64,000 nucleotides of DNA. Source: Pseudanabaena cinerea FACHB-1277. Its GTDB lineage: Bacteria; Cyanobacteriota; Cyanobacteriia; Pseudanabaenales; Pseudanabaenaceae. The stretch covers positions 1-64,000 of the forward strand of contig NZ_JACJPY010000002.1 in NCBI RefSeq assembly GCF_014696345.1, given 5' to 3'. Shown here piece after piece: positions 1-64,000 of the stretch. Below the pieces are notes generated by a model. The model worked only from the letters and a program-made list of their open reading frames with translations, did no database searches and was not told the DNA's origin. The number at the start of each line of letters is the position of its first letter. Position 1 is the first letter of the stretch. The translations under genes and the position numbers were made by a program.

Positions 1-78
1 GGCGCTTCGCGCCGCCCATCCTTACCTATTTAGCACTACCCCGTTTTCTAAAATCGCTGTAAGTTTTCAAAAGTAAAA

Positions 79-121
79 AAGATCCAACGTTGTGGCGCAA
101 AGCGCCACAACGTTGGATCTT
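79..121 (-). terminator. Perfect 20-bp hairpin downstream of the TolC-type gene
   Basis: Arms 79-98 and 102-121 are perfectly complementary around an AAA loop, with GCGC at the stem top. An A-run (75-80) on the + strand becomes a T-run after the stem when read on the minus strand, so it fits an intrinsic terminator for the leftward gene ending at 167. The GCGC-AAA-GCGC tip recurs at other gene ends in the window. Confidence 0.7.
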
Positions 122-166
122 GGCTTTTAATGTCTATTTTGATATTGGGAAGGGCTTATCTAGAGA

Positions 167-1699
167 TTACAAACCACTAACGGCACGTTCTAGATTAGCG
201 CGAGATTGGTTATAACCAATGATTGCTTGGACTCGGTTGACATCAGCGCGGGTGAGGTCAGACTCGGCGGTGATCACCTCTAGCTGTGTGCCGACACCAG
301 CATCAAGGCGCAAACGGGCAAGTCGCAATGCCTCTTCTGCCTGCTTGACGGCGATCGCGGCGGTTTCGATCTGTTGAAAGCGCGATCGCTGATTGATGTA
401 CGCCTCTTCCACATCATAACGAGCTTGGCGGGCTGCCTGCTCAAATCTCACTTCTGCAAGGGCTTGGTCGGCTTTGAATTGGTTCACCTGTGCCGATGCT
501 CTGCCCCCATCATAGAGACTCCAGTCTAGCCTTGCCCCTAACTGATAGCCCGTACCAATACCACCACCACTACTAAATTCGGAGGCAGTATTAAAATTGG
601 CAAATACACTTACCTGTGGACCTAATCTGGCGAGCGCAGTACTAGCGCGATCGCGGGCAACCTCACGCTCTAGCTTACGGATATCCAGTTCAGCACGATT
701 TCTGACCGCTAAGAGAATAGTCTCCTCTATGGGCAGTTTCCACTCAGACACAGGGGCAATCTTATCGGCGGCGGTGATTTCTAAAGTCGCGGGATAGTTA
801 ATCTGACGTGCTAACTCTCGCCTTGCCACTAACTGAGCCGCTTCCGCATTGAGTAGTTCTTGCTTGGCATTGGCAAGTTGCACTTCCGATTGCAAAACGT
901 CAAATTTAGTGCCAACCCCTGCCCTTTCCCTCGATTTGGTATCCTCAAGGCTTTTTTGCGAATTTTCTACTGCTTTTAGCCGAATCCGAATCGTTTCATC
1001 GGTATTTTGCAAATTGTAATAGGCTGTAACGATGCTGAGGCGTACTGCTTGTTTCGCCCGACTTAGTTCTGATTCGGCAATCCGCAAATTGTTTTCAGAG
1101 GCACGGATCGAATTGTCATTTACCCCCGAATCAAAAATATTGTAATTAATGCCTAATGTGCCAGATAGGGGGTTGCTAATGGTGTTGTTGGATAGATTGT
1201 TGTTGTTGTTGCTGAGGCGGGTTTGGGCAGAGTCGTTGTAGCTATATTGCAATGAACCTGACACAGTGGGCGATCGCCCTGCTTCTGATTCTTGCAGTAC
1301 TGCTCTCGCTCGCTCTACGGCAATCCTTGCCTGAATCACATCGGAATTATTCTTCTCAACTAAGTTCAGTAACTCCTCAAGGGTGACGGGGTTAGAACGC
1401 TCTAGCTTAACTTGGCTAGGCGTGGTGGGTACAACTAAGGTCTGGGCGGGATCAAGCTTGCCTGAGTTCGTGACTGTGGCATTGGGATCGATCCGCGCAG
1501 GCTCAGTAGAGGAGCTAATGACAACTGGTGGCTTAACTACGGTGGTGTCAGGCTCTAGCACCACCTCACTCACAGGATTAAGTTCGAGATTAAAATCAGG
1601 ATTAAAAGCTATTGGTAATTCTTGAGCATTGGCTGTCCAAGCTGGAATCAGAAGCGACAAACTCGCACCAAATGTCAACCAACTCGAAGATATTCGCAT
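167..1699 (-). CDS. TolC-family outer membrane efflux/secretion channel
   Basis: This 510-residue protein begins with a signal peptide ending near AWTANAQ, followed by a roughly 80-residue Pro/Thr/Val-rich linker (about residues 27-105). The rest is a repeated alpha-helical/beta-barrel pattern typical of outer membrane efflux proteins. Two internally similar halves are visible: each contains a helix pair rich in Ala/Glu/Arg (for example NNSDVIQARIAVERARAVL and a later RAELDIRKLEREVARDRAS) and a glycine/aromatic strand segment (LNYNIFDSG-like, LDWSLYDGGRASA). Members of this family form the trimeric outer membrane duct for type I secretion and RND/MFP efflux. No inner-membrane partner gene is adjacent, so the substrate cannot be inferred. 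The long proline-rich linker before the barrel is common in cyanobacterial versions. Confidence 0.9.
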   Translation of the reverse strand: MRISSSWLTFGASLSLLIPAWTANAQELPIAFNPDFNLELNPVSEVVLEPDTTVVKPPVVISSSTEPARIDPNATVTNSGKLDPAQTLVVPTTPSQVKLERSNPVTLEELLNLVEKNNSDVIQARIAVERARAVLQESEAGRSPTVSGSLQYSYNDSAQTRLSNNNNNLSNNTISNPLSGTLGINYNIFDSGVNDNSIRASENNLRIAESELSRAKQAVRLSIVTAYYNLQNTDETIRIRLKAVENSQKSLEDTKSRERAGVGTKFDVLQSEVQLANAKQELLNAEAAQLVARRELARQINYPATLEITAADKIAPVSEWKLPIEETILLAVRNRAELDIRKLEREVARDRASTALARLGPQVSVFANFNTASEFSSGGGIGTGYQLGARLDWSLYDGGRASAQVNQFKADQALAEVRFEQAARQARYDVEEAYINQRSRFQQIETAAIAVKQAEEALRLARLRLDAGVGTQLEVITAESDLTRADVNRVQAIIGYNQSRANLERAVSGL

Positions 1700-1918
1700 A
1701 AATTTAGTCTGTCACTCCTCAGATTTATCAATAGCTTATAACGTAATTCAATTAGTGCATCTTCCGATAGCCACTACATCACAATCATCGTGCAATTGGT
1801 TGAACCTTTATTTTCATATAACACTTTAACATGATGTAGTTATACAAAATTTGGGAATTTTAATATACACTCAGTCTTTGGAATTTTAAACACCTGTAGC
1901 GCTTTTAGTGAATACCAT

Positions 1919-3484
1919 ATGAATATTATTGCATCTCTCACAAATTCTCTAACTTGGAAGGGCGACGCGCTGGCGATCGCGGTGTTTGCAAATCCTAAAT
2001 CGCCCAAAGATGCGGCATCTCCTGAAATTGCTTCTGAAACTGCCTCTGAAACTGCCACCAAAGGTTTTGAATTAAGTGATGCTCTCAAAAAACTCGATAT
2101 GCAGGTCTTGGGCTGCACAATCAGCGATCTGGTGACTGAAGGTGAATTTACGGGCGATCGCGGTGCTAGTGTGAGCGGTCGAGTGGGGATTGATTTTGCG
2201 GTGCGTAAGGTGATTTTGATTGGTTTGGGGGAGCCTGCCAAAGCCAGTGCCGATGATTGGCGCAGGGCTGCGGCGATCGCGGCTAAATGGGCGCATAGGG
2301 AAAAGATCAAAAGCTTAGCCCTCGCTTTTCCTAATTACAACCAAGATGTGGCGGTCACAAGTCAGGCGATCGTAGAAGGTATCCTATTAGCAACCCATCA
2401 GGATAAACGTTTTAAATCCAAGGATAAGCAGCCTTTACTGTTAACACAGGTGGAAATTTTAGAAACTGATCCCAATCTAGCAACACCAGCGATCGCCAAA
2501 GCTAAGCAAATTATTGATGGCGTAATCTTAGCGAGAGAGTTAGTATCTGCCCCTGCCAATGTGGTTACGCCGATTACCTTAGCGGACACAGCGCAGGCGA
2601 TCGCCGCCGAGTCAGAATATTTTACCGCCAAAATTTTAGAAAAGGCGGATTGCGAGGCTCTGGGCATGGGCGCATTTTTGGGGGTTGCCCAAGCTTCAGA
2701 ACTGCCGCCTAAGTTTATTCACCTCACCTATAGTCATGGCATACCCAAACACAAACTGGCGATCGTGGGTAAGGGCTTAACCTTTGATTCGGGTGGGCTG
2801 AATTTAAAAACGGGTGCAGGTAGCAGTATTGAACTAATGAAAACCGATATGGGTGGTTCGGCGGCTGCGTTGGGGGCAGCGAAGGCGATCGCCCACCTGC
2901 AACCAAAGGATATCGAAGTTCACTTCATCGTTGCTGCCTGTGAAAATATGGTTAGCGGTCGCGCCATGCACCCAGGGGATATTTTGACCGCCTCCAATGG
3001 CAAAACCATTGAGGTTAATAACACAGATGCCGAAGGACGCTTAACCCTAGCCGATGCCCTCGTCTATGCCGACAAACTGGGTGTGGAGGCGATCGTCGAT
3101 CTGGCAACCCTCACGGGTGCTTGTGTGGTGGCTTTGGGTGAAGATATTGGCGGGATGTGGGCAAATGATGATGCTTGGGCAGAGGCGATCTCTGAGGCGG
3201 CGAAAAATTCTGGTGAAAAATTCTGGCGGATGCCCCTTGAAAAGCCCTACTTCGATCAACTTAAATCCGTGGTGGCAGATTTTAAAAATACGGGTTCCCG
3301 CGCAGGTGGTGCAATCACGGGCGCATTATTTTTGCAACAATTTATCGACAAAACCCCCGCTTGGGCGCATCTTGATGTGGCAGGTCCCGTTTGGAGCGAT
3401 CGCGAGTCAGGTTACAACAATGCTGGTGGCACTGGTTTTGCTGTTCGCACCCTCGTGAATTTGATTAGCGCTTACAGTGCTTAG
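1919..3484 (+). CDS. pepA: Leucyl aminopeptidase (M17 family)
   Basis: A 521-residue cytosolic metallo-aminopeptidase that removes N-terminal residues, preferring leucine, from peptides. The C-terminal catalytic half carries the family signature NTDAEGRL at residues 368-375, the metal/bicarbonate-site segment [14 protein letters not shown] and [16 protein letters not shown]. The N-terminal half is the M17 macro-like domain. It contains about eight HIP1 octamers, so it looks native. ATG at 1919 follows the divergent tolC-type gene with a 219-bp intergenic space. The segment [21 protein letters not shown] near residue 28 is a low-complexity insertion. Family identification is secure; physiological role (peptide turnover) is family knowledge. 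Confidence 0.96.
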
Positions 3485-3491
3485 AATAGAT

Positions 3492-3520
3492 CGGTTCGGT
3501 GGGCGAAGCCCGCCGAACTG
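3492..3520 (+). terminator. Hairpin downstream of pepA
   Basis: Arms of 13 nt (3492-3504 and 3508-3520) pair around a GAA loop with two imperfect positions; it starts 8 nt after the pepA stop. There is no clean T-run, so it may act as a 3'-end hairpin rather than a strong terminator. A second small palindrome (AGCGCAAAGCGCT, 3532-3544) follows. Confidence 0.55.
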
Positions 3521-3613
3521 ATGTTGGGTTCGAGCGCAAAGCGCTATAAATACCGCAAACAAGCTACGATAACAAAGACATCAGCAAAATCTAGAAATCG
3601 ATCAAAAATTAGT

Positions 3614-3904
3614 ATGGTAGAGCGTCCTATAAAAAAGGCAGACCGTCAGCCTAAACCTGAAGACAATGACGGCAATCAAGCCAAAGAATCCGACAATAGG
3701 CGCTCTGACCGCAGTGGAGGCAAAGAGTCGCGGGAAAAAAGAGGTAAGCGTGATTCCCGTAAGGAAGAGGTGAAAGCTCCTGTAAATTTGGCGCTCATGC
3801 GTGGACCTAAACCCACTAAACCCAAACCCGAAGCGATCGCTGAGGAAGAAGTAGTTGCGGAAGAAGCTGCCGTTGAAACTGTTGAAGTTACTGAAGAAGC
3901 ATAA
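3614..3904 (+). CDS. Small highly charged hypothetical protein
   Basis: A 96-residue protein starting at the ATG of MVERPIKKADRQ. An upstream in-frame start at 3521 would add about 31 residues but falls on the palindrome after pepA, so I prefer 3614. The first 60 residues are dominated by Lys, Arg, Asp, Glu and Ser and predicted to be disordered; the middle has the less charged segment VNLALMRGPKPTKPKP; the tail is a strongly acidic Glu/Val/Ala run. I do not recognise a domain. The basic/acidic split resembles nucleic-acid-associated or chaperone-like small proteins, but nothing in the sequence proves this. A strong hairpin terminator follows at 3951. Confidence 0.7.
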   Translation: MVERPIKKADRQPKPEDNDGNQAKESDNRRSDRSGGKESREKRGKRDSRKEEVKAPVNLALMRGPKPTKPKPEAIAEEEVVAEEAAVETVEVTEEA

Positions 3905-3950
3905 AGATAGCTAATTCGGTAAATTTATCAATTGTTTCTGCTCACAACCA

Positions 3951-3996
3951 AAAAAGTCGAAGATCTACATCAATTAACCAAGATCTTCGACTTTTT
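3951..3996 (+). terminator. Bidirectional intrinsic terminator
   Basis: Perfect 16-bp arms (3951-3966 and 3981-3996) with a 14-nt loop; the left arm begins with five A and the right arm ends with five T, so the structure works in both directions. It closes the pepA-side genes before the accessory group starting at 4124. Confidence 0.85.
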
Positions 3997-4018
3997 CTGT
4001 AAATATACTGATGGATTG

Positions 4019-4077
4019 AAAACCAAACCCAGTATGGGTTTTTAAATAAAGTAATGGCTACGCCATTTCCTTATTTT
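4019..4077. repeat. Dispersed 59-bp palindromic repeat, copy 1
   Basis: This segment aligns without gaps to 43044-43102. Both share AAACCCAGTA, then TTTT or TTTC, AAATAAAG and a hairpin AATGGC-N3-GCCATT. The loop reads TAC here and GTA in the other copy. It lies directly upstream of the ATPase gene. Confidence 0.7.
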
Positions 4078-4123
4078 GGTATTAACCTATAATGCTGTCA
4101 AAACACCTCACGATCTAATCCCC

Positions 4124-5458
4124 ATGTCCCAAGATCTGCTGACTCAGATTTATAACTCCTTTGATCCGTTTGAGCCATTGCCTGCGGGTGATCCTGCCTA
4201 TGTGGACTGTGCAGAGGTGCGGGGCGATACGAATATTTTGGTGGACTTGGGGAATAAGTTGTTGCGATCGCAGCGCATGGTTTGTCAGCTATACACAGGG
4301 CATCGGGGCGGTGGTAAATCGACAGAACTTTTACGGCTAAAGGATCATTTAGAAAAAAATGGCTGTGTGGTGGTTTATTTTGCGGCGGACGAGGATGATA
4401 TCGATCCTGAAGATGCGGAATATACGGATATTTTGCTGTCTTGCACAAGGCATTTATTGGAAGGACTGAAAGATGCTGACCCTAAGCCGATTTTGGGATG
4501 GTTGGGCGATCGCTGGAACGATCTTAAGGATTTGGCACTAACAGAAATTAGCTTTGATAATTTGAGTATTGAAGCGCAAATCACGCAATTTGCCAAGTTA
4601 ACAGCCAGTATTCGGGCAATTCCTTCGGAACGACAAAAGATTCGTGACAAGGTAAATCCCCATACGATTACGTTGCTCAATGCCCTGAATGAATTTATTG
4701 AGGATGCGAAGCAGAAACTACCTAAGGACAAAACTCATTTAGTGGCGATCGCGGATAATCTTGACCGTATTTCGCTAATTCAGAAAGAACATGGGCACAC
4801 AAACTATGATGAGATTTTTTTGGATAGAGCGCAACAGTTGCAGGGGTTAAATTGCCATGTGATTTACACAATTCCGATTTCGATGGTTTATTCGAGTCGG
4901 GCTTCTGATCTGCGCGATATTTATGGCGATCCGCAGATTTTGCCGATGGTGATGGTACAGACCCCTGAAGGGGAAACCGATGAGGTGGGGACTGCTAAAA
5001 TTATCGAAATTATTACGAAGCGGATTCAGCGACCTGAGATTAGTTTAGTCCCTGATATTTTTGCCAGTAAAGAAGGCTTGCAGAGACTCTGTTTAATGAG
5101 TGGTGGTCATGTGCGGAATTTGATGCTATTAGTACGATCGGCGATTGATTACATTGACGCTTTGCCCATTACAGATAGAGCGATCCAGCGTAGTATTACG
5201 CAAGCAAGGGATACATTTCGCCGCACGGTGGAGCAAGAGGAATGGCAACTTCTGGCCAAGGTGTCTCATGACAAACAAATCGATAATGCTGAGGATTACC
5301 GTAAATTGTTGTTCAATCGTTGTGTGTTGCATTATGTCTACTTTGATGATGATGGAGAACTTCAGCCTTGGTATGATGTGCATCCCTTGATTAAGAGTAT
5401 TCAGCAGTTTAAGGATGCGGTAGAAAATTTACGTCAAGATAAAACTGAACAGCAGTGA
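4124..5458 (+). CDS. P-loop ATPase (AAA/STAND-like), regulatory NTPase
   Basis: A 444-residue protein from the ATG of MSQDLLTQIY (a TTG at 4076 would add 16 residues inside the repeat and is less likely). The Walker A motif GHRGGGKST is at residues 59-67, and a Walker B-like strand VAIADNLDRI lies near residues 205-215, followed by a sensor-like region and the motif SGGHVRNLMLLVRSAI typical of ORC/STAND-type ATPases. The N-terminus is a short helical domain and the C-terminus looks winged-helix-like. No membrane segment is visible. The stop is 3 bp before the next start, so translation is probably coupled with the TPR protein. Exact family is uncertain; a signalling or defence NTPase is an inference from architecture and context. 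Confidence 0.8.
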   Translation: MSQDLLTQIYNSFDPFEPLPAGDPAYVDCAEVRGDTNILVDLGNKLLRSQRMVCQLYTGHRGGGKSTELLRLKDHLEKNGCVVVYFAADEDDIDPEDAEYTDILLSCTRHLLEGLKDADPKPILGWLGDRWNDLKDLALTEISFDNLSIEAQITQFAKLTASIRAIPSERQKIRDKVNPHTITLLNALNEFIEDAKQKLPKDKTHLVAIADNLDRISLIQKEHGHTNYDEIFLDRAQQLQGLNCHVIYTIPISMVYSSRASDLRDIYGDPQILPMVMVQTPEGETDEVGTAKIIEIITKRIQRPEISLVPDIFASKEGLQRLCLMSGGHVRNLMLLVRSAIDYIDALPITDRAIQRSITQARDTFRRTVEQEEWQLLAKVSHDKQIDNAEDYRKLLFNRCVLHYVYFDDDGELQPWYDVHPLIKSIQQFKDAVENLRQDKTEQQ

Positions 5459-5461
5459 AAA

Positions 5462-7141
5462 ATGATGAAGTCAGAAGCGATTGATTGGGAGCAAGATTTA
5501 CCGTTAGATGCTGATGAAGCATATCAATCGCTAGTGCGATCGCTTAGGCGTACTGACGGCTTTGCGTTGTTGTTTGTACGTTGTTCTCCAATTCAGGGCG
5601 AACAAATTATTACTGATATTGGTAATGATTTAAAAGATAAAAATATTCAAGTATTGGAATTAAACGAATCCATTGATAATCTCTATGACCGTATTGCCGC
5701 TTTAGATGATCTGGAGCATCTGAATATTCTCTTTATCAAAGGGATCGAGCAGTCGATATTTGCCTACGAAGATCGGGAAGTCCATGATATTAATCTTAGA
5801 AGCCGCAGTTTGCAATATGGCGGCACATGGCAGAATGTCCCCCGTGTTTTAGGTCATCTCAATCTCAGTCGCGAACGCTTTCGTGACAATTTTAAATTTT
5901 GTATTGTCTTCCTTTTACCAGAGTTTGCCCTGCGCTATTTCATTCGCCGCGCCCCCGACTTCTTCGATTGGCGATCAAATATCTACGACTTCCCCACTGA
6001 AAAGTCTCTGGTTGATCAAGAATCTTTGCGTTTAGTTTCAGGTGGAAGTTTTGATGAGTATGAGCAATTAACGAATGAGCAACGCATTACCAAGCTGTGT
6101 CAAATTAAATCCTACATTGATGAAAGTGCGGATTCCACACAAATATCAGAACTTTGGGCTGAGAAAGGATTAATCCATGCATCTGCAAAGGAATACGAAG
6201 AAGCAATCACTTCCTATGACCAAGCTTTACAAATCAAACCTGAAGACGACTACACATGGATGTACCGAGGTAATGCTTTATCTGATTTAGGAAGAAACGA
6301 AGAAGCAATCACCTCCTATAATCAAGTCTTGCAAATCAATCCTGAAGACTATGAAGCATGTTACAACCGAGGCAATGCACTATTTAATTTAGGAAGATAC
6401 GAAGAATCTATATCTGCCTATGACAAGGTACTTCAAATACAGTCTGACTTCTACAAAGCATGGCACAATCGAGGCTTTGCACTATCTTATTTAGGTAGAG
6501 ACGAAGAATCGATTTTCTCCTATGACCAAGCATCGCAATTCAGTCCTCACAAACACGAATCATTTAACATGCGTGGTAATTCTTTATCCGATTTAGGAAG
6601 ATATGAAGAAGCGATTTCCTACTATGACCAAGCCTTGCAAATCAAACCTGACTATCACAAAGTATGGAATAACCGAGGCAGTGCGCTAGGTAATTTAGGA
6701 AGAGACGAAGAAGCAATAGCATCTTTTGACCGAGCCTTACAAATCAAACCTGACTACCACGAAGCATGGAATAACCGAGGCAGTGCGCTAGGTAATTTAG
6801 GAAGAGACGAAGAAGCGATGGCATCTTTTGAGCAAGCCTTGCAAATCAAACCTGACTACCACGAAGCATGGTACAACAGAGGTATTGTGCTAGGTGAGTT
6901 AAGAAGATACGAAGAAGCAATCGCTTCCTATGACCGCGCCCTCCAAATCAAACCTGACAAATACGAAGCATGGTACAACAAAGCCTGTGCTTATTCTCTG
7001 ATAAATGCGATCGAACTTGCCTTAGAGAATCTGCAAAAAGCAATTCAACTTAATCCTGATGAGAATAGAGAAATGGCAAAGACCGACTCGGATTTTGACA
7101 ATATCCGCCACGATCCACGCTTTCAAGCCTTGATACAATAG
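5462..7141 (+). CDS. NTPase-like domain fused to about nine TPR repeats
   Basis: A 559-residue protein. Residues 1-215 look like a degenerate P-loop domain. The segment FALLFVRCSPIQGEQII (about residues 34-50) sits where a Walker A would be but lacks GK[ST]; LNILFIKGIEQSIF resembles a Walker B strand. Residues 235-540 are about nine 34-residue tetratricopeptide repeats with the pattern AWYNRGxALxxLGRYEEAIxSYDxALQIKPD. At the DNA level repeats around 6660-6890 are almost identical, so they expanded recently. The C-terminal tail ends in DFDNIRHDPRFQALIQ, a common ending of TPR proteins. Inactive STAND-like domains paired with active ATPases are described in bacterial conflict systems (Aravind and colleagues); membership here is inferred. 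Confidence 0.85.
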   Translation: MMKSEAIDWEQDLPLDADEAYQSLVRSLRRTDGFALLFVRCSPIQGEQIITDIGNDLKDKNIQVLELNESIDNLYDRIAALDDLEHLNILFIKGIEQSIFAYEDREVHDINLRSRSLQYGGTWQNVPRVLGHLNLSRERFRDNFKFCIVFLLPEFALRYFIRRAPDFFDWRSNIYDFPTEKSLVDQESLRLVSGGSFDEYEQLTNEQRITKLCQIKSYIDESADSTQISELWAEKGLIHASAKEYEEAITSYDQALQIKPEDDYTWMYRGNALSDLGRNEEAITSYNQVLQINPEDYEACYNRGNALFNLGRYEESISAYDKVLQIQSDFYKAWHNRGFALSYLGRDEESIFSYDQASQFSPHKHESFNMRGNSLSDLGRYEEAISYYDQALQIKPDYHKVWNNRGSALGNLGRDEEAIASFDRALQIKPDYHEAWNNRGSALGNLGRDEEAMASFEQALQIKPDYHEAWYNRGIVLGELRRYEEAIASYDRALQIKPDKYEAWYNKACAYSLINAIELALENLQKAIQLNPDENREMAKTDSDFDNIRHDPRFQALIQ

Positions 7142-7152
7142 GAGAAAAACAC

Positions 7153-7356
7153 ATGATTACAACTACAGAAATCCTTCAAACCATTCCCAAACTCTCTCAA
7201 GAAGACTGCTTCCAAATAGCAAAAATACTTTTACAAGGACTGCTAACTCAAACAAACCCCACCCGCACCCAAATCAACCAACAACTCAAAATCGCCGCCT
7301 TACTTGCCGTTGACGACTACACCAACGATCCAGAGATCCATCAATTCATATCATAG
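7153..7356 (+). CDS. 67-residue antitoxin-like hypothetical
   Basis: A short ORF starting 11 bp after the TPR gene, with GGAG before the ATG (taggagaaaaacacATG). The protein is helical, and its end (AALLAVDDYTNDPEIHQFIS) resembles the C-terminal part of small cyanobacterial antitoxin-type proteins that precede MazF/PemK-like toxins. No toxin gene follows; the next gene is the nuclease-like protein 13 bp downstream. It may be a relic antitoxin or a small regulatory partner of the neighbouring genes. Function unassigned. Confidence 0.55.
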   Translation: MITTTEILQTIPKLSQEDCFQIAKILLQGLLTQTNPTRTQINQQLKIAALLAVDDYTNDPEIHQFIS

Positions 7357-7369
7357 GAAAATTAAAATT

Positions 7370-8014
7370 ATGGTTCAACTTCTCCGAATCTCTGAAGAAA
7401 CAAGCCTTGAAAAACTAGAGCAAGACTTTCTTTTACAACGTAGCGACGATCGCAACTTCTTTTTAGAATGGCAACAGGATTTACCAAATCTGACAGAAAG
7501 CGATCCCGAAGACTTGCAACGGATTACCGAACTTTATGACCGCATTAATCGGCGATCGGTGGTTTCAGAAAATATCATCAAAATGGCGATTTTATCCCCA
7601 TTACTCGATCTTGCAGGATTTTATAGCTCCCAATTTGCGATCGCTGATGAAGAATCCATCGAAATCACCACCAATGACGGTGAAACCATCTATCGAGGAC
7701 GCATTGATATTCTCGTAATCCAACAAAGTCTGTGGGTACTAGTCATCGAGTCCAAAAGTAGCAGCTTCTCCTTACACAAAGCACTGCCCCAAGCCCTAGC
7801 CTATATGTTAGCAAGCCCCAACTCAACCAAACCTACTTTCGGTTTAATCACTAATGGCGGCGAATATCGCTTTTTAAAACTAAATCATCCCAATTCACCT
7901 ACCGAACCACCACAATATGCTCCATCTTCTCTATTTTCTATTTCACCCCCAGACAATCATCTTCCGACTGTATTACAAATTTTGCGCCGCATTGCCAAAA
8001 TAATTGCACCTTGA
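7370..8014 (+). CDS. Type I restriction HsdR N-terminal-like nuclease domain protein
   Basis: A 214-residue protein; ATG at 7370 follows an AGGAAAA ribosome site, whereas the earlier in-frame ATG at 7304 overlaps the preceding ORF. The core matches the stand-alone HsdR-N-terminal family: a helical lead-in, RGRIDILVIQQSLWVLVIESK with the PD-(D/E)xK residues (Asp in RIDIL, then E-S-K), and the QALAYMLA helix followed by FGLITNGGEYRFLKL. There is no helicase domain and no hsdS/hsdM nearby, so it is not a complete type I enzyme. Such solitary proteins are frequent in cyanobacteria; substrate unknown. Co-directional and close to the ATPase/TPR pair, so possibly the effector of that group. Confidence 0.75.
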   Translation: MVQLLRISEETSLEKLEQDFLLQRSDDRNFFLEWQQDLPNLTESDPEDLQRITELYDRINRRSVVSENIIKMAILSPLLDLAGFYSSQFAIADEESIEITTNDGETIYRGRIDILVIQQSLWVLVIESKSSSFSLHKALPQALAYMLASPNSTKPTFGLITNGGEYRFLKLNHPNSPTEPPQYAPSSLFSISPPDNHLPTVLQILRRIAKIIAP

Positions 8015-8062
8015 CCAGCAAATAGAAAAAGCATCAGAACTTCAACAAATTAAATAACTTGT

Positions 8063-8188
8063 ATGTGCGATCGAGCCAAGCGCACAAATATTTCTCTATC
8101 TCAGCGCGATCTCCTGCGCCATCAAATCTATAAAATTGAATGGGAAACAGGAACAGTAATTAGTGCGATCGTCAGAATGTTTATTTAA
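8063..8188 (+). pseudogene. Short remnant, possibly of a nucleotidyltransferase-fold gene
   Basis: A 41-codon open frame whose end reads QRDLLRHQIYKIEWETGTV followed by ISAIVR. That pattern, with a helix then an ETGxxIS strand, looks like an internal piece of minimal nucleotidyltransferase-type proteins of cyanobacteria, without the start or the catalytic GSR motif. It overlaps the 3' end of the convergent aldehyde dehydrogenase by 8 bp. It may also be chance coding. Confidence 0.3.
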
Positions 8189-9557
8189 TCCAAATAGTTT
8201 TAATGTTCACAAATTCCCGAATCCCTTCGACCCCAAGCTCGCGCCCAAAGCCCGATCGCTTGATGCCACCAAAGGGAACGCGGGGGTCAGACTTGACCAT
8301 ACCATTGACAAAGACTGCTCCTGCTTCGAGTTGCGCGATCGCCTGTTCGATCTCTTGAGCATCATTAGTCCAAATACTCGCACCTAAGCCAAAGTCCGTG
8401 CTGTTTGCCAAGGCGATCGCCGCATCCAGATTTTCTACGCGAAATACCGCAGCCACAGGACCAAAAAATTCGGCATAGTAGGGCGGCGCACCCAAAGGTA
8501 TGTCTGTCAAAATTGTGGGCGCGTAGAAATTACCTGTTTGAAAGCCATTGGGCTGATGGCGATAGCCGCCACAGAGGACTTTTGCACCCATGTCGGCGGT
8601 TTCCTTGACCAGAGTTTCCAATTCTTGCAAAATTTGCGGTGTTGCTAATGGCCCCACATCGGTTTCAGGCTGCATAGGGTCGCCAATTTTCAATGCTTTG
8701 AACTTTGCCACAAATTTTTCTAGGAATTGATCGGCGATCGCCGCTTCCAAAATAAAGCGTTTAGCGGCGATACAGGTTTGCCCATTATTCATCACTCTCG
8801 CGGTGACAGCAGTATTGACAGCCTGTTCGAGATCCGCACTTTTGAGAACAATAAAGGGATCGCTACCGCCTAGCTCCAAGACCACCTTTTTGAGATGATG
8901 CCCAGCGATCGCTGCCAAACTCTGCCCTGCGGCTTCACTGCCCGTCAAGGTTGCCGCCTTAATCCGCCGATCTGCCAGTAAACCTGCCACCCGCTCCGCG
9001 CCGATCAACAAGGTTTGAAATGCGCCTTCGGGAAAACCTGCGGTGTGGAAAATTTCGGCGATCACTAAGGCACATTGCGGCACATTAGAAGCGTGCTTCA
9101 GCAGTCCCACATTCCCCGCCATCAAACTCGGTACAGCAAAGCGAAATACCTGCCAAAAGGGAAAGTTCCAAGGCATCACCGCCAAAATAATGCCCAAGGG
9201 TTGATAGCGAATAATTGTGCGACTAGCATCGGTTTGGGCGATCGTATCCGCTAAAAATATAGGCGCATTTTCGGCATAAAACCGACAAAGATGGGCGCAT
9301 TTTTCCACCTCAGCGATCGCACTTTTGAGGGTTTTTCCCATTTCTAGGGTCATAATGATCGCCAATTCCGTCTTGCGCGTTTCTAAAATCGCGGCGGCTT
9401 GATGCATCCAATGGGCGCGATCGCTAAAACTGGTATGCCTATATGTCGCAAAGCTGCGATCGGCAAGGGCTAACCGCCCCTCAATCTGTTCATCGGTGAG
9501 GGGTGCAAAGGTTTTCAAAACTTCACCCGTTAGCGGATTGACCGAGGCGATCGCCAT
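8181..9557 (-). CDS. NAD(P)-dependent aldehyde dehydrogenase, succinate-semialdehyde type
   Basis: A 458-residue ALDH. The catalytic cysteine is C262 in GQTCIA, the general base is E228 in LELGGSDPF, and the cofactor-binding segment MPWNFPFWQVFRF is present. Length and sequence style (short N-terminus SVNPLTGEVLKTF, ending FGRELGVEGIREFVNIKTIW) match the succinate-semialdehyde dehydrogenases of cyanobacteria, which with 2-oxoglutarate decarboxylase close the TCA cycle by making succinate. The decarboxylase gene is not in this window. The ATG at 9557 is preceded by GTGGAGAAAAAGC, a good ribosome site. It is rich in HIP1 sites and looks native. Substrate assignment is by family resemblance; other aldehydes remain possible. 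Confidence 0.85.
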   Translation of the reverse strand: MAIASVNPLTGEVLKTFAPLTDEQIEGRLALADRSFATYRHTSFSDRAHWMHQAAAILETRKTELAIIMTLEMGKTLKSAIAEVEKCAHLCRFYAENAPIFLADTIAQTDASRTIIRYQPLGIILAVMPWNFPFWQVFRFAVPSLMAGNVGLLKHASNVPQCALVIAEIFHTAGFPEGAFQTLLIGAERVAGLLADRRIKAATLTGSEAAGQSLAAIAGHHLKKVVLELGGSDPFIVLKSADLEQAVNTAVTARVMNNGQTCIAAKRFILEAAIADQFLEKFVAKFKALKIGDPMQPETDVGPLATPQILQELETLVKETADMGAKVLCGGYRHQPNGFQTGNFYAPTILTDIPLGAPPYYAEFFGPVAAVFRVENLDAAIALANSTDFGLGASIWTNDAQEIEQAIAQLEAGAVFVNGMVKSDPRVPFGGIKRSGFGRELGVEGIREFVNIKTIWIK

Positions 9558-9937
9558 GCTTTTTCTCCACTTCTGTTTACTTTGACACCCATCTACGAAA
9601 GCGACAACACTCTTGTAAATTATCTTGTAAATTAAGAGTTACACCTAGTAAGGTTGGTATAAGGTTGGTGTAAGGTTGGTCAAATCGAGAAATGACCTAG
9701 CCATTTCTTGATCTAGTAGTTAGATCTTACAACAATTACCAAACAAAAATTGTCAAACAAACGCTGAGTTGGATTTTGAGAAGGTGGCAGATTTGACTAT
9801 GAGGGAGACAAGTAGAAAGGAAGAAGGAAAAAGTAGAAAGGAAAAAGTTACAAGCTGTTACAGTGCAAAGCGCTGTGCGATCGGGAATGGGGTGTAGAAT
9901 GTGTCAGTCACACGCAGGTTTTTGTGAGGGTAAATCC
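9558..9937. promoter_or_regulatory. Divergent intergenic region with helical-phase direct repeats
   Basis: No gene is seen between the aldehyde dehydrogenase and the Uma2 gene. It contains a 12-bp direct repeat TCTTGTAAATTA (9611-9622, 9623-9634), three 11-bp units TAAGGTTGGTN (9649-9659, 9660-9670, 9671-9681), and the palindrome GAAATG-N7-CATTTC (9689-9707). Spacing of one helical turn suggests a transcription-factor array, most likely for the leftward dehydrogenase. Confidence 0.5.
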
Positions 9938-10708
9938 ATGACGCTGCAATCTTTAACTTCTAAAGCGATCGCGCCAGAAATCCACGAAATCGACTATCCC
10001 GATAGTGACGGTAATCCTATGTCTGACAATACTGAGCAGTATCGCTGGATTGTGATGCTCAAGGAAAATTTAGAGATCATCTTTGCCAATGAGCCTAATG
10101 TATTTGTTGCAGGAGATTTACTCTGGTATCCTGTGCGCTATACCCCAAAGCGCATGGCTCCTGATGTGATGGTCGTATTTGGAAGACCCAAGGGACGCAG
10201 GGGATCATATAAGCAATGGATGGAAAATAATATTGCACCACAGGTTGCCTTTGAGATTTTGTCGCCCAGCAATAAGGATAGGCGTGGATTAGAGTCTTTA
10301 GAAGACAAGTTTAATTTCTATGAAACCTATGGGATTGAGGAATATTACGTTTATGATCCTGACGATCTTGTACTGTCAGGATGGCAACGCATTGGCGATA
10401 GGTTTGTTCCTATTGAAATGCAGTCTGCATGGGTGAGTCCTTTACTTCAGGTGCGTTTTGTGTGGCAAGCTGGAAAAGAGTTGATGTTGTATCGTCCGAA
10501 TGGTCAGCGTTTTTTGAGTTCAGTGGAGCTAGAGCAGCGAGCTACTTCTGCCGAGCAGCGAGCTACTTCTGCCGAGCAGCGAGCTACTTCTGCCGAGCAG
10601 CGAGCTACGTCTGCTGAGCAGCGAGCTAGTCGTCTTGCCGATCGCTTACGTGCTTTGGGTATCGAGCCAGATGATGATCAATCCGTTGAAACAGGTTTCA
10701 GATCTTAG
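9938..10708 (+). CDS. Uma2-family (DUF820) nuclease-fold protein with heptad tail
   Basis: A 256-residue protein. The ATG at 9938 (MTLQSLTSKAIAPE) has GAGGG upstream; an earlier in-frame start at 9863 is cysteine-rich and unlike the family. The domain (about residues 25-185) carries the PD-(D/E)xK-type residues in RMAPDVMVVFG and VAFEILSPSNKDRRG. The C-terminal part contains about five tandem EQRATSA heptads (21-bp DNA units), then a LADRLRALGIEPD ending that is typical of cyanobacterial Uma2 proteins, so the tail should form a coiled coil. Uma2 genes occur in many copies per cyanobacterial genome; their function is unknown, although the fold is that of restriction-type endonucleases. Confidence 0.85.
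   Translation: MTLQSLTSKAIAPEIHEIDYPDSDGNPMSDNTEQYRWIVMLKENLEIIFANEPNVFVAGDLLWYPVRYTPKRMAPDVMVVFGRPKGRRGSYKQWMENNIAPQVAFEILSPSNKDRRGLESLEDKFNFYETYGIEEYYVYDPDDLVLSGWQRIGDRFVPIEMQSAWVSPLLQVRFVWQAGKELMLYRPNGQRFLSSVELEQRATSAEQRATSAEQRATSAEQRATSAEQRASRLADRLRALGIEPDDDQSVETGFRS
10532..10636. repeat. 21-bp tandem repeat inside the Uma2 gene
   Basis: Five units of GAGCAGCGAGCTACTTCTGCC, the first three identical and the fourth and fifth diverging, encode the EQRATSA heptads. The unit is in frame, so copy-number change lengthens or shortens the coiled coil without a frameshift. Confidence 0.9.
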
Positions 10709-10820
10709 CCCGTAATTTATGACTTTCATGTTACGCAGAACGTAGATGATGAATCTCTTGCTGCTAGCCAATCAAGGCACCCCCCCATACTGTTTACTGA
10801 ACTGTCAAGAGGCTTCATTT

Positions 10821-13800
10821 ATGTCCAAATCGACTAGAACCCTGTTTACCTCGCTATTAACTTCTTGTTTAGTTGGTCATTTTGGCTTGATTCTGGTCAA
10901 TGGTGAGCAATCAGCTTGGGCGCAAATCACCCTCGATCGCAGCACTGCCACAGAGGTGAATGGCAACGTGATCGCCCCAGTGGGATCTGGCACGGTCAGT
11001 GGCGGCAATTTGTACCACAGTTTCGATCAATTTAATGTCCCGCAATCTGGCGTAACTTTTGGGACTGGTAATTCCACGGTTGATGGCGGCAAAATTAATA
11101 ATATTCTCAATCGCGTCACAGGCGATAATCCTTCCCAAGTCTTAGGAACCATTGAGAGCCGCACTGCTTTCCCTAATGCCAATCTCTATCTAATGAACCC
11201 CAATGGTGTTGTCTTTGGCAAAGATGCCAGATTAGATATTGGTGGGTCTTTTCATGTGAATACGGGTACGAGTTTGGGTTTTGCTGGCGATCGCTCCTTC
11301 AGCGCCGATAAAGCAAACTTAGAATTCCCTAGTGGCGATCCCAAAAATATTAAGTTTGGTATTTCTCAACCTGCGGCAATTATCAATCAGGGCAATCTCA
11401 CGGTTGATGCGGGTAAAAGTATTACCTTCACGGCGGGATCGGTGATTAACTCAGGAATATTGACTGCGCCTGGTGGTAATGTGGCTGTGACTGCGGTAAC
11501 GGGTGGATCGGTGGTGAATTTGCGATCGCCCGACTTGGTGCTGGGGTTAAGTGTGGCAAAAAATGCAGTGCCGACCGATTGGAATGGTGAAATTGCATCT
11601 TTACCGAAGTTAGCAGAGTTGCTGACGGGTAAAGTAGAACAAGGCGATCGCGTAGTTGTGAAGCCCGACGGCACATTAGCGATCGTGACGACTCCCACCA
11701 ATGACCAATTACCCATCACCAATGGTACTACAGTTATTTCAGGAACTATTAATACCAGTTCTGCCAATGCTAATGGCGGTAATGTTGGCGTATTTGGCGA
11801 TCGCGTGGCGATTGTTAATTCGCAAATTAGCACAACGGGAATTAATGGCGGTAAGGTTTTAATCGGTGGCGATTTGCAAGGAAATGGCAGTGTTCCTAAT
11901 GCAGAATTTACTTATTTTGACCGTAAGTCTGTTGTGGATGTGAGTGCTTTGGAAAGTGGTGATGGGGGATTGGTGATTGTTTGGGGCGATCTTTCCACTC
12001 GCTTTTTTGGCTTAATTGTTGCTAATGCTGGCAATGTTTCAGGCGATGGTGGGTTTGTGGAAGTTTCTGGTAAAAGAAATCTTGACTATGGCGGTGCTGT
12101 CAGTACCTTAGCGCCAAATGGCAACCTAGGGACTCTGCTTCTTGATCCTACAGATATTACCTTAGTCGCAGGTGGTGGCTTTTTTGCAGCTTTGACTGAT
12201 GTGGATAATTTTGCCGATCCTAACGGTACGGTAAACACCTTGAATGTAGGCTTAATCAATAATGCTCTCAGTAATGTAGTTCTGCAAGCTACCAATAATA
12301 TCAACATCGATCAGCCTATCAATATTACTGGCTTAGGAATTAGTTTCACGGCTCAGGCTGGCAATAATATTAATGTCAATGAGAATATTACAACTAATCG
12401 CGGAAGCATCGCTTTACTCGCAAATAACGGCGCAACCGCCACTGGTACAGGTTCCATTCAATCAACGGGTACAAATATTTCTATTGTCACCAATGGCGCA
12501 AATTTTACGGCTACGGGCTTTAACTTCAGCAATGTAACCACAATTAATACCACCTCATCCACTGGGGGCGGCAATATCGATATTAACGTGACAGGTGCGA
12601 TTAACGCGAATCCATCAACGCTTCTCTCTAGTGTTGCGGGAACTGGTACTGGCAACGCAGGTAATATCACTTTAAGAGCATTAGGGAATATTCAAGCTAG
12701 TGCTTTGCAAGCTGCTGATCTAGTTGGCGCAACTGTAATTAACGGCGGTAACGTCACGGTTGATGCGGGGGGAGATATCACCATTGGTACGCTTGGCTCG
12801 ATTTCCACTCGCAGTACATCAGGCGGCAAGGCTGGCGAAGTATTACTCAAAAGTGGTGGCTCGATTACGGCTTTAGGAACTACAGGGATTAATACTAGTG
12901 TGATCGGTAGTTCATTTGGTGGTAGTCAAGCAGGGAATGTTACTTTTCAAGCAGGAACGACAATTAATACCGATGCTGTAATTGGCACTTCGATCAATAG
13001 CAATACTGTTACTGGCAATGCAGGAAATATCACCTTTACCGCAGGTGGAAATATTTCGGCTACAGGAGATTTGATTGCGGCGAACTTGGGTACAGGTAAT
13101 GCTGGCAAAATTGATGTCACTAGTACCAGTGGCAGTATTACCAATGGCAATATTGTCACTAGTTCACTGGTTACAGCCAGTGATGTAACCCTAAGAGCTT
13201 TGAATAATATTACTACTGGTTACATTCTTGGTATAGGTGGCACTCAAGGCAGCAATGTCTCACTGACTGCTACTAATGGTAATGTTGCCATTTCTACTAC
13301 AGGTTTGATTCCTAGCAATTTACTTGGAGTTAATCTTGATCCTTGTGTTGGCTCTAATATTTGTACGACTGCCAGAAATGGAATTAGCGGCAACATCACG
13401 ATCGCTGGCAACCTCTCTTTAACTAATGCGACTAAGCTCCTTACCACAGGCACACCTACGGGCGGAGCGATCAATCTCCAAAATGCCAATATCAACGGTA
13501 CGCAAAATCTAACTCTCGATTCAGGCAATGGAGCGATTAACCTTGGTAATATCGGCGCAAATACAGGTTTAGGAACGCTAACGATTAATGCGGGTAGTAT
13601 TTTGGCGAATCAAGCGATCGCTGCAAATAGTATCTCATTTACCACCACAGGTAATCTCACAGTTAACAAAATCCAAACCAACTTAATCACCACAAACGCA
13701 GGTAATATTATTCTCAATAGTGGCGGTAGCCTCACGCTCAATGGTGATTTAGATGTATCTAGCACCACAGGTACATCAGGCTTAATCTCTCTCACCGCAG

Positions 13801-16800
13801 TAGGCGATATCTTTGCTAATGGTGGCATTACCTTCGATGGAAGAGTATTAGGCGGAAGGGATTCTCAGCCAATTAGCATCACAAGTCAAAATGGTAATAT
13901 CACAGGCTCAGGCTTGCTAGATGTAATTACCACTGCCAGAAATGCAGGAGCCGTCACTTTCAAAGCTGCCAATAGTGTTCTATTCCGCGATATTAAAACC
14001 GATGGCAGTGATGGCACTGGCGGCAATGTCACGATCGCCGCTACCACTGGCAGCATCACAGGTAATACCATCCTTGCCACGTCACAGGGCATTAGCACAG
14101 GTTCGGGAAATGTCAGCTTGACGGCGGCTAGAGATATCGCAATTAAACAAATTAACAGCAATACCCAAAATGGCAAAGCAGGCGATATTAGCGTTAAGAC
14201 GGCTCTTAGTAGTGGTATTAATGGACTTACAAATATCCAAGCCAATAGCCTCTCAGGGCAAGGCGGTAATATTACCATTGAGAGTGGCAGCACCTTACCA
14301 AATGCTGGTTTTACTATTTTGGCGGGAGGGGCGATCGCGGGTAGTACGATTGACCTTCGCACCGCATCTTTATTGATCGGCGGTGACTTGATTATTGACT
14401 CCCCAAATAGTGACATCCTCCTGGGAGAAACTAGCGTTCAGCCCTCTAACTTTGAAATTAGAAATGCGCGAAATGTCACATTGAGTCAGCGTTTACTTGC
14501 TGAAAAAGTAGATATTACGAATACAGGGATTTTGAAATTCACTGATGCTAATACTCTGATTGAATCGCCTATCTTCCAACAGCAGAGTGCTAGTGAAGTG
14601 CAATTAGCAGGAGAAATTAATGGAACTACGATTACCTTCAATAGTCCTGTGGTGCTGACAGGAACCGCGATCCTAACTGCCTCTGATTTTGGTGCTAATC
14701 AAGGTACGATCGCTTTTAATTCTACTCTCAGTGGCGGCGGTCGTAACCTCAAACTCAGCGCCAATGAAATTGACTTTGGTAGTAATGTATCGGGTATTAA
14801 TGCCCTCACCCTTGCTCCTAGTAGCCCTGGGGTGAATATTCAACTGGGAGGAACTAATAATGTCGCAGGTACATTTACGCTTACCCAAAATGACCTGATT
14901 AATGTCCAGGCAGGGGGATTGGGTTCTTTAATTATCGGTGGTGATTATGGTGCAGAGATTAGGATCGTATCGTCTATTCCCACTTTCTTACAGAAGACGA
15001 CTTTTCAAGCCGATGGATTTGGTGATGTTGATTTTGATACCACTGGACAGATCTCACAGGGAAGTATCATCGCATTGACTCCCGTTGCCACCAATGGCAG
15101 CGACACAATTACATTTATCGCCAGTCAAAATGTCAATATTAGCGATGTGATCAACGCAGGTAAAGATATTATCGTCACTAGCACTAATGCCAATGTCACC
15201 ACAGGCAGACTGAATACGGCAACATCTAGCGTTCTTCCATCGGGAAATGTCACGGTCACTGCTAGTAAGGGTAGCGTAACTGTTAGTAGCATCGTCACGC
15301 AATCGCCCAATAGCAAAGCTGGGGATGTGACGATCCAAGCATTAAATAATATTCAAACCACTGACAGTACGATTATTAATCGATTCGGTTATGCGATCGC
15401 CTCTTTCGCTGGTGCAGGTAATGGCGGTAACATTTCTTTAACCAGTGATGCAGGGGCGATCGATGTTAGTTCAGGTCTTATAAGCACAGCTACTACTGCG
15501 GGTATATCTGGCAGTATCAACTTTAGAGCCTTTGGAAACATTATTACTGGTGCTGGTACAACGCCAAATCCTGCCGTAGCTTCGTTTGTCACGACAGGCG
15601 GCACTGGTACACCAAACTCTATCACCTTCACTAGCAGCAATGGCGCAATTAATACCAGTCTTGGCGATGTCGATGCAGGGGGCGGCGCGATCGCCTTTAC
15701 AGCCCTAAATAACATCACCACATCAGGCGTATTTTCGAGGGCTATTAATGGCGGTTCGGTTAAATTGGAAAGTAGATCAGGGGCGATCGACAGCACCGCA
15801 GGCGACTTAACAACTAGCACCCTAGGCACTGGCACTGGCGGCACGATTAACCTCATCGCAAGCGGCAATATCACCACTAGGGGCATATTTACCAATGGCA
15901 ATAATGGCAGTATCACCATTCAAAGCAACAGTGGCGGTATTAACACTAGCCTCAACGATCTTGCGAGTACGGGCAGCAATAACAATATTGCCCTCACAGC
16001 CTTACAAAATATTGTGACTCGATCCATCTTTGCTCAAGGCGATCGCACTAACATTGCCATTACCAGCACAGGCGGAAATGTTGATTTAAGTTTAGGATTT
16101 ATCCAAACGGGAATTGATGCGTCTCAAACTGGCAGTGGCGGCGCTCTCACGATTAAGTCAGCAGGGAATATTTTGACAGGAGATCTCAATGCTCCTAATC
16201 TCTCAAGCTCAGTCGGTAACGTAGGATCGGTATCCTTAACTAGTGATACAGGATCGATCGCATTTACAGGAATTAGCGCAAGACGTGCAAACGGCAATGG
16301 TAATGGTGGCACGGTTAATATTCAAGCCAATGGCAATATCACCTCCACAGGGGTGGTCTCCTTTGCAGGGGTTCCTTCCATATTTAGCTTAACTACAGGC
16401 GTATTCAGCGTTGGTAATGGCGGCACGGTGACACTCACTAGCACCAATGGTTCCATCGATACGCGATCGGGAACGGTCAGCACCAGTTCTACCAATGGCA
16501 CTGGCGGTAATATCGCTTTTACCAGTAATACAGGCGCGATCGCTACGGGCAACCTTTTGAGTAATGGCACAACCCAAGGCGGCAATATCTTGATTGATGC
16601 GCGTACCCAAATAGATGTGGGCAGGGTTAGCAGCAGCAGTTCACAGGGCGGTGGCGGTAATGTCACCCTTGACCCGATTGGGAATGTGACTTTTACCACC
16701 ATTGACGCGACAGGTAATACGACCCTAGGCGCAAGTGGTGGCAATGTGAATATTGTCTCCACAGGTGGCAATGTTTTAGGTACAGGGCAGCTAATTGATA

Positions 16801-18467
16801 GCCTTGGTATTTGTATAGGTGCAACTATTTGTACCAATGGCACAGGCACTGTCTCCATTCAACATGGGATTACCTCCCCCTTTAATCTCAATGCCTTCTT
16901 AGTGGGTGGCGCAATTACCAATGGAACCTTCGGCACGATTAATGTTGGGGGCTTGGTGATTGGCGCGATCGCTATTCCTAATCCTGCTGGCTCCTTTGTC
17001 CAAGGCAATCTCACCGTCACTCCAGGGGGAATACCTTCCACCACACCAATAGCTACAGTCCCCGTAATTGAGTTTTCTGGAATCAAAGAGAGTAGGAGCG
17101 AAGTTCCCCGTGATCGCTCTAGACCGACAGTTGATACTAGTGACGTTGACCGTGATCGCGCAGGTCGGGCTTTGGAAATTGGTGACTATGGCGGTGCATT
17201 TGATGCGATCGAGAGTGCCTATATCTCCGCCTATGAGAACTATTTGGGCGAAACCCTGACTTTGCAAGTTAAAAATATTGAGCAACTGCAACAGGAACTT
17301 GATGATGTCTCAAAGCTTTCTGGCAGTGTGACCACGGCAGTTTACCCGATCATCATGGGCGATCGCCTAGAGCTATTGATTATTCCGCCCAAGGGCATGA
17401 GCAAACCCTTCCGTGAGTTTGTCGCCGATGCTAAGCAGAGCGCAATTATGCCTGTAATTATGGACTTTGCCAATAATATCCGCGATACTGGCTCCGAAGA
17501 CTATATGGAGCAGTCTCAACAACTCTACAACTGGCTTGTCCGCCCCTACCGAGATCGCCTGCAAGCACTGCAAGAGCAATATCAAAAGTCTGACCTGCAA
17601 GCCAACCCTAAACAATCCGCACCAAAGCCAAATCCCCAAGCAGCAACACAACTACCACCAACCTTAGTATTTGTGATGGATGGCGGCTTGAGGGTAATTC
17701 CTGTTGCGGCGCTCCATGATGGCAAAAGGTTCTTAATCGAAGAATATGCTCTTGCTAACCTGCCCTATCTCCGTGCTACGCGATTAGAAAAACGCGATCG
17801 CACTCTCAATAATGTTTTGGCGATGGGCTTAACCGAATCAGTGCAAGGCTTTTCGGCATTGCCTGGAGTGAGAATTGAGGTCAGCACCATTAGTTCTCAA
17901 GTGTTAAAAGGAAATTCTTATTTCGATCAAGAATTTACGGTTGACAATCTGCAAGAGAAGCGGCGACAGGGCAACTATGGGGTGCTGCACCTCGCCACCC
18001 ATGCCCAATTTCTCAGTGATGATTCTAAGGGTGCATTTATTCAATTTTGGAATGAGCGCCTATCCATCGATCGCATTCCCAAACTACGCTTTGATAACCC
18101 CTTGATTGAAATGCTCACCCTCAGCGCTTGCCAAACTGCCGTTGGTCAAAATTTGGGCTTGGGCGGTCTAGCGGTCAGTTCGGGTGCAAAGAGTGTCCTC
18201 GCTTCTCTATGGGAAGTATCGGATACAGGCACTGCGCCTTTGATGATTCAGTTCTATAATAGTTTCCCAGAAAATATTACTAAGGCGATCGCCCTACAAA
18301 GGTCACAGATCGGAATGATTAGCGGCGGCGTGACGATTAAAGATGGCAAGATTATCGGCATTCCTAATTTGCCACCTATATCGCTCGCCAAAGGCACAGA
18401 GAGCAATATATCCATTCAACATCCCTATTTCTGGTCTTCCTTTATCCTGATTGGCAATTGGTTATAA
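10821..18467 (+). CDS. Giant two-partner-secretion exoprotein (TpsA) with C-terminal CHAT protease domain
   Basis: A 2548-residue protein. ATG at 10821 (MSKSTRTLFTSLL) has AAGAGG 8 nt upstream and gives a signal peptide ending near SAWAQ; the frame is open 25 codons further up. Residues 35-270 are the filamentous-haemagglutinin N-terminal TPS domain, with the conserved NPNGVVFG near residue 126. Residues 270-2080 are Gly/Asn/Thr/Ile-rich repeats (GNITI, NGGNV) of a long beta-helix. A helical linker follows, then a CHAT (caspase-like) domain at about 2275-2548 with catalytic His2394 in HLATHAQF and Cys2437 in LSACQTAVGQ. It should be exported by a TpsB porin; one lies at 22441-24141. The architecture puts a caspase-type protease at the tip of a cell-surface or released fibre. 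The substrate is unknown. Confidence 0.93.
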   Translation: MSKSTRTLFTSLLTSCLVGHFGLILVNGEQSAWAQITLDRSTATEVNGNVIAPVGSGTVSGGNLYHSFDQFNVPQSGVTFGTGNSTVDGGKINNILNRVTGDNPSQVLGTIESRTAFPNANLYLMNPNGVVFGKDARLDIGGSFHVNTGTSLGFAGDRSFSADKANLEFPSGDPKNIKFGISQPAAIINQGNLTVDAGKSITFTAGSVINSGILTAPGGNVAVTAVTGGSVVNLRSPDLVLGLSVAKNAVPTDWNGEIASLPKLAELLTGKVEQGDRVVVKPDGTLAIVTTPTNDQLPITNGTTVISGTINTSSANANGGNVGVFGDRVAIVNSQISTTGINGGKVLIGGDLQGNGSVPNAEFTYFDRKSVVDVSALESGDGGLVIVWGDLSTRFFGLIVANAGNVSGDGGFVEVSGKRNLDYGGAVSTLAPNGNLGTLLLDPTDITLVAGGGFFAALTDVDNFADPNGTVNTLNVGLINNALSNVVLQATNNINIDQPINITGLGISFTAQAGNNINVNENITTNRGSIALLANNGATATGTGSIQSTGTNISIVTNGANFTATGFNFSNVTTINTTSSTGGGNIDINVTGAINANPSTLLSSVAGTGTGNAGNITLRALGNIQASALQAADLVGATVINGGNVTVDAGGDITIGTLGSISTRSTSGGKAGEVLLKSGGSITALGTTGINTSVIGSSFGGSQAGNVTFQAGTTINTDAVIGTSINSNTVTGNAGNITFTAGGNISATGDLIAANLGTGNAGKIDVTSTSGSITNGNIVTSSLVTASDVTLRALNNITTGYILGIGGTQGSNVSLTATNGNVAISTTGLIPSNLLGVNLDPCVGSNICTTARNGISGNITIAGNLSLTNATKLLTTGTPTGGAINLQNANINGTQNLTLDSGNGAINLGNIGANTGLGTLTINAGSILANQAIAANSISFTTTGNLTVNKIQTNLITTNAGNIILNSGGSLTLNGDLDVSSTTGTSGLISLTAVGDIFANGGITFDGRVLGGRDSQPISITSQNGNITGSGLLDVITTARNAGAVTFKAANSVLFRDIKTDGSDGTGGNVTIAATTGSITGNTILATSQGISTGSGNVSLTAARDIAIKQINSNTQNGKAGDISVKTALSSGINGLTNIQANSLSGQGGNITIESGSTLPNAGFTILAGGAIAGSTIDLRTASLLIGGDLIIDSPNSDILLGETSVQPSNFEIRNARNVTLSQRLLAEKVDITNTGILKFTDANTLIESPIFQQQSASEVQLAGEINGTTITFNSPVVLTGTAILTASDFGANQGTIAFNSTLSGGGRNLKLSANEIDFGSNVSGINALTLAPSSPGVNIQLGGTNNVAGTFTLTQNDLINVQAGGLGSLIIGGDYGAEIRIVSSIPTFLQKTTFQADGFGDVDFDTTGQISQGSIIALTPVATNGSDTITFIASQNVNISDVINAGKDIIVTSTNANVTTGRLNTATSSVLPSGNVTVTASKGSVTVSSIVTQSPNSKAGDVTIQALNNIQTTDSTIINRFGYAIASFAGAGNGGNISLTSDAGAIDVSSGLISTATTAGISGSINFRAFGNIITGAGTTPNPAVASFVTTGGTGTPNSITFTSSNGAINTSLGDVDAGGGAIAFTALNNITTSGVFSRAINGGSVKLESRSGAIDSTAGDLTTSTLGTGTGGTINLIASGNITTRGIFTNGNNGSITIQSNSGGINTSLNDLASTGSNNNIALTALQNIVTRSIFAQGDRTNIAITSTGGNVDLSLGFIQTGIDASQTGSGGALTIKSAGNILTGDLNAPNLSSSVGNVGSVSLTSDTGSIAFTGISARRANGNGNGGTVNIQANGNITSTGVVSFAGVPSIFSLTTGVFSVGNGGTVTLTSTNGSIDTRSGTVSTSSTNGTGGNIAFTSNTGAIATGNLLSNGTTQGGNILIDARTQIDVGRVSSSSSQGGGGNVTLDPIGNVTFTTIDATGNTTLGASGGNVNIVSTGGNVLGTGQLIDSLGICIGATICTNGTGTVSIQHGITSPFNLNAFLVGGAITNGTFGTINVGGLVIGAIAIPNPAGSFVQGNLTVTPGGIPSTTPIATVPVIEFSGIKESRSEVPRDRSRPTVDTSDVDRDRAGRALEIGDYGGAFDAIESAYISAYENYLGETLTLQVKNIEQLQQELDDVSKLSGSVTTAVYPIIMGDRLELLIIPPKGMSKPFREFVADAKQSAIMPVIMDFANNIRDTGSEDYMEQSQQLYNWLVRPYRDRLQALQEQYQKSDLQANPKQSAPKPNPQAATQLPPTLVFVMDGGLRVIPVAALHDGKRFLIEEYALANLPYLRATRLEKRDRTLNNVLAMGLTESVQGFSALPGVRIEVSTISSQVLKGNSYFDQEFTVDNLQEKRRQGNYGVLHLATHAQFLSDDSKGAFIQFWNERLSIDRIPKLRFDNPLIEMLTLSACQTAVGQNLGLGGLAVSSGAKSVLASLWEVSDTGTAPLMIQFYNSFPENITKAIALQRSQIGMISGGVTIKDGKIIGIPNLPPISLAKGTESNISIQHPYFWSSFILIGNWL

Positions 18468-19107
18468 TGCCACTCTGTTGCCTTATCCATGCCCTAAACT
18501 CACGGATTAATTTGTTATCATCATTGGCTGCTAACTGCCCTAAAAATTGATTTAGAATCGCGCCAGAAACCATTGGAAATGCAAGACTAAATTCACATTC
18601 CAAATATTCATTGGCTTGCAGTTGATAGATGCAAATCCTTGAACTACTATATCTCCATATTTCAGGCACACCCAGATCTCGGTAAATGGGAAATCTCCGC
18701 TTGCTAGGGCTTGTAATATCAACTTCAACGACTAAATCTGGCGGGGGATCATTGGCAAGGTCAATGTCACGTCCATTCATGCGATCGCTATTTTGAATAT
18801 AAAAACAACAATCTGGCTCTACACCTACAGCCAAGTCTGCGCGGCTTAATGTGGTAGAACCAAATCCGCGAATGCCTAAATTTAGCTCTTCTGTCAATGC
18901 CACAATCATTCTTTCGAGAATGTAGTTTACAGTTTCATGCAATCCCAAGGGCATTTTTATTTCTAAAACTCCATGATCGTAACTTAAACGGATTGAGCGG
19001 CGATCGCCCATATCGGCAAGCATAGCTTGATAGGTTTGCCAACTAATATTGGGCAGTACAGCATGATTAAAAGGCACAATTTCGGGTTTAGATATTATTA
19101 GTGTCAT
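18442..19107 (-). CDS. Uma2-family (DUF820) nuclease-fold protein
   Basis: A 221-residue protein of the same family as the gene at 9938, but without the heptad tail. Core elements are SYDHGVLEIKMPLGLHE at about residues 43-59, GVEPDCCFYI, and DLVVEVDITSPSKRRFPIYRDLGVPEIWRY, containing the Asp and E-x-D residues of a PD-(D/E)xK site. Its 3' end overlaps the CHAT-TpsA gene by 26 bp on the opposite strand. The ATG at 19107 has no strong ribosome site. The role is unknown, as for the family in general. Confidence 0.85.
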   Translation of the reverse strand: MTLIISKPEIVPFNHAVLPNISWQTYQAMLADMGDRRSIRLSYDHGVLEIKMPLGLHETVNYILERMIVALTEELNLGIRGFGSTTLSRADLAVGVEPDCCFYIQNSDRMNGRDIDLANDPPPDLVVEVDITSPSKRRFPIYRDLGVPEIWRYSSSRICIYQLQANEYLECEFSLAFPMVSGAILNQFLGQLAANDDNKLIREFRAWIRQQSGIITNCQSG

Positions 19108-19209
19108 CGCTGCTCTTGATATTTCACGTGCTAAAAAATATGTCTTTTTACGTTAAGGGAATTGTGCGGTTGCCCTGTTGATCTTACTGATTATTTCTCA
19201 ATAATAAGC

Positions 19210-19243
19210 AAATGAGACCCCTAAATATTTAGGGGTCTCATTT
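19210..19243 (-). terminator. 34-bp perfect palindrome after a COP23 gene
   Basis: Arms 19210-19226 and 19227-19243 are exactly complementary with no spacer and contain a GACCCC/GGGGTC core flanked by AAAT. It is 31 bp past the end of the leftward COP23 gene, so it is its likely terminator. Confidence 0.75.
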
Positions 19244-19273
19244 ACTAGAGGTATGATTTACCATGAATTCAAT

Positions 19274-19864
19274 TTATAGGCGATCGCCTAGCGTTACACG
19301 CTTACCATCGCGAACTAATCTTGCCATGTTTACATAGAACTTTCCGCCAACGGTTGGAGGCACAGTACGAGTAATTGCACCCTTAGCATTTCCTGCCATT
19401 ACGTTCTCAAAATCTTTCAAGACCTTATTGGCATCGTCATTACTTTCCAAAGTGAAAATCAAACGAGAATTAATACAACGCTTCTCGCTTGAGGACATAT
19501 CAGCCGCAGCACAGATTACGGGTTGGCCATTCAGCCATGAGTTGGTAATATAACTTAATCGAGTAGTACCCAAGTTTTGCATTCTCTCGGATACAATTTT
19601 GCATCTAGACTCTGGAGAATATTCTCCAAAGTAGGTGGATTTCCATTGAATAACAGGAACACCGACCCTGCCTTCATCTCCATTGCGAATAGCAAAAGTA
19701 GTAGGTAGACCTGTCTTAGGGTTACGGTAGCAAGCAAATGAATGTGAGCCACTCTCGTTTTCCTTGATTTTGCTTTGGGCAGAGGCAGTACTGAAAGCAC
19801 TACCAAAGAAAGAAATCAACGCAAAGGAGAAGATAGTCAGTTTCAGTAATTTTACTTTTGGCAT
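19274..19864 (-). CDS. Secreted COP23-domain protein
   Basis: A 196-residue protein using the ATG at 19864 (MPKVKLLKLTIFSFALISFF), which gives a clear signal peptide cleaved near ASAQ; a start 28 codons upstream would bury it. The mature part has four spaced cysteines and the COP23 pattern: FACYRNPKTGLPTTFAI, PVIQWKS, ESRCKIVSERMQNL, LNGQPVICAA and the tail DDANKVLKDFENVM. COP23 was named after a circadian oscillating polypeptide of a unicellular cyanobacterium; the biochemical function is unknown. A second COP23 gene is at 26523. It sits downstream of the trypsin-like gene on the same strand, with ATGAACTTT repeats between them. Confidence 0.85.
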   Translation of the reverse strand: MPKVKLLKLTIFSFALISFFGSAFSTASAQSKIKENESGSHSFACYRNPKTGLPTTFAIRNGDEGRVGVPVIQWKSTYFGEYSPESRCKIVSERMQNLGTTRLSYITNSWLNGQPVICAAADMSSSEKRCINSRLIFTLESNDDANKVLKDFENVMAGNAKGAITRTVPPTVGGKFYVNMARLVRDGKRVTLGDRL

Positions 19865-20017
19865 TTTATTAATTCTCAAATTTTTACCTATCTGTTTGCG
19901 GTTAGATAAGTCATTGATTAAAATCTTTGACATATAAATTATACCCATATTTTAGCTAGAGTAAACACATAAAAGTTACAAGTAAGTTATATTGTTTGGT
20001 GCTAGAAATAGCTATCT

Positions 20018-20045
20018 TATGAACTTTATGAACTTTATGAACTAG
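20018..20045. repeat. ATGAACTTT direct repeats between COP23 and protease genes
   Basis: Three 9-bp units starting with ATGAACT follow one another; the third overlaps the 3' end of the trypsin-like gene. The same ATGAACTT core occurs in the divergent promoter regions at 24247 and (inverted) 30262. Confidence 0.5.
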
Positions 20046-21006
20046 GCTTACATTGTTTAGCTATATCTGCCCTCACTTTTAAAGGTTTCTTGAATTGAAA
20101 TGTTGCTATATTAGGGAATATATATTTAATATTATTTGGCTCCAATACTGAAGGAATACCCAGCAACAGAGTCTTTGAGGTTGGAGCGTAATAATTTAAA
20201 TTTAAGGGAGTTAACTTTTGCGATTGACTAATTACAACGCTAATGGGAATAGCCCAAGATGAACTACTAATGATATTGCGTATAGGTAAACAAGGCATAG
20301 TCTTGTCCTGAAACCTTTGTGGCACAAGCGCCCAACGGCTTCGTCCATTAATCGCCACAAGACTACCGTTTATGTCTAAAACAGGTCCACCGCTCATACC
20401 CCTCTCAATGTCGTTGGTATATCCCATTTGATAGGCTTGCGTAAGCGGCTTGTCTAGTTTCAGACTTATATTCCCCGATGTTATTTTAAATCCATAGGGT
20501 CTGTTACTATTAGCAACCTCTAAAGGGAAGCCCGCCGCAAAGGTAAAATCGCCCTCTCCTATAGATTGATAGCTGCCCATAGCAACTGTCTTATAAGTAT
20601 TCTTACTTTGAAATTGAAGTACCGCTATATCGCTACCTTTAGAACTCAAAGACTCTATTAAGATTCCTTTATGCCTCACTTGGTCAGGCGTAACTATAGT
20701 AATTGCTTGCCCAGGTTCAATAACATGATCATTGGTTATGACAGTATAGGTCTGATCTTTGACATTAACTAATACGCCAGAACCCCAATCAAGTGGAGCG
20801 GCAATAACCTTGACAGTTACTGTCTTGGCAATATTTTCTAGATGCGTCTGCGTAACCATAGCAATGAGGCTACTAAAATCCTCAAAAGCTCTCACCTGTG
20901 CATATTTTACTTCAGTTGCTTGAGCCTGATTTAGACCATTAATGCCGACAAGCAAGATGAGCCAACCAAATCCAATAGAATCCCCGATAGTTTTGTAAAC
21001 ATTCAC
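20035..21006 (-). CDS. Exported trypsin-like (S1, DegP-type) serine protease
   Basis: A 323-residue protein. It seems to start at a GTG (21006) and has a hydrophobic signal segment followed by NQAQATEV. The complete catalytic triad is visible: H94 in TNDHVIEPG, D126 in GSDIAVLQF and S205 in RGMSGGPVLD. There is no PDZ domain; the roughly 70 residues after the protease core include a second hydrophobic stretch. The protein should act in the periplasm or outside the cell. It lies 49 bp after the coiled-coil membrane protein gene, probably in one operon with it. DegP-like proteins of this sort are quality-control or signalling proteases; the target is unknown. Confidence 0.88.
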   Translation of the reverse strand: MNVYKTIGDSIGFGWLILLVGINGLNQAQATEVKYAQVRAFEDFSSLIAMVTQTHLENIAKTVTVKVIAAPLDWGSGVLVNVKDQTYTVITNDHVIEPGQAITIVTPDQVRHKGILIESLSSKGSDIAVLQFQSKNTYKTVAMGSYQSIGEGDFTFAAGFPLEVANSNRPYGFKITSGNISLKLDKPLTQAYQMGYTNDIERGMSGGPVLDINGSLVAINGRSRWALVPQRFQDKTMPCLPIRNIISSSSWAIPISVVISQSQKLTPLNLNYYAPTSKTLLLGIPSVLEPNNIKYIFPNIATFQFKKPLKVRADIAKQCKPSS

Positions 21007-21055
21007 GATAGATTTGCAATAATTATTTGTTAAATAGTTGATTTAGGGGGGGGAT

Positions 21056-22147
21056 TTAGGGAGTTATTTTCCCCGACTCGCGTACCTTGACATCAGATGG
21101 TAAATCTGGCACATCATCATTCTGAAATTGCTGCGATTGGGGGGCGATTTTCTCAGAGTTTTTCACCGTAACATCAGGTGGTAAGTCTCTCACGACTTCA
21201 TTCACAGGAGGCTGTGGAGGAGCGCCCTGTATTGGTGGCGTATCAACGCTAGTATCAGTTGGATTGACTGGTGTTGTCGTCGCTGGGGATGTTTGTGCCT
21301 TCTTGCATTGATTAGGGAAATCACTTCTAACTTTTGTATAGTTATTAGTCAAGTCCTGTGCTTCAGTGTATATGGGTGAACTAGGAGCAAATCGCTTCAA
21401 TCTAGCGATCGCGTCATCAAACACCTTTGTTACTTGAGTCTTTTGATTGCAGTCAATGCTTTTCAGCTTTTCGATGTTGTCATAGGCAATTAAGGAATTT
21501 TTGATCTGCTGAAGTTTGTCTTTGTCGTCAATGTTGGCGGCATTGATGTTGGCGATCGCCCTGTTAATCTCTATTTTCTGATTTTCATAGGCTGATATCG
21601 CACGATCAATTTCAGCAATACGTTGGCTGTCATTACTAGGATTTTTCTTAGACTGTTGCAACTTGTTTAATTCTGCCTCAATCTTTTTGAATCGTGATTC
21701 TAGTCCAGACTTGTTAAGTCCATTTAGTTCATCTGCACTCAGTTCAATTATCCGAATACTTGATGTACCACTAGGGGAATCTGTAGGGGTTGGTTTAACA
21801 GACTGTTGCTGCTGATTTTGTAAGTATAGATAAAACCCTCCTCCACTGGTTGCAATTACAAGCAACAAAACAGGCAAAACCCAGATCATAGACTGGGGTG
21901 GAGTTGATGGAGCAGTAGCAGAAGAATTGCTACTATTCTGTGTGTTTACTTGAGATCCTTCTGGTTTGGGTTGTCTACGATCATCATGTTCAGTAGGTGG
22001 AGTTGCAACTTCTGGGGTTGTGGTTTTAGGAGTGCGATCTCCCAACTTTTTACTCCCCAAGCCTCTAGATGACGTACTCGCCGCTTTAGCCCCCTCATCT
22101 ATGTTTGTTCTTGCTTCTTGGTTATCTAATTCAGGCTTTTTATTCAT
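21056..22147 (-). CDS. Single-pass membrane protein with coiled coil
   Basis: A 363-residue protein with a polar, disordered N-terminus (about 1-88), one transmembrane helix (about 90-111, MIWVLPVLLLVIATSGGGFY), a coiled-coil region (about 150-225 with QQSKKNPSNDSQRIAEIDRA-type helices) and a Pro/Thr-rich tail. The tail repeats the phrase VxDLPPDVTVKNSEKIAPQ three times in diverged form (RDLPPDVTV, PDLPSDVKV). No known domain is recognised. It precedes the trypsin-like protease in the same direction, so it could anchor or regulate it. An unusual feature is the positively charged cytosolic N-terminus followed by a large extracytoplasmic part. Confidence 0.75.
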   Translation of the reverse strand: MNKKPELDNQEARTNIDEGAKAASTSSRGLGSKKLGDRTPKTTTPEVATPPTEHDDRRQPKPEGSQVNTQNSSNSSATAPSTPPQSMIWVLPVLLLVIATSGGGFYLYLQNQQQQSVKPTPTDSPSGTSSIRIIELSADELNGLNKSGLESRFKKIEAELNKLQQSKKNPSNDSQRIAEIDRAISAYENQKIEINRAIANINAANIDDKDKLQQIKNSLIAYDNIEKLKSIDCNQKTQVTKVFDDAIARLKRFAPSSPIYTEAQDLTNNYTKVRSDFPNQCKKAQTSPATTTPVNPTDTSVDTPPIQGAPPQPPVNEVVRDLPPDVTVKNSEKIAPQSQQFQNDDVPDLPSDVKVRESGKITP

Positions 22148-22440
22148 AAATGTTATAAATATTGATGACTAATAGATTAGTTCTTATTCTTGATGAAAAT
22201 TTCGACCTAAAAACTTGACTCTAGCTAGACCACTATTCTGTCCTTGCAATCATTCAGTATAGCAACCAGAATATATTTGTATACATATGCGTAGATAATC
22301 GAACTAAGATTTAACTTTTGGCAAAAGTACTTATAAATAAAGCACTTAATTAAATCATCTTCACCTATGAAATTATTATACTCATATCTCGTTAACTATT
22401 ACCAATGGTTACATTTTTTGTAACCTCTAGCCTAGGTTCG

Positions 22441-24141
22441 CTAAAACTGATACTTCATGTTGAAGTATAGGGATGAATCTTGGAGATTGTTGGTTTTGTC
22501 TGATAGTCGCAAGAAAGGAATAGCATAATCTAAGCGCATGGTTAGTCCCTTAAGAGGCTCTAGGATTGCAACTAATCCGCCCCCTGCAATAAAGTTTTGC
22601 TGTGGTAACTGATTGGGGTTGCGAGGATGATTCCAAATAGCGCCAAGATCGACAAATGGACCAAATTGCAGTTTTGACGATTCATCGATCTCGTCACGGA
22701 GCAGTACCCAACGATTTTCTAGGGATAGCCTGAAACCATTATCGCCAACCCTAACATTTTGGCGAAATCCTCTTACAGACTGTGCGCCGCCAATAGCAAA
22801 CTGCTGCGATGACAGTAACGGATCGGAGGCTAATTGGGTATCCAAAGATGCTAGTAAAAACACATTTCGTCCTAACCCTTGCAGTCTCTGAATTTGACCG
22901 CTCCAACTCAGGAAATGGCTCGTGGGAGCATTAGGGTTATTAACTTTGTTACTGCTGACATTGAATATTCCTAGCCCTGTACCCAAATTGAACTGAGAGC
23001 GAAAAGACCAAGCGCTATTGTTAGGCTCTCTGAGGGTATATTCCTGTCCAAACTTGATTACCCCTGTACGGGTTGAACCATCGGATTCGGGCCCAATCCC
23101 AAAAGGAGTCTGCAAGTCGTTGAATAAAAATGTTTGACCCGTTTGATAGGCATAACCCAGAGATAATGCAAATTCATCAACCCGCGATCGCGCAATGGGC
23201 TGTCTAAAGTTTACTTCATACAAAGTTCCTGCACCACGAATACCAAGGGCAGCAAAGTCAGATTGCGTTATCCGAAAATTGTTGGGAGCGACCCGAAATG
23301 ATAAGCGCCCATCCTGATGGTTGACAGGGATCGAATAGCTAATATCGTATTGGTTAAGTCCATTGCTGGTAGAACGATAATAGGAAAAGGCTAGTTGATC
23401 GCCAAAATTCGTTAAATTACTTACAGACAGTCCTGCCCCAATTCGCTCAGAACCAACGGATACTGGCGACTCGTTGTCAAAACTCACAAATCCTTGAAAT
23501 TGATTACGCTCTTTAACATCCAGCACTAGTTCAGGCTTTCTACTAGAATCTTTGCTAGTTGAGATCGTTCCTCTAAATTCCTTAAAATTAGGATCGCGAT
23601 TCATAATTACTAGCCCTTCTTCTAGTCTACTTGCATTGAAAGGGCTAGTGATATATTGCTGAATACGTGGCAATACGTAATCTCGACTTACATTTTGCAG
23701 TCCTTCGATAGTAGTATCTGCACCCAGTTTTTCGAGTTCGCCCTCATTAATTTTGATTTCAGGAGGATCGACAGTATCATCTAGAGTTGCAAAGGAGTTT
23801 ATATAGCCGTTATTTACATACGTTTCGGTAACTGCGTCAGTAAGTTTCTGAAGCTCGGCTTGACAGGTTTTGGGGCTGGGGGTTCTGAAAAAATCTTTTT
23901 CGAGTTTCCGCAGTTTCTCTTGGAGGACGCTTGAGGTTGTCCTGAGTGGAAATTGCGGTCTATTCAAGGGTCGATTACCCTTGCATGGGTCGTCATCTTT
24001 ATGATTTAGTTGCTTTGGCTCTGCCTGCTTAGGTGATAAAGTCTCGCCATAAGTACTCTCTAACGTTATCCCCATGGCGATCGCACCCATCGCGCCAAAA
24101 GTCACACACCGAACTGCCCAATAGTTTCCAGAAAAAGCCAT
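22441..24141 (-). CDS. TpsB outer-membrane transporter (ShlB/FhaC/HecB family)
   Basis: A 566-residue protein with a signal region (about 1-30), a Pro/Lys-rich linker, a POTRA-type domain (about 90-180, with VTETYVNNGYINSFATL and a second short repeat), and a 16-strand barrel over residues 200-566. The barrel carries the family marks GLSVSNLTNFGDQLAFSYYR, VRGFRQNVRVGDNGFRL and LQFGPFVDLGAIW. TpsB proteins recognise the TPS domain of a partner exoprotein and export it through the outer membrane. The obvious partner is the CHAT-TpsA gene 4 kb to the left (10821-18467), although TpsA and TpsB are usually adjacent. It is divergent from the Lon-type protease gene. Confidence 0.92.
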   Translation of the reverse strand: MAFSGNYWAVRCVTFGAMGAIAMGITLESTYGETLSPKQAEPKQLNHKDDDPCKGNRPLNRPQFPLRTTSSVLQEKLRKLEKDFFRTPSPKTCQAELQKLTDAVTETYVNNGYINSFATLDDTVDPPEIKINEGELEKLGADTTIEGLQNVSRDYVLPRIQQYITSPFNASRLEEGLVIMNRDPNFKEFRGTISTSKDSSRKPELVLDVKERNQFQGFVSFDNESPVSVGSERIGAGLSVSNLTNFGDQLAFSYYRSTSNGLNQYDISYSIPVNHQDGRLSFRVAPNNFRITQSDFAALGIRGAGTLYEVNFRQPIARSRVDEFALSLGYAYQTGQTFLFNDLQTPFGIGPESDGSTRTGVIKFGQEYTLREPNNSAWSFRSQFNLGTGLGIFNVSSNKVNNPNAPTSHFLSWSGQIQRLQGLGRNVFLLASLDTQLASDPLLSSQQFAIGGAQSVRGFRQNVRVGDNGFRLSLENRWVLLRDEIDESSKLQFGPFVDLGAIWNHPRNPNQLPQQNFIAGGGLVAILEPLKGLTMRLDYAIPFLRLSDKTNNLQDSSLYFNMKYQF

Positions 24142-24246
24142 ATCCTAAGCCTCACATTTCACATGATAAAGTTACCACTGAATTTAAAAAATGATCGATC
24201 AAATTTTTATTTGTTTTGATTTAGGTAGTTACAAAACTATTTATAT

Positions 24247-24287
24247 ATGAACTTAGTTCATGTATAAACCTTGTTCATAAGAACAAG
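24247..24287. promoter_or_regulatory. Two palindromes in a divergent promoter
   Basis: ATGAACT-T-AGTTCAT (24247-24261) is a perfect 15-bp palindrome, and CTTGTTC-ATAA-GAACAAG (24270-24287) a second with the same GAAC/GTTC half-sites in opposite order. They are placed between the TpsB gene (leftward) and the Lon-type gene (rightward), as expected of operator sites. An 11-bp piece is repeated in the next divergent promoter (30262-30272). Confidence 0.5.
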
Positions 24288-24407
24288 AAATAATTAGGCT
24301 AAAGTGAATTCTGAAATTTATGTGTGTGTCTTAAATTACCAAACAATAAATCAAAAGTTAGGTATAATTCTTTGAAGTTCAAGGCTTAGTTTTAGGAGTA
24401 ACTAGTT

Positions 24408-26486
24408 GTGAGAAGGAAAGGTAAGACTGGTGGTGGTTCAAACAAGCCAAGGGGGAATAGTGGCAAAAAACCTGGTATGTTTAATCGACCTAAAAGTGGG
24501 GCAAGTCCCAAATCCAGTTCCCCTTTCCGCAACCCAACCAATAAGGGCAATCCGATCGCACTAGTCTTAGGCATATTTTTCGCTGTCGCAGCGATCACGG
24601 GAACAATTATTGCAACTAACCCCAACTTAATTTCTCAAATTGCTGGTGGATCTATCTCTTGTAGTGAAAGAAGCGTTACAGTCAATGCCTTATCTACAAA
24701 AGAGGCAATACCAGTTAAATTATCAGTTAGCCCTAACTTGAACAGTGCCGAGATTATGCCTGTTAAGTTTACTAGTAAAGGAAACAATGAGGTTGGCAAG
24801 CAATTAAAAACTTCTGCAAACTTAGCCGCCGTAATGACAAGTTTCTTATTGGGAGAGGATCTAAGTAACTGCCAATTTACAGTCGAAACACAGACAGACA
24901 AAGATGTTGACGGTCCCAGCGCAGGAGCATTATTCACAGTTAGTTTTTTATCCCTAGTTAGAGGTGATAACCAAGCGATTAATCCTAAAGTAACAATGAC
25001 TGGCACAGTGAATCCTGATGGAACTGTAGGACCCGTGGGAGGTATTCCGGGAAAGCTGAAAGCTGCTGACAATCTCAGGGACAAAAAAAGTTTAGGTAAT
25101 ATCACAGTAATCATTCCAAGGCAAAGCGATGACAAAATCACACAAGCTGATACAGAGCTTACTAATCTGAGTGTTGAAATTGCTAAAGATATATATGGTG
25201 CATACAAACTTTTAACTGGCAAAGAAATTCCTCGATACTTATCTAAGGATATCTCCCTTGAAAATCTCAAGCTATCAGAAGATATAAGCACTGTTATTGG
25301 TTCCAAGATTAAAGAGATTGAAGGATCGTATAAGACAGTAGCTGCGATACCTGATCTTATTGCATTAAAGGAATCTACCAAGAAAGAGCTAAGTGTGATT
25401 GGTCAAGTCAAGGATGCTTACTACAAACAATTTGAAACTTATAAGAAAGGCGGCAATGAAGAAGTTAGTAGTGCATTTAACCGTTTAAACCAAGCAAACT
25501 TTGCAGCGTCTATTCACAAAAATATTGCTGAGTTTGCAAGCATAGCCGAAAGTAATGATAGGCAAAAGCTTAAAAATACCGCAGAGAAGAATTTTGGGGA
25601 AATTCGGCAGCTAGTTCAAGAACAAATCAGAAACCTAGAGAAATCAACAAAAGAAAATTTACCATTTACTTCCTTTGTTGATAGTTATTCGCATTCAGCG
25701 CGTGCGAAGTCTTTAGTAGAATTCTCAGATAAATCACCTAGTGAGATAAGTGAAGATAATTATCTAATATGGGCTTTAGGCAATTTATTTGTGCCAGAGA
25801 TGGCTAGAAAATACCTTAACCAGTCTAAAGTTTCACTTGATATTGGTAAAGCCGTGAAAGCTCGTGGTAATACTAGTAACTTAAACAAAAAAAAGCTCAT
25901 CGCTTTGGCGAAGATTTTAGACAGGGCAGCCCGATCTAATATTGAATATCTAAAATCATTAGTGGGAGAGCCTAACAATTTAAGTTACTACCTAGCTTTT
26001 TCGCTTAAAAACTTGTCTGATGATTTAATTAAGAAATTAGAAAAGATCGGTAGTGATGATGCCAACTTAGCAGATGTTTATGACCTAACAGGATCGGCAT
26101 TATCCTCTTATTTAGAGTCTTCAATGCTCATATATAAGTACTACTCGCTACAGGCTGGCACACTAAAAGCAACCGACATTTTTGGAAATTTGAATTTTAG
26201 TAATATGAATCCTAAACTAAGTTTTGAGCAGCAGCAAGCGGCTATTCGCGAAATTAAAGAAACAGTGAAAACAGTTTCCCAAGAATCTGAGGATGATACT
26301 AAGAAGTTTATAGCTGTTTTAAAGGACAAAAATCTAGGCTATGAAGTACCAGCATTTAACTATTGGCAATCGCAACCGATGGCTCGTAGTGAGGATGTTA
26401 ATGAGCAGCTAGATAGCATATCTGGCTTTTGGGCAGCCAATTTTGAAGCTAGGATTGCACTTATGGCTGCTGGTATTAAGCCTTAG
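24408..26486 (+). CDS. Membrane-anchored Lon-type (S16) protease domain protein
   Basis: A 692-residue protein starting at a GTG with AGGAG 10 nt upstream. Residues 1-40 are very basic and Gly/Ser/Pro-rich, about 46-68 form one transmembrane helix, and 80-270 are a Lon proteolytic domain with the Ser/Lys dyad S171 (DGPSAG) and K216 (GGIPGKLKAA). There is no AAA+ ATPase domain. Residues 290-692 are a helical extension without recognised family. With the N-terminus inside, the protease faces the periplasm. ATP-independent Lon-like domains process membrane or secreted proteins elsewhere (for example bacterial YlbL-type); the substrate here is unknown. It leads a likely operon with the COP23 and PhnD-like genes. 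Confidence 0.85.
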   Translation: MRRKGKTGGGSNKPRGNSGKKPGMFNRPKSGASPKSSSPFRNPTNKGNPIALVLGIFFAVAAITGTIIATNPNLISQIAGGSISCSERSVTVNALSTKEAIPVKLSVSPNLNSAEIMPVKFTSKGNNEVGKQLKTSANLAAVMTSFLLGEDLSNCQFTVETQTDKDVDGPSAGALFTVSFLSLVRGDNQAINPKVTMTGTVNPDGTVGPVGGIPGKLKAADNLRDKKSLGNITVIIPRQSDDKITQADTELTNLSVEIAKDIYGAYKLLTGKEIPRYLSKDISLENLKLSEDISTVIGSKIKEIEGSYKTVAAIPDLIALKESTKKELSVIGQVKDAYYKQFETYKKGGNEEVSSAFNRLNQANFAASIHKNIAEFASIAESNDRQKLKNTAEKNFGEIRQLVQEQIRNLEKSTKENLPFTSFVDSYSHSARAKSLVEFSDKSPSEISEDNYLIWALGNLFVPEMARKYLNQSKVSLDIGKAVKARGNTSNLNKKKLIALAKILDRAARSNIEYLKSLVGEPNNLSYYLAFSLKNLSDDLIKKLEKIGSDDANLADVYDLTGSALSSYLESSMLIYKYYSLQAGTLKATDIFGNLNFSNMNPKLSFEQQQAAIREIKETVKTVSQESEDDTKKFIAVLKDKNLGYEVPAFNYWQSQPMARSEDVNEQLDSISGFWAANFEARIALMAAGIKP

Positions 26487-26522
26487 TGATTAATGATAAG
26501 CATAAACCTTAAATAAACAAAT

Positions 26523-27056
26523 ATGGCACAGTTAGATATAGTGAGTTTGGGAATTAGCATCCTGCTTGAGGCATTTAGTGCATTCGTGGCTAGTGCGAAT
26601 ATTAATACATCGGGCGTTGCTAAATTTGTATGCGATCGCAGCCTTGATAGTATTCCCACAACCTATGTAGTGATCAAATCAGAGCGCCGCCCATTTATTC
26701 GGTGGGTGGCAGACTTTGGCGGTGTGGACTATACCCCCATGCGCCGTTGTAAAGAAGTAACTTCGCGAATGCAATCACTGCGATCGCAAGGTAAATTACG
26801 TTACATCACCAGTGGTGAAATCAATGGCGAAAGGGTAATCTGCACTGCATCTTCGCCACAAAATGCTAAGAGTAAAATATGTACTGCTCTCTTGATTACT
26901 CTCAAACCAACAGATTCTGCTAATGAGGTGTTAAATCAACTTTTTGATATTAAACAAGACAAGCCGATAATTAAGCTTGATGGTACTAACGATGAGAAGC
27001 TTGATGTCAGGAACAGTGGGTATATAGATGTCGATAAGTTTTTTGATTCTTTCTAA
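26523..27056 (+). CDS. COP23-domain protein
   Basis: A 177-residue protein, 36 bp after the Lon-type gene. The hydrophobic N-terminus (LGISILLEAFSAFVASAN) may be a weak signal peptide. The domain repeats the COP23 order: FVCDRSLDSIPTTYVV, PFIRWV, RRCKEVTSRMQSL, LRYITSGEINGERVICTA and SANEVLNQLF, with four cysteines aligning to those in the gene at 19274. Compared with that protein it has an additional acidic tail of about 30 residues. Two copies at one locus, one in each transcription direction, suggest COP23 is a working part of the locus rather than a bystander. Function unknown. Confidence 0.82.
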   Translation: MAQLDIVSLGISILLEAFSAFVASANINTSGVAKFVCDRSLDSIPTTYVVIKSERRPFIRWVADFGGVDYTPMRRCKEVTSRMQSLRSQGKLRYITSGEINGERVICTASSPQNAKSKICTALLITLKPTDSANEVLNQLFDIKQDKPIIKLDGTNDEKLDVRNSGYIDVDKFFDSF

Positions 27057-27124
27057 CTTTACTAAAATCAAGAAAACAATCGGCGTTTGCTATTTTTAAG
27101 AAACTAAGGAATTTGACATAAATC

Positions 27125-28450
27125 ATGAAAAACAGACCTAAAATACAAAAAACTGAAAAAGAGCCCGCTCAAAAATTTAGTATCTCCAAAAGATTACTAT
27201 CTTTTTCTATGATTGTTTTTGTTTGCTTAACGGTATTAGTCCTTATATGGTTTCTTTTGAAATCTTTTGGCTTTAACTTTAATCCTAAGCTTGGAGATAG
27301 CAATAAAACTTTTACAGTTGGCGCACTAGTGACAGGAGGTGAAGATGGTAAAAAGGGTTATGAAGAATTGGAGAAATACCTAAACGACAGTTCTCAAATG
27401 AAATTCAAGCTAGATCCTATTGCGATTTCTAAGGAGAATGCCCTCAAACAAGCTAAAGAAAAAATTGAGAATGCAGAGTGGGATATTGCATTTACCAGCG
27501 AACCTTTTACATCGATCGCCGCGATCAATGAAGGATACTTTTTCGTTGCTCGAATGACACAAGATGCCCCAATAATTCAGTCTGCTGTGATTGTCAAAAA
27601 TGAAAACCTTACTATTAAGAAAGTTGATGATATCAACAAGACTACCAAGCTAGCTATTAGTGATCCGAATAATGTTGCGTTTTACTATATGCCCATATAC
27701 GATCTCTATGGCAGAGCATTTCAAGGCGTTCCTCTGCCTGCCCCATTCTTAAAAAATTCAGTCGAAGCACTTGAGTCTGGTCAGGTTGATGCTGCCGTAG
27801 TCTTGTATGGCAACGGTCTCAAAAATGAGCTTACGTCAAATATAGTTACAAAAATTAATCGCGGTGATTATCGTGTTATCAGCCTTAGCAGACCAATCCT
27901 TCCTGGCTCTGTTTACATTTCGCCAAAACTGCAAGAAGAGCGTAACTTCATAGAAAAGTTGTTACTAGAAGCACCAAACACGATAAAGGAAGGAGCAAAG
28001 TATGCAACTGGTAAACGAGAAGAAGATTACGGATTTTTTAAAGGTTTACAACGTAGAGTCGATAACGTTTTAGACTGCTCTGGCACAAATCCACGCACAA
28101 CAAATCTGTACGATCTCAGTGTTAAGAACTGTCAGGAAAATGTCGAAGGAATAGTATCTAGCGTTAGACAAGTTGAATTAAACAAGATTGAACTGATTGT
28201 AAGAAGTTCTAGTACTGAGTATGGAGTGCTGTTAAGCCAAAATGATCTGATTGAAAAACTCAGTAAAGCTTTTGGGCTAAAAAATCAGCGATCGCTTGAA
28301 GCTTTATATACAAATCTAGATAAAATGAAAATTAAAATTGTTAATGCTATGCCAAAAGATGATATCAAGGGCGGAACAATTTATTTTGACTTCACTGATA
28401 ATGCTTCAAAAAATGCCAGTCTGGAGATCATAAAAAAGGATAAAGCTTAA
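27125..28450 (+). CDS. Membrane-anchored PhnD/SsuA-type solute-binding protein
   Basis: A 441-residue protein with a basic N-terminus, one membrane helix at about residues 26-49, and a type II periplasmic-binding fold from about residue 58 (VGALVTGGEDGKKGYEELEK, WDIAFTSEPFTSIAAI, AISDPNNVAFYY, ALESGQVDAAVVLYGNGL). The last 110 residues are an extra alpha/beta domain (NVEGIVSSVRQVELNKIEL onward) not found in ordinary PhnD proteins. No ABC permease or ATPase gene is near, so it is more likely a sensor or structural ligand-binding part than an importer component. Third gene of the Lon-type/COP23 run; a terminator follows. Confidence 0.78.
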   Translation: MKNRPKIQKTEKEPAQKFSISKRLLSFSMIVFVCLTVLVLIWFLLKSFGFNFNPKLGDSNKTFTVGALVTGGEDGKKGYEELEKYLNDSSQMKFKLDPIAISKENALKQAKEKIENAEWDIAFTSEPFTSIAAINEGYFFVARMTQDAPIIQSAVIVKNENLTIKKVDDINKTTKLAISDPNNVAFYYMPIYDLYGRAFQGVPLPAPFLKNSVEALESGQVDAAVVLYGNGLKNELTSNIVTKINRGDYRVISLSRPILPGSVYISPKLQEERNFIEKLLLEAPNTIKEGAKYATGKREEDYGFFKGLQRRVDNVLDCSGTNPRTTNLYDLSVKNCQENVEGIVSSVRQVELNKIELIVRSSSTEYGVLLSQNDLIEKLSKAFGLKNQRSLEALYTNLDKMKIKIVNAMPKDDIKGGTIYFDFTDNASKNASLEIIKKDKA

Positions 28451-28469
28451 AAAAAAATCTTCCACCTCA

Positions 28470-28508
28470 AAAATAGAGGACTAAGGATATACTTAAATCC
28501 TCTATTTT
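28470..28508 (+). terminator. Convergent terminator
   Basis: Arms AAAATAGAGGA (28470-28480) and its complement (28498-28508) form an 11-bp stem with A-rich and T-rich flanks, between the PhnD-like gene and the convergent VWA-like gene; it can serve both. Confidence 0.7.
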
Positions 28509-28568
28509 CTATTATTCAACAATTTATTCTCGCCAAAGCTCTAGAAATTAATTTCTCTATGAATTAAA

Positions 28569-30017
28569 TTAGTGAATTTCAGCAACGAAACATAGCTTTG
28601 ACATTAGTTTATCGTCTTTAGGGCGATCGCTATTTGCTGTCACCACAAGTTGATGCAAGCCATTTAATAATTGAAAGACGTTAAAAGTTCTTGCTCCATC
28701 ATTTTTGTTACTTTCATCACTACTCCATTCTTTAAACCAAGGAATAAGCGGCAACTTATCAAGAGTAGACTTTATAATAAATTTGTAAGTACCATCTACG
28801 CCACTCTCTATATTAAAATTGACTTCAACTTCAGTCTGTTGACTGCTAAACCTGACTTCTTTTGCTTTTACAAATTGCTTAGCAGCATCATTTTTGACTA
28901 AATCCTTTACAGAAGCATCAAACTTACTTGCTTCCACAGTATGCTCAAGCTCTCTTGCAAAAGCAGCGACTGTATGAGGTAAAGCTGCTTGTTGATTTAT
29001 TTTGTAACTATAGCTATAGGATTTGTTGGGCAAAAGTCTTAGTATCTGCACCTTACTAGATTCTGGTTCACCAAGTTCTGTAAAAGCACCCTTGTAATTG
29101 ATCCCAGTGACAACGCCATCGGTTTGGGTTGGGGGTGATTTCTGTAGGTCTAACGCAATGGCAGAATCAATAGCCTTGTTGTCAAAGATTACAAATTTAC
29201 TGCCTTCAGCAATATCTGGTTCAGATTCAACTAAGCGTTCATAAAGATAATTGATATTGGCATATCTACCCAACATCAAAATATAAAAGGGACGATAGGA
29301 TTTATCCCCATTTTTTTTGCGCTCTGGCAAATTAGTATTCCACTCAAAAAACTCATTATTATTGCCCACGTCATACACCGTGCCATTAAATTGACTACGC
29401 TGAGCGAGTACGCCCACAGAAAATCCCGCATTAAGATATTTTTGTTTGAATGATTCAAGAATATCTCGGATATTTTGATTGTTTTCCGTCATATCAGAGA
29501 CAATCAGAACTAAGCTGTCGTTTGAAGGCTTATCTGTTTTGACAACATTATTGATCTGACTATTGGCAAACCAAGGATAGTTTGTGTTCACCTCTTCTGG
29601 CGTTTTAGGATAAAATATCGGCTTCTGGGCGTTCAAAAAATCAGTAGGTGTTAGTAGGTCTCGTCTATCATCGCCAAATCGATAAAACTGAATCTGTGCA
29701 TCTTTCCATTTGCCAGTTATCGCCGTATTCAGACTACGTAACGCGCGGATATAACGGCTCCCCTCGATCGCCACAAACCCATTCATAGAAGGAGTGCCAT
29801 CTACATACACCTTAGCTTGAATTTTCTTGGAATGTTCTTTAAATTGAGCATTCTGAGAAAGCGCAGGTACATTACAGTCGATCGCCAAAGCTTTCGGCTT
29901 AAGCAAAAATGCAGCAGCGAACATGGCGGCGATCGCCATCAAAATGATAACAATAATCACAAATCCATTATTACGTCCTCGGCTGGGACTTTTTCCACGT
30001 CCATTTGGAGCTTTCAT
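28569..30017 (-). CDS. Membrane-anchored VWA-like protein
   Basis: A 482-residue protein; ATG at 30017 (MKAPNGRGKSPS) is chosen over a TTG six codons upstream. A basic tail precedes a membrane helix at about residues 17-40. The extracytoplasmic part starts with a von Willebrand A-type fold: QAKVYVDGTPSMNGFV (Asp73, a D-x-T-x-S variant of the MIDAS), the helix SRYIRALRSLNTAI, VLIVSDMTENNQNI as the second metal-site strand, and YILMLGRYANINYLYERL. About 200 residues of unassigned C-terminal sequence follow. VWA proteins use a bound divalent metal to hold partner proteins. It is divergent from the tubulin/actin-like operon. Confidence 0.78.
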   Translation of the reverse strand: MKAPNGRGKSPSRGRNNGFVIIVIILMAIAAMFAAAFLLKPKALAIDCNVPALSQNAQFKEHSKKIQAKVYVDGTPSMNGFVAIEGSRYIRALRSLNTAITGKWKDAQIQFYRFGDDRRDLLTPTDFLNAQKPIFYPKTPEEVNTNYPWFANSQINNVVKTDKPSNDSLVLIVSDMTENNQNIRDILESFKQKYLNAGFSVGVLAQRSQFNGTVYDVGNNNEFFEWNTNLPERKKNGDKSYRPFYILMLGRYANINYLYERLVESEPDIAEGSKFVIFDNKAIDSAIALDLQKSPPTQTDGVVTGINYKGAFTELGEPESSKVQILRLLPNKSYSYSYKINQQAALPHTVAAFARELEHTVEASKFDASVKDLVKNDAAKQFVKAKEVRFSSQQTEVEVNFNIESGVDGTYKFIIKSTLDKLPLIPWFKEWSSDESNKNDGARTFNVFQLLNGLHQLVVTANSDRPKDDKLMSKLCFVAEIH

Positions 30018-30035
30018 ATCGTGATTACTAGACAA

Positions 30036-30367
30036 GATCGATGGTAATCATATACTATTTATTCAGGCTAAGCATATTTTTCGTTAGCTAAACTTAATTC
30101 TTTGAATCAAGCCTTTGATTAATTGATCAAAATAATCTTAGGATTAGAATATGATCATGCAAGTCCAATTTGATGATACATTTATCTAAGCAGCATTGTA
30201 ACGATCAAAATCATTGATTTGTCCAATATTACTTAATGACTCAATGATATGAATTCAGTTCACTAAGTTCATACTCAACCGTTAAGTATATTGAACAGTC
30301 AAGACAAGGCGTTTAGTTAATGCTTAGTTAACAACTAACCATAAAAAAATACCAAAAAGATAAGCCT
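30036..30367. promoter_or_regulatory. Divergent promoter region of the VWA and tubulin/actin-like operons
   Basis: No gene is seen in these 332 bp, which are AT-rich. The segment 30248-30272 has ATGAATTC followed by AGTTCA twice, and the complement of 30262-30272 reads ATGAACTTAGT, identical to part of the palindrome at 24247. Confidence 0.5.
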
Positions 30368-30844
30368 GTGCTAAAGATTATTGGAAGCCTCGTAATATCT
30401 CTCATTTTTTGGGCAGCATTCTTACTGTTGTTTCAAAATGGTGTTATCCCTATTGAAAAGGGAGGCGCGAGTAATGTCGCAGGTGCATGGCTTGCTAGCA
30501 CTTTCATTCCCAGTTCTTTAATTGTTATGGGTGTAACCCTATTCGCGGCTGGTATATGGTTCTTCCTATCGTCAAGATCTCAAGATGATGAAAGGTGCTA
30601 TGAGCAAGTAAAATATTGGTGGGGACTGCTAATGCTGCCTCTAGCAACCATTGGTGTAGTTACTTTTGCCTATCGGGAATCCTTAAAGGATGCGGTAGTA
30701 TACATATTAATCAGTCATGTGCTTCATGTGATTTGGATCTATTGGATTGGCACTTGCTTGAGTTCTCAAAACTTTGCTAAGTACATACTTCCTGGTTCCC
30801 GCAAGATCCGTAGCATCGCCTCTTCTATCGGCATTCCTGTTTAA
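30368..30844 (+). CDS. Small four-helix membrane protein
   Basis: A 158-residue protein beginning at GTG. Four hydrophobic segments are visible: about residues 4-24, 42-66, 82-102 and 108-128. The loop after helix 2 (SSRSQDDERCYEQVKYWW) and the C-terminal tail (LPGSRKIRSIASSIGIPV) are charged and probably cytosolic. No family is recognised. It is the first gene of the operon with the tubulin-like and actin-like proteins (25 bp to the next start), so a membrane anchor or assembly platform for them is a reasonable inference. Confidence 0.7.
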   Translation: MLKIIGSLVISLIFWAAFLLLFQNGVIPIEKGGASNVAGAWLASTFIPSSLIVMGVTLFAAGIWFFLSSRSQDDERCYEQVKYWWGLLMLPLATIGVVTFAYRESLKDAVVYILISHVLHVIWIYWIGTCLSSQNFAKYILPGSRKIRSIASSIGIPV

Positions 30845-30869
30845 AAAATTACTTCTTTGAGCTTCAGCT

Positions 30870-32480
30870 ATGACCTTATATTTGATTGCAATTGGTGGAT
30901 CAGGGGCGCGTTGTGTAGAGTCAGTTATACACTTGGCTTCTACTGGGTTAATGAGCGATGACAAAATCAAGGTGTTGTTTGTAGATCCTGACAAGTCAAA
31001 CGGCAACTACATTCGCACCTGCAATCAACTTAATGCTTACAATAAATGTAGAAAGTCAGTATGGCAAGCTGGCGACCCTTGTCAGTGGATGCGTACAGAA
31101 ATTGTCAATCTGGGTATATCCACTGTAGGGGCAGGCGGCAATAGTTTAAAAGGTTTTTTTAACTACAACGCCATGCATGATAGTAATTCAGTGCTGACAG
31201 ACCTTTTTGATGTACTTTATACTGATGAAGAGCAGAATATAGACTTATCGGAAGGGTTTCGGGGGAGACCAGCCATTGGTTCTGCTTTTATGAGTCAATT
31301 AGATTTTGAAAAGCTTAAAGCTGATCGTTATCAGGGTAACTATCCAGACTATATTAGACCTTGGGCATCATTCTTAGAAGAAGTTGATAATGCGATCGAA
31401 AGCACAACCGTCAAAATTCTGCTGTGTGGTTCAGTATTTGGTGGCACTGGAGCATCTGGATTACCAGTAATAGCGAGATTGCTAAATGATTTCTTTGTCG
31501 GTAGAAATAGCATAGGTGCGAAGGGAACTCCTAGGGAAAACTTAACCTTAGGCAGTATTTTAGTTCTTCCTTACTTTAACTTTAAAGTTAGTGGAGCAGA
31601 TGTTCCCAGTGATGAGGTATATGCACGCGCACCAGAATTTGCCTTGAATACGCAAGCAGCAATGCGTTACTACAAAAGCCAAATGCAAGATATATGTGAC
31701 GTGTTCTACTGTATCGGTGATCAAAATCGGGCAGAATTTGATTTTAGTGTTGGCGGGGAACAGCAGGAAAATAGGGCACACATTGTTGAGCTATATGCAG
31801 GACTTGCGGTTAGGGACTTTATCTATAGCGATAAACCAACTGACACTGAAAAGATTGTTTTTGCGGAGCGCCGCTTTGAAGATCGTATAGGCTGGCTAGA
31901 CTTACCGTCAGAGCCAGATAGCATTGAATATGCACCGATTAATGATTACTTTAATTACCCAGATGAGCCAGTAGTTAGACACGCACTGCGAAATGCAGTT
32001 AGATTTGCTTTTGTGTGGTACAACAGTATTGTTGGTCAACTCGAAGAATATTGCCTTGGCAATCAACCTAAGGGCTGGATGAACGCTGCAAGCATTTGGC
32101 TAAATCCGTTTTTTAATGTTGATGGTAAATCTAATTACTTGCCTGAGATCAATAATCCTGCAACAGAAACAAGTGAAGCAGCCCCAATTAGTCAGTGGTG
32201 TAATAACTTTGCACTGTGGTTAGATGACTTACATAAATCTGACGATAATGAGTTCATTAGTCTGTTTGCTATGGATAAAGTGACATCACCAGACGAAATT
32301 AATTTTGGTCGTTTGGTGGGGGATGATTCCCGTTCGGAAGCAGAGAAAGATGCTGATCGCATTGATCTAATAAAGTTGCGGTTAGACCCAGACTCGGATG
32401 ATGGTATTGACCTAAGCTTGATTGATGCTAGAGGTTATGTTGGCTTAGCCAAATTTGCATACGTTGTTTGTGGATTGTAG
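30870..32480 (+). CDS. Tubulin/FtsZ-superfamily GTPase
   Basis: A 536-residue protein of the tubulin-like family. The N-terminal strand-loop LIAIGGSGARCVES (Gly9-Gly10) and the nucleotide-binding signature GGTGASG at residues 191-197 (in SVFGGTGASGLPVIARLL) are both present, spaced further apart than in FtsZ because of an insertion at about 60-165. KVLFVDPDKSNGN follows the first Rossmann helix and LGSILVLPYFNF follows the signature. The C-terminal 200 residues are unassigned. Makarova and Koonin described divergent FtsZ-like families linked with VWA proteins and proposed membrane remodelling; this gene fits that idea, but membership is an inference. Confidence 0.8.
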   Translation: MTLYLIAIGGSGARCVESVIHLASTGLMSDDKIKVLFVDPDKSNGNYIRTCNQLNAYNKCRKSVWQAGDPCQWMRTEIVNLGISTVGAGGNSLKGFFNYNAMHDSNSVLTDLFDVLYTDEEQNIDLSEGFRGRPAIGSAFMSQLDFEKLKADRYQGNYPDYIRPWASFLEEVDNAIESTTVKILLCGSVFGGTGASGLPVIARLLNDFFVGRNSIGAKGTPRENLTLGSILVLPYFNFKVSGADVPSDEVYARAPEFALNTQAAMRYYKSQMQDICDVFYCIGDQNRAEFDFSVGGEQQENRAHIVELYAGLAVRDFIYSDKPTDTEKIVFAERRFEDRIGWLDLPSEPDSIEYAPINDYFNYPDEPVVRHALRNAVRFAFVWYNSIVGQLEEYCLGNQPKGWMNAASIWLNPFFNVDGKSNYLPEINNPATETSEAAPISQWCNNFALWLDDLHKSDDNEFISLFAMDKVTSPDEINFGRLVGDDSRSEAEKDADRIDLIKLRLDPDSDDGIDLSLIDARGYVGLAKFAYVVCGL

Positions 32481-32555
32481 AAACTGCTAGAAATCACATA
32501 ATCGGCTAATCACACACAAGAAAAGTTTTTGTTTTTTTAAAGAGAGGAAATTACA

Positions 32556-35500
32556 ATGGCGCAGGCAACAGATAAGTCCATCTTCATGCTACCTAAGCTT
32601 AGAGACAGTAAGGTAAAACATGGGGCAGCAGGTAAATGGAATCGTCAGTCGGCAACAGCTTTTGATGATGTTGCCCGCAGTATTGATGTGATTGTCAATA
32701 CCGAGGTTGCCAATGTAAACTCAATTCCTAGTATGTGGGCGCATCCTTTGGCGCTGCAATCAGTTTTATCCAGTAATGATTACAACGATCGCATCCGAAT
32801 ACCACTGATCAACCAATGGCGGGGAATGCTAACAGCGATCGCCCTTGCCCCAGATTTTCAAGAAGTGGGAAGACTCACAGCAAAATTTATCGATCTAACA
32901 GATCCTGCATATAGAAATAATAAGTTTATCCAGTCACTTTTCCGATTAGCCCCAAGCACCAACGAATGCTTGTTCGCTCTGGAGCATAATCTTAATCCTT
33001 GGCTGCAAAGTTATGTATTTTGCTGGAATGGTCGTGCGATCGGCATGACCTCGCCTAGCACAATTGTTTGCCCCGCCGAAGACGCTAACTGGACTGGTTT
33101 ACCTTGGTTTGTCAATGGTCAGGTGCAATCTCCTGAACGCTATCTAAATAACGATCAAAAAATAAGGTTATCTAGATGGTTAGTATATCTGCGTAGGCAA
33201 ATATCCGCAGACAGCTTGGGCATTCACAACCAAATTTCTACATTGATTAATGAGTTTATCGATGCGCTTGGTGGCGACAAAAACCAAGCCCTAAACCCTG
33301 CTACAGAACTGCTAAATGATGATACATATTTCGGAATTTTAATTGAAATAGCTTTTTATGCCTCTATTCTCCGCCCCTCTGACTTACTCGGCGGTGTTAA
33401 GTTCTTCTTGTCTGGCAATGATCTATATTTTCTGCGTCGTCCCAACGCTTTTCCCAATGCAAATATTCCAGATAGCCTTAAAAATCTAACTTTCGCTGGT
33501 TCACCAATTTCCGTGATCTTACCGATTGAGCCAAAATTTTTCAATCGTGATGATGCTGCTAACTTACTCCAAACTCTAAAAGTCGAAAGCCTCAAGGCAA
33601 ACACAGTTCTCAAGTTTAGTATTCAGATTGATGGACATAATCTTGAAAAACAATATGAGCTTAAAAATGAGAATGTGATCTCTGGCTTGCCAGTTGCTGA
33701 AATCTGGCCAAACTTTACCAGTCCAAATTGGAAAATTTATTATTCCTACTACTACGATGTAGATGAGACTCAACTGAATTTTGAATTTTCTAACATCACG
33801 AACCCTCAAGTAAATATACATAGATTCAGTACTTCGCAAGTATCTCGACTTGATAGTTTCCCTAAACATATAGCTTGCTATTATCATGATCGTGTTATTG
33901 GGGCTATCGCATTGAAAACACCTGTGGCTGTACTTGAAACTAATAAGCAATGGAATGTAGGTGTTGACTTTGGTACATCATTTACTAATGTTTACAAGAA
34001 ACAGGGTGAATATGATGAGAAAATGTCTTTCGATGACTTGCATTTTTCTATTACACTGAGTGATCCTGACACTAGGACTTCTTCACTAACAGAGAACTTT
34101 ATTCCACTAAGCCAAAAGCTTCCCATAGCTAGTCTTTTGTCAGTAAAAAATGGGCGAATTCCAGTTACTCGCCACGGGAATGTTGACGCAGAGATTATTT
34201 TCGATGGACGTATTTATGTCCCCAGTGCAATAAACAAGCTTGATGATGGCAAGGATTGTTTGATCAGTAACCTCAAATGGAATAACCTCGATAATCAAGA
34301 GCCGATGCGTTTATTCATAGAGCAATTAGCTTTACAGGTTTCTGCTCAAGCAGTAAAGAGTGGAGTAAGTCAGATCCAGTGGGCACTTTCTTATCCGACA
34401 GCATTCTCTCGTAGGGACAAGAGTAGCTATGTGGATATCTGGAATGACTGTTCCGAGAAGCTTTTTGCTATAACAGGATTAAGATATGAAGATCTAAGAG
34501 CAAATAGTAATGCTCACTTTCGTTCAGAGAGTTTAGCAGTTGCTCACTACTTCTCCTCCAAAAAGGGTAAGTCTTTGCTAAATGCAGCCTGTATCGATAT
34601 TGGTGGGGGAACTTCTGATATCTCAATCTGGGAGGAGCATAAAAATGGTATTGTCCCTGTTTATCAATGTTCTGTGCAACTGGCTGGGAAACACTTGTTT
34701 AGTGATATTATGAGGCGTGATCCAGAGTTTCTGAGGCACATTAATTTTGCTACGGATGATACTCTAATTAACTTAAGAAATTCTAAGTCACTATTTGCAA
34801 CTGCGATGGACGCTTTAGCTAAAGAGTGTGGTGATGAATGGCTTCGATCTCGTCGTAGGAGACTACAGGGAAACGAGCGCTTGTACAAATATTTGCAGAT
34901 ACTTGCGATTGGCATTGCAGGACTTCATTATTATGCTGGATTAGTTCTACAAGTTCTTCACAAAGAAGACGCGGACAGTCCTAGACGATATAAAGCTGGT
35001 AAGCCTGTTAATGTATATTTCGGCGGTAATGGATGCCGACTCTTGAATTGGCTATCTGATACGGGTAAGTTTGAGAATGATGAAATTGGCGAACTATTCC
35101 AAGAGATGACGATCAAGGCTTCAGAATTTCAACCCCTATCTAAATCCAATGCTATCAGCGATCAGCCCAAAGAAGAAGCTGCTTGCGGATTAGTAGTAGG
35201 GCAAAAAAGATTGGGTGATCCATCTGGATCTGAACAGGATTTGATAGCGGGTGAACCATGTAAAATAGGCTCTAGGGTATTTACTTGGAATTCATATATA
35301 GCTTTTGATGCTGATATCTCTGAATCGATTGATACATTACAAGTTGTCACAGATCCAAATGATTTGGTAAATCTTCCTAAGTTTATATATTGGTTTCAAA
35401 AGGGTTTGAGAAGGAGGCGTGATATTCAAATTCCAGTCATCAAAGGATATAGCTTGGGAAATGCCCAAAACGATGATGATAACCTAAGAAACACTGTCGC

Positions 35501-35660
35501 AGATAACTATATCTTTTGGGATCGAGTGGTTGATAAATTAAGAGATTCTCTGATCCTAGACAATGGTGCAACTACGGAAAATATTCGTCTTGAACCTCCA
35601 TTCATTCTTGCACTGAAGGCTTTGATAGAAGTACTTGCAGAGGAATGGGTAAGCAGATGA
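32556..35660 (+). CDS. Large actin/Hsp70-fold ATPase with novel N-terminal region
   Basis: A 1034-residue protein with GAGAGG before the ATG. Residues about 465-1034 hold all three actin/Hsp70 nucleotide motifs: phosphate-1 VGVDFGTSFTN (D471), phosphate-2 IDIGGGTSDISIW (D681) and the adenosine motif YFGGNGCRLL (G823-G824). The roughly 460 residues before it match nothing I recognise; they include LRDSKVKHGAAGKWNRQSAT at the start and a helical region with LLGGVKFFLSGNDLYFLRRP. There is no membrane segment. It overlaps the next gene by 4 bp (ATGA). Pairing of a tubulin-fold and an actin-fold NTPase in one operon is rare. Confidence 0.82.
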   Translation: MAQATDKSIFMLPKLRDSKVKHGAAGKWNRQSATAFDDVARSIDVIVNTEVANVNSIPSMWAHPLALQSVLSSNDYNDRIRIPLINQWRGMLTAIALAPDFQEVGRLTAKFIDLTDPAYRNNKFIQSLFRLAPSTNECLFALEHNLNPWLQSYVFCWNGRAIGMTSPSTIVCPAEDANWTGLPWFVNGQVQSPERYLNNDQKIRLSRWLVYLRRQISADSLGIHNQISTLINEFIDALGGDKNQALNPATELLNDDTYFGILIEIAFYASILRPSDLLGGVKFFLSGNDLYFLRRPNAFPNANIPDSLKNLTFAGSPISVILPIEPKFFNRDDAANLLQTLKVESLKANTVLKFSIQIDGHNLEKQYELKNENVISGLPVAEIWPNFTSPNWKIYYSYYYDVDETQLNFEFSNITNPQVNIHRFSTSQVSRLDSFPKHIACYYHDRVIGAIALKTPVAVLETNKQWNVGVDFGTSFTNVYKKQGEYDEKMSFDDLHFSITLSDPDTRTSSLTENFIPLSQKLPIASLLSVKNGRIPVTRHGNVDAEIIFDGRIYVPSAINKLDDGKDCLISNLKWNNLDNQEPMRLFIEQLALQVSAQAVKSGVSQIQWALSYPTAFSRRDKSSYVDIWNDCSEKLFAITGLRYEDLRANSNAHFRSESLAVAHYFSSKKGKSLLNAACIDIGGGTSDISIWEEHKNGIVPVYQCSVQLAGKHLFSDIMRRDPEFLRHINFATDDTLINLRNSKSLFATAMDALAKECGDEWLRSRRRRLQGNERLYKYLQILAIGIAGLHYYAGLVLQVLHKEDADSPRRYKAGKPVNVYFGGNGCRLLNWLSDTGKFENDEIGELFQEMTIKASEFQPLSKSNAISDQPKEEAACGLVVGQKRLGDPSGSEQDLIAGEPCKIGSRVFTWNSYIAFDADISESIDTLQVVTDPNDLVNLPKFIYWFQKGLRRRRDIQIPVIKGYSLGNAQNDDDNLRNTVADNYIFWDRVVDKLRDSLILDNGATTENIRLEPPFILALKALIEVLAEEWVSR

Positions 35661-37189
35661 TGAAATATAAACACTACTTTACTAGACATGTAATTTTATT
35701 TACTCAACTGATTCTGTTGAGTGGTTGTGGTCTATTGGGAAATAATCCTGAAAATGTTGCTCCGAAAACTAGCAATAGTGCTGACAATAATGGCAATGTG
35801 TCGACAGATATTTCGCAACAATGTTTAGATGGTTTAATAAAAGGAATTAGTGATTATGAAAAGAAAATCGGTAAGTTGCAATCAGGTGGAAGCATTTCTG
35901 AATCATCAATTGCAAGACAATCCGAAAACTTATCAAAAGATTTAAAAGCAATCGCAAATTTGACAATCTGTTCAAATGTAAATAGTAATTCATTAAAGGA
36001 AATTATCAATGACATTAAGGGACTTGATAACCTTGTATCGCTAATGTCTGATACTGTAAAGAATAAGAAAGAAATAGAATCTGCCTTAGGGGACAAAGTA
36101 AAATTAGAGCCATCCGAGATCAGTAAAAGTGATCAAGAAACGTTAGAGACAAAATTTATTAAGCATACAAATGAAAAAATATCAGAGATACTTGGAACTC
36201 TTAACAATTTAGTTAAAGCACCAGTTAGGTTGACTGATAACCAAGTTAAAAGATTAGAAGAACAGGTTAAGGTATTGCAAATCACGGTAAGAAGTTTGAG
36301 AGAAGAATTAGGTAAAAACGCAAATAATGATAGCGAAACATCTCAAAATTTAAATAATTTTAAGTCATTTGCTAATACCATGATATTAGGTTTAACAGCT
36401 ACTGTTGCTTTGTTTGGGTATATATTATTTAAAAAATATAACTCATCTTCTGACTTATCTGTTAACAAACCAGCAACTAAGCATAAGCAACAGGAAAAAA
36501 ATACTAGTTTAGAACCTAATGATGTACCTAGCCTTTCTAAAAAAAGGTTGGGTGGTGAACACAATACATCAACACATAATAAAAAAACTAATGATCAATA
36601 TCTAGGCAAATCAAAAAGCTACCTAGGTAACATTGAGCGCGAGTTGAAAAATGATAGAGATAATTCTAAACCATCAACTACTGACCATCACAACATAGAT
36701 TTGTCAGGTAATTATGAATCAGATTCTGATGATTCATCCAATCAAACCAAAGCAGTTTCCCCTAAATACTTGCCAGCGTATCCTGTCGAGAAAATGCAAA
36801 CTAAACAGCCATTAACTTATGACTTAGCAATTGAGTATTATCAAGATGGTAGATATGAACTACTTCGACCCTATACCGAAGGTTACTACTCAGCCACATC
36901 AGAAAGTATTATGAGTAATCGTGCTTATTGGGGAAATCCTCTGGAACTCGAAAAATTTCCTGACGGGCTATTCTGGATTGTTAAAACTATAGAGCCTTAC
37001 CTTGTATTGTTTCCTAATCCTACTAAAAAAATTGAGGATAACCGTATTCGGAGCATTGAATACTTCTTTGAGTCTAATTTTAGTAATGTAAATTATAGGA
37101 ATTTAATTGTTATTGCACCCGCTTATATGATTATTGTGAGTGGGAGGCTAGTGATGCAACAAAAAGGGCAAATCGAATTCACTTACTAG
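35657..37189 (+). CDS. Lipoprotein with membrane helix and conserved-looking C-terminal domain
   Basis: A 510-residue protein; ATG at 35657 overlaps the preceding stop as ATGA. A lipobox LLSGC puts the lipidated cysteine at residue 24. A coiled-coil region (about 120-230) leads to a membrane helix at about 237-258 (ANTMILGLTATVALFGYIL), then a 150-residue Asn/Lys/Ser-rich linker and a compact C-terminal domain (about 385-510: LTYDLAIEYYQDGRYELL, SNRAYWGNPLELEKFPDGLF). Lipid anchor plus one helix would leave the final domain in the cytosol next to the actin/tubulin-like proteins, if both signals work. The gene is AT-rich without any HIP1 site. No family name is assigned. Confidence 0.75.
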   Translation: MMKYKHYFTRHVILFTQLILLSGCGLLGNNPENVAPKTSNSADNNGNVSTDISQQCLDGLIKGISDYEKKIGKLQSGGSISESSIARQSENLSKDLKAIANLTICSNVNSNSLKEIINDIKGLDNLVSLMSDTVKNKKEIESALGDKVKLEPSEISKSDQETLETKFIKHTNEKISEILGTLNNLVKAPVRLTDNQVKRLEEQVKVLQITVRSLREELGKNANNDSETSQNLNNFKSFANTMILGLTATVALFGYILFKKYNSSSDLSVNKPATKHKQQEKNTSLEPNDVPSLSKKRLGGEHNTSTHNKKTNDQYLGKSKSYLGNIERELKNDRDNSKPSTTDHHNIDLSGNYESDSDDSSNQTKAVSPKYLPAYPVEKMQTKQPLTYDLAIEYYQDGRYELLRPYTEGYYSATSESIMSNRAYWGNPLELEKFPDGLFWIVKTIEPYLVLFPNPTKKIEDNRIRSIEYFFESNFSNVNYRNLIVIAPAYMIIVSGRLVMQQKGQIEFTY

Positions 37190-37352
37190 AATTGGGGCTT
37201 CTGTGTGGAAATTTCTGCTCATATCCTCTAACTGCAATACATAAAACAATACAAATGTTAATATTCATCAATTTTGCCCCAACTGACGGGGATGCAGTGT
37301 TAGCATTCAACATAGTTAAAAATTGATTGCACAAAAGCTTTAGGAGCGCATT

Positions 37353-38573
37353 TTGACATTACGAGTTGCTGTTGTAGGTGGCGGACCTGCGGGTTCCTGT
37401 GCGGCTGAGACCCTAGCTAAGGCGGGGATTGAAACCTATATATTTGAGCGCAAGTTGGACAACGCCAAGCCCTGCGGTGGAGCAATTCCGCTATGTATGG
37501 TTTCTGAGTTTGACCTGCCTCCAGAGATTATCGATCGCCGCGTTCGCAACATGAAGATGATTTCACCGAGCAATGTTGAGGTGGATATCAAGCTAGACAA
37601 TCCTGATGAATATATCGGGATGTGTCGCCGTGAAATTTTGGATGCTTTTTTACGCAATCGGGCGGCAGATCTAGGCGCAAAGCTAATCAATGCCAGGGTG
37701 CTGGATATTAAGATCACTGAGAATGGGAAGCAGCCCTATGTAATCACCTATTCTGACTTTAGCGAAGGCAGTAACGAAGGCAAAATTCGTACCCTTGAGG
37801 TGGATCTGATTGTTGGGGCTGATGGTGCTAACTCAGTGGTGGCAAAGGCGATCGATGCGGGTGACTATAACTATGCGATCGCCTTCCAAGAGCGCATCCG
37901 CATTTCGCCTGACAAGATGGAATATTACAAAGACCTTGCGGAAATGTATGTGGGTGATGATGTATCCCCAGACTTTTACGCATGGGTATTTCCTAAGTAC
38001 GATCATGTGGCGGTGGGTACTGGCACGATGCACAAGAACCAGCGCATGATCAAGCAGTTGCAAGCGGGGATTCGCGCCCGTGCTTTGCCTCGCATTGAAG
38101 GTGGCGAAGTCATCAAGGTTGAAGCCCATCCAATTCCTGAGCATCCCCGTCCTCGCCGTGTGGTAGGACGTGCGGCTCTCGTTGGCGATGCGGCTGGCTA
38201 TGTTACTAAGTCGAGCGGTGAAGGCATTTATTTTGCAGCAAAGTCTGGACGGATGTGCGCTGAGGCGATCGTGGAGTTTGCAGAAGCTGGTAAAAGGATT
38301 CCCACTGAGGCGGATCTCAAGGTTTACATTAAGCGTTGGGATAAGCAGTATGGCTTGACCTACAAGGTATTAGACATTCTCCAGAATGTGTTTTATGCCA
38401 CTAATGCTACCCGTGAGGCATTTGTGGAAATGTGTGCCGATCGCGATGTGCAGAAGCTCACCTTTGACAGTTATCTCTATAAAACCGTTGTACCTGCTAA
38501 TCCTTTAACCCAGTTAAAGATTACCTTTAAGACGCTCGGTAGCTTGCTGAGAGGCAATGCTTTAGCACCTTAG
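37353..38573 (+). CDS. chlP: Geranylgeranyl diphosphate/geranylgeranyl-chlorophyll reductase
   Basis: A 406-residue FAD-dependent enzyme that reduces three double bonds of the geranylgeranyl chain to phytyl for chlorophyll a and tocopherol. It starts at TTG with AGGAG 6 nt upstream (no in-frame ATG fits). The dinucleotide-binding motif VAVVGGGPAGSCAAETLAKAG is at residues 4-24, the second FAD segment is VGRAALVGDAAGYVTKSSGEG, and PCGGAIPLCMVSEF is typical of ChlP. NADPH is the electron donor in the family. It is a core photosynthesis gene and marks the end of the accessory locus. Confidence 0.96.
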   Translation: MTLRVAVVGGGPAGSCAAETLAKAGIETYIFERKLDNAKPCGGAIPLCMVSEFDLPPEIIDRRVRNMKMISPSNVEVDIKLDNPDEYIGMCRREILDAFLRNRAADLGAKLINARVLDIKITENGKQPYVITYSDFSEGSNEGKIRTLEVDLIVGADGANSVVAKAIDAGDYNYAIAFQERIRISPDKMEYYKDLAEMYVGDDVSPDFYAWVFPKYDHVAVGTGTMHKNQRMIKQLQAGIRARALPRIEGGEVIKVEAHPIPEHPRPRRVVGRAALVGDAAGYVTKSSGEGIYFAAKSGRMCAEAIVEFAEAGKRIPTEADLKVYIKRWDKQYGLTYKVLDILQNVFYATNATREAFVEMCADRDVQKLTFDSYLYKTVVPANPLTQLKITFKTLGSLLRGNALAP

Positions 38574-38608
38574 CTAATTCTCATGAATATGGAAAATCGC
38601 TCCTAGCG

Positions 38609-38663
38609 ATCCTAGTAAGGGTTCTGCGACTTTCACTTTGCCGTAGTCTAGGTGAAAGTCGCA
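38609..38663. repeat. Dispersed hairpin repeat after chlP (copy 1)
   Basis: Arms TGCGACTTTCAC (38625-38636) and 38652-38663 form a perfect 12-bp stem with the loop TTTGCCGTAGTCTAG. Left of it is CCTAGTAAGGGTT. The related copy at 62641-62700 has the same GCCGTAGTC loop, with the flank (AACCCTTGCTAGG) inverted. It probably also works as the chlP 3'-end hairpin. Confidence 0.6.
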
Positions 38664-38769
38664 ACATCTGCTGTGGAGAGATTAAAAATTTGATTTTGTT
38701 GATCTCGCATTTTGTGTTAGCTTAAGTAGACGCAACTTAAAAAATCTCTAAGGGGTATAACGGTTTAAC

Positions 38770-38985
38770 ATGGCTAAGCGCCGCAATCAAAAGAAAGAAA
38801 AAGCTCTTCGCAACCAAGCGTATGCACGCAAGTTTCGCAAGCGCACGCCCATCGGTCGTTTCGGACGCAGAAGACCAATGGGTAACTATAACGATCCTGA
38901 AGACTCTGAATCTAATGGTGCAGCCGATACTGGTGCAGCCGATACTGGTGCAGCCGATACTGGCGCTATGTCTGGCAAGTTCTAG
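38770..38985 (+). CDS. Small basic conserved-type protein with GAADT repeats
   Basis: A 71-residue protein. The first 40 residues are strongly basic (MAKRRNQKKEKALRNQAYAR, FRKRTPIGRFGRRRPMGNY) and resemble a small basic protein seen in cyanobacteria, possibly ribosome- or RNA-associated. The tail is acidic/neutral and holds three identical GAADT units encoded by a perfect 15-bp tandem repeat (38917-38961). The basic part alone looks conserved; the repeats are likely local expansion. It is transcribed with tsaB, 41 bp downstream. No tested function is known to me. Confidence 0.75.
   Translation: MAKRRNQKKEKALRNQAYARKFRKRTPIGRFGRRRPMGNYNDPEDSESNGAADTGAADTGAADTGAMSGKF
38917..38961. repeat. 15-bp tandem repeat, three copies
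   Basis: GGTGCAGCCGATACT occurs three times without a mismatch, in frame, encoding GAADT in the small basic protein. Confidence 0.9.
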
Positions 38986-39026
38986 ACTGAAGGCTGGCGA
39001 TCGCTCCTGCCAATATCTCCTAGATC

Positions 39027-39497
39027 ATGAACAAAAGTTTTGCCCTTGCCTTGCATACCACCACTTCAAAATTGGATCTGACGATCGCTGCTATCAAATA
39101 TGATGCCGACCGTTGTCCTTACGCCTACAATATTCACAAGCAGCAGTCATGGGAACTTGGCAGAGATTTATCTGTGCGGTTACACGACTGCTTGTCTGTG
39201 TTTGTGGGCGATTTGTCTTGGCAGGATTTTAAGTTTGTGGCGATCGCAACGGGGATCGGCAGCTTCACTGGTATGCGCATTGGTGTGGTGGTAGCCCGAA
39301 CCCTTGGCGAACAGTTAGACATCCCCGTTTATGGCATTGACTGTGACACCATAGAAGCGCGATCGCATCAGGAGCTTCCTCCTCTAGACCGTAGTAGCAG
39401 TTTAATTGCTATTGCATACGAGCAATGGCGATCGCAATCTTCAACCCAAGATTTTTCAAATTGGCGAAATGTCCTGCCAATTTATGAAACAGACTGA
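39027..39497 (+). CDS. tsaB: tRNA threonylcarbamoyladenosine biosynthesis subunit TsaB, shortened
   Basis: TsaB partners TsaD and TsaE in making t6A37 in ANN-decoding tRNAs. This copy has 156 residues; relatives have about 200-230. The N-terminal actin-like lobe is intact: LALHTTTSKLDLTIA at residues 6-20, GIGSFTGMRIGVVVARTLGEQL and YGIDCDTIEA. The C-terminus (SSLIAIAYEQWRSQ, NVLPIYETD) corresponds to the usual ending of cyanobacterial TsaB. What is missing is the middle segment, so an in-frame deletion of roughly 50-60 residues is the simplest reading. The TsaD-binding surface is mainly N-terminal, so function may be retained. Direct family assignment is good; deletion size is estimated from memory. 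Confidence 0.8.
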   Translation: MNKSFALALHTTTSKLDLTIAAIKYDADRCPYAYNIHKQQSWELGRDLSVRLHDCLSVFVGDLSWQDFKFVAIATGIGSFTGMRIGVVVARTLGEQLDIPVYGIDCDTIEARSHQELPPLDRSSSLIAIAYEQWRSQSSTQDFSNWRNVLPIYETD

Positions 39498-39736
39498 TAT
39501 TTTTGAAAGCTGATATTTTTGAAAGCCTAGCTTGGTCATTTGGTTAGCAAATCCTCAAAATGCTTACCATTGGCAAGTGATAGAATTACAATGCTAAGAG
39601 TATTGCTAGCGGTGAATAAAATTAAATTTTCTTGACTTGCGATCACATACTCGCGGCATTGGGGAAATCTAAAATTATTACCTCAGCATATTCAATGCCA
39701 TATTCATCTAAGACGGTAGTTATTACAGCTTGACCT

Positions 39737-39997
39737 ATGCTTCAAGACGCGATCGCCATTCGTCATTATCAAAAAATTACCGACTCCCTAGTCGAAATGT
39801 CAGAGCGCGGTTATCGCACAACTGACGAGATGAGACTTTTTTTAGATGGCTACCTCTCAGCTTTGCGAATTACCAAAGCTATAGAAATCCACCATATACA
39901 TCGCCTCGAAGAAGAGGTGATCCGCTTTTTGTATGACACCTCTAACTTTGAATCACCCTATGAGTTTGAGATGGAGGTTGAACGGGGGGACAGATAA
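39737..39997 (+). CDS. Small conserved cyanobacterial-type hypothetical (DUF6761-like)
   Basis: An 86-residue all-helical protein (LQDAIAIRHYQKITDSLVEM, GYRTTDEMRLFLDGYLSALR, HHIHRLEEEVIRFLYDT). It resembles an 80-90 residue family found across cyanobacteria that I believe is catalogued as DUF6761; the label should be checked. No signal or membrane segment. Its last 40 bp overlap the convergent rsmG gene, so the two mRNAs are complementary at their 3' ends. Function unknown. Confidence 0.75.
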   Translation: MLQDAIAIRHYQKITDSLVEMSERGYRTTDEMRLFLDGYLSALRITKAIEIHHIHRLEEEVIRFLYDTSNFESPYEFEMEVERGDR

Positions 39998-40719
39998 ATG
40001 CTATGCCTTAGCCCTGCACTAAGCGGCGTTTGAAATCGATCCACTTGACCCAACTCAATATTTTGAGATTCGCAAAATACACTGAATTGTTCGCTTTCAT
40101 CGGTTAGCCATTGACCGCGATAAAGCACTGCGTTGCCCTTTTGATTTAAAAATGGCAAACAGTATTTTGTGCAAATATCAGGCTTGCCAACGGCGCGGAT
40201 AACTGCAAGATCAAATTTCCGATGATATTTTACTGACTGTGCTAAGGCTTCTGCCCGTCCAGCTATGGCGATCGCATTGCTTAGTTCAAGCTCTTCAATT
40301 ACTTGCTGCACAAAGTTAACCTTTTTCTGGGTGCTATCAATCATAGTGACTTGCCAAGATGGTTTGGCGATCGCGATCGCTAAGCCAGGAAAACCTGCAC
40401 CAGTGCCAATGTCAATCACCTGTAACCGTTCTTGCTCCTGCAAAGCCCAGATGCCACGCAGGGAATCCCATAGATGCTTTTCCCAAAAGTCATTAAACTC
40501 GGTAATGCGCGTCAAATTTTGTTGACGATTTCCTTCTAAAACCAGCCTGTATAGTTGAGCAAACTGCTCGTTTTGAAGCTGGCTTGGCAGCCAATTGAGC
40601 GTGTCGTGGCACTGAGCAAATAAAGGTGCAAATAAAGGTGCAAGGGGCGGCACAATTTTGGAGAAGGTGGGGGAAGGTTCGGCAATATCTTCCCTTTGAT
40701 GTGTTTGAAAGTTTGTCAT
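39958..40719 (-). CDS. rsmG: 16S rRNA (guanine-527 N7)-methyltransferase
   Basis: A 253-residue SAM-dependent enzyme (GidB) that methylates G527 of 16S rRNA. The SAM-binding motif VIDIGTGAGFPGLAIAIA is near the middle, followed by VTMIDSTQKKVNFVQQVIEEL; NRQQNLTRITEFNDFWEKHL is the usual N-terminal segment with the conserved NLT. Length matches the family, apart from an additional PLAPLFAPLFA repeat near the N-terminus. ATG at 40719; the 3' end overlaps the gene at 39737 by 40 bp. Confidence 0.95.
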   Translation of the reverse strand: MTNFQTHQREDIAEPSPTFSKIVPPLAPLFAPLFAQCHDTLNWLPSQLQNEQFAQLYRLVLEGNRQQNLTRITEFNDFWEKHLWDSLRGIWALQEQERLQVIDIGTGAGFPGLAIAIAKPSWQVTMIDSTQKKVNFVQQVIEELELSNAIAIAGRAEALAQSVKYHRKFDLAVIRAVGKPDICTKYCLPFLNQKGNAVLYRGQWLTDESEQFSVFCESQNIELGQVDRFQTPLSAGLRHSIYLSPRSTSISNS

Positions 40720-40856
40720 TAGGGGCTAGGATTAGTTATCGTTAAGTTTTATGTAGCAGTGCTAAGCAGTTTATCTAAGTTTGCCACACTCAAAACTTTA
40801 AAGAGCTTTTAAAAATATCTAAGATACTTAAAAAATTTCTAGACATAAGGTAAAAA

Positions 40857-41084
40857 ATGATGACCGAACAAACCAAGACCCGCACCGCTTTTACTAGAGA
40901 TGATCGTGGCATCCTCAACAACTGGGCGATCGAACCTAAGATGTATGTTGAACAGGGTGAAAGCCGCTTTGGGTTTACTGAATATGCCGAATTGGTCAAT
41001 GGTCGTCTAGCTATGGTGGGTTTTGTCGCATTAATTGCGATCGAGCTTGTGACTGGCAAAGGTTTCTTGCAGATCATTGGTTAA
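40857..41084 (+). CDS. High-light-inducible (Hlip/SCP) chlorophyll-binding protein
   Basis: A 75-residue one-helix protein of the CAB/ELIP/HLIP family; the start may be this ATG or the next codon. The chlorophyll-binding motif ELVNGRLAMVGFVAL and the following helix LIAIELVTGKGFLQIIG are clear; the N-terminal 40 residues are soluble. Hlips bind chlorophyll and carotenoid in thylakoids, protect photosystem II assembly intermediates and dissipate energy under high light. The longer N-terminus is common in the non-HliA/B types. A hairpin terminator follows. Confidence 0.93.
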   Translation: MMTEQTKTRTAFTRDDRGILNNWAIEPKMYVEQGESRFGFTEYAELVNGRLAMVGFVALIAIELVTGKGFLQIIG

Positions 41085-41101
41085 TTTCAACACAATGGAG
41101 G

Positions 41102-41128
41102 GGGTAGGTACTATGGCAGTGCCTACCC
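41102..41128 (+). terminator. Terminator after the Hlip gene
   Basis: GGGTAGGTAC (41102-41111) pairs with GTGCCTACCC (41119-41128) with one G-T wobble and a 7-nt loop, followed by TTTCT; 17 bp after the stop codon. Confidence 0.75.
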
Positions 41129-41219
41129 TTTCTGCTGTCTAGGGTTTCTCTAGCTCTTGTTTTTGTTAGTTTTATTTTTTGTTAATTTTTGTTTTTTTAC
41201 CATTAGGGAGAAAAATATC

Positions 41220-41699
41220 ATGGAAATGTCGCCATCGCCAATTCAGTTTTTAGCTCTAGAAGAAGTACAGGCGATCGATCAAGCCATGCTTTCACCGATG
41301 GCAAAATTTATGACTCGGATTACAGTTTCGTCTTTACGGATTGTTGCAAAAATTGCCACGGATTTGAGTATTCATGCTGAAGAGCTAGAGTCTATCCAGA
41401 TCGTGCAATGGGTTGAACGCGACTCATATATTCGCAAAGAGCAAGGATTGGCGTCGGCATTTTTGCAATGGGATTCGCCTTACCCTGATATTGACTTTGC
41501 TGATACGAGGCAAGATCTAGTGACATCGGCACAACTTTCTAGCCATGAGAAGTTTTTGACGCGGATGGTGATTTCGGCGATGCAGGTGTTGAGGGAGATC
41601 GCGCTGGATTGCGGTGTTCACATTGAAGATTTGACGGTGGATCAAATAATTATTTGGACGGAGCGTGATGCCAAAACGAGTAAGCCCCAAACAATGTAA
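41220..41699 (+). CDS. Hypothetical protein made of an internal duplication
   Basis: A 159-residue protein. ATG at 41220 has AGGGAG upstream; the longer open frame begins with an unlikely hydrophobic stretch in a T-rich leader. Two similar halves are visible: residues about 23-78 (AMLSPMAKFMTRITVSSLRI, ELESIQIVQWVERD) and 102-155 (AQLSSHEKFLTRMVISAMQV, DLTVDQIIIWTERD). Each ends in the same strand-WxERD motif, so the protein is probably a pseudo-dimer of a roughly 55-residue unit. No known domain is recognised. It is convergent with the tlyA-type gene. Confidence 0.75.
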   Translation: MEMSPSPIQFLALEEVQAIDQAMLSPMAKFMTRITVSSLRIVAKIATDLSIHAEELESIQIVQWVERDSYIRKEQGLASAFLQWDSPYPDIDFADTRQDLVTSAQLSSHEKFLTRMVISAMQVLREIALDCGVHIEDLTVDQIIIWTERDAKTSKPQTM

Positions 41700-41727
41700 T
41701 AGGGGGGTGTTGATCGCGCCTGCAACT

Positions 41728-42522
41728 TTAACCTTGGGTAATTTCCAAAATTTCAGTAAAGATCGGCGCAGCCAGATCGCTAGGTCGATCGCTGAGCCAG
41801 AGCCAATATTCAAAATTGCCTGTGCGCCCTTGAATGGGTGATGGCGTTAAGCCTTGAAACTGCCAGCCTAGCTCTTGAGCGGTGGCTAATACTTGGGCGA
41901 TCGCCTCGGCTCTTATTTTTGGCTCCCGCACGATGCCATTTTTGCCCACCTGTCCTTTTCCTGCTTCAAATTGGGGTTTTACTAACAGCAATGTTTCACG
42001 GGGCGATCGCAATAGCGCCCATAGAGCAGGCAAAATCTTGGTTAAAGAAATAAAGGACAGATCCAGCACCGCAAAATCGGGGATTGGATCAGTCTCACCA
42101 TACAGATTTTCAGGGGTGAGATGGCGCAAGTTTGTCCTCTCGCGCAAAACCACCCTCTCATCGCTGCGAATCTCCCAAGCCACCTGCCCATAGCCCACAT
42201 CCACCCCATAGACTTTGCTTGCACCTTGCTTGAGCATACAGTCTGTGAATCCGCCCGTAGAGATACCGCCGTCAAAACAAATGCGATCGCTGAGATCCAC
42301 TGCAAACGCTGCCAATGCCCCCGCTAGTTTTTCGCCACCACGGGAGACAAAGGGCGATCGCTCCTTCACCAAAATCGCCGCATCTTCCTTAACCTCGGTG
42401 CCTGGTTTATCGATTATGGCTTGATTGACCTGCACCCAACCCGCACGAATAAATTTTTGCGCCTGTTCACGGGATGGCGCAAGCTCTAGGTCTACTAAAA
42501 GTACATCGAGACGTTTTTTCAA
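41728..42522 (-). CDS. tlyA: TlyA-family RNA 2'-O-methyltransferase
   Basis: A 264-residue protein with an S4 RNA-binding domain at the N-terminus (KKRLDVLLVDLELAPSREQA, FIRAGWVQVNQ) and a FtsJ-like methyltransferase fold (FDGGISTGGFTDCMLKQGAS, YGVDVGYGQVAWEIR, FAVLDLSFISLTKILPALW). TlyA methylates cytidines of 16S and 23S rRNA in mycobacteria; cyanobacterial members are often annotated as TlyA or haemolysin-like. The GG[IV]STGGF motif is the SAM loop. Length is normal. The target in cyanobacteria is inferred. Confidence 0.88.
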   Translation of the reverse strand: MKKRLDVLLVDLELAPSREQAQKFIRAGWVQVNQAIIDKPGTEVKEDAAILVKERSPFVSRGGEKLAGALAAFAVDLSDRICFDGGISTGGFTDCMLKQGASKVYGVDVGYGQVAWEIRSDERVVLRERTNLRHLTPENLYGETDPIPDFAVLDLSFISLTKILPALWALLRSPRETLLLVKPQFEAGKGQVGKNGIVREPKIRAEAIAQVLATAQELGWQFQGLTPSPIQGRTGNFEYWLWLSDRPSDLAAPIFTEILEITQG

Positions 42523-42719
42523 TTTTTAATTTTATTGTAATTCTCTCAACGCCCAGATCCATAACTCTTTTGCTGAATTTGCCAATTGTCTTTACTAACA
42601 ATGTTATCTGCTGATGCAAACCATAGAGAAACGTTATTCGCCAGTCCACATCAAATTGCTATATTCCATATTAAATTTTAATTTCACACAACATTAATTA
42701 GTCCCTTAGAGAGTCAATT

Positions 42720-43019
42720 ATGAAGCTAAATCTTGCATTTTTTACTTTTTCTGTGGTTGGAATCTATATGACTGGAGCGGCAACTGCCCAGATGCACAAC
42801 AATACTTTTGCTGGTAGGGTGGATCAAGTTTGGGAGGATGGGTTTCGGCTAAATAACGGAAGTCGTTCTATTGTGGTTGATGCTTACGATCTGTGTGGTG
42901 ACTATACAACTCGCCACATTAAATTCGGGGAACAAGTAACTGTGGTGGGTGAGTTGGAAGGAGGGGAGTTTGACGCTTTTTCGATTACAAGATCAAGTGG
43001 AGAAAGTGTCTGTAGGTAG
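42720..43019 (+). CDS. Small secreted OB-fold-like protein
   Basis: A 99-residue protein with a signal peptide (cleaved near ATAQMHN) and a short beta-rich mature part: NNTFAGRVDQVWEDGFRL, RSIVVDAYDLCGDYTTRHI and GEQVTVVGELEGGEFDAFS. The strand pattern and the G-x-V-x-x-V...V-V-G-E-L arrangement resemble small bacterial OB-fold (BOF/NirD-like) secreted proteins. Two cysteines (in DLCGDY and ESVCR) could form a disulphide. Location: periplasm or outside. Function unknown. Confidence 0.7.
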   Translation: MKLNLAFFTFSVVGIYMTGAATAQMHNNTFAGRVDQVWEDGFRLNNGSRSIVVDAYDLCGDYTTRHIKFGEQVTVVGELEGGEFDAFSITRSSGESVCR

Positions 43020-43043
43020 ATTTTTTGGCGGTCTTTTATATTA

Positions 43044-43103
43044 AAAACTAAACCCAGTAATGGTTTTCAAATAAAGAAATGGCGTAGCCATTTCTTTATT
43101 TGA
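43044..43103. repeat. Dispersed palindromic repeat, copy 2, acting as a convergent terminator
   Basis: Aligns with 4019-4077 without gaps. Here the hairpin is perfect: 17-bp arms (43067-43083, 43087-43103) around GTA, with AAATAAAG on one side and CTTTATTT on the other, so it fits a bidirectional terminator between the secreted protein and the antiporter gene. Confidence 0.75.
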
Positions 43104-43118
43104 CATGATCAGGGATCT

Positions 43119-44522
43119 TTACTCTGTCGCTAGTTCGCCACCAGCAGGAGGCTCGCTAGTTTTGCCAAAGGCAAGGCGCAAAAATGGCGGTGCTAGGAAA
43201 GTGGTCAAAATCACCATGATAATGATTGCCACTTCTAGGGGCTTGTCGATCGCACCACTCGCAGTGCCAATACCTGCAAATACTAGACCGACCTCACCAC
43301 GGGGAACCATACCAATACCGATCGCTAAACGATTGACATTAGGCACACCAAAAACTACCCAGCCTGTAATCACCTTGCCCATAATTGCCACTAAGATTAA
43401 AAATCCTGCAATTAACAGACCACTGCGGTTTTCGGAAATGGTGGGGTTGAGAACCGATAGATCCGCTTTTGCACCAACAGTAACAAAGAAAATCGGGACA
43501 AGCAAATCGGCAACGGGCTTAATTAATTCATCTAATTCATTTCGGGCATCGGTTTCATCGAGTACTAAGCCTGCGGCAAAAGCTCCCAAAATTGCTTCTA
43601 AATGGATGGCATTGCCAATAAACGCCATGATATAGGCAAAGATAAAGGCAGGGATTACGATATTACCGCGTGTTTTGAGACTGCTAACCAAAGCCACAAA
43701 GGTTTTATTGAAGATACCACCCAAAAGAATTGAGCCGAATAAAAAGGCGATCGCGCTGATCAATAAAATAAATACATTGGTGATATCGACTTCACCTGTT
43801 TTCGCCAAACTAGCAACCACTGCCAGCACGATGATCCCCAATACGTCATCGATTACGGCTGCACCGACAATAATTTGACCTTCCTTAGACTTTAGCTGAC
43901 CGATTTCGGCGAGTACTTTTGAGGTAATGCCGATACTGGTGGCGGTCAGGGCGGCTCCTGCAAAAATGGCAGGAATCGCTGCCACATGGAAGAAATACAT
44001 CAAGCCAATTGTGCCGCCAGCAAAGGGGGCAATTACACCAATAAAAGCTACGACAAAGGCTTGAATCCCTACTTCCTTGAGTTGGCGAATATCCGACTCT
44101 AAGCCAATTTCAAACAGGAGGATAATTACCCCCAACTCTGAAAGCACACTAATTACTTCACTCTGCTGATCAAAAACATGATTAACCGCTTCGGGGGTGA
44201 GTTGGTTGAGACTCTGCAATATTGTCATGATCAAAGAGTCAGCCGCCGTAAAACCACCCTCAGGGAAAATTACTAACCTTAGCGCTGATACCCCCACAAT
44301 TACCCCCGCGACTAGCTCCCCTAGCACGGGGGGCAAATCTAGCCTCTTGGCGATTTCGCTGCCAATTTTACTGGCAAGGTAGATTACGATTAGGGTCAGC
44401 AACACGCCTGAGAGTATGATTGGCGCACTTTCTGATTCCATTGTGGCGATGAAGGTATGGGGCATCGGTAATGTTGATATGGATGGGATTATGGATTGGG
44501 CGATCGCTGCGATCGAAAACAT
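43119..44522 (-). CDS. CPA2-type cation/proton antiporter
   Basis: A 467-residue integral membrane protein with about 12 hydrophobic helices and the CPA2 signatures: LPPVLGELVAGVIVG, LGVIILLFEIGLESDIRQL, GAALTATSIGITSKVLAEIG, AAVIDDVLGIIVLAVVA (ion-binding Asp pair region) and FAAGLVLDETDARNEL. No TrkA-N domain is attached. It is probably a Na+(K+)/H+ antiporter of the NapA/NhaS3 type. The gene is downstream of sbtA-sbtB in the same direction but separated by a strong terminator. A Na+ extruder beside Na+-dependent bicarbonate transporters makes physiological sense. Confidence 0.88.
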   Translation of the reverse strand: MFSIAAIAQSIIPSISTLPMPHTFIATMESESAPIILSGVLLTLIVIYLASKIGSEIAKRLDLPPVLGELVAGVIVGVSALRLVIFPEGGFTAADSLIMTILQSLNQLTPEAVNHVFDQQSEVISVLSELGVIILLFEIGLESDIRQLKEVGIQAFVVAFIGVIAPFAGGTIGLMYFFHVAAIPAIFAGAALTATSIGITSKVLAEIGQLKSKEGQIIVGAAVIDDVLGIIVLAVVASLAKTGEVDITNVFILLISAIAFLFGSILLGGIFNKTFVALVSSLKTRGNIVIPAFIFAYIMAFIGNAIHLEAILGAFAAGLVLDETDARNELDELIKPVADLLVPIFFVTVGAKADLSVLNPTISENRSGLLIAGFLILVAIMGKVITGWVVFGVPNVNRLAIGIGMVPRGEVGLVFAGIGTASGAIDKPLEVAIIIMVILTTFLAPPFLRLAFGKTSEPPAGGELATE

Positions 44523-44577
44523 AAGCTATTTACCTTAATTATGTACAGTTTTTATCAGTGTTGTCCTACTTTCATGA

Positions 44578-44628
44578 AGTAATACAAGATCAATAAATGG
44601 CTGAGCTATTTATTGATCTTGTATTACT
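44578..44628 (-). terminator. 21-bp perfect hairpin after sbtB
   Basis: Arms 44578-44598 and 44608-44628 are exact complements with the 9-nt loop GGCTGAGCT; the loop itself begins with GGC and ends with GCT. It lies 17 bp past the sbtB stop on the minus strand, so it likely ends the sbtA-sbtB transcript before the antiporter gene. Confidence 0.8.
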
Positions 44629-44645
44629 GAGTTTGGCAAATCGGT

Positions 44646-45005
<360 letters not shown>

Positions 45006-45083
45006 TTAAACTAAAAAACATACAAACTAAACTACTTAATCTTCCCATTCAAGGGAATACAGAAAGACTGAATCAGCCTAGAA

Positions 45084-46217
45084 TTACTTGCCGCCAATAG
45101 CTTGAGCTAGACCGATAAAGAACGGTATGCATATGCCGATCGCCACTGGTGTACCGATGGCTGTAGATGCACCTATATAAGCAGATGGGTTAGCTGAGGG
45201 AATGCCAGCTCGCAACGTAGGCGGACCTGAGATGTCTGAACTAGATGAGGCAATGACAGCTAAGACCACTACACCACCAATGCTGAAGTTCATGGTGTAG
45301 TGAGCAATCATGCCGAGACCAAAGGCAATTAAACCATGCAAGAATGGACCTATAATACTATACACGACATACCACTGAGCTACCTTACGCAGTTCGCCAA
45401 GCCTTGACCAAGCCTCCATCCCCATGACTAGCATTAAGATTGAAAGCAATCCGCGAAAAGCGGGATCATAGAAGCCTTTATAGACGCTTTCTGGTCTGGT
45501 GAATATTCCAAGAGCAAGACCTAGCAACATGGCTGATACGGCAGGACCTTGCAGGCTTTCCTTGATAATTGGCCATATCTTAACCCGATTATTCGCAACA
45601 TCTTTCTTCTGACTAAGATACTCCTGTCGGCTGTTGGGGTAATTGGGCTGATCGGAATCATTCCCTGACGTAACGGGCTGATTGCTCAAAGATTCCTGCG
45701 TGGTAGAAGCAGCGACACTATTCTTTTTCTTATTGAGATAGATGTTTGCTACAACAATCGCAGTTACAAGCGCAGGAATATCCATGAAGGGGTAGAGAGC
45801 ACCTGCCCATGCTTCGTATGGAATGTTTTGTTCTTCGAGAAGTGTCAGGGCGGCTGCCATGGTAGAACCGCTCACCGCGCCAAACAAACCGCCAGTAGCG
45901 ATCGCATCTACAGTTTTGACCTTCGGGAAATTAGCTAATGTATAGCGAGCGATGAATACAATCACAACCCCCACGAGCGCGGCAATCAAGATGGGTAAGA
46001 CCATCTCTGTCAGGTTAGAATTGCGAATCGCAATTCCTCCAGTCAGACCAATTTTAGTGAGCAGCATAAAGACAATGATTGAACAAATTGACTCTGGAAT
46101 TACTAATTCGCTACCAAGAGCAGCAATGAGCATTCCACCAATCAAAAAGCCAAGGGTTGGGGATTGTAGCTGCTTAACAAAGTCTGCTAGAAAAAGGGAC
46201 AAGAAATCCATGAACAC
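45084..46217 (-). CDS. sbtA: Sodium-dependent bicarbonate symporter SbtA
   Basis: A 377-residue plasma-membrane transporter that imports HCO3- with Na+ at high affinity and is induced by low CO2. About ten helices are visible in two inverted halves, with a long hydrophilic cytosolic loop (about 165-210, KKKNSVAASTTQESLSNQPV) between them. Family segments are SPTLGFLIGGMLIAALGSEL, TGGLFGAVSGSTMAAALTLL and SSSSDISGPPTLRAGIP. It has an unusually strong ribosome site (GAGGAGGTG) 3 nt before the ATG. Operon with sbtB. Confidence 0.97.
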   Translation of the reverse strand: MFMDFLSLFLADFVKQLQSPTLGFLIGGMLIAALGSELVIPESICSIIVFMLLTKIGLTGGIAIRNSNLTEMVLPILIAALVGVVIVFIARYTLANFPKVKTVDAIATGGLFGAVSGSTMAAALTLLEEQNIPYEAWAGALYPFMDIPALVTAIVVANIYLNKKKNSVAASTTQESLSNQPVTSGNDSDQPNYPNSRQEYLSQKKDVANNRVKIWPIIKESLQGPAVSAMLLGLALGIFTRPESVYKGFYDPAFRGLLSILMLVMGMEAWSRLGELRKVAQWYVVYSIIGPFLHGLIAFGLGMIAHYTMNFSIGGVVVLAVIASSSSDISGPPTLRAGIPSANPSAYIGASTAIGTPVAIGICIPFFIGLAQAIGGK

Positions 46218-46317
46218 CTCCTCATTTTGTGTACTCTGGTGAGAATTATTGCAATAGATAAACTGAATGATTTTTAAAGATTTATAGCTGTAAGTAGATG
46301 AGCATAATTAAATCAAA

Positions 46318-46368
46318 AACCCAGAGAGCTATAGCGCAGACTGCGCTTACGCTATAGCTTTTTGGGTT
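46318..46368. repeat. Nested hairpin in the sbtA upstream region
   Basis: Outer arms 46318-46336 and 46350-46368 pair with two mismatches (AACCCA...AGCTATAGCG). The spacer contains a GCGCAGACTGCGC palindrome that competes with the outer stem. The T-run in the right arm resembles an intrinsic terminator for rightward transcription. Confidence 0.6.
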
Positions 46369-46872
46369 TCAACTTTTCTTTTGCCTAGCTACTTAATCAT
46401 TATTGTTAGAATCCAAAACTAGAAAACGATGGTTTGCGCTACCCTTCAATTTCTATGTTTCGATTTGTACTCACACAAATGACGGTCACTATATAGAGAG
46501 AAGCCCTGAACTAAAAAGGTGTTGCACTATTTGTCAGTTCAGAAAATATTGCTAGGTTTGGTCTTCAAAAAAGGAAAGTATTGTCGCACTGTCCCAAATT
46601 AGTAAATATCGAGGTATTTCACTCTTACAGCAATAGAACTTTAAGTCTGCTTTCAAGGAAACAAAAGAAGTTTCCATAACATACTATCAAGAATGAGTGC
46701 TGAGGGATTTCAATCTCTAAAAGACCAAAATGTAAATTGCAATTGTTAAATTATTTTTACATTTTTAAATGTACACTAATCCAAACAAATTAAACCATTG
46801 ACTAACCAAGAAATAAATTGCAGTTATCATAGATTTTTATCTATGCTTTTTTGAATGGATTGGTAAATCTAG

Positions 46873-46923
46873 CCAAAAAATCTTTGAAAGCTCTGCCTCG
46901 CAACGCTTTCAAAGATTTTTTGG
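46873..46923 (-). terminator. bicA terminator
   Basis: Perfect 19-bp arms (46873-46891, 46905-46923) with a 13-nt loop; the stem contains CTTTGAAAG and an A6/T6 end, giving a U-rich 3' side on the minus strand. It is 29 bp after the bicA stop. Confidence 0.8.
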
Positions 46924-46951
46924 ATTTGGGTTTAAGCGCAAAGCACTGTAA

Positions 46952-48625
46952 CTACTTACTATGCAACAGATCCACAGCGTTGCTTAGAGCTTCAGTGCGA
47001 TCGCTCTTAATATGTTCGCTAGAAATCAGTTCTAAAATACCCAGCTTCTCCAAGCGCTTAGAGACTTTAGCACTTGCACCGACAAGATAAATCTGCAAAC
47101 CGCGATCGGCAGCATCACGAATTGCATTTTCGATCGCCAAGGACGCGGTCACACCCATGGATGGCACATCGGTAAGATCCATTACCAAGACATCAGCATC
47201 CTTCATCGCATTATGCTCACGGGCGATCGCCTTCGATAGTCCAAAGATCATTGAGCCACTGAGATAAAACAACAAGACCCGCCCCCCTGCTTTGTCTAAT
47301 AGCTCCTTTTGTTCTTTAGTCAAACGGGCATCATCATCAGCATCGGAAATCAGCCTAACCTCTTGCGACTGCAACTCGCTCAGGCGCTCAATGGTGAGAA
47401 TATTCGCAATAAATACACCGATACCCACCGCCACGATTAAGTCCACAAATACCGTCAGCAGTAGCACACCGTACATGATCAAAGAGCCTTTGATCGAAAT
47501 TTTGTGCGATCGCTTTAAGAAACTCCAATCGAGAATATCCAGACCCACCTTGAGGGCAATACCTGCTAAAACTGCCATCGGGATTGGCTCCGTATATTTC
47601 GCTGCACCCAAGACGACCACTAGCAACACCAATGCACGGGTCAAGCCCGAAAGTGCCGAAGTTGCCCCCGTCTGAATATTCACCACTGTTCCCATGGTTG
47701 CACCTGCCCCAGGCAAGCCACCGCAGATCCCTGAAACGATGTTGGCAATACCTTGACCGATTAATTCTTTGTCAGATTTATGCTCGGTACGGGTAATGCT
47801 ATCGGCAACGACTGCTGTTAAAAGTGTATCAATACAACCGAGAATCCCTAGCATAAAGCCATCGACCAGCATGATTGTCACTTCATCGGGTCCAAATATG
47901 GGCAGACGGAATTGCGGCAAGCCGACGGGGATTGGTCCCACATCACTGATGCGACGAATGCCAGTGACATCTTTGAATACTGTAACGGAGATGACCGTGC
48001 CGACAATTAGGGCGATCAATTGTGGGGGAACGATTTTCTTGATCTTCTTAGGGGTTAAGAAAATAATGGCGAGGGTAACAACACTCAGAATTACTTCAGG
48101 CAGATTATCGGGAGAGGCTGCTTTAGAAATTAAATCGGGAATAGATAAGAAAGTACCTAAAACGCCATTTTTAGGTGGAGCCTGCCCTAAAAATGGGGCA
48201 ATTTGTAAAATCACCAAAATCACGCCAATACCTGACATAAAGCCAGAAATGACGCTATAGGGCATCAGGGTAATGTATTTGCCAAGTTTGAAATAACCAA
48301 ATACGATTTGGCAAAGTCCCGCAATCATCACTACGGTAAAAGCCATTGCCAAACCGTTTTCAGGATTTTTGGTGGTTAGAGAAGCAACGATCGTGGTCAT
48401 AACCACGGTCATTGGCCCTGTAGGCTCCGAAATCAGGGTAGGTGTACCACCAAATAGAGCTGCAAAGAAGCCTACACAGACTGCACCATATAGCCCCGCG
48501 ATCGGTCCTGCGCCAGAGGCGACACCGAAGGCAAGTGCTAGAGGTAAAGAGACGATCGCGGCGGTCAGACCGCCAAACATATCGCCCCGTAGGTTATCAA
48601 ACTTTATTTTGTTTGTTATTGCCAT
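46952..48625 (-). CDS. bicA: Bicarbonate transporter BicA (SulP family)
   Basis: A 557-residue Na+-dependent, high-flux HCO3- transporter. It matches cyanobacterial BicA closely: NKIKFDNLRGDMFGGLTAAI at the N-terminus, FFAALFGGTPTLISEPTGPM, the SulP core with PGAGATMGTVVNIQTGATSA, and a C-terminal STAS domain (about 440-557) with YLSGSMIFGLSKAIAREHNA. SulP core about 1-400, STAS cytosolic. Same strand as sbtA but with its own terminator, so separately transcribed. Confidence 0.96.
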   Translation of the reverse strand: MAITNKIKFDNLRGDMFGGLTAAIVSLPLALAFGVASGAGPIAGLYGAVCVGFFAALFGGTPTLISEPTGPMTVVMTTIVASLTTKNPENGLAMAFTVVMIAGLCQIVFGYFKLGKYITLMPYSVISGFMSGIGVILVILQIAPFLGQAPPKNGVLGTFLSIPDLISKAASPDNLPEVILSVVTLAIIFLTPKKIKKIVPPQLIALIVGTVISVTVFKDVTGIRRISDVGPIPVGLPQFRLPIFGPDEVTIMLVDGFMLGILGCIDTLLTAVVADSITRTEHKSDKELIGQGIANIVSGICGGLPGAGATMGTVVNIQTGATSALSGLTRALVLLVVVLGAAKYTEPIPMAVLAGIALKVGLDILDWSFLKRSHKISIKGSLIMYGVLLLTVFVDLIVAVGIGVFIANILTIERLSELQSQEVRLISDADDDARLTKEQKELLDKAGGRVLLFYLSGSMIFGLSKAIAREHNAMKDADVLVMDLTDVPSMGVTASLAIENAIRDAADRGLQIYLVGASAKVSKRLEKLGILELISSEHIKSDRTEALSNAVDLLHSK

Positions 48626-48895
48626 TTTGCTATTGATTGTGAAAGCATTGTTAATGCTAAAAAATTAAAAAAAATTTAAATTTAGAGGTACTGAGACATC
48701 AGTAAATTTAGACTACGCTAAACATTGGTGACAGTCAATCATTATTATACTTATCATAGGTAAATATAAATCATATAATCCTGATGAATGCAGTAAAAAA
48801 GCAGAGGCAACTCAAGATGGGTTTATGTGCGAACCGAAATAACCACAGCTATAATTCATAGATAAACCCGCTACAACATTTGTCAAACGTACTCT

Positions 48896-50830
48896 ATGAA
48901 TACTGCTCCCTATGGTTCTTGGAAATCACCGATTAGCTCCGATTTAATTGTTTCTAGCAGTATTCGCTTGGGGGCGATCGCCCTTGATGATGGCAAGGTC
49001 TATTGGAATGAGGGGCGACCTACGGAGGGCGGACGCAATGTGATCATGGGTTATGACGATCGCAGTTACATAGAGATCACTCCCAAGGATAAGAATGTGC
49101 GATCGCAGGTACATGAGTATGGCGGCGGCGAATATTTGATCGAAGATGGTAGGCTTTATTTCTCTAACTTTAGCGATCGCGGCATCTATCGCCAAGTTGG
49201 GGACAATGCGCCCCAGAGGTTAACCCCTGAAAATAACTGTCGCTATGCTGATTTTGCATGGAGTCGCAACTATGGGCGCTTGATCTGTATTTGCGAAGAT
49301 CATACTTACGCCAATTCAGAAGGGGGCGAACCGACTAATAGCCTTGTGGCGATTAGTACGACTAACGGGGAAGACATTCAAGTATTAGCAGCAGGGGCTG
49401 ATTTTTATGCATCCCCAAGGCTTAGTCCTCAAGGCGATCGCCTCGCATGGTTGAGTTGGCAGCATCCAAATATGCCTTGGGATGGTACGGAACTATGGGT
49501 TGGCGATCTGCTGGAAACAGGATCGGGAATTCTCACCATTGAGAATCCGCAATTAGTGGCTGGCGGCTTCGCCGAATCTATTTTTCAGCCCGAATGGTCG
49601 CCCGATGGCAAGCTCTACTTTGTCAGCGATCGCACGGGTTGGTGGAATCTCTATGCTGTGGATTTGAATGAATTATCTAATATTCAACCACTCTGCAATA
49701 TGGCAGCAGAATTTGGAATGCCCCAATGGGTATTTGGCATGAGTACCTATGGCTTTGCAGGAGATGGCAAGGTGATTTGCAGCTATAGCCAAAATGGAAA
49801 GTCCTATTTAGCAAAGCTTGATCCGCAAAATTTAGATCGGGGTTTGCAGATTATAGATGTTCCCTTTACTTCTATTTCTGGGTTAAAGTGCCAAGGCGAT
49901 CACTGTGCCTTTCACGGTGGAGCGAGTACAGAAGCATCGGCGATCGTGCTTTTGGATTTGACCAATGGCACTTGGCAAAAAGTGCGCGTTGCCTCAGATT
50001 TGCAAATTGACCCCGCCTATATTTCCGCCGCCCAAGCCATTGAGTTTCCCACGGAAAATGGTTTAACCGCCTATGGTTTATTTTATGCGCCGAAAAATGC
50101 TGATTTTCAAGGAGAAACCCATGCCAAACCGCCATTATTAGTCAAGAGTCACGGCGGACCAACCGCAGCCACCTCCAGCAGTCTCAGTTTGGGGATTCAA
50201 TATTGGACTAGTCGCGGCTTTGCGGTGCTAGATGTTAATTATGGCGGCAGTACGGGCTATGGTCGCGCCTATCGCGATCGCCTCAAAGGGAAGTGGGGCA
50301 TTGTTGATGTTGATGACTGCGCCAATGGTGCCAAATTTTTAGTGACGCAGGGCTTAGTCGACGGCGATCGCCTTGCCATTTCGGGCGGCAGTGCAGGCGG
50401 CTATACTACCCTCTGTGCGCTGACCTTTCGCGATGATTTCAAAGCTGGCGCAAGTCACTATGGCATTTGCGATCTCGAAGCCTTGGCAAAGGATACCCAT
50501 AAGTTTGAGTCGCGCTATCTCGATAGTCTGATTGGCAAATATCCCGAAGAGAAGGAAATCTATATTCAGCGATCGCCCATCCATTTCACCGAGAAACTAT
50601 CCTGTGCGATCGCCTTCTTTCAAGGTCTGGAGGATCGGGTCGTGCCGCCCAATCAAGCGGAAATGATGGTGGAGGCTTTGCAAAAGAAAGGACTACCTGT
50701 GTTATACGTCCCCTTTGAGGGTGAGCAGCATGGTTTCCGCAAATCCGAAAACATCAAGAAAGCCCTTGACAGTGAGTTTGAATTTTATGCCCAGATTTTC
50801 CAATTCACTCCCGCAGATGTCTTACAATAA
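48896..50830 (+). CDS. S9-family prolyl oligopeptidase-type peptidase
   Basis: A 644-residue protein with an N-terminal seven-bladed propeller (about 1-400; repeats such as PRLSPQGDRLAWLSWQHPNM and FQPEWSPDGKLYFVSDRTGW) and a C-terminal alpha/beta hydrolase. The catalytic residues are S499 (GGSAGGYT), D580 (GLEDRVVPPNQ) and H612 (GEQHGF). The propeller gates access so that only peptides enter. No signal peptide is seen, so it is probably cytosolic. It resembles dipeptidyl-aminopeptidase/acylaminoacyl-peptidase enzymes; substrate not determinable. The stop codon abuts the end of the convergent kinase gene with no space. Confidence 0.92.
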   Translation: MNTAPYGSWKSPISSDLIVSSSIRLGAIALDDGKVYWNEGRPTEGGRNVIMGYDDRSYIEITPKDKNVRSQVHEYGGGEYLIEDGRLYFSNFSDRGIYRQVGDNAPQRLTPENNCRYADFAWSRNYGRLICICEDHTYANSEGGEPTNSLVAISTTNGEDIQVLAAGADFYASPRLSPQGDRLAWLSWQHPNMPWDGTELWVGDLLETGSGILTIENPQLVAGGFAESIFQPEWSPDGKLYFVSDRTGWWNLYAVDLNELSNIQPLCNMAAEFGMPQWVFGMSTYGFAGDGKVICSYSQNGKSYLAKLDPQNLDRGLQIIDVPFTSISGLKCQGDHCAFHGGASTEASAIVLLDLTNGTWQKVRVASDLQIDPAYISAAQAIEFPTENGLTAYGLFYAPKNADFQGETHAKPPLLVKSHGGPTAATSSSLSLGIQYWTSRGFAVLDVNYGGSTGYGRAYRDRLKGKWGIVDVDDCANGAKFLVTQGLVDGDRLAISGGSAGGYTTLCALTFRDDFKAGASHYGICDLEALAKDTHKFESRYLDSLIGKYPEEKEIYIQRSPIHFTEKLSCAIAFFQGLEDRVVPPNQAEMMVEALQKKGLPVLYVPFEGEQHGFRKSENIKKALDSEFEFYAQIFQFTPADVLQ

Positions 50831-53800
50831 TTAGCGCTCGGCGACTAGCAAAAATCGAGTATGTGTCATGGTCTTTTCGGCGCGGAGAGTTTGGATCTGT
50901 TCCGCCAGCCTAGTACTGGCAATAATTACATCGGGTGGTGAAGATATCACCCGATCGTGTAGGTTGTCTGTAGGGGCGATCGTAGAAGGGATAAAATCCT
51001 GATTTCGCAGCATTTCCATCAGCAAATCGATCGCCTCAAAATTATCATCCACCACCAAAACCTTTTTGCTTTTACTCACCTTGCTCGATAACAATAGCTC
51101 CACCTCACGCAGTAATAGGGCAGTATCTAGAGGCTTCGTAATATAGCTATCAATTCCTAAATGCAATCCTCTTTCTTGATCGTCTAACACTGACACAATA
51201 ATAATCGGAATATTGAGGGTGGCGGGATCGGATTTGAGAATTGCGGCAACATCATAACCACTAATGCCCTGCATGATAATATCAAGGGTAATCAAATCGG
51301 GGCGATTTTCGCGAACCTTAACGATCGCCTCCTGTCCATTAGCTGCCTCACTCACGACATAGCCCGTTGCTTCTAGCTCCTGTCTCAATAGGCTCCGAAT
51401 ACTTGCATCGTCATCAATTACTAGAATATTTTTTGGTGAACCAATGACAGAACTCGGTATGGAGCCAGCAGTAGCATCTTGAATAGATTGCTGCTCATGG
51501 TTATAGAGCGCTCGCTTCTTCAACTGTTCAATGAGAATCTCAAAGTTAATCGATGGTAATGGCTGGCGATCGCTATTCGTTGCCATCGAGATCGGCAAAG
51601 TAAAGGAAAATGTGCTGCCTTTACCAACTTCACTTTCTACCCAAATCCTGCCGCCATGATGCTCGACAATTTCCCTAGAAATCGGCAAACCTAGCCCCGT
51701 GCCTTGCGGTTTATCGGTCAAAGTATCGCCCACCTGCTTAAACTTCTCAAATACCTTTGGTTGATCCGATTCAGAAATGCCAACCCCTTGATCAATTACG
51801 CTAACGATGACGCAAGGATTAGTCAATTGCTGATACTGCACTAGACAAGTAACCGTGCCTTGATCGGTAAATTTAACGGCATTAGAAATCAAATTAATTA
51901 CCACCTGAATCAAGCGATCCTTATCCCCATAGATTACAGGCAAATCTGCATCAACCTCTCTCACCAAGGTCAAGCCTTTCTGCTCAAATAATGCCGATGT
52001 CGCCGAGATTGCCCGATTGATTACCTCCGTAATATCTAAGTTATCCATATTCCATTGCATCTTCCCTGCTTCGATCTTGGCAATATCCAGTACTTCATTG
52101 ATCAACTTGGTTAAGCGCATTCCTTCCGAAACAATAATTTCAATATTTTCTGTCACTTGCCGTACACTGCGCTTCACCTTTTTATCTTCGGTTGTTATTA
52201 AAGGAAAAATAGACTCCTCTAGCTTTTTCTGAATTAATTTTGCAAATCCTAAAACCGAAGTTAGCGGTGTTCGCAACTCATGGGATACTGTGGAAATGAA
52301 GTCTGTTTTCATGCGATCAACTTCCTTCTCGGCTGTAATATCACGAATCAGAATTACCGTCCCTAAATAATCTGCTTTACCCTGAGATCCCTGACTATGA
52401 CTATGGAAATTAACACCAGTCGTAACGGTGTTCTCTAAATCACTAGTTTCCTTAGTCGTTAAGTTCTCTCTAAAGATTGCGGTTGCCACTGCCTTGGCAG
52501 TACGGCGGTCGGGCAATGCAAATTCTTCACTAAAAACCTGTTGAGGATATTCTCTCGTATTCATGACTAGGTTAGTCATTTCGGCGGTTCTAAAAATCTC
52601 CTTATAACTAGTTGCATTTTCGATCGCTTTACTACTAATTCCCAACATTCCCGTAAGTGCGGGGTTGAACTGCGTAATCCGATTCTCCCCATCTACTACC
52701 ACCAAACCATCCACCATATTATCGATGATCGCCTTGATTTCACTGGTGCGTTGGGCAACTTTCTGTTCTAGGGTACGGCTATAGTCAGCTAACTGCTCGC
52801 CAGAGCTTTTGAGTTCCGAAGTCATTTGATTAAAGGCGATCGCCAAAATGCCGATCTCATCCTTAGTCATTACAGGTGCTTGAGCATTGAGATTGCCGCC
52901 CGAAACCTGATTAGCCGCATCCGCAATCACCAAAATTGGTTGAGTAATCCGCCGCGCCAACAAATATACCGCCACCAGCAAAATACCCGCCGAGCTTAAT
53001 CCAATCAACAAAATATCCCGCGCCAACCGATTTGCAGGTTCAAAAGCTTCATCTTGACTAACTTCTGCAATAATTGCTAAGTTTTGACTAGTTGACCATC
53101 GAAATACCCCCACCACAGGCACTCCAGCATAATTGGCGTAAAGACCGAAACCGTCCTGTTTAGCCAAGGCAAGATCAATGGCTTCGCTCTTAACCTCAGC
53201 GATCTGTGCTGTATTCGGTTTATCCTTCCCTTCTTGCCCTTCTACTTCCGCTTTCTTCTCCTCCCTTGAAATAAATACACTACGCTTGCCCGCCCGCCCG
53301 ACTAAATAGGTGGCACTGGTCTTCCCTAAACCAGTACGCTCACGGATCAGATTATCAATATCCTGCAATGCCAGATTAATCGAAACTGCCCCCATTGCTA
53401 AATTTTCGCGATCAAATACATTTGTGGCAAAAGTGATTTGTGCTTTACCCGTTGCAGGGGAAATATAAAAGTTAGGAACGACCGTATTAGCACTCTGTTT
53501 AGTAAAAAAAGTCGTGGGATCACCAAGAGGGCGGAATTTGCCAACTAAAGCACTATTTTCGCTAGAAAAAACCACAAATCCACCGTTAGTAGTGGCGATA
53601 ATACTGGTCAAATTTGGCTTGACCGCAGTGACTTCTGCTAGGAATTTGCTGAGACGACTATAGGCACTAATATATTCTGGTTTATTAGTGGGATTAGTTA
53701 GCAGGATATTTAATTCATCTCTGACGGTTGGCAATTGCACTAATAGCAATACATCCTTGCGCTGACTGCTAACCCATTCATTGAGTTGAAATTCTTTTAG

Positions 53801-53956
53801 CGAAATTGCCACTTGCAAACGGTCAATTACAGAATTTTGGAGAGCATCACGCGATCGCACATAGGCAGAAAACGCGACAATGCTTACGGTCACGGTCGAT
53901 AGGACTGAAAAGTAAGTTACGAGTTGTAAAAGTAAGCTCTTGCCCCAAAAATTCAT
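50831..53956 (-). CDS. Hybrid sensor histidine kinase (Cache-HAMP-PAS-HK-REC-REC')
   Basis: A 1041-residue membrane kinase. Order: TM helix about 8-30, Cache-like extracytoplasmic sensor about 31-310, TM about 315-335, HAMP about 336-395, PAS about 410-530, HisKA with H559 (VSHELRTPL), HATPase ([23 protein letters not shown]), a receiver with D892 ([15 protein letters not shown]) and a second receiver-like domain beginning [14 protein letters not shown]. In the last one the phosphoacceptor position reads DVIIASTRL, so Asp is replaced, and the domain is short: a pseudo-receiver. Downstream (117 bp) of a binding lipoprotein gene on the same strand, so the two may work together. Confidence 0.92.
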
Positions 53957-54073
53957 TTTGTCCTCTATCCCAATTAAATCTAGAAGTTTATTTAAGAGTT
54001 TTATTTAAAAGTTTTATTTAAAAGTTTTATTTAAACTCGGTAATCCCAGAAACAACGTAACTGCTTCTGATTA

Positions 54074-55552
54074 CTATTTCCAATTGCTGAAGATATCGAC
54101 AATATCAGCGATCGCTTTATCAGCAGCCTGCTCCACTGATGCTTGATTTCGCAAGATTTGCAAAATTCCCTTTGCCCAAATATTCCGTTCTAAAACAACA
54201 CTATAGGCTGGATTAACTGCCTCATAGGAAGGTCTAGTCGGTTGTCGCAGCAATTGATTAATCACTGCGGCAAAGTGAGGATCATTATCCTTCCAAAATT
54301 CATCTTCAAGTAACTGAGGCATCACAGGAACCATGCGCCCTTTGCTCCCTTCACGAATAAAGCGCCCTATCACCTCTGGCTTGAGAAAATATTTCATAAA
54401 GCTCTTAGCATCTTCCTTATGCTTAGATTTTTCAAATATTACTAACTGCTTAATTCCTAAAATGGATTTGAGAACTTTGCCATCGGGTTTGTCGGGCAGC
54501 GCGGCTGTGACAATACGATTGAAATATAGATCGCGGGAAGATTCGTTATATTTGTTTTTCGGTAATTTTTGGGTCAAGGGAATCGATAGGGTACTATTGA
54601 CGGTCATTACCGATTGGCTCTCTAAAAAACTGATATTGTTACCAGAATCTGACCATTCCGTAGCCCTTGGCGGTACAAATCCACCTTTATAAAGATCGCT
54701 ATATTTTCGTAAGGCATTGATGATGTTGGGGCGATTGCTAGGATCGCTAATTATGAGCTTGCCATTGTCATCAAGTATCTTGACATCATATGCTTCCAAA
54801 AATTCTTCAAAGCCCAAAAATGTATCGGTTCCTAGGTCAGACATCGCCAAGGCAAGGGCATAGACATCTTCGGAGTTACGCTTGCTACGCAAATTTTTCT
54901 GGACGGTTTGCCAAAATTGCCAATATTGATCCCAATTTTTGGGAATATCGGTGTCTTTAAAACCTGCCTCTTCTAGTAGATTGCGCCAATAAAAGATATG
55001 GACTGTTTGCTGTCCAATGGGAGCTGCGTAGTAACTGCGCTTATTAAAATTACCGTTTTGATAGTTAACGGTTTCTAAGGCAACGGGCAAGTATGCGTCC
55101 TTAATGGGATTAATCACGTCCGCAACATCTGCCAGTTCATTTTTCCAAGCTAGACGCGGGAATAAATTAGTGTCGCCAGTGGTGCTGTATAAAAGATCGG
55201 GAGGATTGCCAGTTTCTAGGGCTTTGACGACTTCTGAGTCGAGGAGATTGGCGGGTATTAGTGTAATGGCAGCTTTTTTGCCACTTTCTTTTTCCCATCC
55301 TTCCACGATCTGGGCGATGAGGGTATTTTCTTCTGTGAGAAATCCTTGGGGCCACCAAATCCGAAACATATCGGTTTTGGTGTTGGGAACTGATGCGTTT
55401 AAGGTTTGCCCCCTGTTGCGTAAGGCATCAGCATCGGTGAGGGAGCCAGTCGTGGTTATGATGTTGTTGCTATTAGGGACAGCACTACAGGTTACTAGTC
55501 CTAGGGTAACTGCAAATATCGCCAACCAGTTGAATATGCGCCTATACATCAC
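54074..55552 (-). CDS. Family 1 extracellular solute-binding lipoprotein
   Basis: A 492-residue lipoprotein; the lipobox LVTC places the lipidated cysteine at residue 22. The mature part has the family 1 (sugar ABC transporter) fold: MFRIWWPQGFLTEENTLIAQ, AALETGNPPDLLYST-like ligand hinge (VKALETGNPPDLLYSTTGDT), VHIFYWRNLLEEAGF, PKNWDQYWQFWQTVQ and an IWAKGILQILRNQASVEQAA ending. No permease or ATPase genes accompany it. The kinase with a Cache sensor lies 117 bp downstream on the same strand, which suggests a ligand-presenting role. Ligand unknown. Confidence 0.88.
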   Translation of the reverse strand: MMYRRIFNWLAIFAVTLGLVTCSAVPNSNNIITTTGSLTDADALRNRGQTLNASVPNTKTDMFRIWWPQGFLTEENTLIAQIVEGWEKESGKKAAITLIPANLLDSEVVKALETGNPPDLLYSTTGDTNLFPRLAWKNELADVADVINPIKDAYLPVALETVNYQNGNFNKRSYYAAPIGQQTVHIFYWRNLLEEAGFKDTDIPKNWDQYWQFWQTVQKNLRSKRNSEDVYALALAMSDLGTDTFLGFEEFLEAYDVKILDDNGKLIISDPSNRPNIINALRKYSDLYKGGFVPPRATEWSDSGNNISFLESQSVMTVNSTLSIPLTQKLPKNKYNESSRDLYFNRIVTAALPDKPDGKVLKSILGIKQLVIFEKSKHKEDAKSFMKYFLKPEVIGRFIREGSKGRMVPVMPQLLEDEFWKDNDPHFAAVINQLLRQPTRPSYEAVNPAYSVVLERNIWAKGILQILRNQASVEQAADKAIADIVDIFSNWK

Positions 55553-55688
55553 TCACCATCCTAATGAATTGTCTTAAAAGTGTGACTTGTCTATGGTTTT
55601 GATTCCTGTCTTGATTGCTATAAATTTTGCAACGGTTATCGCAAGATTTATTTACAGCGTAAAGCGCTGACTCAAAAACATTTCTGTA

Positions 55689-56657
55689 CTACTCAAAGCC
55701 TGAATGGGCTGTACCGATCGCTAGGGTATGAGCAATTGCTTTTAGACTAGTCATAGCTATAGTTGGTTGTGGGCGATGGGTGGAAGTTGTTGGCGATCGG
55801 GTCGCCCAATTATCCCTCAAATTACCTGCTAAGTCACCTGCCAAATTACCTGCCAAATCACTGGGCAAATCACTGGGCAAATCACTGGGCAAACTTCTGG
55901 CAAACTGATCATATTTATCGGCTGTCTCAGTGATCCAGATGCTAGGGATATGCGCCCGATTAGCCATCAGGATATCTGAAGCTAACATATCACCAATAAC
56001 TAAACATTTCTCCAAGGATACTTGTGTCTTTTCCTTAATTATATCTAGCATGATGGTGTTGGGCTTGCCGATCGCAAAATCCACATTTTTTTCGGCTGCC
56101 GCCGCGATCGCCGCCACGATTGCCCCACAGCCTGGAAGCGACTGCCCTCCTTCTGTCGGGAAGTTGGCATCAAGGTTACAGGCAACAAATTTTGCGCCCT
56201 TATTTAAGGCGGTCAGGGCTTGGGCGATCGCCTGATAGTTACATTGTGCGTCCAATCCCACTAAGACAGCGCCGCAATGATGAGCATCACCAAGATTTAA
56301 CCCATAGTTTTGCACCTCCTGTTTTAGGGCTTCAGTGCCAATCACCAAGACCCCCTGTCCGCCGTCAATGGCATGATCGGCGATGAAGCTTGCGGATGCG
56401 GAAGCTGAGGTGAAGATTTCTTGGCGATCGCAGACAATGCCAAGATTGGTTAGTTTTTGCCAGATCGCGAGGACGGAGCTAGCGGAATTGTTGGTTAAGA
56501 ATATAATCTGCTTACCAGCCTGCCGAAACTGTTCAATGGCAACATCTGCACCAGCAATCATTTGTTTACCTTGATAAACCACGCCATCAAGATCAATGAT
56601 TAAGCTAGAACATTGCTCCCATGTTTTTTGCAATATCGTCTGAGCCTCATTTGCCAT
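55689..56657 (-). CDS. HAD-IIA family phosphatase (NagD/PGP-like)
   Basis: A 322-residue hydrolase. Motif I SLIIDLDGVVYQGKQMI gives the nucleophile Asp, motif II IIFLTNNSAS, and motif III/IV lie in FAIGKPNTIMLDII and CLVIGDMLASDILMANRAHI. The C2-type cap (about 85-185) is that of HAD-IIA enzymes, which include 4-nitrophenylphosphatase and 2-phosphoglycolate phosphatase. The roughly 65 C-terminal residues are unusual: LPSDL and LAGNL units (about residues 256-281), then RSPTTSTHRPQ. Those repeats look like recent 12-bp expansion near the C-terminal end. Substrate uncertain. Confidence 0.88.
   Translation of the reverse strand: MANEAQTILQKTWEQCSSLIIDLDGVVYQGKQMIAGADVAIEQFRQAGKQIIFLTNNSASSVLAIWQKLTNLGIVCDRQEIFTSASASASFIADHAIDGGQGVLVIGTEALKQEVQNYGLNLGDAHHCGAVLVGLDAQCNYQAIAQALTALNKGAKFVACNLDANFPTEGGQSLPGCGAIVAAIAAAAEKNVDFAIGKPNTIMLDIIKEKTQVSLEKCLVIGDMLASDILMANRAHIPSIWITETADKYDQFARSLPSDLPSDLPSDLAGNLAGDLAGNLRDNWATRSPTTSTHRPQPTIAMTSLKAIAHTLAIGTAHSGFE
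55816..55893. repeat. 12-bp tandem repeat in the HAD gene
   Basis: About six 12-bp units, of two related types (ending CACTGGGCAAAT and TTACCTGCCAAA), encode the LPSD/LAGN/LAGD units. All are in frame; the last units of the first type are identical. Confidence 0.85.
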
Positions 56658-56764
56658 AACTACCTGCTGTAATTTAATGATTGCGGAAGATCGACAAAAA
56701 CAAGTTTTAAATTTTATTCCTTCTCTTTTAGAGCGTGTTTGAGAAGTCTCTTATTTCAGAAGAT

Positions 56765-57256
56765 TTAAGCAGACCTGACATAGGGGGCTAAATCATTCCA
56801 TAGATGGGGAAACTGAGTCTTGATCTCATCAGCATGGGCGATCGCCATATCTCGATAGTCAAACCCAGGGGCAACCGACTCCCCCAACAAACCATATTCA
56901 CCTGACTCCAGCACAGCCGCTTTCCAGTAACCTTTAGGAACTAGTAACTGCGGCACTTGTCCCTGAGCGAGATCCAGCCCTAGTTTCGCTCTATGCAACT
57001 TCCCCTCTAGATCAACCGTGATATAGGTAATCGGTGAGCCAGCATGGAAATAATGCATGATATCAGACTGATTTTTATGCAAATGATCAATAGGGCGATC
57101 GTCTGTCAAGAGATAATAAATGGAGGTCATCACTGCCCGATTTTGCCCTTCGCGAGATGTGGTAATTGTTTCTGATGAGCGATGGGTTTCGGCAAAGTAA
57201 CCGCCTTCAATATGCGCTACTAGAGATAGCTGGGCAATCCAGATGTGTTTATCCAT
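56765..57256 (-). CDS. DUF985 cupin-fold protein
   Basis: A 163-residue protein of the DUF985 cupin family. Characteristic segments: HIEGGYFAETHRSSETI, TSIYYLLTDDRPIDHLHKNQ, HYFHAGSPITYITVDLEG, PKGYWKAAVLESGEYGLLGE and VAPGFDYRDMAIAHADEI. The barrel has a conserved metal-like site, but no enzyme activity is established for the family to my knowledge. The length fits. Isolated gene; neighbours on the right are MITE-like sequences. Confidence 0.88.
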   Translation of the reverse strand: MDKHIWIAQLSLVAHIEGGYFAETHRSSETITTSREGQNRAVMTSIYYLLTDDRPIDHLHKNQSDIMHYFHAGSPITYITVDLEGKLHRAKLGLDLAQGQVPQLLVPKGYWKAAVLESGEYGLLGESVAPGFDYRDMAIAHADEIKTQFPHLWNDLAPYVRSA

Positions 57257-57304
57257 AGGATCAAGGGACTAATAATATAATTTGATTCATATTAGAGCTT
57301 TTAA

Positions 57305-57443
57305 GAGAATGTTTGAAAAGTTTTGATCTGCCTAGAAGTCTCCATTAAAAAGGGAGACTTCTTTAATCTTTCCCCTTACGAAGGGGGGGGAATGGGGATC
57401 AATCTATGTTTTTAGCGAAGACCGAGACTTTTCAAACAGGCTC
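57305..57443. mobile_element. 139-bp MITE-like element (A)
   Basis: Terminal inverted repeats GAG-NN-TGTTTGAAAAGT (57305-57321 and 57427-57443, two mismatches in 17 bp) enclose non-coding DNA with an internal hairpin (GAAGTCTCC...GGAGACTTC). A single similar end is at 56734-56750. No transposase within; would need an enzyme in trans. Confidence 0.55.
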
Positions 57444-57447
57444 TGAG

Positions 57448-57567
57448 CTGATTGACTGACAAAAGTGTCTGTAAGCCTTGTCAGACAAGATGTCTGACCC
57501 ACAAAAGCAGAATCCTTGTGGAACGGGCATCTTGCCCGTTTATGGTTAAGATGTGTCAGTCAATCAT
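57448..57567. mobile_element. 120-bp MITE-like element (B) with target duplication
   Basis: Inverted repeats TGATTGACTGACA (57449-57461 and 57554-57566) are perfect over 13 bp. The element is flanked by the 9-bp direct repeat GGCTCTGAG (57439-57447, 57568-57576), which looks like a target-site duplication. Inside are two further hairpins, GTCAGACA...TGTCTGAC and AACGGGCA...TGCCCGTT. The left duplication overlaps the end of element A, so B probably inserted at A's border. Confidence 0.65.
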
Positions 57568-57644
57568 GGCTCTGAGATTCCTTCAAAATCTCTTCTGTGC
57601 TTTGCTTGATCGGCTTGATCGGCAATTTCTGTAAGAATATATCT

Positions 57645-58889
57645 ATGAAAATTCGCAAAATTGATAAAAATGATCGCCTCGAAATCCTTAAGGGTGATCT
57701 GTACGCTTACTCCCGTTGGACAAATCAAGACTTGCCGCGATCGCACCTAACCGCAATCAATCCAGAGGAAGTATTAGTGGCGGAAATTGATGGCAAAATT
57801 GCGGCGGCTTTGCAATGTTTTCGGATGCAGCAGTCGGTGCGGGGGACTCTGAAGGCGATGGGCGGCATTGGTGGCATATGGACATATCCCGAATATCGCA
57901 ATCGTGGCTGTGTCAAGGCATTGATCAAGAGCGCCTTTCTGGAAATGCGAATGCATGGCATCAGTGTCAGTATGCTCACACCCTTTAAGGCGAGTTTTTA
58001 TGAAACCTTGGGCTATGCGATCGCCAATGCCAATCACGAAGTAGAGATGCCGATCGCCGCCCTGTCGCCCTATCTAAAATCAAGTCATCAATCAACTAAA
58101 TTAGATAATTTAACCTGCGATCGCCTTGCGGCAACTGAGGTCAAGGATATTTTGGCAAACTTTTTATTCGAGAGTCTGCGATCGCACACCTTACAGCCCC
58201 ATAGCCATGGCTTAGCAATCACCAATTTTAACTATGACCAATGGTGGCATCTGCACCGCCAAAAACTATGTGTAGTGATTAAGCGTGATTGCCAGCCCGT
58301 TGCCATCGCCATCTACAGCATCGACAGCAGCAGCAATCAACCAATGCGCGATCGCTGCATCGAGATATCATCAATATTTTGGACAGACCTGCCCTCCCGC
58401 GATCGCCTATGGCAATTTTTCGCCAGTCACCGCGATCAAATCCATATTTTAAAAATGCCCTTACCCCTCAACACAAATCCCCATAATTGGCTAGGGGATG
58501 CAGGTATTTTAGAATCAAGACTGAGTGAACCTTGGATGGTACGCATCGTCGATCTGGTGGGCGCTTTGCATGGTTTACCCCTTGACTGTGAACCCTTGAC
58601 CTTTGCCATTAGCGATTCCCATTGTCATTGGAATGAAGGCATATTTACCATTAGCAGCGATCGCTCCTTTGCACCGCAGATTGCGATCAAACGCCACAAT
58701 GGGGAACAATTCGATGGGGCGATCGACTTTTACACCACGATTGCAGGTATATCTGCCCTTATTTACGGCACTGCGGCGATCGAGCAATTAATGCATAAAC
58801 AATGGATTACAGAAATTAATCCTGCAACGCGCCAAAAACTCGAAAAATGCTTTATGCCCTGTCTGATTTATAATCCTTTTAAGTTCTGA
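57645..58889 (+). CDS. Eis-like GNAT acetyltransferase
   Basis: A 414-residue protein; ATG at 57645 (MKIRKIDKNDRLEI) is preferred, because the 16 residues upstream run into element B. The N-terminal GNAT domain has the acetyl-CoA motif MGGIGGIWTYPEYRNRGCVK at about residues 75-94, followed by ALIKSAFLEMRMHGISVSML. The middle is a second, degenerate GNAT domain, and the C-terminus (TTIAGISALIYGTAAIEQL) is sterol-carrier-like, the Eis arrangement. Eis enzymes acetylate amines on varied substrates (aminoglycosides, peptides). The native substrate cannot be told. Confidence 0.86.
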   Translation: MKIRKIDKNDRLEILKGDLYAYSRWTNQDLPRSHLTAINPEEVLVAEIDGKIAAALQCFRMQQSVRGTLKAMGGIGGIWTYPEYRNRGCVKALIKSAFLEMRMHGISVSMLTPFKASFYETLGYAIANANHEVEMPIAALSPYLKSSHQSTKLDNLTCDRLAATEVKDILANFLFESLRSHTLQPHSHGLAITNFNYDQWWHLHRQKLCVVIKRDCQPVAIAIYSIDSSSNQPMRDRCIEISSIFWTDLPSRDRLWQFFASHRDQIHILKMPLPLNTNPHNWLGDAGILESRLSEPWMVRIVDLVGALHGLPLDCEPLTFAISDSHCHWNEGIFTISSDRSFAPQIAIKRHNGEQFDGAIDFYTTIAGISALIYGTAAIEQLMHKQWITEINPATRQKLEKCFMPCLIYNPFKF

Positions 58890-58934
58890 AATCAGGAAAA
58901 ATACCCACAGGATATTTTTTCCCCTCGCAAAAGC

Positions 58935-59324
58935 ATGAAAGAAAAACTCACTCGCAGCCAAGAACGAGTGCTACATTTCCTCCAACACCGCGATCGCGCC
59001 ATATCAGCGCAGGATATCCATTCGGAATTACGCAGTAGTGAACAGAGTATGGGGCTAGCCACGGTCTATCGATCGCTAGATACCCTCAAATTGCAAGGCC
59101 TAATTAAGGCGCTGACCCTCCCCAATGGCGAAACCGTCTATAGCATTACCCCCGCCGACAAGCACCATCTCAACTGCCTCAACTGCGGTAAATCATTACC
59201 GATTGATTGTTGTCCCATCCATGATCTAAGTAATCAATTGGCTAAAACCCATACCTTTCAGATTTATTACCATACCCTTGAGTTTTTTGGTCTTTGCAGT
59301 CAATGTCAAGAGGTTAGCGGTTAG
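58935..59324 (+). CDS. zur: Fur-family metalloregulator, Zur-like
   Basis: A 129-residue DNA-binding repressor. Winged helix about 1-80 (SQERVLHFLQHRDRAISAQD, SMGLATVYRSLDTLKLQGLI); zinc-binding half HHLNCLNCGKSLPIDCCPIH, then EFFGLCSQCQE with two CxxC pairs. The GLATVYRSLDTLKLQG and YYHTLEFFGLC wording is the cyanobacterial Zur (FurB) version rather than Fur or PerR as far as I can judge. The last codons (VSG) and the stop lie in a 7-bp tandem array, so the C-terminus is locally altered by repeats. Confidence 0.75.
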   Translation: MKEKLTRSQERVLHFLQHRDRAISAQDIHSELRSSEQSMGLATVYRSLDTLKLQGLIKALTLPNGETVYSITPADKHHLNCLNCGKSLPIDCCPIHDLSNQLAKTHTFQIYYHTLEFFGLCSQCQEVSG

Positions 59325-59465
59325 CGATTAGCAGTTAGCAGTTAGCGATTAGCGGTTAGCAGTTAGCGGTTAGCGATTAGTGGTTAGCGATTAGCGATTA
59401 GCGATTAGCGATTAGCGGTTAGCGATTAGCGGTTAGTGGTTAGTGGTTAGTGGTTAGCGATTAGT
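59312..59465. repeat. 22-copy heptanucleotide array (NNTTAGY)
   Basis: Exactly 154 bp in 22 heptamers with few variants, GGTTAGC, GATTAGC, AGTTAGC and GGTTAGT/GATTAGT. It begins inside the Zur-like gene and supplies its stop codon. Heptanucleotide arrays of this type are known in cyanobacteria as STRR sequences. Confidence 0.9.
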
Positions 59466-59540
59466 TAATATAGGAACTAATGAAAAGGAAGTCTAATAAA
59501 TTTCAACTGAATCTCAAGCTTTAACTTAATTACCTAATTA

Positions 59541-59617
59541 AAAAGCTAAAAGCTAAAAGCTAAAAGCTAAAAGCTAAAAGCTAAAAGCTAAAAGCTAAAA
59601 GCTAAAAGCTAAAAGCC
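59541..59617. repeat. Heptanucleotide array (AAAAGCT), ten perfect copies plus one
   Basis: Ten identical AAAAGCT units (59541-59610) and an eleventh, AAAAGCC, between the Zur-like and DJ-1 genes. Confidence 0.9.
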
Positions 59618-59637
59618 AATCACCAATCACCAATCCC
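59617..59637. repeat. Heptanucleotide array (CAATCAC), three copies
   Basis: Two CAATCAC units plus CAATCCC follow the AAAAGCT array directly and end 9 bp before the DJ-1 gene start. Confidence 0.8.
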
Positions 59638-59645
59638 CCAAAAAA

Positions 59646-60197
59646 ATGCCCACCGTACTTGTACCCCTATTTACAGGCTTTGAAGAAATCGAAGCAATTA
59701 CGATTATTGATGTGTTGCGCCGCGCTGATATTGAAGTGATCACAGCGAGCCTAGATGAGCTAACGGTTATGGGCGCTCATGCGATCGCCATTATTGCTGA
59801 CAAATCTCTCGATCAGGTTGAGTCGCATATCTTTGATGCGATCGCGCTGCCAGGTGGTGCAGGTACATTTCGGCTCAGAGAAGATCCGCGTGTTGCCAAA
59901 ATGTTGACTGCCCATACCCATGCCCAAAAATTAGTGGCGGCGATCTGTGCCGCGCCCACCGTTCTCTCCGCCGCAGGTTTACTCAAAGACAAACGCGCTA
60001 CCTCCTTCCCTGCGGTCAAGTCCCAACTGCAAGTTGGCGAATATTTGGAGAGTCCTGTGGTTGTTGATGGTAATGTGGTAACGAGTCGCGGCGCAGGTAC
60101 AGCGATGGCTTTTGCCTTGAAACTGGTGGAGATCTTAAATGGGGCGGCGATCGCCGATCAAATTGCCACTAGTATGATCGTACAGCCAAGAAATTAG
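59646..60197 (+). CDS. DJ-1/PfpI family protein
   Basis: A 183-residue protein with the class I glutamine-amidotransferase-like fold. The nucleophile elbow AAICAAPTVL holds the conserved Cys, preceded by ALPGGAGTFRLREDPRV; FEEIEAITIIDVLRRADIEV is the family start and VTSRGAGTAMAFALKLVEIL the end. Members act as chaperone/deglycase-like or redox-responsive proteins; the exact role is disputed and cannot be told here. Very close to the YajL/DJ-1 type. The heptamer arrays take the place of a normal leader; only 9 bp separates the last repeat from the ATG. Confidence 0.93.
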   Translation: MPTVLVPLFTGFEEIEAITIIDVLRRADIEVITASLDELTVMGAHAIAIIADKSLDQVESHIFDAIALPGGAGTFRLREDPRVAKMLTAHTHAQKLVAAICAAPTVLSAAGLLKDKRATSFPAVKSQLQVGEYLESPVVVDGNVVTSRGAGTAMAFALKLVEILNGAAIADQIATSMIVQPRN

Positions 60198-60211
60198 CCT
60201 TCCATGACTTG

Positions 60212-60697
60212 TTACGGCAATTTGCCAATATATTCACGAATCACAGGGGTGAAGATCTTCACCACCTGTTGATACACTTCTCTCTTAAATCTCACAATAG
60301 AATCAAGGGTTTTGTCGATCGCCATAAACTGCACCACGCGAAACTCGCGATCGTGAACATCCAACTTACAATTAGAAGCTGGGTAGTTCCAATAAAAGGC
60401 AAACCACCGTTGCCTTTGTCCGCAATAGCTTGCCCACTTGCCCGACAACTTGAGCGATGGCGGAAAGTCGTAATACAACCATTCAGGATGCACATAGGCT
60501 AACACCGCGTCATCAATACCCACCTCTTCGTATAGTTCTCGCAAAGCGGCTGCTTGAGGATCTTCGCCATCATCGATCCCGCCCTGAGGAAACTGCCATG
60601 AGTCAGGTACACCTAAACGTTCGCCGACTAGTACCTCACCCTTGCGATTAAACACAATAATCCCGACATTGGGACGATAGGATTTTTCTGGTGTCAT
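60212..60697 (-). CDS. rppH: RNA 5'-pyrophosphohydrolase / Nudix hydrolase
   Basis: A 161-residue Nudix enzyme. The Nudix box GGIDDGEDPQAAALRELYEE with VGI following is complete. GIIVFNRKGEVLVGERLGVP and WQFPQGG are typical of RppH/YgdP, which removes pyrophosphate from 5'-triphosphate mRNA and hydrolyses Ap4A. The ending KREVYQQVVKIFTPVI fits the family. It could also be a dinucleoside-polyphosphate hydrolase; sequence alone does not separate them. Convergent with the DJ-1 gene, 14 bp apart. Confidence 0.88.
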   Translation of the reverse strand: MTPEKSYRPNVGIIVFNRKGEVLVGERLGVPDSWQFPQGGIDDGEDPQAAALRELYEEVGIDDAVLAYVHPEWLYYDFPPSLKLSGKWASYCGQRQRWFAFYWNYPASNCKLDVHDREFRVVQFMAIDKTLDSIVRFKREVYQQVVKIFTPVIREYIGKLP

Positions 60698-60744
60698 AGA
60701 TCTGCATATAAATAAAGCAAAAGCATAGCATCGCTAACAACTAT

Positions 60745-60775
60745 AAAAAAGGCAGCGCGAAGCGCTGCCTTTTTT
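60745..60775 (-). terminator. Terminator between ilvB and rppH
   Basis: Arms 60745-60758 and 60762-60775 are perfect over 14 bp, GGCAGCGC/GCGCTGCC framed by six A and six T around GAA. Bidirectional in form; placed 45 bp after the ilvB stop on the minus strand. Confidence 0.9.
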
Positions 60776-60820
60776 CATAGTCACAAATATTAACTCTTTG
60801 TACTGTTACAGGATTGTTGC

Positions 60821-62566
60821 CTAGACTAAAGCTTTTTCTAGTTGCATTGCAGGTTCTAAGGTCAGCGATCGCTTGGGTGTGGGCAAACCGACCATTTCTG
60901 CATTACTTGCGCCTGGGGGAACCATCGGATAACAGTTTTCATTGCGCTTAACGCAAAAATCGGCAAACACGGGACCATCATAGGCAAGAATCTCTGCCAC
61001 CGCCGCCTGCAAATCCTGCGGATCACTAACGCGAACCCCCTTCAGTCCAAAGGCTTCCGCAAGTTTCACAAAATCAGGCATTCCCACTTCCATGTTTGAA
61101 GAAGAATAGCGCTCATCATAAAAGCTCTCTTGCCATTGGCGCACCATGCCCTGCCAACCATTATTAATAATGATTACCTTGATCTTGATACCATACTGGG
61201 CAAGGGTTCCCAACTCTTGAATGTTCATCTGGATACTAGCATCACCACTAATGCAGATCACCTGATGATCGGGCAGTGCCACCTTTGCGCCCATTGCCGC
61301 AGGCATCCCATAGCCCATCGTGCCGAGTCCTGCGCTAGAAATCCACTTACGTGGTCCAGTTTTGATAAGTTGTGCTGACCACATTTGATGCTGCCCCACA
61401 TCAGTGGTAAAATAGGCATCGGGCGCTTGTTTACCAAATTCAAAAATTACTTGTTGGGGCGATAGCACACCTTCGTAGGCAGGTACTTCTAGGGGGTAGT
61501 CTTCTTTCCATTGATCAAGTTGGGCAAACCATTCCTTAGTTTGAATGTTTTCTTCGTAACTTGTCGCATCCAAAAGTGCTTGCAAAACCTCTTTTACATC
61601 GCCAATAATCGGCACATCGGGTTTACGATTTTTGCCGACCTCCGCAGGATCAATATCAATGTGAATCACCTTGGCATCAGGCGCAAATTTATCTAGGCGA
61701 CCTGTCACGCGATCGTCAAATCTCGCGCCGATCGCTATTAACAAGTCGCAGCCCTGCACTGCAAAATTAGCATAGGCCGTACCATGCATTCCCAACATAC
61801 CGAGGGATAGCTCACTATTTTCATCGTAAGCACCTTTACCCATTAGGGTTGTGGTGACAGGCAACTGAAAGCGCTTAGCAAGCTCGGCAAGCTCAGCATG
61901 GGCATCAGCAAGCACTGCCCCACCACCTGCATAGAGCAAAGGACGCTTTGCCTCACGGATCATCGCGATCGCCGCCGCAATCTGATGTAAATGCCCCTTA
62001 ACCTTGGGTTGATATCCTGGCAAATCCACCTCAGCATCAGGGTGATAGGCAAATTCTTTTTGACCGATATCCTTAGGAATGTCAATCAGTACAGGCCCTG
62101 GGCGACCAGTGCCAGCAATATGAAAAGCCTCCGCCACAATCCGCGCAATATCTTCTGGGCGGCGAATCACATAGGAATGCTTGACAATGGGCAAAGTGAT
62201 CCCCCAAATATCGGTTTCTTGGAAGGCATCCGTACCGATCGCATAGGAGGGAACTTGCCCCGTAATAATTACCATCGGGATCGAATCCATTTGGGCAGTA
62301 GCAATCCCCGTCACCAGATTAGTCGCTCCAGGACCTGAGGTTGCCACACATACACCCACCTTACCAGTAGCTCTAGCATAGCCATCTGCTGCATGGACTG
62401 CTCCTTGCTCATGGCGCACTAGATAATGCTTAATTTCTCCTCTCGCTTCTGCCTGATAAATTTCGTCATACACAGGCAAAATTGCGCCGCCTGGATAGCC
62501 GAAAATATGCTTTACACCTTGTCGCCTCACACTATCGATGAGGGCGAATGCACCCGTTGTTTGCAA
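60821..62566 (-). CDS. ilvB: Acetolactate synthase large subunit
   Basis: A 581-residue ThDP enzyme that condenses pyruvate (or pyruvate plus 2-oxobutyrate) in valine, leucine and isoleucine synthesis. The start is TTG with GAGGAGG 5 nt upstream. [18 protein letters not shown] with [20 protein letters not shown] (active-site Glu) is N-terminal, [15 protein letters not shown] with [11 protein letters not shown] and [12 protein letters not shown] the ThDP/Mg site. The long FAD-binding middle is normal. The regulatory small subunit gene is not in the window. Cytosolic. Confidence 0.96.
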
Positions 62567-63135
62567 AGTAGCCTCCTCTAGACTCTTAATTCCGATAATT
62601 CAAACTGCAATCTCCAAAAACACTGGCGAACTACGCCTTAGCCTGTGGCAATTTTCATGCTGCCGTAGTCAGTATGAAAACATGAAACCCTTGCTAGGAT
62701 TATTTTTTGTTTTTAAATGATTTTGTAATAAATGTTCACTCATTACAAAATCGCAATAGTGCATCAACTTAGTGATGTTTAGCGCTGTTTAGCGATGTGT
62801 CAGGTACTCCAAGGGCTTTTTGCCTGACTACAGCCTTAGTCAAGCTTTACTAAAGTTATAGTAAAGCTGTGATACATAAGTTGTAGTTTGTTGCAAGTAC
62901 CTTTAGTTGAAAATCTAAGGTTAATTGTATCCATAATAACATATGCAACCCTAGACGACTACCCATTTGCCGCCCTCCCCCCATATTTCAGCAATTTTGT
63001 TTCGGCTAAATCTTAATAAAGATATAAGTTTTGCCCCACTCAAACAGATCTTTAGGCTACATCATGCTGACAAGTCGCATTTGAAAATATAATGACATCG
63101 TGTTTCTTTGTCATACATTCCCTACATAACGTCTC
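62567..63135. promoter_or_regulatory. Divergent ilvB/petH upstream region
   Basis: No gene in 569 bp. It contains the second hairpin repeat (62641-62700), an 11-bp inverted repeat GATTTTGTAAT (62719-62729/62742-62752), and AGCTTTACTA...TAGTAAAGCT (62843-62852/62859-62868). The sequence GTA-N9-TAC at 62861 is close to, but not, the NtcA consensus GTA-N8-TAC. Confidence 0.5.
62641..62700. repeat. Dispersed hairpin repeat (copy 2)
   Basis: Related to 38609-38663: loop GCTGCCGTAGTCAGT between TTTTCAT and ATGAAAA, followed by AACCCTTGCTAGG, the inverted form of the left flank of copy 1. Confidence 0.6.
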
Positions 63136-64000
63136 ATGAGTGCAAATTCAGAAAAAGATATTCCCGTCAACATCTACCGCCCAGCTAGCCCCTTTACAGC
63201 CAAGTGCATTCTCAATGAAGTATTGGTCAGACAAGGTGCGGCTGGCGATACCCGCCACCTCAAGTTCGATATTTCTGGTGGCAGTCTACGCTATTTAGAA
63301 GGTCAGAGTATTGGTGTAATTCCTCCTGGTGAGGACAAAAATGGCAAGCCGAACAAGCTCCGTCTCTACTCGATCGCCTCTACCCGTCTAGGTGATGATC
63401 TCGATGCCAAAACCCTGTCTCTCAGCGTCAAACGTCTGGAATACACCAACGAAGCTGGCGAGTTGGTGAAGGGTGTCTGCTCTAATTTCTTAACCGATCT
63501 TAAACCTGGCGATGAGGTGAAGCTGTCAGGTCCTGTGGGCAAAGAAATGTTGCTACCCGATGATCCTAATGCCACAATCATCATGATTGCCACTGGCACA
63601 GGGATTGCTCCTTTCCGCGCTTTCCTATGGCGGATGTTTAAGGAACAGCATGAAGATTACAAATTCAATGGCTTGGCTTGGCTCTTTTTTGGTGCGCCCA
63701 CCGACAGCACCGTTTTGTACAAGGCTGATCTGGAGTGGATGGCTTATAAGCATAAGCGCAACTTCCGCTACGATGTGGCACTCAGCCGTGAACAAAAGAA
63801 TGCCAAAGGCGAAAAGATGTATATTCAAAACCGCATGGCTGAATATGCCGATGAGCTTTGGGAAGTGCTGCAAAAGCCCACCACTCATACCTATATGTGC
63901 GGTTTGCGCGGTATGGAAGATGGTATTGCTGAATTCATGACCAAGACTGCGGAAAAGAATGGCGCAAATTGGAAAGAATTTGAAAAGCAAATGAAGAAGG
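63136..64000 (+). CDS. petH: Ferredoxin-NADP+ reductase, partial at the window edge
   Basis: The first 288 codons are present; about ten more would be expected after MKK. The start ATG ([20 protein letters not shown]) has an in-frame stop at 63127-63129, so nothing precedes it. FAD binding: [15 protein letters not shown] and [21 protein letters not shown] binding: [15 protein letters not shown] and [27 protein letters not shown] is the conserved C-terminal part. It passes electrons from photosystem I ferredoxin to NADP+. The N-terminal CpcD-like phycobilisome linker domain found in most cyanobacterial petH genes is absent: this is the short form only. Confidence 0.95.

Follow-up and report, generated by a model that had tools for sequence, protein, structure and literature searches.

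A four-gene operon of Pseudanabaena cinerea FACHB-1277, predicted to encode a tubulin-fold protein (tub) beside a large actin-fold protein (act), is on balance likely to form, with an adjacent vWA-like gene, the core of a conserved NTPase machine that is anchored in the envelope and uses both cytoskeletal folds. These folds, tubulin and actin, are the two great inventions of the cytoskeleton. To our knowledge, they are rarely neighbours in one conserved bacterial operon, with FtsZ and FtsA as the exception. The original prediction, made from the sequence alone, was of an envelope-associated cytoskeletal or stress machine combining both folds. The folds and the gene set were supported; the term cytoskeletal, which implies polymers, goes further than either. 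A search of open-access papers returned no earlier description of the machine, in line with the suggestion that it was possibly undescribed in cyanobacteria, although it was not restricted to them and occurred in other phyla too. The only relevant papers were those on FtsZl1 (Makarova and Koonin 2010), Kaur et al. 2020 and papers on motors.

Layout and conservation of the locus

The DNA analysed, here called the window, comprised 64,000 nt (NZ_JACJPY010000002.1, positions 1-64,000; GCF_014696345.1). The tight order of four ORFs was confirmed, with the divergent vWA-like ORF alongside (Table 1). As to the spacing predicted, the gaps of 25 and 75 bp were found as described and the 4-bp overlap applies only with the ATG start at 35657. 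The first ATG of the lipoprotein gene (35645) results in a 16 bp overlap with the actin-like gene. A consensus scan for promoter sites returned 32 matches over the whole region versus 24.6 expected, a count that carries no functional evidence. Synteny with relatives of the genus started at 37235, approximately 45 bp past the operon, with a gene that, judged by eye, we take to be geranylgeranyl-reductase-like. This sharp border is no proof of insertion because, in an empty-site search of the genus, the right-flank gene had varying upstream neighbours even among relatives lacking the system. Pfam and NCBIfam named almost nothing among the operon proteins. PADLOC gave no convincing match for the five proteins of the window. 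The four operon proteins were without any model, and the best match, Csm6 at 0.003 to the vWA-like protein, was taken as chance.

Table 1. Coordinates of the system and its right border in the window
Feature	Position	Strand	Evidence
vWA-like protein, single N-terminal membrane helix, remainder predicted periplasmic	28569..30017 (ORF 28569-30017/30035)	-	ORF list, hydropathy
Divergent intergenic region between vWA-like gene and operon, likely promoter region	30018..30367	.	
TM4 family membrane protein, 158 aa, 3-4 predicted helices	30368..30844	+	Hydropathy, neighbourhood conservation
Tubulin-fold GTPase-like protein, 536 aa, putative sister family of FtsZl1 (Tubulin_2)	30870..32480	+	
Actin/Hsp70-fold ATPase-like protein, 1034 aa; predicted actin fold at residues 463-884	32556..35660	+	
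Lipoprotein, 514 aa, internal helix and C-terminal c0 domain (391-513)	35645..37189; start may be 35657	+	
Right border: geranylgeranyl-reductase-like gene, outside the system	37235..38577	+	

Loci of relatives were collected by an alignment-based scan with one genome per species, in which 139 were found and 80 kept; a single-protein query of the same genome contigs gave no match. Four more loci originated from viral contigs. The 80 loci spanned Cyanobacteria, Acidobacteria, Poribacteria, KSB1, Nitrospirae, Aminicenantes, Ignavibacteria and Firmicutes. In the 83 loci for which a tub ORF was picked, the act gene was located at most four genes downstream of tub in 78. A TM4 gene directly preceded tub in 71, and a vWA-like gene lay at most three genes upstream in 65; these counts are conditional on tub, because the loci were collected via this gene, and are inflated by related species. 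The genes were thus kept together in other genomes, a point on which the original prediction depended. The vWA-like gene was mostly divergent in cyanobacteria and headed the operon on the same strand in other phyla. Two taxonomic labels are probably wrong. Locus L104, labelled Euryarchaeota, grouped with Synechococcus-type sequences in the tree and is probably mis-binned. The same probably holds for L085, labelled Chloroflexaceae, which showed the cyanobacterial arrangement and entered the counts among the non-cyanobacterial loci.

The tubulin-like and actin-like proteins

The tub protein of the window carried the motifs GGSG and FGGTGASG, the latter containing the GGTGASG named in the original prediction. 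Both motifs and the loop G191-G194 were near-invariant in 67 relatives. In the alignment of these relatives, G9, G10, G12, G191, G192 and G194, representing the T1 and T4 glycine loops, were conserved in 67/67 and N301, the H7 Asn, in 66/67. No T7 catalytic loop was clearly assignable in the model or the alignment; D344, which precedes the next long helix and was shared by 63/67 relatives, is a candidate T7 residue only. The AF2 model calculated from the alignment of 67 relatives had a pLDDT of 84.6 and a pTM of 0.90. Its best structural match was OdinTubulin (7evb) with Z 15.1, rmsd 4.0 and 244 aligned positions over residues 1-377. Over the same residues, CetZ (Z 14.8), FtsZ (Z 14.2), gamma-tubulin and bacterial tubulin followed, all with Z 14-15. 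By this model, the protein is assigned to the FtsZ/tubulin superfamily fold, with a short helical C-terminal part. Hydropathy indicated no membrane helix. PF00091 matched at 1.1e-4, under the cut-off.

PF13809 (Tubulin_2) did not match the tub protein of the window but matched two other loci of the same genome. Weak matches were obtained for 65/67 members of the tub family at E 0.1 or better, the best being 2.2e-11. In the tree, the 67 tub rows and 17 FtsZl1 rows were split by one branch with 100/100 support. Together, split and weak matches place tub and FtsZl1, by sequence, as sister families sharing a theme, and the tub family would thus not be a member of FtsZl1. Membership was rejected on the tree split and on length, 536 aa compared with mostly 1050-1150 aa in the sampled FtsZl1 proteins. 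The FtsZl1 paper describes a founding member of 1051 aa with an extended coiled coil and an alpha-helical C-terminal domain (PMC2875224). It names vWA and OmpA proteins as partners and proposes a membrane-remodelling system (Makarova and Koonin 2010, PMC2875224). The connection drawn to this work in the original prediction was apt, but identity with FtsZl1 did not hold, as the tree placed tub in the sister family. Both kinds of operon have a divergent tubulin-fold GTPase adjoining a vWA or vWA-like protein and, in some cases, an OmpA-domain protein, with a predicted membrane association (PMC2875224). In contrast to the cyanobacterial FtsZl1 proteins, tub proteins are about 500 aa long. They also have a large actin-fold partner. 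Neither this partner nor the TM4 family nor the present vWA-like family occurred at any of the 20 cyanobacterial FtsZl1 loci sampled. No actin-fold or MotA-type partner of FtsZl1 is named in the accessible text, and its unnamed gene families A and B could include some of the proteins described here (PMC2875224). The P. cinerea genome held two classic FtsZl1 genes besides the tub gene of the window, one of them directly 5' of ZorA-like and ZorB-like genes. Such a pair directly followed 14/20 of the sampled cyanobacterial FtsZl1 genes and would provide the FtsZl1 proteins, for which membrane remodelling was proposed in 2010, with a mechanistic partner.

In the act protein, all three actin/Hsp70 motifs foreseen for the 1034-residue protein were present (DFGTS, DIGGGTSD and GGNG) and were near-invariant in 50 relatives. 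D471, G473, E658, D681, D688 and G824 were conserved in 50/50 relatives and K574 was near-invariant. The model based on 50 relatives reached a pLDDT of 83.3 and a pTM of 0.73. Residues 463-884 matched MreB with Z 19.5, 285 aligned positions and an rmsd of 3.6 A. Further structural matches were MamK, FtsA and DnaK; MreB and MamK were best by Z, and Foldseek ranked Hsp70s first. The actin domain accounts for the listed structural matches; about 460 N-terminal and 145 C-terminal residues lie outside it. Structure prediction thus returned both of the folds foreseen, and act is assigned by its model to the actin/Hsp70/sugar-kinase superfamily fold. A profile search against PDB sequences matched act to actin/MreB with E about 1e-5. 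In Pfam and NCBIfam, the act protein of the window had sub-threshold matches to FtsA, SrfB and MreB. At E 0.01, 19/40 act members matched FtsA and 14/40 MreB in Pfam; HSP70 was matched by 0/40, and Hsp70 membership was rejected on this result. SrfB (PF07520) was rejected as well: the window protein matched it across just 26 residues with E 0.18, and the 40 members gave no match at E 0.01. E658, D681 and D688 have an Hsp70-like spacing, as known from E175, D199 and D206 of Hsc70. A second, shorter actin-like gene was present in at least four cyanobacterial loci.

Envelope proteins and the ZorAB-like pair

Membrane or lipid anchors were detected on the TM4, vWA-like and c0 proteins. For the first gene product, predicted as a four-helix protein, hydropathy supported membrane helices and left their number at 3-4. 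The lipoprotein with an additional helix was confirmed in its lipobox (LILLSGC), and its helix at 244-262 was marginal by hydropathy. Based on lipobox and helix, its N-terminal part would be periplasmic and its C-terminal domain cytosolic. Residues 391-513 matched the c0ct HMM with E 1.6e-10. The c0 proteins follow the actin-like gene in other loci and have the C-terminal domain in common with the lipoprotein of the window, which as the last gene product was poorly conserved overall; this shared domain marks a fifth conserved family, c0. Several c0 genes occurred in tandem in many cyanobacterial loci. WD40 propellers were found in 5/86 c0 proteins and a sub-threshold peptidoglycan-binding match in one of the 86.

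The vWA-like family consisted mostly of lipoproteins; in the window protein, the N-terminal helix was indicated by hydropathy. MIDAS-type residues (D73xTxS77 and D175) were conserved among 38 members, with D73 in 36, T/S75 in 38, S77 in 37 and D175 in 38. Pfam VWA_2 matched 1/38 members, marginally at 0.07. Alignment of the family with classical vWA by hhalign resulted in P 4e-4 and a probability of 35%, and five control profiles had P of at least 0.13. Of the predicted VWA-like neighbour, position and MIDAS-type residues stood, and the vWA label, with marginal HMM support, is the weakest of the assignments.

New here is a ZorA-like/ZorB-like pair that continues most non-cyanobacterial loci. 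A downstream ZorA-like channel protein of the MotA/TolQ/ExbB type with a long coiled coil was present in 14/19 of these loci, and 11/19 also had a ZorB-like OmpA-domain protein. Cyanobacterial loci contained ZorA-like proteins in 7/60 cases and OmpA-domain ZorB-like proteins in 6/60; the window had no ZorA- or ZorB-like ORF. The linked c1 and c2 proteins of relatives matched the PADLOC models for ZorA and ZorB with E 1.8e-17 and 4.9e-19, respectively. The pair keeps GLLGT, and in the ZorB-like proteins the proton-site Asp at the membrane helix was invariant (19/19) and the OmpA binding residues were kept. A ZorB-like match, in some cases weak, was found anywhere in the genome in 14/20 tub-positive cyanobacterial genomes. 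Since 6/20 had none and the pair was mostly absent from cyanobacterial loci, the motor is not obligatory. It is a frequent but optional partner.

What the loci of relatives have in common with Zorya is a linked pair that matches the ZorA and ZorB models, together with its long coiled-coil tail, its proton-site Asp and its peptidoglycan-binding OmpA domain. Unlike Zorya, the window is without the pair, the core consists of vWA-like and TM4 proteins with tubulin and actin folds, and no Zorya effector (ZorC/D, ZorE or ZorF/G) was recognised among the five proteins of the system in the window. Membrane-tethered vWA proteins adjoining TolQ/MotA-like motors have been described as force transducers driven by proton motive force (PMC12204202). 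They resemble the present system in having vWA proteins at the membrane near such motors, whereas tubulin is unmentioned there and the vWA-like proteins here are mostly lipoproteins. The FtsA-FtsZ divisome likewise brings an actin-fold and a tubulin-fold NTPase to the membrane, and some act members are recognised by the FtsA and MreB profiles. In contrast to the divisome proteins, both proteins here are highly divergent and patchy in occurrence, and they are neither FtsA nor FtsZ.

Proposed mechanism, distribution and alternatives

In the proposed mechanism, the vWA-like protein, in the periplasm, and the lipoprotein would sense the envelope or hold on to it. Recruitment of the tub GTPase to the inner membrane would fall to TM4 and the cytosolic c0 domain; there, tub may assemble with GTP and the act ATPase may co-assemble with tub or remodel it. 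The assembly could exert force on the membrane or gate a response there. In loci with a ZorAB-like pair, the assembly in the cytosol would be driven or set off by proton motive force, and we infer that the machine is coupled to this force in many lineages. More speculatively, and with appreciable doubt, it might represent a new class of bacterial machine in which tubulin- and actin-fold polymers act jointly at the inner membrane and are coupled, in many phyla, to a peptidoglycan-anchored proton-driven rotary motor; such a machine would be powered or triggered by proton motive force, plasmid- or prophage-carried and possibly defensive. A set of about five genes with both folds, often joined by a motor, would be tractable for studying the cooperation of tubulin-like and actin-like NTPases. 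It would also allow asking whether proton motive force drives cytosolic assembly.

The tub gene was present in 21/292 sampled cyanobacterial genomes (7%) and in 1/26 genomes of the genus. Plasmid copies were found in Gloeothece PCC 7822 and Picosynechococcus, including Picosynechococcus sp. PCC 7003, with tub annotated as 'tubulin-like' or hypothetical and act as hypothetical. One cyanobacterial plasmid with a copy had a size of 47.5 kb, and deletion and transfer work on this plasmid or in Picosynechococcus would be practical. Distant relatives had prophage-like flanks, adjoining phage terminase or tail fibre genes; a search of 50,697 phage records gave no match. Because the distribution is patchy and partly plasmid- or prophage-borne, it suggests a conditional function, such as phage defence or envelope stress, and not housekeeping.

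Such a function could be a Zorya-like anti-phage defence, in which disturbance of the envelope by a phage would be detected at the peptidoglycan, the motor or the vWA-like protein and lipoprotein relay the signal, and tub and act serve as cytosolic effector or amplifier. This reading is a serious possibility, though short of probable. The ZorA and ZorB matches of the linked proteins, the patchy occurrence, the plasmid copies and the phage genes beside distant relatives are consistent with it. The conserved set, however, contains no nuclease or other known effector, and the window has neither the pair nor PADLOC models for its four operon proteins. Furthermore, a PADLOC scan of 125 flanking and 125 control proteins showed scattered matches in both and no clear excess of defence families in the flanks.

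A housekeeping-like role in envelope remodelling, transport or surface motility (vesicles, envelope stress, gliding) appears rather unlikely. It would fit the occurrence, all through the system, of lipoproteins, membrane helices and vWA-like and OmpA domains, as well as the similar ZorAB-like pair in cyanobacterial FtsZl1 operons. Precedents are the FtsZl1 proposal (PMC2875224) and the vWA transducers of PMC12204202. The presence of the system in so few cyanobacterial genomes, in one genome of the genus and on plasmids fits poorly with a core envelope role. Between Zorya-like defence and envelope remodelling the data choose neither; defence is plausible.

It is similarly doubtful that the operon is a conflict system in which act works as a chaperone-type ATPase and tub as a signalling GTPase, neither of them polymerising. 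Kaur et al. 2020 described GTPase-centred prokaryotic operons with tubulin, HSP70-fold and vWA proteins and proposed a response to invaders (PMC7159879). The systems listed there include tubulin or HSP70 together with vWA proteins, which resembles the tubulin-fold, actin/Hsp70-fold and vWA-like proteins of the present loci. The Hsp70 spacing of E658, D681 and D688 and the Foldseek ranking of act also point in this direction. However, the Pfam results for act favour FtsA and MreB over HSP70, and its best structures by Z were MreB and MamK. Moreover, the tubulin and HSP70 themes of Kaur et al., the latter with GrpE/DnaJ, are TRAFAC-GTPase-centred and non-overlapping, whereas one operon combines both folds here, and its recurrent components included none that was identified as a TRAFAC GTPase. 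That unrelated genes merely share one transcription unit is scarcely credible: the poor overall conservation of the lipoprotein gene and the variable order upstream of the right-flank gene would agree with it, but it is contradicted by the same gene set and order recurring over several phyla at 20-40% protein identity.

FtsZl1 genes in the same genome

A classic FtsZl1 gene (1108 aa) of FACHB-1277, a member of the Tubulin_2 family (PF13809), was directly followed by genes for a ZorA-like channel protein and a ZorB-like OmpA-domain protein. This pair came after FtsZl1 at 14 of the 20 cyanobacterial FtsZl1 genes sampled. A second FtsZl1 gene of the genome was located on another contig (Table).

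Table. Coordinates of features in the window and at other loci
Locus	Positions	Feature
L133 (FACHB-1277, contig C34)	1395-7370	FtsZl1, ZorA-like, ZorB-like
L134 (FACHB-1277, contig C1)	6980-14918	vWA protein (DTSAS motif), second FtsZl1 (920 aa) and 1054-aa protein, consecutive
L058	17461-19683	second actin-like paralogue, shorter
L066	16928-19909	second actin-like paralogue, shorter
L070	18323-20518	second actin-like paralogue, shorter
L071	17412-19601	second actin-like paralogue, shorter
L077	17182-18819	protein with WD40 propeller
L066	20040-21512	protein with WD40 propeller
L093	18871-19827	~320-aa protein
Window	10746-18467	2573-aa haemagglutinin-like protein
Window	19274-19948	protein similar to that at 26523-27056
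Window	22441-24141	transporter candidate
Window	24408-26486	membrane protein with Lon-type protease domain
Window	26523-27056	COP23 match

Operon variants, plasmids and phage genes

At least four relatives encoded the additional actin-like paralogue within the same operon. WD40 propellers were found on operon-end proteins or those with the c0 domain, which the window lipoprotein also has. In Poribacteria, the protein encoded after the ZorB-like gene (L093 and relatives) looked transglutaminase-like by eye; Pfam gave no match for it.

Cyanobacterial plasmids carried the operon (L237, NC_014503.1; L238, NZ_CP016476.1), with products besides the tubulin-like one mostly annotated as hypothetical. 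A distant tubulin-actin operon had a phage terminase as its neighbour in L125; in L126 the neighbour was a tail fibre gene. Cyanobacterial-type copies in records labelled Euryarchaeota (L104) and Chloroflexaceae (L085) are probably mis-binned contigs.

Other genes in the window

By eye, the haemagglutinin-like protein resembled the filamentous type, with a C-terminal CHAT-like region, and the transporter candidate looked POTRA/ShlB-like. Two further proteins (19274-19948 and 26523-27056) resembled each other, the latter matching the circadian oscillating protein COP23 (E 2e-30). The Lon-type protease domain was part of a membrane protein.
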